This document shows positions 1 to 40,402 of a stretch of DNA of 40,402 nt, in pieces. The notes beneath the pieces were generated by a model. The model was given only the letters and a program-made list of their open reading frames with translations. It was not told the origin of the DNA and made no database searches. Position numbers and translations under genes: made by a program. The DNA is from a bacterium. Its GTDB lineage: Bacteria > ARS69. The stretch covers positions 1-40,402 of the forward strand of contig JALGZO010000206.1 of the NCBI GenBank assembly GCA_025774865.1, written 5' to 3'. How positions within the stretch are numbered: position 1 is the first letter of the stretch; the number at the start of each line of letters is the position of its first letter.

Positions 1-1
1 G

Positions 2-952
2 GGTCCCACGCCGGACAAGCTCACGCCGCGGATCCGACAGACCGCGGTGCTCCTCTGGGGTGTCTATCTCGTGCTGTCGGTGGCGGAAGCGTTCGCGCTC
101 CGACTGGCCGGCATGAGCTGGTACGACGCCGTGTGTCACACGTTCACGACGATGGCGACGGGAGGGTTTTCCACGCGGACGGCGTCGATCGCCGCCTTTC
201 ACAACCCATCGATCCACTGGATCATCCTCGTCTTCATGGCGGCGGCGGGAACGAACTTCGCGCTCCACTACCGCGTGAGAGCGAACCCGCTCCGCTACGC
301 CAGTGATTCCGAGTGGCGCTGGTACTTCGTCATTCTCCTGTGGGCAGGATTCATCGTGTCTGCTGCGCTCTGGATCGGTACGGATCGGAGTCTTGAGGCA
401 GCGCTGCGCTCCGGCGCGTTTCAGGTCGTGTCGATCGTCACGACGACGGGCTACGCGACCGACGACTACGAGCTCTGGCATCCCGGACTGCGATGGCTGG
501 TACTCGTGTTCATGTTCGTCGGCGGGTGCGGCGGGTCGACCGGAGGTTCGATGAAGGTGATCCGCGTCTCGATTCTCGCCAAGGCGGCGTATCGAGAGAT
601 CGCGCGCGTCGCGAATCCGCGCGTCGTCCGGGCGATTCAGGTCGGGTCGTCGCGCAAGCTCGATCCGGGCATCGCGCGCAACGTGCTCGGATTCTTCGTG
701 CTGTTCATGGTGATCGTCGTCGCGGGTACGGCCGGCATCGCGGCGATGGGAATCGACATCGAAACGGCGCTCTCCGCGACCGTCAGTTGTCTCGCGAACG
801 TGGGCCCGGGACTCTCGCAGGTGGGGCCCACCGACGACTACGGCTGGCTCCCGGCCGGAGTGAAGTGGATCCTCGTCGCGCTCATGCTGACCGGGCGGCT
901 CGAAATCTACACGGTCCTGGTGTTGCTACTGCCCCAGACCTGGAAGCGCTGA
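2..952 (+). CDS. trkH: TrkH/KtrB-type potassium transporter subunit, 5' end outside window
   Basis: This is the C-terminal two thirds (316 residues) of an integral inner-membrane potassium transport subunit. The frame is open to the left window edge, so the start lies upstream; the GTG at 47 is internal. Three glycine-bearing selectivity-filter loops are visible: TMATGGFST, IVTTTGYATDD and SCLANVGPG, each between hydrophobic helices. The segment GGCGGSTGGSMKV is the conserved stretch after the third loop, and the protein ends in LTGRLEIYTVLVLLLP, as TrkH proteins do. Full-length members have about 480 residues. It normally works with a cytosolic RCK protein (TrkA/KtrA), which could lie upstream. 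The stop overlaps the start of the next gene by one base (TGATG). Family is clear; TrkH versus KtrB is not decided. Confidence 0.93.
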   Translation, partial: GPTPDKLTPRIRQTAVLLWGVYLVLSVAEAFALRLAGMSWYDAVCHTFTTMATGGFSTRTASIAAFHNPSIHWIILVFMAAAGTNFALHYRVRANPLRYASDSEWRWYFVILLWAGFIVSAALWIGTDRSLEAALRSGAFQVVSIVTTTGYATDDYELWHPGLRWLVLVFMFVGGCGGSTGGSMKVIRVSILAKAAYREIARVANPRVVRAIQVGSSRKLDPGIARNVLGFFVLFMVIVVAGTAGIAAMGIDIETALSATVSCLANVGPGLSQVGPTDDYGWLPAGVKWILVALMLTGRLEIYTVLVLLLPQTWKR

Positions 953-2211
953 TGGGCGGGATGGAGCTCGCGCTGTGGCTCGCGGGTCTGCTCGTGCTGT
1001 CGGGCGTGTTTTCCGGATCGGAGACGGCGCTCTTCTCGATTCCGTCGCTGCGTCTCCGGGAGATGAGCGAGTCGGCGAGCGCGGCAGAACGAGCCGTCGC
1101 CCGCGTGATGGAGCGGCCCCGGCGCGTCCTCGTGACGATTCTCGTCGCGAACATGGGCGTCAACATCTTGGCGTCCGCGATGGGCGCGGCGGCGGCGATC
1201 CGGATCTCGGGCAGCGTGGAGGCCGGGGTTCTCGTCGCGACGCTCGCAATGACGTTCCTGATCCTCGTCGTGGGGGAGATCGCACCGAAGACCGTGGCGT
1301 ATTGGCACTCCGGCTCGATCGCGCGTGCCGTCGCCCGGCCCCTGCTCATTCTCGGCGCCGTCCTCTCCCCGCTCCGGTGGCCGCTACTGAAGCTCACCGA
1401 TCTCGTGCTGGGAATCGAGCGAAAGCCGGACGAGCGCATCGAACTCTCGGAGGTGGAGGCGATGTTGCGGCTCGCCCACGCGGAGGGGGAGGTCGATGCC
1501 CACGAAGCCGATCTGATCCGCGGTGTCTTCGAGCTCGGCACGTCCCCGGTCGAAGACGTGATGACGCCGCGCACGGAGATCTTCACCCTGGCGCGGGATC
1601 AACGGGTCGGCGAATCGCGCGAGCTCGTGCGCCGGTCCGGTTACTCCAAGATTCCCGTGTCGGGCGGCGACCCGGACGAGATGATCGGCTACGTCACCGC
1701 TCTCGATCTCCTCCTTCACGACGACGCGGCCGAGGTGGCAAGCCTCGCCCGCCCGGCGGCGTACGTTCCCGAGGTGAAGCAGGCCGTGGAACTCCTCGAG
1801 GAATTCCGGGGCGCCGGAGATCGGCTTGCGTTCGTCGTGGACGAGCACGGTCACCTGAGTGGGCTCGTGACCCTGACTGACCTTCTGGAAGAGATCTCGG
1901 GTGAGATGATCGAGAGCGGCGATCTCCACAAGGTCCTGTACGAGCGCGTGGGCAAACACACGGTCATCATTCCCGGGCGGATGGAGATTCGGTTCTTCAA
2001 CGAGGAGTTCGGAGCGGACGTGGAGGCAGGGGAGGCCGAGACCATGGCCGGTCTCGTGCTGGAGCGGGTGGGGCGCATTCCGGGCACGGGCGAGTCCTTC
2101 GAGATCCAAGGACTCGAGGTCACGGTCCGGAACGCCGAACCCCACCGCCTGGTGACTCTCGAGGTGACGATACCCGACCGGCGGCCCGCGGATGAGAAAG
2201 GGCCGTCGTGA
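952..2211 (+). CDS. CNNM/CorC-HlyC family membrane protein with CBS pair
   Basis: A 419-residue protein of the hemolysin-C/CorC (CNNM, DUF21) family, linked to divalent-cation (Mg2+/Co2+) efflux or homeostasis. The N-terminal membrane domain (about 1-150) has the family motifs SGSETALFS and GEIAPKTVA. A CBS pair follows, with VMTPRTEI near residue 204 and VVDEHG and GLVTLTDLLEEI in the second repeat. A C-terminal CorC_HlyC domain with FNEEFG and an ETMAGLVL segment closes it. The ATG at 952 overlaps the trkH stop by one base; a second ATG at 961 would remove three residues. Its position behind trkH suggests a cation-transport unit, which is inference from context. The substrate cannot be read from the sequence. 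Confidence 0.92.
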   Translation: MGGMELALWLAGLLVLSGVFSGSETALFSIPSLRLREMSESASAAERAVARVMERPRRVLVTILVANMGVNILASAMGAAAAIRISGSVEAGVLVATLAMTFLILVVGEIAPKTVAYWHSGSIARAVARPLLILGAVLSPLRWPLLKLTDLVLGIERKPDERIELSEVEAMLRLAHAEGEVDAHEADLIRGVFELGTSPVEDVMTPRTEIFTLARDQRVGESRELVRRSGYSKIPVSGGDPDEMIGYVTALDLLLHDDAAEVASLARPAAYVPEVKQAVELLEEFRGAGDRLAFVVDEHGHLSGLVTLTDLLEEISGEMIESGDLHKVLYERVGKHTVIIPGRMEIRFFNEEFGADVEAGEAETMAGLVLERVGRIPGTGESFEIQGLEVTVRNAEPHRLVTLEVTIPDRRPADEKGPS

Positions 2212-3236
2212 TCGCGCTCGCGATAGTGCTTCTCCTGATCGCCGGCAGCGGCTTCTACTCCGGGATGGAGACGGCCGTCGTTTCGGTGCGACGGGCTCGC
2301 CTCGAACGTCTTGCCGCCGACGACCGCCGGGCGCGCACCGCGCTTCGGCTGTTGGAGGACACTCCGCGGACGATCGCTTCGATCCTGGTCGGCAACAATC
2401 TGTGCAACATCGGCGCGGCATCGATCGCGACGGCGCTCGCCGTTCAGTACTGGCCGGAGAACGGCCCCGCGATCGCGACCGCGCTCTTGACCCCGGTCGT
2501 ACTCGTTGCCGCGGAGATCTTCCCCAAGGCGTTCTTCCGCACTCGCCCGACGCGTTCTTTGTGCGCTGCCGGCGGAGCTCTGCAGGTGTCGGCGGCGGTG
2601 GTATCGCCGCTCGTCGTCTTGACCTCGGCCACGGTCCGCGCGGCTCTCCGCTTGCTCGGGATCAGGGACACGGAGAAGCGCCCGGTGTTCGCGCGCCAGG
2701 ATCTCGAGAACCTCTTCATGTTCGGTGCAGTGGACGACGAGTCCCCGGGCGCCGGGCCGCGGACGTCCGACCGGACGGCGCTCCGCATGGCCGGACGGGC
2801 CCTCGACCTGAGGAAGCGCACGATCTCCCACGCGATGGTCCCGTTCCCCAGCGAGCGCTCGTGCCCCGGCACCGAGACGGTCCGGGAGGCCAAGGAGCGA
2901 TTCCGCGCCGTCCGCGGGCGCTACCTCGCGGCCCTCGACCCGGAGGGCCGTATCATGGGTTTCGTCGCCGCCAAGGCGCTACTGGGAGAGCCCGACGACC
3001 GCCCGCTGGAGGAGATCGTGCACCCGGCCCTCCTCCTCGACCTGGATGACTCGCTCGACACCGTCCTGCAGGGTTTCCGAACGCACCAGCCGGCGATCGG
3101 GCTCGTTCGCGATGCGGAGGGAAACACCCTCGGGGTCGTCACGGCCGAGGACGTGTTCGGGGAGGTCGTCGGCGAGTTGACCCGGCTGACAAGTGCTCCC
3201 CGGTCCGCCTCGGAGACCGCCGAGGAGAAGCGTTGA
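2208..3236 (+). CDS. second, shorter CNNM (DUF21) membrane protein
   Basis: A 342-residue paralogue of the gene just upstream, starting with a GTG that shares GTGA with the upstream stop. It keeps the membrane-domain motifs (SGMETAVVSVRRARL near the N-terminus; AEIFPKAFFRT in place of GEIAPK). Its CBS region is diverged: the usual VMTPR segment reads HAMVPF. It stops after the second CBS repeat (VVTAEDVFGEVVGEL), so the C-terminal CorC_HlyC domain is missing. Tandem pairs of one full and one shortened CNNM protein are common in bacteria. A role as partner of the first copy is inferred, not shown. Family certain, function unknown. Confidence 0.88.
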   Translation: MIALAIVLLLIAGSGFYSGMETAVVSVRRARLERLAADDRRARTALRLLEDTPRTIASILVGNNLCNIGAASIATALAVQYWPENGPAIATALLTPVVLVAAEIFPKAFFRTRPTRSLCAAGGALQVSAAVVSPLVVLTSATVRAALRLLGIRDTEKRPVFARQDLENLFMFGAVDDESPGAGPRTSDRTALRMAGRALDLRKRTISHAMVPFPSERSCPGTETVREAKERFRAVRGRYLAALDPEGRIMGFVAAKALLGEPDDRPLEEIVHPALLLDLDDSLDTVLQGFRTHQPAIGLVRDAEGNTLGVVTAEDVFGEVVGELTRLTSAPRSASETAEEKR

Positions 3237-3262
3237 CAGGGAGTTGCCCCGATCGCTACGTT
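3233..3262 (+). promoter_or_regulatory. candidate sigma70 promoter for the meaB-icmA operon
   Basis: A perfect -35 hexamer TTGACA (3233-3238) overlaps the stop codon of the upstream CNNM gene. After 18 nt comes TACGTT (3257-3262) as a partial -10 match (3 of 6). Transcription would start near 3269, about 20 nt before the meaB start. It lies in the only gap (3237-3290) between the ion-transport genes and the ten-gene acyl-CoA operon. A perfect -35 in GC-rich DNA at the right place supports it; the weak -10 and the single 30-nt reading argue for caution. Confidence 0.45.
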
Positions 3263-3290
3263 TCTCGGGGGTCTCCGGGCCCCCCGCGGA

Positions 3291-4301
3291 ATGGAGCCGA
3301 CGCCGTTGACAGACGCCGAGCACGCCGCCCTGTTGGAGGGGGTCACCGCGGGTGATCGCCGAAGCCTGGCGCGGCTCATTTCGCTCGTGGAGAACGCCGA
3401 TCCGGGGGTCGAGCGGCTTCTGGCCGAGCTGTACCCGCGGACCGGTGGCGCGTACCGGATCGGGGTCACCGGCCCCCCCGGCGCCGGAAAGAGCACCCTG
3501 ATCGACGCCCTGGTCGCGACCCTTCGACCCCGCGGCACGAAAGTCGGCGTCGTCGCCGTGGACCCGTCGAGCCCGTTCACGGGCGGGGCCTTGCTCGGAG
3601 ATCGCGTTCGACTCACGTCACGAACGCCGGACCCGGGCCTCTTCTTCCGGAGCATGGCCACGCGTGGAAGTCTCGGGGGACTTGCGACGACCGCCTCGGA
3701 GGTGTCGGACATCTACGACGCGTACGGGATGGATCTCGTCTTCCTGGAGACCGTCGGGGTCGGACAGATAGAGCTTGACGTCGTTGCGGCGTCGGACTGC
3801 ACGGTGGTCGTCCTGGTTCCCGAGTCGGGGGACGAGGTCCAGGCGATGAAAGCGGGTCTGATGGAGATCGGGGATCTGTTCGTCCTGAACAAGTCGGATC
3901 GGGAGGGATCGGGTCGCGCCGCCAGGGAGATCACGTCGGTGCTGGGGCTTCGCGAACCCTCGACGGGCTGGCGGCCCCCGCTCGTGTCGGCCGTCGCGCG
4001 CGACGGTCGCGGTGTCACCGAGATCCTCACGGCGGTAGACGCGTTCCGCGAGCAGCAGACGGCGTCGGGCGAGGGCAAGACACGGCGCAAACGTGTACTG
4101 CGCGAGAAGATCCGGGAGGTCGCCGAAAGAATCCTGCGCCGGCAGCTGTGGAGCGGCGAGGGGGAGACGGCGCTCGAGGACGCCGCGGAAGCGGCTCTCG
4201 AGGACGGGAAGAATCCTTACGTGCTGGCGACCGAGCTCGCGAGTCGGCTGGCGAGCCGACGCGATGCGGAGTCGTCCCAACAACGGGGAGGTCGGTCATG
4301 A
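3291..4301 (+). CDS. meaB: MeaB/ArgK-type G-protein chaperone of B12-dependent mutases
   Basis: A 336-residue GTPase that guards acyl-CoA mutases: it gates loading of adenosylcobalamin and release of damaged cofactor. Visible motifs are the P-loop GPPGAGKST (61-69), the family segment [19 protein letters not shown], the switch/Walker B region [11 protein letters not shown], and the guanine-specificity motif NKSD. Length matches stand-alone MeaB (about 310-340). The start is uncertain: ATG at 3291 has a weak ribosome site, and TTG at 3306 preceded by GGAG is possible. The 3' end overlaps the mutase start by ATGA, a typical chaperone-mutase pairing. It is the only such G-protein in the window, so it may also serve the second mutase (25150-26730). 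Confidence 0.95.
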
Positions 4302-5953
4302 GCCGTGAGAAGCGCCAAGAGGATCACGCCCGGTACCGTGCAGCCGTGCGCGACACCACGCGGCGGGAGTGGGAATCCCTCTCGGGCCGGGTGACCGAGC
4401 CGCTCTACGTCCCGTCCCCCGACGACGACAAGGGGTGGGAGCGTCACGACGATCTGGGTTACCCGGGCGAGTTCCCTTACACGCGTGGGCCCTACCCCTC
4501 GATGTACCGAGGCAAATTCTGGACGATGCGCCAGTTCGCGGGGTTCGGGTCGGCGAAGGACACGAACGAGCGCTACAAGTATCTCCTCGAGCACGGCCAG
4601 ACCGGGCTCTCGGTGGCCTTCGACATGCCGACCCTGATGGGCTACGACTCCGACGATCCGCTCTCGCTCGGCGAGGTCGGTCGCTGCGGCGTCGCGATCT
4701 CCAGTCTCGAGGACATGGAGCAGCTCTTCCGCGAAATCCCGCTCGACAAGGTGTCCACGTCCATGACGATCAACGGCCCCGCGGCGATCATCTGGGCCAT
4801 GTACATCGTCGCCGCGCAAAAGCAGGGGGTCGAGAGGGCGAAGCTGCGCGGCACGCTCCAGAACGACATCCTGAAAGAGTACATCGCACAGAAGGAGTAC
4901 CTCTTTCCGCCCGAGCCCTCCATGGGCCTCGTCGTGGATACCATCGAGTTCGCTGCGAAGGAGATGCCGTACTGGCATGCCGTTTCCGTCAGCGGCTACC
5001 ACATTCGCGAGGCGGGCTCCACCGCCGCGCAGGAGCTCGCGTTCACGCTCGCCGACGGATTCGCTTACGTGGAGGCGACGATGGAGCGGGGGATCCCGGT
5101 GGACGACTTCGCACCGCGGCTTTCCTTCTTCTTCAACGCTCATTCGGATTTCTTCGAGGAAGTCTGCAAGTACCGGGCGGCGCGACGCATCTACGCGAAG
5201 CGAATGCGAGACAAGTATGGCGCCAAGGACCCCGCGAGCTGGCGACTGCGCACACACGCCCAAACGGCGGGGTGCAGCCTCACGGCGCAGCAGCCGGAGA
5301 ACAACATCATCCGGACCGCGGTGCAGGCTCTTGCCGCCGTGCTCGGCGGGACGCAGTCGCTGCACACGAACTCGATGGACGAGACGCTCGCCCTGCCCAG
5401 CGCGAAGGCCGCCAAGATCGCCCTTCGGACGCAGCAGGTGCTCGCGCACGAGACCGGCGTGGCCGACGTTGCGGATCCGCTCGGGGGCAGCTGGTTCGTC
5501 GAGAATCTCACCGACCAGCTCGAGGAGGAGGCGGAAGAGTACTTCCGTCGCATCGACGAGCTCGGCGGGGTCGTGGCGGCGATCGAACGTGGCTTCTTCC
5601 AACAGGAGATCGGGCACGCGGCCTATCGCTTCCAGAAGTCTCTCGACGACAAGAAGTACGTGCAGGTGGGGGTCAACGAGTACGTCGAGGAGGAGCCTCA
5701 TCGCCCCGTGGAGATCCTCAAGATCACGCAGGCGACGGAAGATGAGCAAGTGGCGCGCGTGCGAGCCGTGCGAGCGCGGCGCGACGCGGCCGCCGTCGAG
5801 AAGGCGCTCGCCCGCGTCCGGCAGTCCGCGAAGGACGGCGAGAACATGATGCCGGCCTTCATCGAAGCGGTGGAGGCTTATGCCACCCTGGGGGAAGTCG
5901 TGCAGGTCGTGAAGGAAGTCTACGGCGAGTACCTGGAGCCGGCCGTCGTCTGA
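4298..5953 (+). CDS. icmA: isobutyryl-CoA mutase-type large (catalytic) subunit
   Basis: A 551-residue TIM-barrel subunit of an adenosylcobalamin-dependent acyl-CoA mutase without a fused B12 domain. The start ATG at 4298 overlaps the meaB stop (ATGA) and has GGGGAG at 4285-4290. Substrate-pocket residues fit isobutyryl-CoA mutase (IcmA) rather than methylmalonyl-CoA mutase: RQFAGF gives Phe80 where methylmalonyl-CoA mutase has Tyr89, and IAQKEYLF gives Gln198 where it has Arg207. Catalytic Tyr234-His235 (SGYHIREAG) and Gln188 (TLQND) are kept. The predicted reaction is isobutyryl-CoA <-> n-butyryl-CoA, with one of the two small subunits next door supplying B12. The neighbouring butyryl-CoA oxidation genes agree. 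Activity on other branched acyl-CoAs (isovaleryl, pivalyl) cannot be excluded; automatic annotation would probably say methylmalonyl-CoA mutase. Confidence 0.88.
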
Positions 5954-5967
5954 GGGCGAGGAACGTG

Positions 5968-6417
5968 ATGGAGCAGCGCGGAAACGACCACCCGATACGC
6001 ATCATCGTCGCGAAGGTCGGCCTCGACGGTCACGATCGCGGCGTGCGCGTCGTCGCGAGGGCGCTCTTGGACGCGGGTATGGAGGTCATCTATCTCGGTC
6101 TCCGCCAGACGCCCGAGATGGTCGCCGAAGCCGCGCTCCAGGAGGACGCCGACGCCGTCGGCATCAGCATTCTCTCCGCCGCCCACATGACGATCTTTCC
6201 TCGCGTCGTGGACGAGCTACGGAGCCGCGAGCTCGGCCACGTCCTCGTGACCGGGGGCGGGATCATCCCGCCCGAGGACGTCGAGGCGCTGGAGCAGCTC
6301 GGCGTGGGGCGGCTATTCGAGCCGGGTACGCCCACCGAGGAGTTCGTCGAGTACCTGCGGACGGAAATCAGGCGCCGGCGCGCCGAGTTCGCGAAGACGG
6401 AGAAGCCACGCTCGTGA
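5968..6417 (+). CDS. B12-binding small subunit of acyl-CoA mutase, copy 1
   Basis: A 149-residue Rossmann-like cobalamin-binding protein. GLDGHDRG near the N-terminus is the DxHxxG motif whose His ligates cobalt from below; SILSAAH and VTGGGIIP are the two other B12-contacting loops. ATG at 5968 is preferred over the in-frame GTG at 5965 because GAGG (5958-5961) is then 6 nt away. It follows the mutase large subunit by 14 nt and overlaps copy 2 by GTGA. Free-standing small subunits of this size pair with about 550-residue large subunits in isobutyryl-CoA and split methylmalonyl-CoA mutases. Which of the two mutases this copy serves cannot be decided from sequence. It carries a longer basic C-terminal tail ([15 protein letters not shown]) than copy 2. 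Confidence 0.92.
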
Positions 6418-6833
6418 GCATCATCCGGGTTCTCGTCGCGAAACCGGGCCTCGACGGTCACGATCGGGGCGCGAAGGTGATCGCGCGCGCGCTGCGGGAC
6501 GCCGGCATGGAAGTCATCTACACCGGTCTTCACCAGACCCCGGAGATGATCGTGGACGCCGCCGTGCAGGAGGACGTGGACGTGATCGCGATGTCCACGC
6601 TCTCCGGCAACCACCTCACGGTCTTCCCCGAGGTGATGGATCGGCTCGCCGCCGCCGGCGCCACGGACGTCGTGGTCGTCGGAGGGGGGATCATTCCGGA
6701 GGACGACGCCGCTCAGCTACGGAAGCGGGGGGTCGCCCGCATCTTCGGTCCGGGCACCGACACGCACGAAGTCGTCGACTACGTCCGTTCCGCGGCGGAG
6801 AAGCGGGTCACCGACCGGGCGGCACCGGAGTGA
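6414..6833 (+). CDS. B12-binding small subunit of acyl-CoA mutase, copy 2
   Basis: A 139-residue paralogue of the preceding gene, starting with GTG in a GTGA overlap with its stop. The DxHxxG motif ([16 protein letters not shown]) and the B12 loops STLSGNH and [11 protein letters not shown] are present, so both copies should bind cobalamin. The two differ at loop residues (SAAH versus SGNH; GLRQTPE versus GLHQTPE), which points to different partners rather than a recent duplication. With only one mutase large subunit in this operon and a second one, lacking any small subunit, in the operon at 24746-31253, a division of labour is likely; this is inference. Confidence 0.92.
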
Positions 6834-6883
6834 TCGAGCGGCTCGGTTCGTCCTTTGCGTAGCGACGGGAAGAGGGCGGTGGT

Positions 6884-7573
6884 TTGAAGTCGAAGGTGGG
6901 GAACGCGGAGGAGTGCGTGCGGCGGATTCCGGATGGCGCCTCCGTGATGATCGGAGGCTTCGGACTCTGCGGAACTCCCGAGAACCTGATCCGCCTGCTC
7001 GTCGAACACGGCGCGAAGGACTTGACCGTCATGAGCAACAACGCGGGGGTGGAGGACTTCGGGGTCGGACTCTTGATCAACCGCGGTCAGGTCAGGAAGA
7101 TGATCTCCACCTTCATCGGGGGGAATCCGAACCTCGAGAGGGCGATCATCGACGGCTCGGTCGAGGCTGAGCTCATCCCGCAAGGGACATTCGCCGAGAG
7201 GATTCGCGCGGCGGGTGCGGGGATCGCGGGATTCTACACGCCGGCGGGCGTCGGGACCGTCGTGGAAGAGGGAAAGGAAAAGCGGGTATTCGGCGGGCGC
7301 GAGTATCTCCTGGAGAAACCGCTCACGGCCGACTTCGCCCTCGTCAAGGGGTGGAAGGGTGACGAGGTCGGCAACGTCGTCTACCGTCGCACGGCTCGCA
7401 ATTTCCACCCGCTGATGGCGGCCGCCGCCGAGACGACTTTTGCGGAAGTCGAGGAGCTCGTGAAACCGGGAGAGCTGGATCCAGAAGTCATCGCGACTCC
7501 CGGCGTGTTCGTGGACACGATCTTCCAGGGTGAGAACTATGAAAAGCCTATCGAAAGAAGAGCGCATCGCTAG
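6884..7573 (+). CDS. scoA: 3-oxoacid CoA-transferase (SCOT type), subunit A
   Basis: A 229-residue alpha subunit of a heterodimeric CoA-transferase of the succinyl-CoA:3-ketoacid/AtoDA family, which moves CoA between succinyl-CoA (or acetyl-CoA) and acetoacetate or another short acid. [15 protein letters not shown] at about residues 22-36 is the subunit A signature, and [10 protein letters not shown] is also typical. The start is TTG at 6884, since the next in-frame ATG lies inside the conserved MIGGFG motif; a purine-rich stretch ending GGCGGTGG precedes it. It overlaps scoB by 35 nt, so translation is probably coupled. In this operon it could activate acetoacetate or (iso)butyrate at the expense of succinyl-CoA made by the propionyl-CoA route. 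Confidence 0.93.
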
Positions 7574-8198
7574 GCGGGCGGCTCGGGAGTTCCGCGACGG
7601 TGACTACGTGAATCTGGGCATCGGGATTCCCACGATGTGCGCGAGCTACGTACCGGAAGGGGTCCACATCACGCTGCACGCCGAGAACGGGATGCTGGGC
7701 AGCGGGCCGTATCCGATCGAGGGCGAGGAGGATCCCGATCTCATCAATGCCGGCAAGGAGACCGTCACGGAGACTCCGGGCTGCTCCTATTTCGCGTCGG
7801 ACCTGTCGTTCGCGATCGTCCGCGGCGGGCACCTCGACCTGACCGTCCTCGGCGCCATGGAAGTGGACGAGAGAGGGGATCTCGCGAACTGGATGATCCC
7901 GGATGCCGTCGTCAAGGGCATGGGCGGCGCGATGGACCTCGTGGCCGGCTCGAAGCGCGTTCTGGTGGCCATGTCCCATAGGTCGCGCGACGGCTCGCCC
8001 AAGATCCTCGGGAAGTGTACCCTTCCGCTGACGGGATCCCGGTGCGTCGACCGGATCGTCACGGAGATGGCCGTCATCGACGTGACGCCCTCGGGGCTTC
8101 GGCTCGTCGAGGTGCATCCCGACCACGGGGTCGACGACGTGGTCGCGGCGACCGACGCGAAGCTCGCCGTCGGCGAAGTTCGAGAAATGGTGATCTGA
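7539..8198 (+). CDS. scoB: 3-oxoacid CoA-transferase (SCOT type), subunit B
   Basis: The 219-residue beta subunit of the CoA-transferase. [13 protein letters not shown] at the N-terminus and ENGMLGSGP give the catalytic glutamate (Glu49), which forms the glutamyl-CoA thioester. [15 protein letters not shown] and GMGGAMDLV are further family blocks. ATG at 7539 was chosen because AGGGTGAG lies just upstream; an in-frame GTG at 7530 would add three residues. The gene begins inside the 3' end of scoA. Length is normal (about 215-220). The actual acid substrate (acetoacetate, butyrate or other) is not set by the visible motifs. Confidence 0.94.
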
Positions 8199-8213
8199 GG
8201 AGCGGCGCAAGGG

Positions 8214-9371
8214 ATGTTTTTCCTCACGGAAGAGCACAGGATGATGCGGCGAATGGTGCGCGAGTTCTCCGAGAAGGAGATCGCGCCCAAGTCCGCCGAG
8301 ATCGACCGCACGTGCGAGTTCCCGGTCGACACGTTCCGGAAGATGGGTGAGCTCGGACTCCTGGGGATTCCGTACCCCGAGGAGTGGGGCGGCGCGGGGG
8401 CGGACTATCTCTCCTATGCCATCGCCGTGGAGGAGGTCGCGCGGGTGTGCGGGTCGACGGCGCTGTCGATGGCCGCCCACACGACGCTCGGTTGCGGCCC
8501 GATTCATCATTTTGGAACTGACGCACAGAAGGAGAAGTTCCTCCGTCCGTTGACGAGCGGCGAGATGCTCGGTGCGTACGGTCTCACCGAGCCGAACTCC
8601 GGCTCCGACGCCGGCGGGATGCAGACTCGCGCCGTGCGCAACGGAACGAGCTGGGTGCTCAACGGGCAGAAGGCGTGGATGACGAACGGCGGCTACGCGG
8701 GTCTCTACACCGTCACGGCGTTGACGGATCCGGACCAGAAGACCAACGGCATCACCGCGTTCTTGATCGAGAAGGGGCATCCCGGCGTCGAGATCGGTTC
8801 CGAGTACGACAAGCTCGGCTGTCGGGGCTCGAACACGGTGGAATTCTACGTCACCGACTGTCCCGTGGAAGACTCCATGGTGCTCGGTGAGGTGAATCGC
8901 GGCTTCCATCAGTTCATGGAGATCCTGAACATGGGGAGGATCTCCATCGGCGCCATGGCGCTGGGACTCGCCCAGGCGGCTCTCGAGCAGGCCGCGAAGT
9001 ACTCGCTGGAACGAGAGCAGTTCGGACGCCCGATCGGGAATTTCCAGGCGATCCGGTTCATGCTGGCCGACATGGCCACCGAGATCGAGGCGGCGCGGCT
9101 CCTCGTCTACCAGGCGGCGGTGCTGAAGGACCGTGGTGAGCCGTTCGCCGTCCAGGCCTCCAAAGCGAAGTTGTTCGCCTCCGAGGCGGCGCACCGCGCG
9201 TGCCACAAGGCGATCCAGATCCACGGCGGCTACGGCTACTCGAAGGAGTTCCCGGTGGAGCGGTACATGCGGGACGCGAAGCTCACGGAAATCGGCGAAG
9301 GGACCTCGGAAGTGCAGAGGATGATCATCGGCAAGAGCATTCTCGAGGAAGTCGCGAAGACGATGGAGTAG
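8214..9371 (+). CDS. short-chain acyl-CoA dehydrogenase (butyryl/isobutyryl-CoA type)
   Basis: A 385-residue FAD flavoenzyme that desaturates acyl-CoA at the alpha-beta bond and passes electrons to [17 protein letters not shown] is the substrate/FAD signature, and [16 protein letters not shown] is the C-terminal FAD-dimer signature. The catalytic base is Glu362 in [11 protein letters not shown], the position used by short-chain and butyryl-CoA dehydrogenases (isovaleryl- and long-chain enzymes place it elsewhere). In this operon the likely reaction is butyryl-CoA -> crotonyl-CoA, joining the mutase upstream to the dehydrogenase and thiolase downstream. 2-Methylbutyryl- or isobutyryl-CoA use is possible. 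No ETF genes are in the window. Confidence 0.93.
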
Positions 9372-9385
9372 AAAGGAAATACGAT

Positions 9386-10573
9386 ATGTCGAAGGACCGC
9401 GAGGCGGTCATCGTCGGTGCGGCCAGGACCGCGATCGGCAAGTTCAACGGGACGCTCTCCAGCACACCTGCCACGAAGCTCGGCGCCGCAGCCATCCGAG
9501 CGGCCGTGGAGCGCGCCAGCGTGGCGCCCGATCGCGTCGAGGACGTGATCATGGGCAATGTCCTCTCCGCGGGCGTCGGGCAGGCGCCGGCCCGGCAGGC
9601 CGCGATCCACGGCGGCATTCCGGCGTCGGTCGGGGCAATGACGATCAACAAGGTCTGCGGCTCGGGCCTGAAGGCCGTGTCCCTGGCTGCCCAGGCGATC
9701 CGCGCGGGTGACGCTTCCTGCGTCGTGGCGGGAGGCATGGAGAACATGTCGATGGCTCCGTACCTGGCGCCCGGCGCTCGCACCGGATACCGGCTCGGGG
9801 ACGGCAAGCTCGTGGATTCCATGGTGCACGACGGCTTGTGGGACTCATTCAACGATTTCCACATGGGGTCGACGGGTGAGCTCGTCGCCGAGAAGTACGA
9901 GATCGGCCGCGAGGAGCAGGACGAGTACGCGTACCAGAGTCACATGAAAGCGGCCGCGGCGCAGAAGACGGGGAAGTTCAAGGACGAGATCGTTCCCTTC
10001 GAAGTGCCGCAACGAAAGCGCGATCCGATCTCCTTCGACCTTGACGAAGCCGTTCGTCCCGACACGAGCGTAGAAGCGCTCAGCCAGCTCAGGCCGGCGT
10101 TCCAGAAGGGCGGCACCGTTACTGCCGGCAACGCGCCCGGCGTCAACGACGCGGGGTCCGCGGTGGTCGTGATGTCGGAGGCGGCGGCAGAACAGGACGG
10201 GGTGAAGCCGCTGGCCCGGATCATCGACTACGCCGTCGGCGGCATGGAGCCCGAGTGGGTGATGATGGCCCCCGTCGACGCCGTCTCGAAGCTCCTGAAG
10301 AAGACGGGGATGTCGATCGGCGACTTCGACCTGATCGAGCTGAACGAGGCCTTCTCGGTGCAGGCCATGGCGGTCACGCGCAAGATCGAAGCGGATCCGG
10401 AGAGGGTGAACGTGAACGGCGGGGCGGTCGCTCTGGGGCATCCGATCGGCTGCTCGGGGGCGCGGATCCTCGTCACGCTGCTTCACGCGATGAAGGACCG
10501 CGGGGCCAAGAAGGGACTGGCCGCGTTGTGCCTCGGCGGCGGCAACGCCGTGGCGCTCGCCGTCGAGATGTGA
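9386..10573 (+). CDS. acetyl-CoA acetyltransferase (thiolase)
   Basis: A 395-residue thiolase that splits acetoacetyl-CoA into two acetyl-CoA or runs in reverse. The nucleophile is Cys91 in [11 protein letters not shown], His352 is in [10 protein letters not shown], and the second catalytic Cys382 is in ALCLGGGNA. Length and spacing match biosynthetic-type (AtoB/PhaA) enzymes. ATG at 9386 has AAAGGA at 9373-9378. The stop overlaps the next small gene by GTGA. A second thiolase is encoded at 32614-33825; this copy, placed in the butyryl-CoA operon, is the better candidate for acetoacetyl-CoA. Confidence 0.95.
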
Positions 10574-10908
10574 GAGCGCGGCTCGTTCGGGTCCTGCTCC
10601 TCGTCGTCGTGGTGGAGGCGGCCGCGTGTATCGCGCTCGGCCCGTCCGGGCGACGGCTGCGAACGTTCATCGATTGGCTCACGATCGATGGAATCGTGCT
10701 CGCGTTGACCGGGGCGTTTCTGGTGGTCGACCGGCCGTTCCTCGCGGCACGTGCGCTGACGATGGGAAAGTCGGACCCTCGAGATCCTGTCGAGCGGAAT
10801 CGGTTCCGGTCGCTGGGCTGGTTCGTCCTTCTGCTCGGGGGAGTATTCTACGGAACGGCGGCCCTGCTCTGGGCCGCGCGAGGAGGAACCCATGGGATCG
10901 ACGGCTGA
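10570..10908 (+). CDS. small membrane protein of unknown function
   Basis: I do not recognise this 112-residue protein. It begins with GTG in a GTGA overlap with the thiolase stop and ends 17 nt inside the strong ribosome site and start of the next gene, so it is embedded in the acyl-CoA operon. Three hydrophobic segments are visible, at about residues 6-24, 39-54 and 81-101, separated by short basic loops, which suggests an inner-membrane protein. No catalytic motif, heme site or cysteine pair is seen. The frame stays open exactly through the intergenic space and the codon pattern (G/C at third positions) looks coding. A role in the neighbouring pathway is only suggested by position. Confidence 0.7.
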
Positions 10909-11785
10909 GGCGAAGACGAAGGAGAGGAAGAGCAGCATGACCTTCGAGAAGACCAGCGTGATCGGCGCGGGCACGATGGGCAACGGGATCGCCCAGATTC
11001 TCGCCGTGTCCGGCCGGCATGTGCAGCTCGTAGACGTCAGCCGGCCCGCCCTCGAGAAGGCCGTCGCGAAGATCGGAAAGAGCCTCGCGAAGTTCGTGGA
11101 GAAAGGGAAGATCACGGATGAGGAGCGGGGCGCGGCGCTCGAGCGGATCGAGACGTCCGGCGACCTGGAGGCCGCGAGAGGCTCCGGCCTCGTCGTCGAG
11201 GCCGTCGTCGAGAGCCTTCCCACGAAGCTCGGCATCTTCGCCCAGCTTGCCGAAGTCGTGGCGCCGGACGCCATTCTGGCGAGCAACACCAGCTCGATCT
11301 CGATCACCGAGCTCTCCCGGCACACCGAAAACTCCGAGCGCGTCGTCGGCATGCACTTCATGAATCCGGTTCCGGTCATGAAGCTCGTGGAGGTGGTGCG
11401 GGGTCTGAACACGTCGGACGAAGCGGTCCGTGCGGTCGTCGAGACGGCGGAGGCGCTCGGCAAAGTGCCCGTGGTCGTGAACGACTACCCCGGCTTCGTG
11501 TCGAACCGCGTGCTCATGCCCATGATCAACGAGGCGATCTACTGTCTCATGGAGGGTGTCGCCGACGCAGAGGGCATCGACACGGTCATGAAGCTCGGCA
11601 TGGCGCACCCGATGGGTCCGCTCGCGCTCGCCGATCTCATCGGCCTCGACGTCTGCCTCAGCATTCTTCAGGTGCTGCACGAGGGGTTCGGTGATCCCAA
11701 GTACCGGGCCTGCCCGCTGCTCAAGAACATGGTCGCGGCCGGGAAGCTCGGGCGAAAGTCGGGCGAGGGGTTCTACCCGTACTGA
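10892..11785 (+). CDS. hbd: 3-hydroxybutyryl-CoA dehydrogenase
   Basis: A 297-residue NAD(P)-dependent enzyme that interconverts 3-hydroxybutyryl-CoA and acetoacetyl-CoA. The nucleotide-binding motif GAGTMGNGIAQ lies near residues 25-35. SNTSSISIT and GMHFMNPVPVMKLVEVV carry the catalytic Ser, His and Glu, and HPMGPLALADLIGLD the C-terminal signature. Two starts compete: ATG at 10892 with a perfect AGGAGG (10881-10886), and ATG at 10937 with GGAGAGG. The first adds a charged 15-residue leader not typical of the family but has the stronger ribosome site. It is the last gene of the operon. The matching enoyl-CoA hydratase is absent from the window. Confidence 0.94.
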   Translation: MGSTAEAKTKERKSSMTFEKTSVIGAGTMGNGIAQILAVSGRHVQLVDVSRPALEKAVAKIGKSLAKFVEKGKITDEERGAALERIETSGDLEAARGSGLVVEAVVESLPTKLGIFAQLAEVVAPDAILASNTSSISITELSRHTENSERVVGMHFMNPVPVMKLVEVVRGLNTSDEAVRAVVETAEALGKVPVVVNDYPGFVSNRVLMPMINEAIYCLMEGVADAEGIDTVMKLGMAHPMGPLALADLIGLDVCLSILQVLHEGFGDPKYRACPLLKNMVAAGKLGRKSGEGFYPY

Positions 11786-11794
11786 CCGTGGTTA

Positions 11795-11816
11795 CTCGCG
11801 ATTCCGGGAACGCGAG
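11795..11816. terminator. weak hairpin between convergent genes
   Basis: Perfect 6-bp arms CTCGCG (11795-11800) and CGCGAG (11811-11816) enclose a 10-nt loop, in the 59-nt gap where hbd (+) and the RapA-like gene (-) converge. The location fits a two-way terminator. No run of T follows on either strand, so a classical intrinsic terminator is not supported. Confidence 0.28.
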
Positions 11817-11844
11817 GTTGCCGGAGGCGCGAGGACCGGAGCAA

Positions 11845-14217
11845 CTACGCCGTGAATCGGACCCCGGCGACGGCGACGAGGTCTCCGTCGATCTCGAGCC
11901 GCGACAGGAGCCCACGCACGCGATCCGCCCAACGCGGCTCGCCCCAGACCGCCGCGGGAATCTCGCGGAGCTTCGTGCGGGGGTTCTGGACGGCGGCGAC
12001 CCACGCGGGGCGCGGCTGCCCGTCGAGGTCGCACGCGAAGAGTTCGAAGTCCGGTCCATCCTTCGCGACCATGAGGACGCCGGTGCCCGGCGGATCGCCG
12101 GGGACCTCTATCAGAGCGAGCTGTCCGCGCGTGCCGTCCCGGAGCTCGGCCAGTACACCTTCCACGAGCGGATGTCCGGTGGCCAGAAAGTCGAGCGACT
12201 CCCGGTGGACCGCCTCCTCCCGGTCGAACGTTCCGAGCCAGCGTGAGCCAGGCGGCACGGCGTGGAGCGTCTCGACCGTCGCCTGTCCTCCGAACTCGAG
12301 ATACCAGCACGCGACTCCGGGCTTCGGCTCTATTTCGAAGCCGAACTGACGGCACGCTTCGAGCACGACGGACGCCGTCCGATGCTCGAGATCCTCCGGA
12401 ACGAGCTCGAGAATCCCGGGCGCGAGCTCGGTCCGGTACGCGCTCCGGTGAAGGTCGTGGTACACGGAGCGGACGACGCGTTCGCGCGCCTCGTGGGTTT
12501 CCTGCACGATCCCGTCGATGTCGAGGTTGCCGCCCGACGTCGCGAGTGCGTCCCGGATCGCCTCGACCACGTGCGAGAGTGCGCGGTCGAGACCGCCGAG
12601 CGGGTCCCGGAAGATCCCGAGTGCCTCGTAGAGCCGGCAGACCTGCGCGCCGAACCCTTCGGCCGGCCGGAAGTAGACGATCTCCACCGGGATTCGGCGA
12701 TTGATGCGGTCGAGGCGCCCGATCCGCTGCTCCACGAGCAGGGGGTCCCACGGCAGATCGAACATCACGAGCCGCTTCGCGAACTGGAAGTTGCGTCCCT
12801 CGCCCCCCGACTCCGTCGCGATGAGGAAGTTCGGCCCGTCGGACTCCGCGAACCGCGCGACTTCGAGATCTCGCTGGGCCGGAGACAGGTCCTCGTGGAA
12901 GACCGCGATGCGCCGGCTCGTCCAGTATTCCAGCTCCTTCTTGAGGAAGATCAGCGACTCTCGCTCTCCGACGAAGATCAGGGACTTCTCGCCTCTCTTG
13001 TCCCACTTCTTCGCCTCACGCCCCAGCCACTGGATCCGCGGGTCCTCCCGTCCGAGCGGCTCGGCGAGAGCACGCGCGAGGCGCTCGAGCCGGGCGGCCT
13101 CTTGCACGGGCGTGCCCCCCTTCGCGGACATCGCCTCGAGCTCCTTGGCCTCGCGGGCCGGGAAGGGGGGGAGGTCCACCGGGAACGGCTCGCGCGGGGG
13201 AAGACCGCCGATGTCGATGCGGCGAGTCGCGCTCGTACAGGGGTAGAGCGGCGTCCCGTCGTCGAGGTTTCGGCGGAACGCGTCCCAGGAGTCGAACTCC
13301 TCGGGGCGCAGGAGCTGCATCAATCGAAAGAAGCCGTGGGCGTCGGCCTCGAGCGGCGTGGCCGACAGAAGCAGCAAGTGCTCGGTCGTTTCGCAGAGGG
13401 GGGCGATCGTTCGGTATTCCGGCGAGCCGGCGGTCCCCTCCCGTCGACGGAGTCGGTGCGCCTCGTCGACGACGACGAGGTCCGGCTGTGACGAGACCGC
13501 GAGCCGCGCGAGGGATGCGTCTTCCACGAGATCTTCGAGCGCTACGACCGCCCTATCGTAGACGTCGAACGGATTGAAGCCGGGCCCCTGCTCGCGGCGC
13601 ACGTCCTGCCGGCGATCGTCGTCGACGAGGACGAACACCTGGTGGAACTTCCGATAGAGCTCCCCGAGCCATTGCACGACGAGGGCGCGCGGGGCGACGA
13701 CGAGAACGCGCTCGAGCTCGGCGGTCCGCACGAGGTGGTTGAGGATCAGACAGGCCTCGACCGTCTTGCCGAGTCCGACCTCGTCCGCCAGGAGCCAACG
13801 CACCGGCAGCTGTGCGGTCGCGACGCGAGCCACATGAAGCTGGTGGGGGAAGAGCTCGATTCGACCGCCGAGGAAGGATCCCAGGCCGGTGGACTCGCGG
13901 AGCTTCATCAGGTGAAGCGCGTCGAGCCGGTTGCGGAACGCCTCGAAAGCCTCGACGTCGAGGCGGGCCAGCCGCTCGACGATGTTCTCCTGGAAATCCT
14001 CGAGCCAGCGCTCCGGATCCGCTCCCGGCCGGAGCGTGAGTGGCACGAGCGGATGGCCCGCGACGGCGAACTGGAGCGTGCTCCCGTGATTCGGGAATTC
14101 GATCGTCATCCGGTTGCCCGACACTTCCTGAACGAGTCCCGGACCGAGCTCCCGATTGTAGGGATGGAGCACCTTGTCGCCGGGCTGGAGCGTATGGGTC
14201 GGGGACTTGGGAGTCAT
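11845..14217 (-). CDS. RapA-like SNF2-family ATPase/helicase
   Basis: A 790-residue Swi2/Snf2 ATPase resembling RapA (HepA), which recycles RNA polymerase on DNA. A short N-terminal domain (about 10-60, [17 protein letters not shown]) resembles the RapA Tudor/KOW-like region. The DNA translocase follows: FPHQLHVA, Walker [11 protein letters not shown] (143-152), DEAH (251-254) and LLLLSATP. The C-terminal helicase half has [19 protein letters not shown] and [10 protein letters not shown]. It is shorter than E. coli RapA (968 residues), mostly in the region after the motor. The start ATG at 14217 gives the conserved N-terminus; the ribosome site is weak (GAGG very close). It is divergent from thyA. 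RapA orthology is probable; another RapA-type translocase is possible. Confidence 0.85.
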
Positions 14218-14311
14218 GGCCTCGCGAAGAAGTGAAGGGAGTCGTGCCGAACTCCAAGGGATCACATCCTGCGACTCCGATCCAGCGATTTCGAGCGCCC
14301 TCGGTGGCCCG

Positions 14312-14341
14312 TTGCCAAGGGTGGGGGATCGGAGAGATACT
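14312..14341 (+). promoter_or_regulatory. candidate sigma70 promoter for thyA-folA
   Basis: TTGCCA (14312-14317, 5 of 6 match to the -35 consensus), an 18-nt spacer, and GATACT (14336-14341, 4 of 6 match to the -10). It lies in the 160-nt divergent gap between the RapA-like gene and thyA, with a predicted start about 30 nt before the thyA TTG. No clear promoter was seen for the opposite strand. Confidence 0.45.
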
Positions 14342-14377
14342 GCGTCGGGGAATCCCGTTCCCGCTCGGAGGAGCTCG

Positions 14378-15172
14378 TTGCGCCCGTACCTCGACCTCTT
14401 GCAGCGCATCCTCGACGACGGTGTCCGGCGCGAAGAGCGGACCGGTACGGGCACGCTGAGTGTCTTCGGCCACCAGATGCGCTTCGATCTGGCCACCGGA
14501 TTCCCTCTGGTCACGACGAAGAAGCTCCACGTCAAGTCGATCGTGCACGAGCTCCTCTGGTTTCTGCGGGGGGATACGAACGTCCGATCGCTCCAGGAAG
14601 CCGGCGTGAGCATCTGGGACGAGTGGGCCGACGAGAGAGGCGAGCTCGGACCCGTTTACGGCCACCAGTGGCGGTCGTGGGCGACGCCGGACGGCGGCTC
14701 GATCGACCAGCTCGCCGAGCTGCTGCGAGCGATTCGGGAAACACCCCACTCCCGGCGCCATCTCGTGAGCGCCTGGAACGTCGCTGACCTCGATCGGATG
14801 GCGTTGCCGCCCTGTCATGTGATGTTCCAGTTCTACGTCGCCAACGGGAGGCTCTCCTGTCAGCTCTACCAACGGAGCGCCGATGTGTTTCTCGGCGTGC
14901 CCTTCAACATCGCCTCCTACGCGTTGCTGACGCACCTGATCGCCCGCACCACGGATCTGGATCCCGGTGAGTTCGTTCTCACGCTGGGCGACGCTCACCT
15001 CTATTTGAATCACGTCGAGCAGGCCCGGTGCCAGCTGGGTCGCGACCCTCGCCCATCGCCTCGGCTCGAGCTCGATCCGGACGTGCGCGATCTCTTCGAG
15101 TTCCGTTACGAGCACGTTCGGCTCCGGGACTACGATCCGCACCCGCCCATCAAGGCGGCCGTCGCCGTATGA
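14378..15172 (+). CDS. thyA: thymidylate synthase
   Basis: Makes dTMP from dUMP with methylene-tetrahydrofolate. Starting at the TTG at 14378, preceded by CGGAGGAG (14366-14373), the protein has 264 residues, exactly the length of E. coli ThyA, and the catalytic cysteine falls at Cys146 ([12 protein letters not shown]). Other signatures are [56 protein letters not shown] and DPHPPIKA near the end. There is no in-frame ATG before the conserved N-terminus. It overlaps folA by ATGA, a common arrangement because ThyA produces dihydrofolate that FolA reduces. Confidence 0.98.
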
Positions 15173-15660
15173 TCCTCTCCTGCATCGCGGCGATGTCGGA
15201 GAACGGAATCATCGGACGCGACAACCGGATTCCGTGGCGCCTCCCTTCCGATCTCGCGCACTTCAAGCGGACGACGATGGGTCACACCATCGTCATGGGG
15301 CGCAAGACGTGGGAGTCGATCGGCCGGAAGCCGTTGCCGGGCCGGCGTCACATCGTGATCAGCGCTCAGGATCCCTACCCGGTGCCGCCGGAGGTCGTCG
15401 TGGTGGGCTCCTGGGAGGAAGCGATGGATCGAGCCTCCGATGAGGACGAAGTATTCATCGTGGGAGGAGCGAGCCTCTACGAGCCCGCAGTGGCCGTGGC
15501 GGAACGGATCTACCTCACGGTCGTTCACGCCGAGGTGGAGGGTGACGTTCACTTTCCGGTGATCGAGCTTTCCCGTTTCCGCCTCGTGTCGGAAGACCGA
15601 CACGAGCCCGACGACAAGAACGAGTTCGCGCACACGTTTCGCTTGTACGAGAGGATTTGA
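15169..15660 (+). CDS. folA: dihydrofolate reductase
   Basis: A 163-residue NADPH-dependent reductase that regenerates tetrahydrofolate from the dihydrofolate released by ThyA. Motifs: [18 protein letters not shown] (Met20-loop region with Trp and the substrate-pocket stretch), [14 protein letters not shown] with the active-site Asp, [16 protein letters not shown] (NADPH site), FIVGGASLY, and the C-terminal RLYER. The start ATG shares ATGA with the thyA stop, so the pair is translationally coupled. Confidence 0.97.
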
Positions 15661-15714
15661 TCCGCGACCTACCGTCAGAGACCGCCATCAGAGTATTCGA
15701 AAGGAGCTTCCCCG

Positions 15715-16680
15715 TTGAGTATTCCTCTTTCCAATGCACGAGTCGGCATCTACGTCGACGGTTCGAACGTGTCCATAAACGGTGGCCACGGGATGCGGTA
15801 CGATGTCCTACGCGAATTCGCCACCCGCGACGGCGCCGAGGCCGTCCGAATGAACCTCTACGTATCGTACGACGAAGACCGCGCGGCGACGGACGCCGCC
15901 TACCGCAAGGGCCAGGAGAACTTCTGTTCCGTGCTGCGGGACTTCGGCTACAAGGTGATCCAGAAACGGGTGCGCTGGTATACCGACGAGTCGGGGAACC
16001 GGTTCGGCAAGGCGAACTCGGATCTCGACATGGCGGTCGACGCTCTCTTGCAGTCCGAGAATCTGGAGCGAGTTCTTCTCGCGACGGGCGACGGTGACTT
16101 CGTCCAGGTAGTGCGGGCGCTGCAGAATGGGGGGTGCCGGGTGGAGGTCGTCGCGTTCGAGAACGTGTCGCAGGCCCTGCGGGAGGAAGCCGACATGTTC
16201 CTCTCCGGGTATCTGATCCCGAACCTTCTGCCGATGCCGCAGCAGGCGGAGCGGTCGGCGTGGGGCGAGATCGGGAACCGTGTCCGCGGCGTGTGCTACA
16301 ACCACAGTGGCAAGGGGTACGGGTTCCTTCGCTACCTTCGTCAGGTGGGACCGGGTCTTTGGATCACGGATTCGCGCCACCCCGACTCCCCGTACCAGAC
16401 GGTCTTCTTCCACGATTCGCAGCTGCCGCGTAACGTACCGTTCCACCAGCTGCCGAGCCGCCATCTGATCTTCGAGTTCGAACTGATCGAGTCCGACCGA
16501 TACGAGGATGACATGCAGGCGGTCAACCTGCGGCTCGTGAGTGGGCAGGTTCGCGGCGGACGGGCACTCGACCGGGCCCCCGAAGCGGAGGAAGCGGACG
16601 GGAACGCCGCGGAGGGACCGAACGGAGAGGCGGATGAGGGCGAGGTGGAAGACGAGACGAAAGAGGAAGTCGCGGAGTGA
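15715..16680 (+). CDS. NYN-domain (LabA/DUF88) nuclease-like protein with cold-shock-like C-terminus
   Basis: A 321-residue protein starting at TTG 15715, with AAGGAG at 15701-15706. Residues about 9-170 form a NYN (PIN-like) domain: VGIYVDGSNVS (Asp15), KANSDLDMAVDALL (Asp103, Asp105, Asp109) and LLATGDGDF (Asp126, Asp128), the acidic set expected for metal-dependent RNA cleavage. Residues about 187-277 look like a diverged cold-shock OB-fold: GKGYGFLRYL, TVFFHDSQL, and FEFELIE...MQAVNLRLV in the right order. An acidic tail (286-321) ends it. An RNA nuclease with its own RNA-binding domain is the inferred role. It sits 54 nt after folA with no visible promoter, so it may be co-transcribed. 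Confidence 0.85.
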   Translation: MSIPLSNARVGIYVDGSNVSINGGHGMRYDVLREFATRDGAEAVRMNLYVSYDEDRAATDAAYRKGQENFCSVLRDFGYKVIQKRVRWYTDESGNRFGKANSDLDMAVDALLQSENLERVLLATGDGDFVQVVRALQNGGCRVEVVAFENVSQALREEADMFLSGYLIPNLLPMPQQAERSAWGEIGNRVRGVCYNHSGKGYGFLRYLRQVGPGLWITDSRHPDSPYQTVFFHDSQLPRNVPFHQLPSRHLIFEFELIESDRYEDDMQAVNLRLVSGQVRGGRALDRAPEAEEADGNAAEGPNGEADEGEVEDETKEEVAE

Positions 16681-16686
16681 GACCCG

Positions 16687-17049
16687 TCAGAGGCTGAACG
16701 ATTCGCCGCAGCCGCAGGTACCCTTCGCTTGAGGGTTGGTCCAGACGAAACGCTGGCTCATCAGCTCGGACTTGAAATCGAGCGTGGAGTTCTTCAGGAA
16801 GACGATGGACCGTGGATCGATGAAGACGGTCACTCCGTGCTGCGTGGTCACGTAGTCCCCGTCCCGCGGGCCGTCGGCCTCGTAGCTCATCGCGTACGTG
16901 GCGCCGGAGCAGCCGCCGCCCTTGACCTGCACCCGCAGCGCCTGGCCTTCGCAGCCCTCCCGCTCGCCGCGACGTGCAATCGCCTCGGCGGCGGCCTCGG
17001 TGATCGTGATCGGGGCTTGTGGGTTGCCCTTCTCGGATCCGACGCTCAT
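16687..17049 (-). CDS. A-type iron-sulfur carrier (HesB/IscA/ErpA/SufA family)
   Basis: A 120-residue carrier that receives Fe-S clusters from the SUF scaffold and passes them to target proteins. The three conserved cysteines are present: Cys47 in GGGCSGATY, and Cys112 and Cys114 in GTCGCGESF. ATG at 17049 is preferred because GAGG lies 6 nt before it; an in-frame ATG at 17064 would add five residues (MSEVP). It is divergent from a small ferredoxin and close to the suf operon, which lacks its own sufA, so it probably fills that role. SufA, ErpA and IscA cannot be told apart by motif alone. Confidence 0.94.
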   Translation of the reverse strand: MSVGSEKGNPQAPITITEAAAEAIARRGEREGCEGQALRVQVKGGGCSGATYAMSYEADGPRDGDYVTTQHGVTVFIDPRSIVFLKNSTLDFKSELMSQRFVWTNPQAKGTCGCGESFSL

Positions 17050-17103
17050 CGGCACCTCGCTCATGGCTCGGGACGGGGCTCGGGCCCGCCGCCGGTTCGA
17101 ACG

Positions 17104-17132
17104 ACGTTACGAACGGCTGAACGCCTGGTCAA
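17104..17132 (-). promoter_or_regulatory. candidate sigma70 promoter for the A-type carrier gene
   Basis: On the minus strand, TTGACC (17127-17132, 5 of 6 match) is followed after exactly 17 nt by TAACGT (17104-17109, 3 of 6). Transcription would begin near 17097, about 48 nt before the ATG at 17049. It lies in the 153-nt divergent gap shared with the ferredoxin gene, whose own promoter I could not identify. Confidence 0.45.
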
Positions 17133-17202
17133 CCGGGCTCCGCACGGATGTGTTACGCTCCGTCCCGGCTCGATCGGCAACCCCACAACCCGTAGGAGTG
17201 AC

Positions 17203-17445
17203 ATGTCGGACCCCGAACGCCGAATCGGCGACCTGACGGTGAAGATCGAACGTGATTCCTGCATCGGCTCCGGAAACTGTATCAAGGTCGCCCAGAGTGT
17301 CTTCGAGCTCGACGACGAAAGTGTCGTGGTCTTTCGGGACGGCCAGCCGCCGCCGGACCGGGCGATGGTCGTGGAAGCCTGCCAGAACTGCCCGGTGGAG
17401 GCGCTCGTCGTGATCGACGAAAAGGGAAACCGGATCGTGCCGTAG
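17203..17445 (+). CDS. small ferredoxin, probably [3Fe-4S] type
   Basis: An 80-residue ferredoxin. The cluster motif is CIGSGNC (a Cx5C pattern in which the usual central cysteine of CxxCxxC is Ser), and later CQNCPVEAL supplies CP. Loss of the central cysteine is the mark of [3Fe-4S] ferredoxins that often serve cytochromes P450 and other oxidoreductases, though four cysteines in total leave a [4Fe-4S] cluster possible. ATG at 17203 has AGGAG at 17194-17198. It is divergent from the A-type carrier and ends 14 nt from the convergent sufT, so it is flanked on both sides by iron-sulfur assembly genes. No P450 is in the window. Confidence 0.88.
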   Translation: MSDPERRIGDLTVKIERDSCIGSGNCIKVAQSVFELDDESVVVFRDGQPPPDRAMVVEACQNCPVEALVVIDEKGNRIVP

Positions 17446-17459
17446 GATCCCGCCGGCAC

Positions 17460-17813
17460 TCAGAACATCCCCAGCTCGAGCCTCGCGGCCTCGGACATGA
17501 GCTCCGGCGTCCAGATGGGCTCCCAGACGATGTCCACCTGCACCGTCTCGATACCTTCGATGGCCTCCAGCCGCCCCTTCACGTCGATGGGAATCGTCTC
17601 GGCCGCCGGGCAAGCCGGCGAAGTGAGCGTCATCTCCACCGTCGCGAGCGTCCCGTCGATGCGAACCGTGTAGACCAGGCCGAGCTCGTAGATGTCGACC
17701 GGAATCTCCGGGTCGAACACCGACTTCAGCCCGGCCACCACCAGCGCTTCCAGCTCCGGGGGGCCTGCGTAGGTCACACCGATGGAAGTCTTTCGCTCTT
17801 CGTCCTGCGACAT
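17460..17813 (-). CDS. sufT: SufT-like MIP18/DUF59 iron-sulfur assembly protein
   Basis: A 117-residue MIP18-family (DUF59) protein. VFDPEIPVDIYELGLVY is the family core and LTSPACPAAETIP carries the conserved cysteine region, ending in IVWEPIWTPELMS. Members adjacent to suf genes (SufT) help maturation of Fe-S proteins; the related PaaD works in phenylacetyl-CoA oxygenase assembly. ATG at 17813 has AAGGAG 6-7 nt upstream. It lies 32 nt downstream of sufU and is the last gene of the suf operon, which supports the SufT reading. Confidence 0.92.
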   Translation of the reverse strand: MSQDEERKTSIGVTYAGPPELEALVVAGLKSVFDPEIPVDIYELGLVYTVRIDGTLATVEMTLTSPACPAAETIPIDVKGRLEAIEGIETVQVDIVWEPIWTPELMSEAARLELGMF

Positions 17814-17845
17814 GACGACTCCTTGTTGACGACGGTGTTTTCGCG

Positions 17846-18304
17846 CTATTCCGTGGAGACCGGATCGCGGCGGTTGTCGAGGGCGGCCCGCAGCGTGTGC
17901 CACGGCAGGGTGGCGCACTTGACGCGGATCGGAAATTCGCGAACACCGGCGAACACGGCGAGCTTCCCGAGCGTGCCTTCCACATCGCCGGCCTCGGCCT
18001 GTCCCGTCACGAGGTCACGAAACGAATCCGAAAGCCGGGCGACGTCTGCCGGTGACTTCCCGGTGATCGTCTCGGTCATCATGGACGCGGACGCGGTGCA
18101 AATCGCGCACCCGGCTCCCGTGAAGCCGACTTCTTCGAGGTCGCCGCCTTCGCCCAGCTTGATCTCCACGTTGATCCGATCCCCGCAGAGCGGGTTGTAG
18201 CCCTCGGCCCGCCGGTCGGGATCGTGGAGATCGTGGAAGTTCCGCGGGCTCCTCTGGTGATCCAGGATCACCTGCTGATACAGCTCTCTCAGAACCGAGT
18301 CCAA
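17846..18304 (-). CDS. sufU: SufU iron-sulfur scaffold / sulfur acceptor
   Basis: A 152-residue SufU-type protein that takes the persulfide sulfur from SufS. Counting from the TTG at 18304, the zinc/sulfur ligands fall at Cys40, Asp42, Cys66 and Cys130 (PLCGD, GAGCAICTAS, VKCATLPW), close to the B. subtilis SufU positions. The TTG is chosen because GGAGG lies 5 nt before it and the family begins with this LDSVLRELYQ segment; a longer reading from 18364 would overlap sufS by 47 nt. Between sufS and sufT in the suf operon. Confidence 0.95.
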   Translation of the reverse strand: MDSVLRELYQQVILDHQRSPRNFHDLHDPDRRAEGYNPLCGDRINVEIKLGEGGDLEEVGFTGAGCAICTASASMMTETITGKSPADVARLSDSFRDLVTGQAEAGDVEGTLGKLAVFAGVREFPIRVKCATLPWHTLRAALDNRRDPVSTE

Positions 18305-18317
18305 CGCGACCTCCGAT

Positions 18318-19580
18318 TCACCGGAACAACCGGCGCACTTCCTCGATGCCGCCGGCGAGAGCATCGAGGTCTTCGCGGGTATTATAGACCGAAAGCGAAG
18401 CCCTCACGGTCGCCGGCAACCCGAACCGGTCCATCACCGGCTGGGCGCAATGGTGTCCGGTCCGAACGGCGATTCCCTCATGGTCCAGGATCGTCCCGAT
18501 GTCGTGCGGATGGACCCCGTCGAGGACGAACGACAGGACGGCCGACTTCTCCGGAGCGGTTCCGACGAGCCGCAGTCCTTCGACGGCCGAGAGACGTCCC
18601 GTGCCGTACTCGAGAAGCTCGTGCTCGTAGGCCGCGATCCTCTCCACGCCGGTGTCGGCCAGGAAGTCGATCGCCGCGCCGAGCCCCACCGCCCCGGCGA
18701 TGTTGGGGGTGCCCGCTTCGAACTTTCCGGGTAGGTCCGCGTAGGTCGTGCCCTCGAACGAAACCCGCTCGATCATGTCGCCTCCGCCCATCCAGGGCGG
18801 CATGCTCTCGAGGTGCTCACGCTTTCCCCAGAGAACTCCGATTCCCGTCGGCCCGAACATCTTGTGCCCGGAGACCGTGTAGAAGTCGCAGCCGAGATCC
18901 GGCAAATCGATAGGAAGGTGAGCGGCGACCTGCGCCCCGTCGAGGAGGACCACGGCCCCGACGCCGTGGCCCGCTTCGACGATCCGCTTCACCGGATTGA
19001 CCGTACCCAGAGCGTTCGACGCGTGCACGACGGCGACGATTCGTGTTCTCTCGGAGAGAAGCTTCTCGAACTCGTCCCAGATGAGAGCGCCGTCGTCGTC
19101 GATCGGAGCGGCGCGCAGGGTGGCGCCGGTCTGCTCGCAGGCGAGCTGCCAGGGGACGATGTTCGAATGGTGTTCCATCACGGTGACGAGGATCTCGTCG
19201 CCGGGGCCCAGGCGCGGGCGCGCGAAGGCTTGCGCGACGAGATTGATGCCCTCGGTCGCGCCGCGGACGAAGATGCACTCCGCCGGGTCGGCAGCGCCGA
19301 GGAACGCTTTGGCTTTCTCGCGGGCTCCTTCGTACGCCTCGGTGGCTTCGTGGCTCAACCGGTGGACGCCCCGGTGCACGTTCGAGTTGTGGTGGCGATA
19401 GAAGTCGCAGACCGCCTCGATGACGCTTTGGGGCTTCTGGGTCGTGGCGGCCGAGTCGAGATAGACGATGCGCCGCCCCGCGACCTCCCGGGCCAGCAGC
19501 GGGAACTGGGCCCGGATCCGGTCCACGTCCAGCGGCGGAGCGGACGGGGGAGGCGTTGACGTACGGACCGCGGACCTCAC
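18318..19580 (-). CDS. sufS: SufS cysteine desulfurase
   Basis: A 420-residue class V PLP enzyme that removes sulfur from cysteine for Fe-S cluster building. YLDSAATTQKP begins the fold, MEHHSNIVPW and DGAQ contribute PLP contacts, and Lys240 in VSGHKMFGPTG forms the Schiff base. Cys378 in RTGHHCAQPVM carries the persulfide; the RTGHHC form marks the SufS (group II) subfamily that works with SufU. GTG at 19580 has AGGAG about 7 nt upstream and begins 10 nt after sufD. Confidence 0.97.
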   Translation of the reverse strand: MRSAVRTSTPPPSAPPLDVDRIRAQFPLLAREVAGRRIVYLDSAATTQKPQSVIEAVCDFYRHHNSNVHRGVHRLSHEATEAYEGAREKAKAFLGAADPAECIFVRGATEGINLVAQAFARPRLGPGDEILVTVMEHHSNIVPWQLACEQTGATLRAAPIDDDGALIWDEFEKLLSERTRIVAVVHASNALGTVNPVKRIVEAGHGVGAVVLLDGAQVAAHLPIDLPDLGCDFYTVSGHKMFGPTGIGVLWGKREHLESMPPWMGGGDMIERVSFEGTTYADLPGKFEAGTPNIAGAVGLGAAIDFLADTGVERIAAYEHELLEYGTGRLSAVEGLRLVGTAPEKSAVLSFVLDGVHPHDIGTILDHEGIAVRTGHHCAQPVMDRFGLPATVRASLSVYNTREDLDALAGGIEEVRRLFR

Positions 19581-19590
19581 GTGACGACTC

Positions 19591-20898
19591 CTAAACGGTC
19601 GATAGCCTCTCCGCCACGATGGCCGAGAGGCGATCCCGCACCGGTTCGAGATCCATCCGGTCGAGGATCTCGTTGATGAACGCGAAGACGAGGAGCCGGC
19701 GAGCCGTCTTCTCGTCGATCCCGCGGGCGCGACAGTAGAACACCGCCTGTTCGTCGATCTGGCCGATGGACGCGCCGTGGGTGCACTTCACGTCGTCGGC
19801 GTAGATCTCGAGTTGCGGCTTCGTCTCGACGAGCGCGTCGTCCGACAGGAGCAGATTCTTGTTCGACTGAACGGCGTCGGTCTTCTGCGCGTCCTCGTCG
19901 ACGATGATACGTCCCGTGAACATGGCCTTTCCCTCGTCGCCGAGAACACCGCGGTAGTACTGGCGGCTCTTGCAGTTGGGGCGAGCGTGCCGGACCCTCA
20001 TGCGGCTGTCGTGCAGCTGCGTGCCGCGCGGTACGTACATTCCGTTGAGCACCGACATGCAGCGCTCGCCGTTGAGTGTCGGGAACACGTTGTTCCGCAC
20101 GAGTGCGCCTCCGAGAAGCGCGGAGTGGGATGCGAAGTCGCTGTCGGTTCGCTGGTCGACGTACAGAGTGGAGACGCTGTACGACGCGATGCTGCCGCGC
20201 TCGATCAGGTAGTGCCGCGCGGTCGCCCGCTTGCCGACGAAGACCTCGGTGACGGGATTCGTGAACCCGGCGCCGTCGCCGATGGCGACGTAGTCCTCGA
20301 TGAGCGTAGCTCGCGCGCCGTCTTCCACGACGAAGAGCGTGCGGGGATGCGTCATGGACGGCTCGGAGTCGTCGGTGGTGACGAAGAGCGCGTGAACCGG
20401 GCCCGGGAGCTCCACCCCGGCCGGCACGTGCACGAAGACGCCGTCGTCCAGGAACGCCGTGTTGAGCGCCGTGAACGCCTCGTCCTCGCCTTCGGTGAGG
20501 CGACCGAGGTGCGGCTTCACGAGCTCGGGCGTCTCGGCCAGGGCCGCGGCCAGGTTCGCGACGCGGACACCGTCCGGCAGGTGGTCGATGTTCGAACGAT
20601 CTTCATCGAAACGGCCGTCGACGAAGACCAACCGGGATCCATCGAGGCCGTCGAACCCGAGCCCCTCGAGATTCGCGGCCGGCGCCCCGCCGTTCCGGTT
20701 AGCCAGAAAGAAGGAGCCGCCGGCGATGGGCCGCACGTCCGTGAACCGCCAGTCCTCGTGCTTCAGGGTGGGGAAGCCGAGCTCCTCGAACCGGTCCCAG
20801 CCCCGGGTCCGCAGCTCCGCGACCCAGTCGGGAGCCCCGCGGCCTCGTTCCTCGCGGAAGGCGGCCCAGGTGTCGCGCCACGTGTTCTTCTCGATCAT
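19591..20898 (-). CDS. sufD: SufD, Fe-S scaffold complex subunit
   Basis: A 435-residue member of the SufB/SufD family, partner of SufB and SufC in the SufBCD scaffold. GFPTLKHEDWRFTDV near the N-terminus and the C-terminal block with SRQYYRGVLGDEGKAMFTGRI, DAVQSNKNLLLSDDA, KCTHGASIG and FYCRARGID are typical SufD. ATG at 20898 is used; the upstream stretch is open but runs into the end of sufC and has no conserved sequence. The ribosome site is weak (GAGAG), and translation may depend on sufC 22 nt upstream. Confidence 0.96.
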   Translation of the reverse strand: MIEKNTWRDTWAAFREERGRGAPDWVAELRTRGWDRFEELGFPTLKHEDWRFTDVRPIAGGSFFLANRNGGAPAANLEGLGFDGLDGSRLVFVDGRFDEDRSNIDHLPDGVRVANLAAALAETPELVKPHLGRLTEGEDEAFTALNTAFLDDGVFVHVPAGVELPGPVHALFVTTDDSEPSMTHPRTLFVVEDGARATLIEDYVAIGDGAGFTNPVTEVFVGKRATARHYLIERGSIASYSVSTLYVDQRTDSDFASHSALLGGALVRNNVFPTLNGERCMSVLNGMYVPRGTQLHDSRMRVRHARPNCKSRQYYRGVLGDEGKAMFTGRIIVDEDAQKTDAVQSNKNLLLSDDALVETKPQLEIYADDVKCTHGASIGQIDEQAVFYCRARGIDEKTARRLLVFAFINEILDRMDLEPVRDRLSAIVAERLSTV

Positions 20899-20920
20899 CA
20901 CCGTCAACTCTCGCCCCCTC

Positions 20921-21679
20921 TCAAGCGGCCGGGGCCGTTTCGAGCCAGGAGTACCCCTTCTCCTCGAGCTCGAGCGCGAGCTCCTTTCCTCCCGACTTCT
21001 CGATGCGTCCATTCACGAGCACGTGAACGTAGTCCGGTTGCACGTAATCGAGCAGCCGCTGGTAGTGCGTGATCACGAGCATGCAGCGGTCGGGCGAGCG
21101 AAGCTCGTTGATGCCGTCGGCGACGATGCGCAACGCGTCGATGTCGAGGCCCGAGTCCGTCTCGTCGAGGATCGCGACCCGAGGTTCCAATACCGCCATC
21201 TGGAAGATCTCGTGCCGCTTCTTCTCACCGCCGGAGAACCCCTCGTTCACGGAGCGCCGGAGGAAGGCCTCGTCCATCTGCACGAGAGAGAGCTTCTCCC
21301 TCGCGCGCTTCAGGAAGTCCAGGGCGTCGACTGGGGGCTCGCCCCGATGCTCCAGGACCGCGTTGTACGACGTCTTCAGAAACTCGAGGGTCGAGACCCC
21401 CGGAATCTCCACCGGGTACTGGAACGCCATGAAGAGACCCTCGCGCGCTCGCTCGTCGGACGCCATCTCCAGGACGTCCTTGCCGTCCAGGAGGATTTCG
21501 CCGTCGGTGACCACGTAGTTCTCGTGGCCGGCGAGGACCTGGGCGAGCGTGCTCTTCCCAGAACCGTTCGGGCCCATCATCGAGTGAACCTCGCCGGCGT
21601 CCACCGTGAGGTCGATACCGCGCAGGATCTGCTTGTCCTCCACCGACACGTGCAGGTTTCTGATCTCCAGCAAGCTCAT
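20921..21679 (-). CDS. sufC: SufC ATPase of the SufBCD complex
   Basis: A 252-residue ABC-type ATPase that powers Fe-S assembly on SufBCD. Walker A GPNGSGKST (36-44), the Q-loop in AFQYPVEIPG, the ABC signature FSGGEKKR, Walker B with DETDSGLDIDALR and the H-loop ITHYQRLL are all present and characteristic of SufC rather than transporters. ATG at 21679. It lies 20 nt downstream of sufB and 22 nt upstream of sufD. Confidence 0.98.
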   Translation of the reverse strand: MSLLEIRNLHVSVEDKQILRGIDLTVDAGEVHSMMGPNGSGKSTLAQVLAGHENYVVTDGEILLDGKDVLEMASDERAREGLFMAFQYPVEIPGVSTLEFLKTSYNAVLEHRGEPPVDALDFLKRAREKLSLVQMDEAFLRRSVNEGFSGGEKKRHEIFQMAVLEPRVAILDETDSGLDIDALRIVADGINELRSPDRCMLVITHYQRLLDYVQPDYVHVLVNGRIEKSGGKELALELEEKGYSWLETAPAA

Positions 21680-21699
21680 GCTCTTCTCGATCTCCTTGT

Positions 21700-23139
21700 C
21701 TATCCGACCGAGCCTTCGAGGCTCACGCTCAGAAGCTTCCGGGCCTCCACCGCGAACTCCATCGGGAGCTCGCGGAAGACCTCCTTGCAGAATCCATTGA
21801 CGATCATCGAGACCGCGTCTTCCATCTCGATGCCACGGCTCATGCAGTAGAACAACTGGTCCTCGCCGATCTTCGAAGTCGTCGCCTCGTGCTCGACCTT
21901 GGCGGTTCGGTTCCGCACGTCGAGGTAGGGGAACGTGTGCGCACCGCACTCGTCGCCGATGAGCATCGAATCGCACTGCGTGAAGTTGCGGGCGTTTCCC
22001 GCCCCCTTGCCGATCCGGACCAGTCCGCGGTATGAGTTCTGACCGTGTACGGCGGAAATCCCCTTCGAGATGATCGTGGATCGGGTGTTCTTGCCGAGGT
22101 GGATCATCTTCGTGCCGGTATCCGCCTGCTGTCGTCCGCTCGTGAGCGCGACGGAGTAGAACTCGCCGACCGTGTCGTCCCCCTTGAGGATGCAGCTCGG
22201 GTACTTCCAGGTGATCGCGGAGCCCGTCTCCACCTGCGTCCACGAAATGCGGCTGCGGTCGCCTTTGCAGATGCCCCGCTTCGTCACGAAGTTGTAGATG
22301 CCGCCCCGCCCGTCCTCGTCGCCGGGGTACCAGTTCTGGATCGTCGAGTACTTGATCTGCGCGTCCTCGAGCGCCACGAGCTCCACCACCGCGGCGTGCA
22401 GCTGGTTCTCGTCGCGCATCGGCGCGGTGCACCCCTCGAGGTAGCTGACGTAACTCCCCTTGTCCGCCACGATGAGCGTGCGCTCGAACTGGCCGGTGGA
22501 CGCGGCGTTGATGCGGAAGTACGTGGAAAGCTCCATCGGACAGTGGACGCCGGGCGGTACGTAGACGAAGGACCCGTCCGTGAAGACGGCCGAGTTGAGA
22601 GTCGCGAAGTAGTTGTCGGAGTAAGGGACGACCGTTCCCATGTACTTCCGGATGAGCTCGGGGTGCTCCCGGACCGCCTCGGAGAACGAGCAGAAGATGA
22701 TCCCGAGCTCGGCGAGCTTCTCCTTGAACGTCGTGGCGACGGAGACCGAGTCGAAGACGGCGTCGACCGCGACTCCGGCCAGCGCCATCCGCTCGTCCAG
22801 CGGGATCCCGAGCTTTTCGTAAGTTTCGAGGAGCTTGGGATCGACCTCATCGAGGCTGTTCGGCCTCTTCTTGGGGGCCGCGTAGTAACTGATGGCCTGG
22901 TAGTCGATGGGGGAGTGGTGGAGCTTGGGCCACTGCGGCTCCTCCATCGTCAGCCATTGCCGGTAGGCCTTGAGCCGCCACTCGGTCATCCACTCCGGCT
23001 CGTCCTTCTTCCCCGAGATATGGCGGACGACGGCTTCGTCGAGGCCCGGCGGCAGGAACTCCTGCTCGATGTCGGTGACGAAGCCGTACTTGTAGTCCCG
23101 CTTTGCGAACTCGTGAAGGGTATTCTCCGTGCTACTCAT
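21700..23139 (-). CDS. sufB: SufB, Fe-S scaffold protein
   Basis: A 479-residue SufB, normal length for the family, the scaffold on which the cluster is built. Typical blocks are [81 protein letters not shown] and the C-terminal segment with [19 protein letters not shown] (the SufC-interacting region). The start ATG at 23139 overlaps the rrf2 stop by ATGA, so regulator and scaffold are translationally coupled. Confidence 0.97.
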
Positions 23140-23639
23140 CTCTCTCCCAGGGCTTTCGAGAGACGCGTTGGAACCGGGATGAACTGCGGGACCGGTCCGA
23201 TCGCGCCGAGGTGGTCGCTCATCAGGTCACGAAGCGTGACGTTCGCCAGGAACTCTTGTATCCGGTCGTTCAGCTTTCGGACGGAGCTTGTGACGGGGCA
23301 TCCCACGAAGACGTTGCACTCCACGCAACCCGTATCTTCGTCTTCCGCGCAGCACGCGACGACTTTCACCGGGCCCTCCATCGCCTCGATCACGTCGCGA
23401 ACGGAGATCCGCTCGGCGGAGCGGGCGAGCGCGTAACCGCCCCGCGCTCCGCGGGTGGAGCTCACCAGTCCGGATCCGACGAGATCCTTGAGGACATTCA
23501 TGAGGACCGGCACCGGCACGTTGTGCCGCTCCGCGATCCGACGCGCGCTGACGGCGGTGGGCTCGGAGCGGCTGGGCTCCTCGGCGAGGCGGGCCAGCGC
23601 CACCAGCGCGTAATCGGTCCTTTTTGTGAATCCGAGCAC
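23136..23639 (-). CDS. Rrf2-family regulator of the suf operon
   Basis: A 167-residue winged-helix Rrf2 protein (IscR/SufR group). [17 protein letters not shown] opens the HTH domain, with [27 protein letters not shown] as the recognition region and [11 protein letters not shown] as the wing. Five cysteines cluster at Cys96, 97, 105, 108 and 114, suited to bind an Fe-S cluster. GTG at 23639 has GAGG about 6 nt upstream. As first gene of the suf operon it most likely senses cluster supply and represses its own operon; this is inferred from context and family. Confidence 0.94.
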
Positions 23640-23680
23640 GATTCCCTCGATCTGGAGAGGCGGCCGCGAGCCATCCTAAT

Positions 23681-23718
23681 TAGTACCGATATTGTACGGA
23701 TTCCAGCCGGTGAGGGAA
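23681..23718 (-). promoter_or_regulatory. candidate suf promoter with overlapping direct-repeat operator
   Basis: In the 201-nt divergent gap, the minus strand has TACAAT (plus coordinates 23691-23696), a 5 of 6 match to the -10, with only a poor -35 (TTCCCT, 23713-23718, 16-nt spacer). Two head-to-tail 11-nt units, TAGTACCGATA (23681-23691) and TTGTACGGATT (23692-23702), match at 8 of 11 positions and cover the -10. A promoter with a poor -35 and a repeat over the -10 fits control by the Rrf2 protein. Promoter moderately likely; operator speculative. The rest of the gap holds a GC-rich hairpin (23762-23779). Confidence 0.4.
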
Positions 23719-23761
23719 CCCCCTATTTGGATTTTTCTGCGGCTTTTCGGGCGGCCCAGGC

Positions 23762-23779
23762 GCCGGGGACAGCCCCGGC
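23762..23779. repeat. perfect GC-rich inverted repeat upstream of the DUF4097-like gene
   Basis: GCCGGGG (23762-23768) and CCCCGGC (23773-23779) form a perfect 7-bp stem with a 4-nt loop. No T-run follows, so it does not look like an intrinsic terminator. It would lie in the 5' leader of the gene starting at 23841 if transcription begins upstream of it. Function unknown. Confidence 0.4.
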
Positions 23780-23840
23780 CGGGTGGGCCGGCAACTCGCC
23801 GGGGCCTCTCCTCGTAGCAGGGAGGGACGGAGGGAGGCCC

Positions 23841-24740
23841 ATGAGACGGATCGGCTGGAGCAGTGGAGCAGTTCTCGCGGTGATCGCGGCGGCGTCGGCG
23901 GTCGGCGCCGAGGAGATCGATCGACATTTCCACGAGGGATTCGACGTGAAGGAGGGTGCGCGACTGCACCTCAATCACGGTGATGGCGACGTGGCGTTCG
24001 AGGTCTGGGACCGCGACGTGGTCGACATTGAAGTGACTTATCGAGCCACCATCAAGCAGGGCGGCATCGGCACGAAGGACCAGGTCGACTTCACGGCGGA
24101 GTTCACGCAGCAAGACGACGAGATTCGCGTGGTCGGACACGAGTCGCGCGTCCACGCGGTCATGATCGGCTTCGTCTCGAAGAACGTGCACGAATACGTG
24201 TACGCGGTGAAGGGGCCGGCCTGGCTCGAGGTGAGGACGGAAGGCCAGGATGGGGCGGTCTCGATCGAAGGCCTCGCCGGAACGGCGGACCTCGAGCTGC
24301 AGGACGGCGACCTGTCTCTCACGGACTGCGCGCTGGACCGCGCCCGGGTGAGGATGCAGGACGGCGACTTCGACGCGGTCCGCTGCTCGGGCGACCTCGA
24401 CATCCGGACCCAGGACGGGCGGGTGCGACTGCGTGATCACGGTGCCGGTCCGCTGACGGTGCGAGCTCAGGACGGGGACGTTCGCCTGGAGCTCGTGGCG
24501 GGCGCGAGTCCCGAGCTCGACGTGCGCGTGGCGGACGGTGACGTCACGGTGGGCCTCGCGGACGGCGTCTCCACCGAGTTTCTCCTGCTGACCGACGACG
24601 GCCGGGTCCGAGTCGATCTGGTCGATGTGAAGAACCTGGAGAAGAGCGGTCCGGGAACCTACGGGGAGATCGGCGGCGGGGAGGGCACGATCCGCATCGA
24701 GTCGAAGGACGGCTCGATCACGCTGCGCGACGTCGGGTAG
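23841..24740 (+). CDS. secreted DUF4097-like beta-helix protein
   Basis: A 299-residue protein with a signal peptide (MRRIGW, hydrophobic stretch to about residue 22, cleavage probably after AVGA). The second half is built of short repeats with a DG turn: LQDGDLSL, MQDGDFDA, TQDGRVRL, AQDGDVRL, VADGDVTV, TDDGRVRV and SKDGSITL. This is the pattern of DUF4097/putative adhesin beta-helix domains, whose function is not known. ATG at 23841 follows AGGGAGG. It is divergent from the suf operon and ends 5 nt from the convergent epimerase gene. Periplasmic or cell-surface location is inferred from the signal peptide. Confidence 0.8.
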   Translation: MRRIGWSSGAVLAVIAAASAVGAEEIDRHFHEGFDVKEGARLHLNHGDGDVAFEVWDRDVVDIEVTYRATIKQGGIGTKDQVDFTAEFTQQDDEIRVVGHESRVHAVMIGFVSKNVHEYVYAVKGPAWLEVRTEGQDGAVSIEGLAGTADLELQDGDLSLTDCALDRARVRMQDGDFDAVRCSGDLDIRTQDGRVRLRDHGAGPLTVRAQDGDVRLELVAGASPELDVRVADGDVTVGLADGVSTEFLLLTDDGRVRVDLVDVKNLEKSGPGTYGEIGGGEGTIRIESKDGSITLRDVG

Positions 24741-24745
24741 AGCGT

Positions 24746-25153
24746 CTACCCCTCGCAGAGCTCGATCAGGATCCCGGCCGTCGACTTGGGGTGAAGGAAC
24801 GCGATCTTCTTGCCCCCCGCGCCGACGCGCGGTTCGCGGTCGATCAGCTCGACGCCCGCCGCCTCGATCTCCTTCAACGTGGCAGCGAGATCCTCCACCC
24901 TCACCGTCACGTGGTGGATCCCGGGGCCGCGGCTCGCGATGAACCGGCCGATCGGCCCCTGGGGGTCGGTGGACTCGAGAAGCTCGAGCTCCGAGCCGCC
25001 GGCGTCGAGCTTCAGGACGCGGACCTTCTGGTCGGGGACCGCTTCTTCTTCGGTGACCCGGAATCCGAGCAACCGGGTGAACACGTCTCGGGCCGCTTCG
25101 AGATCCGCCACCGCGATGCCGAGGTGGTCGATGCCACGATAGCGCGGGGTCAT
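24746..25153 (-). CDS. mce: methylmalonyl-CoA epimerase
   Basis: A 135-residue VOC-fold metalloenzyme that converts (S)- to (R)-methylmalonyl-CoA. [14 protein letters not shown] with His10, the ELELLE segment, [12 protein letters not shown] with a further His, and ILIELCE with the last metal-binding Glu make up the expected set. The start ATG overlaps the mutase stop by ATGA. It is the last gene of the propionyl-CoA operon and its product joins the carboxylase to the mutase. Confidence 0.95.
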
Positions 25154-26730
25154 GGGCGGTAGACTCCCCAGACGTCGCGCAGCCCGTGGCAAATTTCGCC
25201 GAGCGACGCCTCGGCGCGCAGAGCGTCGACGATCGACTCCATGACGGGACCGTCGCCCTCGGCGGCCCGCTTCACCACGTGGAGCTTCGCCTCCACCACG
25301 TCGGCGTCGCGCGCGGCCTTGCGTTCCGCCAGGGCCCGCTTCTGATCCTCTTCGCTTTTCGGGTCCACCCTGAAGACGGGCGGCGGAGAGTCCTCCTCCT
25401 CGGCGTGCACGTTCACGCCGACCACGTGGGCGTCCCCCGACTCGATCGCGCGCTGGGCGCGAAACGCGGCTTCCTCGATCTCCCGGGTCTGGTATCCCTG
25501 CTCGATCGCCGCCACTGCGCCGCCCATTTCCTCGATCTTCTCGAGGTACTCGCCCGCGAGCCGCTCGACCTCGTCGGTGAGCCCTTCCACGAGGTCGGAG
25601 CCTCCGAGCGGATCGACCGCGTCGGCGACGCCCGTTTCCTCGGCGATCACCTGCTGCGTCCTCAGAGCGAGCTTCGCGGCCCCTTCCGACGGAAGGCCGA
25701 GCGCCTCGTCCCAGGAGTTCGTGTGCAGGCTCTGCGTGCCGCCGAGGACGGCGGCGAGGGCCTGCATCGCGGTCCGCACGACGTTGTTCAGTGGTTCCCG
25801 CGCGGTCAGGGTGGAACCGGCGGTCTGACTGTGGAAGCGGAGCATCCACGACTTGGGATTCTCGGCGGCGAACTCGTCCCGCATGATGCGCGCCCAGAGG
25901 CGCCGCGCGGCGCGAAACTTCGCGACCTCCTCGAAGAAGTGGTTGTGCACGTTGAAGAAGAAGGAGAGGCGCGGGGCGAATTCGTCGACGTCGAGGCCGG
26001 CGGCCTGGCCGGCCCGGACGTACTCCTTCGCGTTCGCGAACGTGAACGCGACCTCCTGTGCGGCCGTCGCGCCCGCCTCCCGGATGTGATAGCCGGAAAT
26101 CGAGATCGTGTTCCAGCGGGGGATGTGCTCCCGGCAGTAGCGGAAGATGTCCGCCGTCAGGCGCAGAGACTCCTTCGGCGGGAAGATGTACGTGCCCCGG
26201 GCGATGTATTCCTTGAGGAGGTCGTTCTGCGTGGTCCCCGACAGCGCCACCGGATCGATGCCGCGACGCTCGGCCAGAACCACCAGGAGACCGAGCAGCA
26301 CGGCGGCGGTCGAGTTGATCGTCATCGAGACGGACACCCGGTCGAGGGGGATGCCCTCGAAGAGGGTGTCGAGGTCGTGCACCGTGTCAATCGCGACCCC
26401 GGTTCGACCGACCTCGCCCGTGGCTGCCGGATCGTCGGAGTCGTAGCCCATCTGGGTGGGCAGATCGAATGCCACCGAGAGCCCGGACCCGCCCCGCTCG
26501 AGGAGGTAACGGAAGCGTCGGTTCGTTTCCGCGCTCGTGCCGAATCCCGAGTACTGGCGCATCGTCCAGAAGCGGCCGCGATACATGTTCGGATAGATGC
26601 CGCGGGTGAAGGGGTGACTTCCCGGCTCACCGGGCGCGACGGGGTGCGCCGGCCAGACTGCGGGGAGCTCGATCCCGGAAGACGTCTCGAACTTCTCCCG
26701 CCGTTCCGCGCGTCTCGCTTTCGTGCTCAC
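25150..26730 (-). CDS. mcmA: methylmalonyl-CoA mutase, large (catalytic) subunit
   Basis: A 526-residue B12-dependent mutase barrel without its own B12 domain, converting (R)-methylmalonyl-CoA to succinyl-CoA. Unlike the copy at 4298-5953 it has the methylmalonyl pocket: Tyr60 in RQYSGFG (P. shermanii Tyr89) and Arg178 in YIARGTYIF (Arg207). Catalytic Tyr214-His215 (SGYHIREAG) and Gln168 (TTQND) are present. GTG start in a GTGA overlap with the biotin-carrier gene. The operon has the carboxylase and epimerase but no B12-binding subunit or MeaB; those in the 3291-6833 region are the nearest candidates. Confidence 0.94.
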
Positions 26731-27263
26731 GACGACCCCTTCTCTCGGAGGACGACGAGCACGTCACCTCCGACCACGGTGTCACCGGGCGCCACCCGGA
26801 TCTCGGCGACGATCCCATCGGCCTCGGAGGCGAGCTCGTTCTGCATCTTCATCGCCTCGACGACGATGACGGGCTTCCCGGCCTCGATCTCGTCGCCGAC
26901 GTTCACCGGAATGTCCACGACGACGCCCGGCATCGGCGCCGTGACGTCGGAAGGCCCTGCGTGACTCGGACCGTGGAACGCCTCGAGCGCGCGGGAGACG
27001 TCGTCTTGAACCCGAGCCTCGATCCTCTCGCCGTCGAGGGAGACGAACACCCGATCGCTCTCTCGGTCGAGGATCATCTCACGGCTGTGACCGTCGAGGA
27101 GGAGGGAGTGGAGCGACGAGTCGTGCAGAAGCGTGAGATCCGCCTCGACCGGACGATCGTCGAGTCGGACCTCGAGCCGATCGTCGTGTTCCGTAATGTC
27201 CACGACGTGCTCCTTGCCCTTCACGGTCACGTAGTAGCGGATGGTGGAGTGGACGGAGCTCAT
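26727..27263 (-). CDS. biotin carboxyl carrier protein of the propionyl-CoA carboxylase
   Basis: A 178-residue protein ending in a biotinyl domain: EAMKM with biotin-accepting Lys139, preceded by [16 protein letters not shown]. The first 90 residues ([14 protein letters not shown]..., [16 protein letters not shown]...) resemble the BT-type linker domain that precedes the carrier in full-length carboxylase alpha subunits. Together with the overlapping biotin carboxylase (505 residues) it adds up to the length of a PccA chain, so the alpha subunit appears split at an ATGA junction. It carries carboxybiotin between the two catalytic subunits. Confidence 0.92.
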
Positions 27264-28777
27264 CGCGACCTCCGAAGCCTCTGGGCTCGGCCGACCCGAA
27301 CCCAGGGCGGCAGGCCGTCGTTGGAGCCGACCCCGTCCGTCCCCTCGAGGCTCTGGGCCTCCGATGACCGGTGCGCGTGGATCGCGGCCGCGATCGCCGC
27401 AACCTCCTCACGCTTGCCGAAACCGATGCCCACGAACCGGAAGTCGCTCTGCACGCGCTCCAGCCAGCCGGTGTCGACCTCGCCCTTCACGAACGCCGGT
27501 TCGGAGAGAATCCACCGCAAGAACGGGATGTTCGTGGTCGGTCCCTCGATGCGGTATTCGATGAGCGCCGCCCGCGTGCGCGCCATGGCCTCGCTGCGAT
27601 CCGTGCCCCAGGTGACGAGCTTCGCGAGAAGCGGATCGTAGTGGACGGGGACGTCGAACCCCTCGTAGACGCCGGAGTCGTTGCGGACGCCCGGGCCCGA
27701 CGGTTCTCGCAGGAAACGGATCCGTCCCACCGAGGGAAGGAACCTGCGCGCCGGGTCCTCCGCGTACACGCGGCATTCGATGGAATGGCCGCGGGGCACG
27801 ATGGTCTCCGGGATCTCCAGTTTCTCGCCGGCCGCGATCCTGAGCTGCTCCCGCACGAGATCGATGCCCGTGGTCATCTCCGTCACCGGGTGCTCCACCT
27901 GCAGGCGCGTGTTCATCTCGAGAAAGTAGTAGTCGCCGTTCGGGGCGAGCAGGAATTCCACGGTTCCCGCGTTCAGGTAGCCCACGGACTCGGCCGCCTT
28001 GACCGCGACGTCGCCGAACTCGGCCCGCCGCTCGGCTCCGAGCGAGGGGCTCGGAGCCTCCTCGATCACCTTCTGGTGCCGGCGCTGCACGCTGCACTCG
28101 CGCTCTCCCACGAACACCGTCCGTCCGTGTCGGTCGGCGAGGATCTGCGCCTCCACGTGGCGTGGGCTCTCCACGAGCTTCTCCACCAGGAGGTCGTCGC
28201 TGCCGAACGAGGACACCGACTCTCCTCGGGTGAGCCGAAGCGCCGCGTCCATCTCCTTGGCGGAATGAACTGCGCGCATGCCCTTGCCGCCGCCACCCTT
28301 GGCGGCCTTCAGAAGGACCGGGTAGCCGATATCCCTCGCCATCGTCTTGGCTTCCCGGTCGCCGACGGGGCCCTCGCTCCCGGGGACGACCGGGACGCCG
28401 GCCTTCGCCACCGCTGCCTTGGCGACGGCCTTGTCACCCATGGCCGAGATCGCGGACGGGGGTGGTCCGATGAACGAGATTCCGGCGCTCTCGCACGCGG
28501 CCGCGAACTCCGCGTTCTCGGCGAGGAAGCCGTAGCCGGGGTGAATCGCGTCAGCCCCCACGCCTCTCGCGGCGTCGACGATTCTGTCGATGACGAGGTA
28601 GCTTTCCGACGCCGAGGCGGGACCGATCGCCACCGCCTCGTCGGCGAGCAACACGTGAAGCGCCTTGCGGTCGGCCTCCGAGTACGCTGCTACCGAGTGA
28701 ACGCCCATCTCCCGGCACGCGCGGATCACACGCACCGCGATTTCCCCTCTGTTTGCCACTAACACCTTGTCGAACAT
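27260..28777 (-). CDS. biotin carboxylase subunit of propionyl-CoA carboxylase
   Basis: A 505-residue ATP-grasp enzyme that carboxylates biotin with ATP and bicarbonate. VLVANRGEIAVRVIRA opens it, the glycine-rich lid GGGGKGM is at 161-167, and EMNTRLQVEHPVTE (287-300) carries the metal- and bicarbonate-binding Glu and Arg. It is longer than E. coli AccC (449 residues) by a C-terminal tail with no clear motif. The stop overlaps the carrier protein start (ATGA). With carboxyltransferase, mutase and epimerase around it, propionyl-CoA is the expected substrate; a housekeeping acetyl-CoA role is less likely. Confidence 0.93.
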   Translation of the reverse strand: MFDKVLVANRGEIAVRVIRACREMGVHSVAAYSEADRKALHVLLADEAVAIGPASASESYLVIDRIVDAARGVGADAIHPGYGFLAENAEFAAACESAGISFIGPPPSAISAMGDKAVAKAAVAKAGVPVVPGSEGPVGDREAKTMARDIGYPVLLKAAKGGGGKGMRAVHSAKEMDAALRLTRGESVSSFGSDDLLVEKLVESPRHVEAQILADRHGRTVFVGERECSVQRRHQKVIEEAPSPSLGAERRAEFGDVAVKAAESVGYLNAGTVEFLLAPNGDYYFLEMNTRLQVEHPVTEMTTGIDLVREQLRIAAGEKLEIPETIVPRGHSIECRVYAEDPARRFLPSVGRIRFLREPSGPGVRNDSGVYEGFDVPVHYDPLLAKLVTWGTDRSEAMARTRAALIEYRIEGPTTNIPFLRWILSEPAFVKGEVDTGWLERVQSDFRFVGIGFGKREEVAAIAAAIHAHRSSEAQSLEGTDGVGSNDGLPPWVRVGRAQRLRRSR

Positions 28778-28833
28778 GGAGGGCTGCCTTCTTCTTTCAA
28801 TGTCTCTCCGGGTCGATTCCCCGCGGAATCCAC

Positions 28834-30378
28834 CTAGAGAGGAATGTTGCCGTGCTTCTTGGCCGGGATCGTCTGCTGCTTCGTGCGCAACGCCTCGAGC
28901 GCCGTGATCAGATGTCGCCGCGTGTGGGCGGGCTCGACCACGTTGTCCAGGAATCCGTAGCTCGCGGCGATATACGGATTCGCGAAGCGCTCGCGATACT
29001 CGTCCACGAGCCGCTTCTCCTCCTTCGCGGAGTCCTTGGCGTCCTGAATCTCACGGCGATGAATGATCCGCACCGCGCCCTCCGCTCCCATGACGGCCAG
29101 TTCCGCCGTCGGCCACGCGACGTTGTAGTCGCCCCGCACGTGCTTCGAGGACATGACGTCGTACGCGCCGCCGTACGCCTTGCGCGTGATGACCGTGAGC
29201 TTCGGAACCGTCGCCTCACAATAGGCGTAGAGGAGCTTCGCCCCGTGCTTGATGATGCCGCCCCATTCCTGCGCCGTCCCCGGAAGAAAGCCGGGTACGT
29301 CCTCGAACGTGATCAGCGGCACGTTGAAGGCGTCGCAGAAACGGACGAATCGCGCCCCCTTGAGGGAGGCGTCGATGTCGAGGACGCCGGCGAGGTGCTT
29401 CGGCTGGTTCGCGACGATGCCCACCGCGCGGCCATTCAGACGACCGAAACCGATCACGAGATTCCTCGCGTACTCCGGTTGAATCTCGAGAAAATCGCCG
29501 TCATCGAGGACGGGAAGGAGCGCGTCGCGGATGTCGTAGGGCCGGTGCGGGTCATCCGGTACCACGTGGTTGAGCGACGGCTCGACTCGATCGGCCGGGT
29601 CCGACGAGTCGCGGCGCGGAGGATCTTCGGTGTTGTTGCTCGGGAGGTAAGCGAGCAGGCGCCGGACGAGGGCGAGGCAGTCCTTCTCGGATGGTGCGCG
29701 CAGGTGCGCGACGCCGCTCTTGACGGTGTGCGTCTTCGCTCCGCCGAGGTCTTCGAAGCTCACCTCCTCGTTCGTCACCGCCTTGATGACGTCGGGGCCG
29801 GTGATGAACATGTGGCTCGTGCCTTCGGCCATGATGATGAAGTCGGTGATGGCCGGCGAGTACACGGCGCCGCCGGCGCAGGGCCCGAGGACCGCGGAAA
29901 TCTGCGGCACGACGCCGGAGGCGAGAGTGTTCCGCAGGAAGATGTCCGCGTAGCCACCGAGCGACAGGACTCCTTCCTGGATGCGCGCGCCGCCGGAGTC
30001 GTTGAGCCCGATGATCGGAGCTCCCGACTCCACCGCCAGGTCCATGATCTGGCAGATCTTCTTCGCGTTGGCTTCCGACATCGTGCCACCGAACACCGTG
30101 AAGTCCTGGGCGAAGACGAACACGGTTCGCCCGGAGATGCGACCGAACCCGGACACCACGCCGTCGCCCGTGATCTTGCGATCGGACATGCCGAAGTCGG
30201 TCGACCGGTGCGCCGCGAAGAAACCGAGCTCCTCGAACGAGCCACGGTCGAGCAGGAGCTCGAGCCGCTCGCGGGCGAGGAGCTTCCCTGCCTCGTGGAT
30301 CTTCGCGACGCGTTCTTCGCCGCCCGCCCGGAATGCCTCTTCCCGTCGCTGCTTGAGCTCGTCGAGGCGGTTCGTCAC
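28834..30378 (-). CDS. pccB: propionyl-CoA carboxylase carboxyltransferase (beta) subunit
   Basis: A 514-residue carboxyltransferase with both N and C halves, moving CO2 from biotin to propionyl-CoA to form methylmalonyl-CoA. [10 protein letters not shown] and the oxyanion-hole stretch [16 protein letters not shown] lie in the N half; [25 protein letters not shown] is in the C half. [15 protein letters not shown] contains Asp407 at the position that, in Streptomyces PccB (Asp422), favours propionyl over acetyl-CoA. GTG at 30378 is chosen over the longer open frame: AAGGAGG is 7 nt upstream and GTGA overlaps the preceding stop. A 56-nt gap separates it from the biotin carboxylase. Confidence 0.95.
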
Positions 30379-31253
30379 TCGGCTGCCTCCTTGCGAACTG
30401 GGTTCTCGAGCACGCCGATCCTCTCGATCTCGCACGTGATCGTCTGACCATCCTCGATGAAGACCTTCGGATCTCGATGGGCGCCGACGCCGGACGGAGT
30501 GCCCGTCGCGATCACGTCGCCCGGCTCGAGCGTTATTCCCTGGGTCACGAACTCGATGATCGCCTCCACGCCATGGATCAGGCTCGACGTGCGTGCGTCC
30601 TGCCGCACCTCACCGTCGACCGAAAGCCGGATCGAGAGGTCGCCGGGATCGGGGACTTCGTCCTTGGTGACGATCGCGGGGCCGAGCGGGCAGAACGTGT
30701 CGAAGCCCTTGGCGCGACCGTACTGCACGTCGCGCTTCTGCAACTTGCGCTCGGAGAAGTCGTTCAGGATCGTGTAGCCGGCGATGAACTGCTTCGCCCG
30801 CGAGGCTCGCACTCGCTTCGCCCGCTTGCCGATCACGATCGCGAGCTCGACCTCCGGATCGACGTGGTGGCAGAACCAGGGAACCACGATCTCGTCCCCG
30901 GGCCCGATGATCGCGGACGGTGCCTTGAGGAAGAGCATCGGTGTCTCGGGCGGCTCCTTGCCTTGCTCCTCGGCGTGCTCGCGATAGTTGAGGCCGAGGC
31001 AGATGATCTTCGAGGGCCGCGCGATGGGGGCGAGCAGCTTGACCTCCGAGAGCGGGCGGCGCGTGAGCGTCACGGCGCGTGCCTCGAGGTCCATGAGAGC
31101 CGGCATTCCGCGCGCGAGAATCCCCTCGGCTCCCGCGTCCTTCGGAAGATCGAGATCCTCGGGGGATCCTGCGTCGGCGATCATGTCGTCGATCCAGAGA
31201 CCGAGCCGGGGGGCGGCCCCGTTGGCCGGATCGACCCAGCGGACGATTCTCAT
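30375..31253 (-). CDS. fumarylacetoacetate hydrolase (FAH) family protein
   Basis: A 292-residue FAH-fold protein. Metal ligands are visible as Glu134 and Glu136 in [11 protein letters not shown] and Asp165 in [21 protein letters not shown] and [13 protein letters not shown] are family blocks. Members include acylpyruvases, oxaloacetate decarboxylases and hydratase/isomerases of aromatic breakdown, and motifs alone do not pick the substrate. It is translationally coupled (GTGA) to pccB, so a link to propionyl-CoA or oxaloacetate metabolism is reasonable but unproven. ATG at 31253; a 65-nt gap separates it from the DUF1579-like gene. Confidence 0.9.
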
Positions 31254-31318
31254 GCTCCTCCGAGATCCGGGCCCGGGTCGTCGACGGCCCGTCAGCGGCG
31301 GACCTTCGAGGGCAAGGC

Positions 31319-31912
31319 CTACGAAGCCTTCAGGCGCACGTACTTGATCTGCATGATCATCTTCTCGGGCTGTCCCATCGACGCCATGTACATGCTGAAC
31401 GTGAACGTGTCCTCACCCGTGATCTCGTTCACCATTCGCCAGGTCGCGGGGCCCCAGAGGGGATCGGTATGCGCGCCCACCGTCTGGTCGCCCTTGCCGT
31501 CCGGAGCGATCGAGCCGCGGGATTCCAAGACGCCGGTGCCGTGGTCGTCGATCCAGTAGTTGAAGCACTCGCCGGACACTCGATCGTAGCCGCTGAGGCC
31601 CATGCCGTGGAACGGTTGCCCCTCACTTTCACCTTCGTACGACGCGCTCAGATAGCGGCCGCCCATGATGAGCTGGTACTCGGCGGTTCCCACGGAGGTG
31701 GAGGGCTCCGGTCCCATGTAGCTCGTGTTCTCGTACTTCCACTGGCCGACGAAGAACTCGAAGTACTCATGCTCTTCTCCCGGCATCGAGTACTTCTCCA
31801 TCCACTCCATCATCATGGCATCGAGCTCGCCGGCACCCTCGTCGGCGATCACGCCGGGGGCGAGGCAAAGAGCCATCGCCGCGACGCTGACCATCAACTG
31901 CCAAACCCGCAT
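31319..31912 (-). CDS. secreted DUF1579-like protein
   Basis: A 197-residue protein with a signal peptide (MRVWQLMVSVAAMALCLAPG, cleavage probably near VIADEGAG). The mature part resembles DUF1579: EYFEFFVGQWKYE, GRYLSASYEGE, FHGMGLSGYDR, YWIDDHGTG and the closing MIMQIKYVRLK. DUF1579 proteins are lipocalin-like in sequence pattern and have no assigned activity. ATG at 31912 has AAAGGAG 7 nt upstream. It is first in the minus-strand run leading into the propionyl-CoA operon; it may be a separate unit. The divergent gap 31913-32185 contains minus-strand TACGAT (31979-31984), a possible -10 without a good -35. Confidence 0.82.
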   Translation of the reverse strand: MRVWQLMVSVAAMALCLAPGVIADEGAGELDAMMMEWMEKYSMPGEEHEYFEFFVGQWKYENTSYMGPEPSTSVGTAEYQLIMGGRYLSASYEGESEGQPFHGMGLSGYDRVSGECFNYWIDDHGTGVLESRGSIAPDGKGDQTVGAHTDPLWGPATWRMVNEITGEDTFTFSMYMASMGQPEKMIMQIKYVRLKAS

Positions 31913-32110
31913 GGGGAACTCCTTTCGTCCCTTCCTGCAATCACTTGCACCGCCCCACATCCAGAAGAATCCGGGGGCATCGTAGCAGCGGTCAGGCTGG
32001 CGAAGTACCTCTTTTCGCGAGAGCGTGGGGGACGCTCGCGGCGGTCTGGCCTCGCTGCGGGGTCCCGGATCCGGCGAGCGGCGGAATCCCCCGAGCGGCC
32101 GAGCGCATCC

Positions 32111-32140
32111 TTGACAGTAGGCGACGGGCTCGGATAGCGT
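32111..32140 (+). promoter_or_regulatory. candidate sigma70 promoter for the thioesterase-thiolase pair
   Basis: A perfect TTGACA (32111-32116) is followed by GGATAGCGT, giving a weak -10 at either GATAGC (16-nt spacer) or TAGCGT (18-nt spacer). It lies in the 273-nt divergent gap, about 45 nt before the GTG at 32186. Apart from this site and the possible minus-strand -10, the gap holds nothing I recognise. Confidence 0.42.
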
Positions 32141-32185
32141 AACCCGTTTGCCGACTATGACATGCGGGTTTGAACCGGAGAGCTC

Positions 32186-32617
32186 GTGGCGACGCTCGGA
32201 TCGGTCAAGAACTCCACCCATTGCTTCGGGTGCGGGAAGGAGAACGAGGGCGGCCTCCAGCTGGACTTCGAGATCCGGGACGACGGCAAGCTCGAGACGC
32301 GCTTCACGCCCCGGCCGGAGCATGGCGGTTGGGAGGGCGTCTTCCACGGCGGATTGATGGCGACCCTTCTCGACGAGGCCATGATGGCGTACCTCTATCT
32401 GACCGGCACGAACGCGGCGACCGCGTCGCTGGAAGTTCGCTTCCGCGATCCCGTGCACCTCGGTGAGCGCCTCGTCGTCACGGCCTGGGAAGAGAGACGA
32501 AAGGGACGGATCGCCCTGATGACGGCCGAGGCCCGACGAAACAACGAGGTGGTCGCCTCGGGGAAGTCCCGGTGCCTCGTCATCGAGAGAGACGAGAAAG
32601 GAAGCGCAACCCGATGA
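32186..32617 (+). CDS. PaaI-type hotdog-fold acyl-CoA thioesterase
   Basis: A 143-residue hotdog protein. HCFGCGKENEGGL near the N-terminus is a segment common in this subgroup, and VFHGGLMATLLDEAMMAYL carries the HGG motif (His54) and the acidic residue (Asp63/Glu64) used by PaaI-like thioesterases. It is likely to hydrolyse a small acyl-CoA; the substrate is not readable. GTG at 32186 has a modest GAG-rich site. It overlaps the thiolase start by ATGA, so the two enzymes are made together. Confidence 0.88.
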   Translation: MATLGSVKNSTHCFGCGKENEGGLQLDFEIRDDGKLETRFTPRPEHGGWEGVFHGGLMATLLDEAMMAYLYLTGTNAATASLEVRFRDPVHLGERLVVTAWEERRKGRIALMTAEARRNNEVVASGKSRCLVIERDEKGSATR

Positions 32618-33825
32618 AGGACGTGGTGATCCTGGACGGGGCGAGAACCCCGATGGCGGAGTGGGAAGGCGGCAAGAACGGCGCCGGCAGACCGGGCGGG
32701 GCGCTGAAATCCGTGTCCGCGATCGATCTCGGCACGCTCGCGGCCCAGGAAGCGATGCGGCGTTCGGGAGTCGAGCCGTCCGACATCGACGCCACGTTCA
32801 TCGGCAATGCGCTGCAGACCTCCGGGGATGCCATCTACGGTGCGCGTCACGTCGGGCTGAAGTCGGGGGTGCCGATCGATCGACCGGCGTTGACCGTCAA
32901 CCGCCTGTGCGGCTCCGGGATCCAATCGGTGATCTCCGGTGTGCACACGATCGGCTTCGGGGAGGCGTCGACCTGCCTCGTCGGGGGAATGGAAAGCATG
33001 AGCCAGGCGCCGCACGTGATCCGCGGCGCGCGCAGCGGCCTCCGGCTCGGCCAAGGGAAGCTCGAGGACTCGCTGATGGTCGCCCTTCTGGACTCGTACT
33101 GCGGCTGCTACATGGCACAGACGGCGGAGAACATCGCAGGGCAGCGCTCGATCTCGCGAGAGGCTCAGGACGAGTACGCCCTCCTCTCCCAGCAGCGGGC
33201 GGCGGCGGCGAAGGAGCGGGGGGTCTTCGCGAAGGAGATCGTTCCCGTGGAGGCGGGGAAGGGGAAACGAGCGCGTACCGTGACCGACGATGATCACATG
33301 AAGCCCGACAGCACGCCGGAGGGGCTCGCCGCTCTGCCGCCGGCGTTCGGCCGGGACGGCACGGTGACGGCGGGCAACGCGAGCGGCATCGTGGACGGAG
33401 CCGCGGCGCTCGTCATCACCGGCGAGGAAGAGGCTCGCGCGAAGGGATGGAAGGCGCGCGCGCGCATCAAGTCGTGGGCGATCACCGGAGTCGAGCCGGA
33501 GTACATGGGCATCGGGCCGGTGAGCGCCATCCGGAAGGTCTGCGAGAACGCCGGGATGGCCATTTCGGACTTGGATCTGATCGAGATCAACGAAGCGTTC
33601 TCGGCCCAATACCTGGCGGTCGAGCACGACCTCGAACTGAACCGCGAGAAGGTGAACGTGAACGGCGGCGCGATCGCTCTCGGGCATCCGTTGGCCGCGA
33701 CGGGCACCCGGCTTCTCCTGACCTTGATGTACGAGCTGGAGCGGCGAGGTGGCGGGACGGGGGTCGCGTCGGCGTGCATCGGCGGCGGCCAGGGCATAGC
33801 GATGATCATCGAGACCGTGCAGTAG
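32614..33825 (+). CDS. thiolase family acetyl-CoA acyltransferase, second copy
   Basis: A 403-residue thiolase. The nucleophilic Cys99 is in NRLCGSGIQ, the His is in ALGHPLAATGTR, and the last cysteine is in SACIGGGQG. Compared with the copy at 9386-10573 it has an enlarged N-terminal loop (EWEGGKNGAGRPGGALK, residues 17-32) after ARTP. ATAATG-like GPLAATG and the AATGTR form are typical of acetyl-CoA acyltransferases of both FadA and AtoB groups, so chain-length preference is open. The start ATG overlaps the thioesterase stop (ATGA); AAAGGAAG lies 9-16 nt upstream. Confidence 0.92.
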   Translation: MKDVVILDGARTPMAEWEGGKNGAGRPGGALKSVSAIDLGTLAAQEAMRRSGVEPSDIDATFIGNALQTSGDAIYGARHVGLKSGVPIDRPALTVNRLCGSGIQSVISGVHTIGFGEASTCLVGGMESMSQAPHVIRGARSGLRLGQGKLEDSLMVALLDSYCGCYMAQTAENIAGQRSISREAQDEYALLSQQRAAAAKERGVFAKEIVPVEAGKGKRARTVTDDDHMKPDSTPEGLAALPPAFGRDGTVTAGNASGIVDGAAALVITGEEEARAKGWKARARIKSWAITGVEPEYMGIGPVSAIRKVCENAGMAISDLDLIEINEAFSAQYLAVEHDLELNREKVNVNGGAIALGHPLAATGTRLLLTLMYELERRGGGTGVASACIGGGQGIAMIIETVQ

Positions 33826-33874
33826 AATCCAGGACCCTGCGGTACCTCGACTGGGTGCCGCGGAGGACCCGGTT

Positions 33875-33956
<82 letters not shown>

Positions 33957-33973
33957 TCCGGGATCGGAGGAAC

Positions 33974-35296
33974 ATGAACGTCAAAGTCGATGTGAAGAAA
34001 GAGGAAGCCTGGCGGCGAGTCCTCGCGATCGAAGTTCCCGAGGACGACGTCGCGAAGGAGTACGATCGCGTCGCGCAGAAGGTCGCGAAGAGGGTGCGTC
34101 TCCCGGGTTTTCGGAAGGGCAAGGTCCCGGTGAGTCTCGTGCGGAAATCGTTCCGCAAGGAGCTCGAGCAGGAGTTCCTCGAGACGGTGATGCCCAAGGC
34201 GTTCGGTCAGGCTCTGGACGAGACCGGTCTCGATCCCGTGACCGAGCCCAAGTTCGACGACGTCTCGTTCGGCGAGGAGCGCCCGTTCTCGTTCACGGTC
34301 GGATTCGAATGCCGCCCCGACGTCGAAGTGAAGGACTACCGTGGCCTCGCGGCCGTGAAGGAAGTGCCCGAGGTCACGGACGAGCACGTCGAGTCGATGA
34401 TGGAGGACTTCCGCAAGGGGCGCGCCACACTGGAAGACGTCGAACGGCCGGCGATCCGCGGGGACGTGTTGCTGCTCGACTACCAGGCGGTGGACGGCGA
34501 CGGCAAGCCCATCCCGAATCGAAACGTCAAAGGGTACACGCTCGAGATGGGGGCGGATCAGGTCGTCGACGATTTCGAGAACGCATTGACCGGCGTCGAA
34601 GCGGGGGCCGTGCGCGAAGCGGAGGTCCCGTATCCGGAGGAGTACCCGGACAAGATGCTCGCCGGCTCCACGGCCCGCTACAAGATCAAGGTGAGGGCCG
34701 TGCGGGAGAAGCGCTTCCCGGAGCTGACGGACGAACTCGTGAACGAGCACACCGAACTCGCGACCGTGGAGGAGCTCCGTGAGCGCGTCCGAAAAGACCT
34801 GGGGGAACAGGCGGACCGCGCCGGGGTAGATCGTTTGGAGCGCATTCTCCTGGACCAGGTGGTCGAAGCGAACCCCTTCGACCCGCCGGAGGCACTCGTG
34901 GCGAGTTTGCTCGACGACCTGGTCGGGCGTCAGAAGCTGGAGGCGCACCAGAAGGGTGAGGACCCGGAGTCGCTGGATGCGGCGCTCATCCACGAGCAGA
35001 ACCGTGAGGGAGCCGCGCGGGAGGTTCGTCGGATGCTCGTGCTCGACGCGATCGCGAAGCAGGAAGAGATCGAAGTCGACGCCAAGGAGCTTCGAGAGCG
35101 GGTCGCCTTGATGGCCGCGTTGCGCAGAACGTCACCGAAGAAGGTGATCGAAGAATTGGGCGGAGATCGCTTCCTGCGGCGCATCCGGCGGGAAATGCGG
35201 GACAAAAAGGTCCTTGCCTTTCTCGTAGAGAATGCCGAGATTAGCCAGAAGAGCGTCCCGGTGCGGGCGGGCGAGAGCCGCGAAGCGGGCTCGTGA
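33974..35296 (+). CDS. tig: trigger factor chaperone
   Basis: A 440-residue ribosome-bound chaperone and peptidyl-prolyl isomerase. GFRKGKVP (45-52) is the ribosome-docking loop of the N-terminal domain; the FKBP-like domain spans about 160-240 ([26 protein letters not shown]); the C-terminal arms follow. Length is normal. ATG at 33974 is used with GGAGG just upstream; the open frame extends back through the tRNA, which is not coding. It heads the tig-clpP-clpX-lon proteostasis series, a gene order found in many bacteria. Confidence 0.97.
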
Positions 35297-35315
35297 TTCG
35301 CAAACGGAGGGGATG

Positions 35316-35900
35316 ATGGCACTGGTTCCCATGGTCGTGGAGCAGGACGGACGGGGTGAGCGCGCGTACGACATCTATTCGCGACTGCTCAAGGACCGGA
35401 TCGTCTTTCTGGGCACTCCCATCGAAGACCACATTTCGAGCCTGATCATCGCCCAGTTGCTCTTCCTCGAGGCCGAGGATCCCGATCGAGACATCTTCCT
35501 TTACATCAACTCGCCGGGAGGATCGGTCACCGCTGGGCTCGCTATCTACGATACAATGCAGTACATCAAGCCCGACGTGGTCACCATCTGCATGGGGATG
35601 GCCGCGAGCATGGGGGCGGTGCTTCTGACGGCCGGGAAGAAGAGCAAGCGCTCGGCGCTCCCGAACTCCCGGATCATGATCCACCAACCCCTTGGCGGCA
35701 CCCAGGGTCAGGCAGCGGACGTCGAGATCTACGCGAAGGAGATCCTCGGCACCCGAGAGCGTCTGAACCAGATTCTGGCGAATCACACGGGCAAGGACCT
35801 CGATCAGATCGAGAAAGACACCGACCGGAACTACTTCCTGTCGGCGACCGAGGCCAAGGATTACGGGCTCGTCGACGAGGTCATCGACAAGCGGCCGTAG
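35316..35900 (+). CDS. clpP: ClpP protease subunit with Asn in place of catalytic Asp
   Basis: A 194-residue ClpP. Ser98 (GMAASMGA) and His123 (MIHQPLGG) align with B. subtilis Ser98 and His123, but the third triad residue, Asp172 in B. subtilis (DTDRDN), is Asn172 here (DTDRNYF, codon AAC at 35829-35831). Asp-to-Asn at this site is known in Listeria ClpP1, which is weakly active alone and active with ClpP2. ATG at 35316 is preferred over 35313 because GGAGG is then 5 nt away. There is no long propeptide. It is followed by clpX, so it is expected to form the ClpXP barrel; no second clpP is in the window. Confidence 0.96.
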
Positions 35901-35975
35901 TCGGCCGTTGATCCGCGAACTCCGGCTCCGTACATTTGAAGGGACGCCCTTGGCCGGGTCGTTCTTTAGGAGCGG

Positions 35976-37253
35976 ATGAGTCGCTATGGAGCGCACGAGA
36001 TGAAAAAAGGCATGGACTCCCCACACGCCATCAAGTGCTCGTTCTGCGGGCGTGGACAGGACGAGGTCACGAAGCTCGTATCGGGGCCGTCCGTGTACAT
36101 CTGCAACGAGTGCATCAAGCTCTGTAACGACATCCTCGAAGAGGAGATGGGCCGGGAGTCGGCCACCGTCTCCGTCGAGCTGCCCAAGCCCGTCGAGATC
36201 AAGGCGTCGCTCGACGAGTACGTGATCGGGCAGGATCGTGCCAAGAAGGCGCTCTCGGTCGCGGTCTACAACCACTACAAGCGTATCAACTCCGACCTCG
36301 AGGACGATCCCACCGAGCTCGAGAAGTCGAACGTTCTCCTGATTGGCCCTACCGGCACCGGCAAGACGCTGCTCGCCGAGACACTCGCGCGGCTCCTCAA
36401 GGTTCCGTTCGCGATCGTCGACGCGACCACCCTGACGGAAGCCGGCTACGTCGGCGAAGACGTCGAGAACATTCTGGTGAAGCTGCTGCAGGCGGCGGAC
36501 TTCAATCTCGCGTCCGCCGAGCGTGGCATCATCTACATCGACGAGATCGACAAGATCTCGCGCAAGAGCGACAACCCGTCGATCACCCGCGACGTCTCGG
36601 GCGAGGGCGTGCAGCAGGCGCTCCTCAAGATGCTCGAGGGGACCGTTGCGAACGTCCCGCCGCAGGGGGGGCGCAAGCATCCGCAGCAGAAGTACCTCGA
36701 GGTGAACACGCGGAACATCCTGTTCATCTGTGGAGGGGCCTTCGCGGGACTGGAGAAGGTCGTCGCGCGGCGGACCGGTCGCAAGGTCGTCGGCTTCGGC
36801 TCGGACTTGAAGGCCGGACCGAAACCGAGTGAAGCGAGCATTCTTCAGCAGGTGGAGCCTGAGGATCTTCTGAAGTACGGGCTCATCCCGGAGCTGATCG
36901 GGCGACTGCCGCTGCTCTGTACGCTGGACGAGCTCTCCGAGGATCAACTCATCGAGATTCTGACCGAGCCGAAGAACGCTCTCTGCAAGCAGTACAAGAA
37001 GTTCTTCAAGATGGAGAAGGTGGATCTCACCTTGACGGACGAGGCGCTGCGTGGCATCGCACGGATCGCGACGAAGCGCGGTACCGGAGCGCGAGGGCTC
37101 CGGTCCGTCATGGAAGGTGTCATGCTCGAGGTCATGTACGAGATCCCGTCGACCGACGACGTGGTGGAATGCGTGATCACCGAGGAAGCGGTCCTGGGAA
37201 GGAGCGACCCCATTGTCGTCCTCTCGGAAGAGCGGAAGAAAAAGGAAGCCTAG
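35976..37253 (+). CDS. clpX: ClpX unfoldase, ATPase partner of ClpP
   Basis: A 425-residue AAA+ unfoldase that delivers proteins to ClpP. The zinc-binding domain has Cys21, Cys24, Cys43 and Cys46 (CSFCG, CNEC). Walker A GPTGTGKT is at 124-131, Walker B at IIYIDEIDK, and sensor 2 at [10 protein letters not shown]. The ClpP-docking loop is VGF (in [10 protein letters not shown]), a variant of the usual IGF. ATG at 35976 has AGGAG just upstream; 36000 and 36012 are alternative starts that keep all domains. The 75-nt gap after clpP holds no clear promoter. The 3' end overlaps lon by 41 nt. Confidence 0.97.
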
Positions 37254-39822
37254 CTCCCGGTCCGCGCCGTCCCCCGACAAATCGAGGAGCAAGGCTCGGC
37301 GGAAGTCGCCGGCGGCGAAGCAGCGACCCGCGGCGAGCAAGCGGAAGACGGCGAGCAAGCGGCCCGCGGCGAGCAAGCGAACGACAGCGAAGAAGCGGTC
37401 CGCGAAGGTGCCGCGGATCTCGTTCGCGCACGGCTCAGACACTGTCCGCTTCCCGGCGGAGCTTCCGCTCCTGCCGCTGCGTGACGTGGTGATCTTTCCG
37501 GGGATGATGGTGCCGCTCCTCGTCGGGCGGCCGGCATCCGTCGCCGCGATCGAGGCGGCGATGGCCCGCGACAAGTACTTCGCGGTCGTCGCCCAGAAGG
37601 ACCCGCAGGAGACGGAGCCCGATCCGGAGGATCTCCACGACGTCGGCAGCGTCGTGCGGGCGATCCAGATCCTCAAGATCCCCGACGGCACGATGAAGAT
37701 TCTGGTGGAGGGGCTCTGCCGCGTCCGCGTGGAGCGGGTCGGGTGGCGGGGAGATCACCTCTCGGTGCGCATGTCGCTGGCCGAGTTCGACGTGAAGTCG
37801 AGCACCGAGATGAAGGCCCTCACGCGGCGGTGTGTGGCGAGCTTTCAGGAGTACGTGCAGCTCAACCGTCGGATTCCGGACGAGATCGTCGCGACCATCG
37901 GTAACGTGAACGATGCGCGGGGCGTCGCGCACGTGATTTCCGGACATCTCCTCGTGGATCTCGCGCAGAGGCAGGATCTGCTCGGCACGATCGACCTCAA
38001 GGAGCAGCTCGAGAAACTGGCGCGCATCCTGGATGAAGAGCTCGAGATCCTCCGGATCGAGCGCAAGATCGAGGGAGACGTCCGCACCCGCGTGTCGCGC
38101 GGGCAGAAGGAATTCTTCCTCCAGGAACAGCTCAAGGCCATTCGCAAGGAGCTCGGGGAGACCGGCAGCGACGACGACGATGGCGCGGAGCTCCTCGCGG
38201 CGATCAAGAAGTCCGGGATGCCCAAGGACGTGCGTGAGAAAGCGGTGGCCGAGGTTCAGCGGTTGAGCCGGATGAGCCCGATGTCGCCGGAAGCCTCCGT
38301 GGTGCGTGGTTACGTGGAGACGCTCACTTCGCTTCCGTGGAAGAAGCGGACTCGCGACCGCCTGGATCTCGACCGCGCGCGGGAGATTCTCGACGAGGAC
38401 CACTACGGACTCGACAAGGTGAAGGATCGAATCCTGGAGTACCTCGCGGTGGTGAAGCTCGTGAAGCGTCCGCGGGGCTCGATTCTCTGCCTCGTGGGGC
38501 CACCGGGGGTGGGCAAGACGTCGCTGGGTCGCTCCGTGGCCCGGGCGCTCGGACGGAAGTTCGTGAGGGTGTCGCTCGGCGGCGTGCGCGACGAGGCGGA
38601 GATCCGGGGACACCGCCGCACTTACATCGGCTCGATGCCGGGGCGCATCATCCAAGGGATCCGGCGCGCCGGCACCAAGAACCCGGTGTTCCTGCTCGAC
38701 GAAGTGGACAAGCTCTCGTCGGACTTCCGTGGTGATCCCGCGTCGGCGTTGCTCGAAGTGCTCGATCCCGAGCAGAACCGCGTGTTCAGCGATCACTATC
38801 TCGACTGCGACTTCGACCTCTCCGAAGTGCTCTTCATCACCACCGCGAACGTGCTCCCGGCGATCCCGCCGCCGCTTCGCGACCGCATGGAGATCCTGCG
38901 CCTGCCCGGTTACCTCGAGCACGAGAAGCTCGGCATCGCGAAGAAGTTCCTGCTGCCGAAGCAGCTCGCTGAGCATGGGCTCACGCCCGACGATCTCAGC
39001 GTGTCGAACGAAGTCTGGAAGATGCTCGTCACGCGGTACACCCGCGAGGCCGGTGTACGGAACCTGGAGCGCGAGATCGCGTCACTTTGCCGAAAGGTCG
39101 CCCGCCAGAAGGTGAGGGGAACGGGGCAGAAGATGCGCGTGGGCATGAAGAAGCTCGAGAGCCTGCTCGGCCCGCCGCGGTTTCCGGAGCGGCGTCTGCC
39201 CGAGGAGGACCGCGTCGGGGTGGCGTCGGGGCTCGCGTGGACGGAATACGGCGGCGATGTGCTTCCCGTGGAAGTGGCCGTGCTCGCCGGCAGCGGGAAG
39301 ATCTCGCTCACGGGGCGGCTCGGCGAGGTCATGCGCGAGTCCGCGAAGACGGCGCTGACGTACGCTCGGAGCCGCGCGTCGGAGCTCGGCCTGTCGAACG
39401 ATTTCGCGGATCGGATCGATCTGCACGTCCACATGCCGGAAGGTGCCATCCCGAAGGACGGGCCGAGCGCGGGCGTGTGCATCGCGACCGCGGTCATCTC
39501 GGCGCTGACCCGCGTGCCCGTCCGGCGCGACGTCGCGATGACCGGCGAAATCACGCTACTCGGGAACGTGCTGCCGATCGGCGGGCTGAACGAGAAGGTC
39601 GTCGCGGCCGCGCTCGCGGGCTACTCGCACGTGATCGTGCCGAAGGCGAACGAGCCCGACTGGCAGGAGCTCACTTCCGAGGTGAGGAAGGATCTCCGCG
39701 TGACGTTCGTCGAGCACGTGAGCGAGGCACTCCGGCACGCTCTCGTTCCGTCGCCCATCGTGTCCCGGCTGATCGAGGCGCCGAAGAGTCCCCCGCCGGG
39801 GCTCCCGGGGATCGCGCACTGA
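37213..39822 (+). CDS. lon: Lon ATP-dependent protease with basic N-terminal tail
   Basis: An 869-residue Lon protease. After the N-terminal substrate domain (from about 81, [21 protein letters not shown]) come Walker [10 protein letters not shown], the [22 protein letters not shown] block and Walker B FLLDEVDK. The proteolytic dyad is Ser752 (KDGPSAG) and Lys795 (NEKVV), 43 residues apart as in E. coli. Residues 1-65 are an unusual Lys/Arg/Ser/Ala-rich tail with repeated SKR (42-44, 48-50, 54-56). TTG at 37213 has AAGGAG 8 nt upstream and overlaps clpX by 41 nt. A GTG near 37408 would remove the tail but lacks a clear ribosome site. Confidence 0.95.
37333..37379 (+). repeat. 18-nt-period tandem repeat inside the lon 5' end
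   Basis: The 11-mer GCGAGCAAGCG occurs exactly at 37333-37343, 37351-37361 and 37369-37379, each 18 nt apart. It encodes the repeated Ala-Ser-Lys-Arg units of the Lon N-terminal tail. The 18-nt period keeps the reading frame, so copy-number change would lengthen or shorten the tail by six residues without breaking Lon. Confidence 0.85.
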
Positions 39823-39848
39823 ACTCGGGCTCGAGGGCCGCCTCTCCG

Positions 39849-39877
39849 TTGATCAAACCGGGAAGCGCGTGTTAGAA
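39849..39877 (+). promoter_or_regulatory. weak candidate promoter for the last gene
   Basis: TTGATC (39849-39854), 17 nt, then TTAGAA (39872-39877): a fair -35 and a poor -10, in the 105-nt gap after lon. The position, about 45 nt before the next start, is right. The gap also has a 9-bp inverted repeat, ACTCGGGCT (39823-39831) and AGCCCGAGT (39910-39918), with 78 nt between arms. Confidence 0.25.
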
Positions 39878-39927
39878 AGGGCGGGCCATTCTCGACACGG
39901 AACCGCGCCAGCCCGAGTCTCTGCCGG

Positions 39928-40402
39928 ATGATATTCACTCTAGTAGCCCTGCTCATGTTGTCCGCCGCGGTGTCCCGGGCGGCACCCAGTGAGATGCCCG
40001 GGAGGCACGTCTCGGAGTCCCGGATCGTCCGGACCGGGCGACCCATGGACCTCGAAGCGAGAATCGACGCGTGGGTGCGCGACGCGATGCGTCTGCTCCA
40101 CGAAGGGCGACCGGAAGAAGCCGACCAAGTCGCGAAGCGCTTGATCCGGGTGGCCCCGGAGGATCCCCGCGCATACCTCGTGCAGGCCCGCGTGCTACGC
40201 GAGGGTGTGTCGGACCAGAACCACGCGCGCGACAGCTTGAAGCCCCAAGTCGCCTCGATCCATTCGGTGTTGGAGCAGTGCATCGCCCTCGCTGACGAGA
40301 TCCTGGACCGTGATCCCGACTCACCCCAAGGGCTTCTCTATCGAGGATGGGGGAAGATGTTCAAGGCGCAGCTTCACGCTCTCGCCTTCGAAAGCTGGAG
40401 CG
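39928..40402 (+). CDS. secreted protein with possible TPR domain, 3' end outside window
   Basis: The first 158 residues of a longer protein cut by the window edge. ATG at 39928 opens a signal peptide (MIFTLVALLMLSAAVSRA, cleavage probably near SRAAPS). The following part is helical in pattern with two helix-turn units of TPR type: AMRLLHEGRPEEADQVAKRLIRVAPEDPRAYLV is one long example, and ADEILDRDPDSPQGLLYRGWG another. It resembles tetratricopeptide-containing exported proteins of unknown function. The ribosome site is weak. I do not recognise a specific family. Confidence 0.7.
   Translation, partial: MIFTLVALLMLSAAVSRAAPSEMPGRHVSESRIVRTGRPMDLEARIDAWVRDAMRLLHEGRPEEADQVAKRLIRVAPEDPRAYLVQARVLREGVSDQNHARDSLKPQVASIHSVLEQCIALADEILDRDPDSPQGLLYRGWGKMFKAQLHALAFESWS

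Follow-up and report, generated by a model that had tools for sequence, protein, structure and literature searches.

In the B12-dependent mutase family, methylmalonyl-CoA mutases (MCM) carry a diagnostic Tyr/Arg pair and isobutyryl-CoA mutases (ICM) carry a Phe/Gln pair, and the ICM of Streptomyces (IcmA/IcmB) has, like the system described here, a separate B12-binding small subunit. The sequences of solved structures back this general rule: MCM structures read RQYAGF and MVRNTY, the 2-hydroxyisobutyryl-CoA mutase (HCM) reads RQIAGF and MAQKEY, and 4xc6, the fused ICM known as IcmF, reads RMFAGE and DILKEDQGQNT, which places Phe and Gln in the two diagnostic columns. Syntrophothermus lipocalidus TGB-C1 is an isobutyrate degrader that isomerises its substrate to butyrate, and one of its gene clusters (Slip_0757-0760) encodes mutase N-terminal and C-terminal proteins, an adenosyltransferase, and MeaB (PMC5017805); a similar gene set is found in Syntrophomonas BUT1 (PMC6687939). 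The mislabelling of fused ICM as MCM has already been published (discussed in PMC7764203), so the case presented here extends a known point and is not a discovery.

The window, the whole stretch of 40,402 nucleotides that we analysed, encodes two stand-alone mutase large subunits (Table 1), the only PF01642 proteins found in a 4.7 Mb assembly estimated to be 92.65% complete and 8.3% contaminated. The first, at 4298-5953, is a protein of 551 residues without a B12 domain of its own, and we predict with considerable confidence, from its sequence and setting, that it serves as large subunit in a two-component, adenosylcobalamin-dependent ICM. An earlier note on this DNA, made from the sequence alone, reported Phe80 and Gln198 together with an intact catalytic Tyr-His pair in this protein, and Tyr60 and Arg178 in the mutase at 25150-26730, for which it gave no strand. 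The positions are exact: the first protein reads RQFAGF and IAQKEY, with the catalytic pair at Tyr234-His235 (the His column is His in 207 of 213 aligned sequences), and the codons for Tyr60 and Arg178 lie at 26553-26551 and 26199-26197 of a minus-strand gene of 526 codons with a GTG start.

Table 1. Coordinates, strand, and basis of assignment of features in and around the two mutase blocks of the window.
Feature	Coordinates	Strand	Basis
MeaB-type G-protein chaperone	3291..4301	+	TIGR00750, 323.5 bits, above cut-off; overlaps mutase start (ATGA), junction read
Stand-alone B12 acyl-CoA mutase large subunit, IcmA type	4298..5953	+	Phe80, Gln198, Ala107, Tyr234-His235; residues, alignment, tree
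Phe80 codon TTC, in RQFAGF	4535..4537	+	Sequence read
Gln198 codon CAG, in IAQKEY	4889..4891	+	Sequence read
B12-binding small subunit A, DGHDRG motif	5968..6417	+	TIGR00640, 158 bits
B12-binding small subunit B, DGHDRG motif	6414..6833	+	TIGR00640, 169 bits; 54% identical to A
3-Oxoacid CoA-transferase subunit A	6884..7573	+	TIGR02429, above cut-off
3-Oxoacid CoA-transferase subunit B	7539..8198	+	TIGR02428, above cut-off; ATG start read
Short-chain acyl-CoA dehydrogenase family	8214..9371	+	Acyl-CoA dehydrogenase models, none above own cut-off
Acetyl-CoA C-acyltransferase (thiolase)	9386..10573	+	TIGR01930, above cut-off
3-Hydroxybutyryl-CoA dehydrogenase	10937..11785	+	NF004474, above cut-off
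Methylmalonyl-CoA epimerase	24746..25156	-	TIGR03081, above cut-off
Second mutase large subunit, MCM type	25150..26730	-	Tyr60, Arg178; without own B12 domain; tree
Biotin carrier protein	26727..27263	-	AMKM biotinylation motif read; no NCBIfam match
Biotin carboxylase subunit	27260..28777	-	NF006367, above cut-off
Carboxyltransferase subunit, propionyl-CoA/methylmalonyl-CoA type	28834..30435	-	TIGR01117, 782 bits, under its 998.8 cut-off

The layout of the first block is that of an IcmA-type system, a stand-alone large subunit with separate TIGR00640 small subunits. Streptomyces IcmA is similar in length to the window protein, has Phe80 and Gln198 at identical numbers, and belongs to the same Phe/Gln clade, and the Streptomyces-type protein is 57% identical to it; however, in Streptomyces-type loci the surroundings of icmA, out to ~3-4 kb, showed neither a small subunit nor MeaB, whereas both lie in one tight run in the window. 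The cluster of S. lipocalidus, likened here by gene content, also combines separate large and small subunits with MeaB and is joined to butyrate beta-oxidation, but unlike the window it includes an adenosyltransferase. IcmF shares the Phe and Gln residues and the chaperone, B12, and mutase parts; these form a single fusion of 1,100 residues in IcmF and are separate genes in the window, where the IcmF fusion model (NF045497) scores 367.9 bits against a cut-off of 1500. The 551-residue protein likewise lacks the fused B12 domain that would mark an ethylmalonyl-CoA mutase (MeaA/Ecm).

The Phe80 and Gln198 columns align with Tyr89 and Arg207 of P. shermanii MutB and of human MCM, so that the first mutase lacks the equivalents of the MCM pair. 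The assignment of its residues to ICM, made in the earlier note, is borne out by solved IcmF and by the 566-residue Streptomyces-type IcmA. Three proteins from large genomes of Actinomycetota that we call Streptomyces IcmA type, a label based on length, residue numbers, and resemblance, have Phe and Gln, and the two that were counted have 566 residues with Phe80 and Gln198. Among 195 non-redundant relatives we found 143 with Phe and Gln, 52 with Tyr and Arg, and none with a mixed pair, a ratio that is no census because part of the sample was selected by likeness to the window protein. The pairing is not due to chance given that no mixed pair occurs in the 195. Position 113 also divides the two sets completely (Leu or Ile with Phe/Gln, Gln or His with Tyr/Arg), and positions 199 and 200 do so nearly completely. 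The best 80 relatives in named genomes all belong to the Phe/Gln group, with both motifs read in 79 and Phe alone in one (L013). Other residue pairs occur in several large subunits that fit neither set (L223 and L224 of G061, Clostridiales bacterium PH28_bin88; L221, L222, L092, and L093), namely Leu/Ser, Phe/Ala, Ile/Trp, and Val/Val; the Leu/Ser mutases are two paralogues with their own small subunit and, in one case, also with meaB. The 2.5 Mb genome G036 shows an unusual expansion of paralogues, with 19 mutase-family matches, of which several share 40-48% identity with the window protein and one (L127) is of the Tyr/Arg type.

The phylogeny separates the same groups. In a careful IQ-TREE search of 50 proteins from which columns 80 and 198 had been removed, a single branch (99/100) parts all Phe/Gln proteins from all Tyr/Arg proteins, and the window protein falls within a Phe/Gln set of 23 rows (99/96) that holds Streptomyces-type IcmA and lies outside the MCM group, where the earlier note had looked for a possible refutation. 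IcmF forms a long branch. The two window mutases lie on either side of the 99/100 branch, which rules out a recent duplication as the source of both, and tree, residues, and gene neighborhood agree with the previous proposal that they are different enzymes.

These data bear on the name that automatic annotation gives to the first mutase. TIGR00641, "methylmalonyl-CoA mutase N-terminal domain," is the top NCBIfam match of both window mutases, which supports the prediction in the earlier note that the first would probably be mislabelled, and no stand-alone ICM model is among their NCBIfam matches. The protein has its fold family and catalytic Tyr-His in common with MutB (1req), human MMUT (2xij), and the second window mutase. 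The reading of 4298-5953 as an MCM also has in its favor an identity of 54% with the second mutase across 492 residues. A first, quick tree with 83 rows recovered the Phe/Gln versus Tyr/Arg split at 96, and an AU test on this tree did not reject the MCM placement (p-AU 0.588), a better tree having escaped the short search. In the careful 50-protein tree, however, a constraint that moves the window protein together with its ortholog in G003 across to the Tyr/Arg side lowers the log-likelihood by 60 units and is rejected (p-AU 0.0139). The Tyr and Arg that bind the carboxylate are replaced by Phe and Gln, the Gln or His of MCM at position 113 is absent, and a Tyr/Arg mutase with epimerase and carboxylase genes is already encoded in the same window. 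Based on residues, tree, and AU test we reject an MCM identity for this protein, which we regard as exceedingly improbable.

HCM, which interconverts 2-hydroxyisobutyryl-CoA and 3-hydroxybutyryl-CoA, is the second identity to be weighed. HCM sequences branch within or beside the Phe/Gln group in the 83-row tree, and therefore clade membership alone does not fix the substrate. The HCM large subunit (4r3u, HcmA/HcmB) is the best PDB match of the window protein (E 1e-166), shares Gln at 198 and the separate large and small subunits, and would be compatible with the nearby 3-hydroxybutyryl-CoA dehydrogenase gene; yet the HCM Ile (RQIAGF; Ile90 in HcmA numbering) is Phe80 in the window protein and the HCM Asp (STDFD; Asp117 in HcmA numbering) is Ala107, a column that is Ala in all 143 Phe/Gln and all 52 Tyr/Arg relatives. 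An HCM identity is very unlikely and was rejected because both the Ile and the Asp are missing. We consider it unlikely, too, that the protein is an IcmA-like mutase acting mainly on another carboxylate-free acyl-CoA, such as isovaleryl-CoA, pivalyl-CoA, or a longer branched chain: position 166 and others vary inside the Phe/Gln group, as this idea would allow, but the neighboring genes for 3-hydroxybutyryl-CoA dehydrogenase, thiolase, and CoA-transferase belong to four-carbon oxidation.

The gene run around the first mutase fits butyrate-type beta-oxidation, with crotonases present elsewhere in the genome; the acyl-CoA dehydrogenase, which has no specific model above cut-off, counts against the ICM pathway reading. 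No cobalamin riboswitch was found in the window. The reaction that we hypothesize for the first mutase is a radical rearrangement of the carbon skeleton that turns isobutyryl-CoA into n-butyryl-CoA and back. The Phe80-Gln198 pair would favor a substrate without a free carboxylate; at these two positions MCM has the Tyr and Arg that bind the methylmalonyl-CoA carboxylate. The B12 is most likely carried by small subunit A, encoded just downstream of the mutase, and would be loaded and guarded by MeaB. The n-butyryl-CoA could then yield two acetyl-CoA by way of the acyl-CoA dehydrogenase, a crotonase from another part of the genome, 3-hydroxybutyryl-CoA dehydrogenase, and thiolase, and the CoA-transferase may activate acids or acetoacetate. 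Valine or isobutyrate may supply isobutyryl-CoA to butyrate-type oxidation, or the flux may run in the opposite direction.

Genes for an epimerase and a carboxylase of the propionyl-CoA type flank the second mutase and not the first, and we posit that the second mutase is the true MCM of a propionyl-CoA pathway. Between the two mutase blocks, the minus strand at 16687-23639 encodes a set for iron-sulfur cluster assembly, namely SufB, SufD, SufS-like, and SufA-like proteins and an Rrf2-type regulator, as judged by reading the translations. Beyond the second block, a tRNA gene (33875-33956, plus strand; Rfam RF00005, 58.6 bits) directly precedes a trigger-factor-like gene, which is followed by clpX-like and lon-like genes.

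Both blocks are kept in G003, from another genus of the same family (L142, L143), where the mutases are 78% and 75% identical to those of the window and two small subunits again lie beside the Phe/Gln gene. At four further loci with both mutases (L014, L020, L051, L059), the carboxylase or epimerase genes have the Tyr/Arg copy as their nearest mutase. In G002, of the same family as the window genome, a Tyr/Arg mutase is accompanied by an IcmF fusion (L146, L220) and no stand-alone Phe/Gln mutase was found, which suggests that one form of ICM may take the place of the other in members of this family.

The unexpected part of the locus is the tandem pair of small subunit genes, overlooked in the earlier note: the two genes overlap, and both stand-alone B12 small subunits of the window genome adjoin the Phe/Gln mutase, with none beside the Tyr/Arg mutase. 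Of 25 genomes with stand-alone large subunits of both types, 19 carry a single small subunit gene, in many cases next to the Phe/Gln gene; examples are the Coatesbacteria genome G065, which holds L020, and G013. The remaining six, which include the window genome and G003, carry at least two. These are hand counts from tables of strong stand-alone TIGR00640 matches against stand-alone large subunits, and they include some incomplete drafts, one of the 19 genomes being 82% complete. On the strength of the 19 genomes, the most economical view is that both mutases probably share one small subunit in most such lineages. Small subunit A groups (97/89) with those of genomes that have a Phe/Gln mutase as their sole stand-alone type and is the likely partner of the ICM large subunit. 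Small subunit B has no supported placement in the careful tree, where an earlier grouping near an orphan small subunit of G057 (86) vanished, and for this reason we advance it as a proposal only that B may work in trans with the MCM. Tree-based labels of ICM or MCM type for small subunits were dropped given that ICM-only and MCM-only sequences do not cluster (7 changes compared with 7.7 for shuffled labels), which leaves A as the one subunit with a supported grouping. The wider model, in which one small subunit serves ICM and MCM in many prokaryotes and in the window family has been replaced by a side-by-side pair, one for ICM and one acting in trans on an MCM 18 kb away, with a single MeaB, is plausible but tentative. 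A literature search that covered few subscription journals found no paper on a small subunit shared by two mutases. If such sharing is true, small-subunit counts would be useless for counting enzymes, and partner choice would be directly testable in the window lineage with its two adjacent subunits; of the points raised here, it is the sharing or duplication of the small subunit that a specialist might wish to test.

The stand-alone Phe/Gln clade is widespread, with members in Chloroflexota, Actinomycetota, Krumholzibacteriota, Deinococcus, Thermoplasmata, and other archaea, and with ICM mislabelling documented the window enzyme is of a known kind. The annotated records that we examined, like the family models, give the clade MCM names, and therefore genome-based models probably count the propionate/methylmalonyl route too often and overlook isobutyrate-butyrate exchange. 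Plasmid-borne Phe/Gln relatives are annotated "methylmalonyl-CoA mutase family protein." A plasmid of Streptomyces canus (NZ_CP107993.1, 37 kb, linear; L091) encodes a stand-alone mutase of the Tyr/Arg type and a small subunit beside metH, metF, and ahcY.
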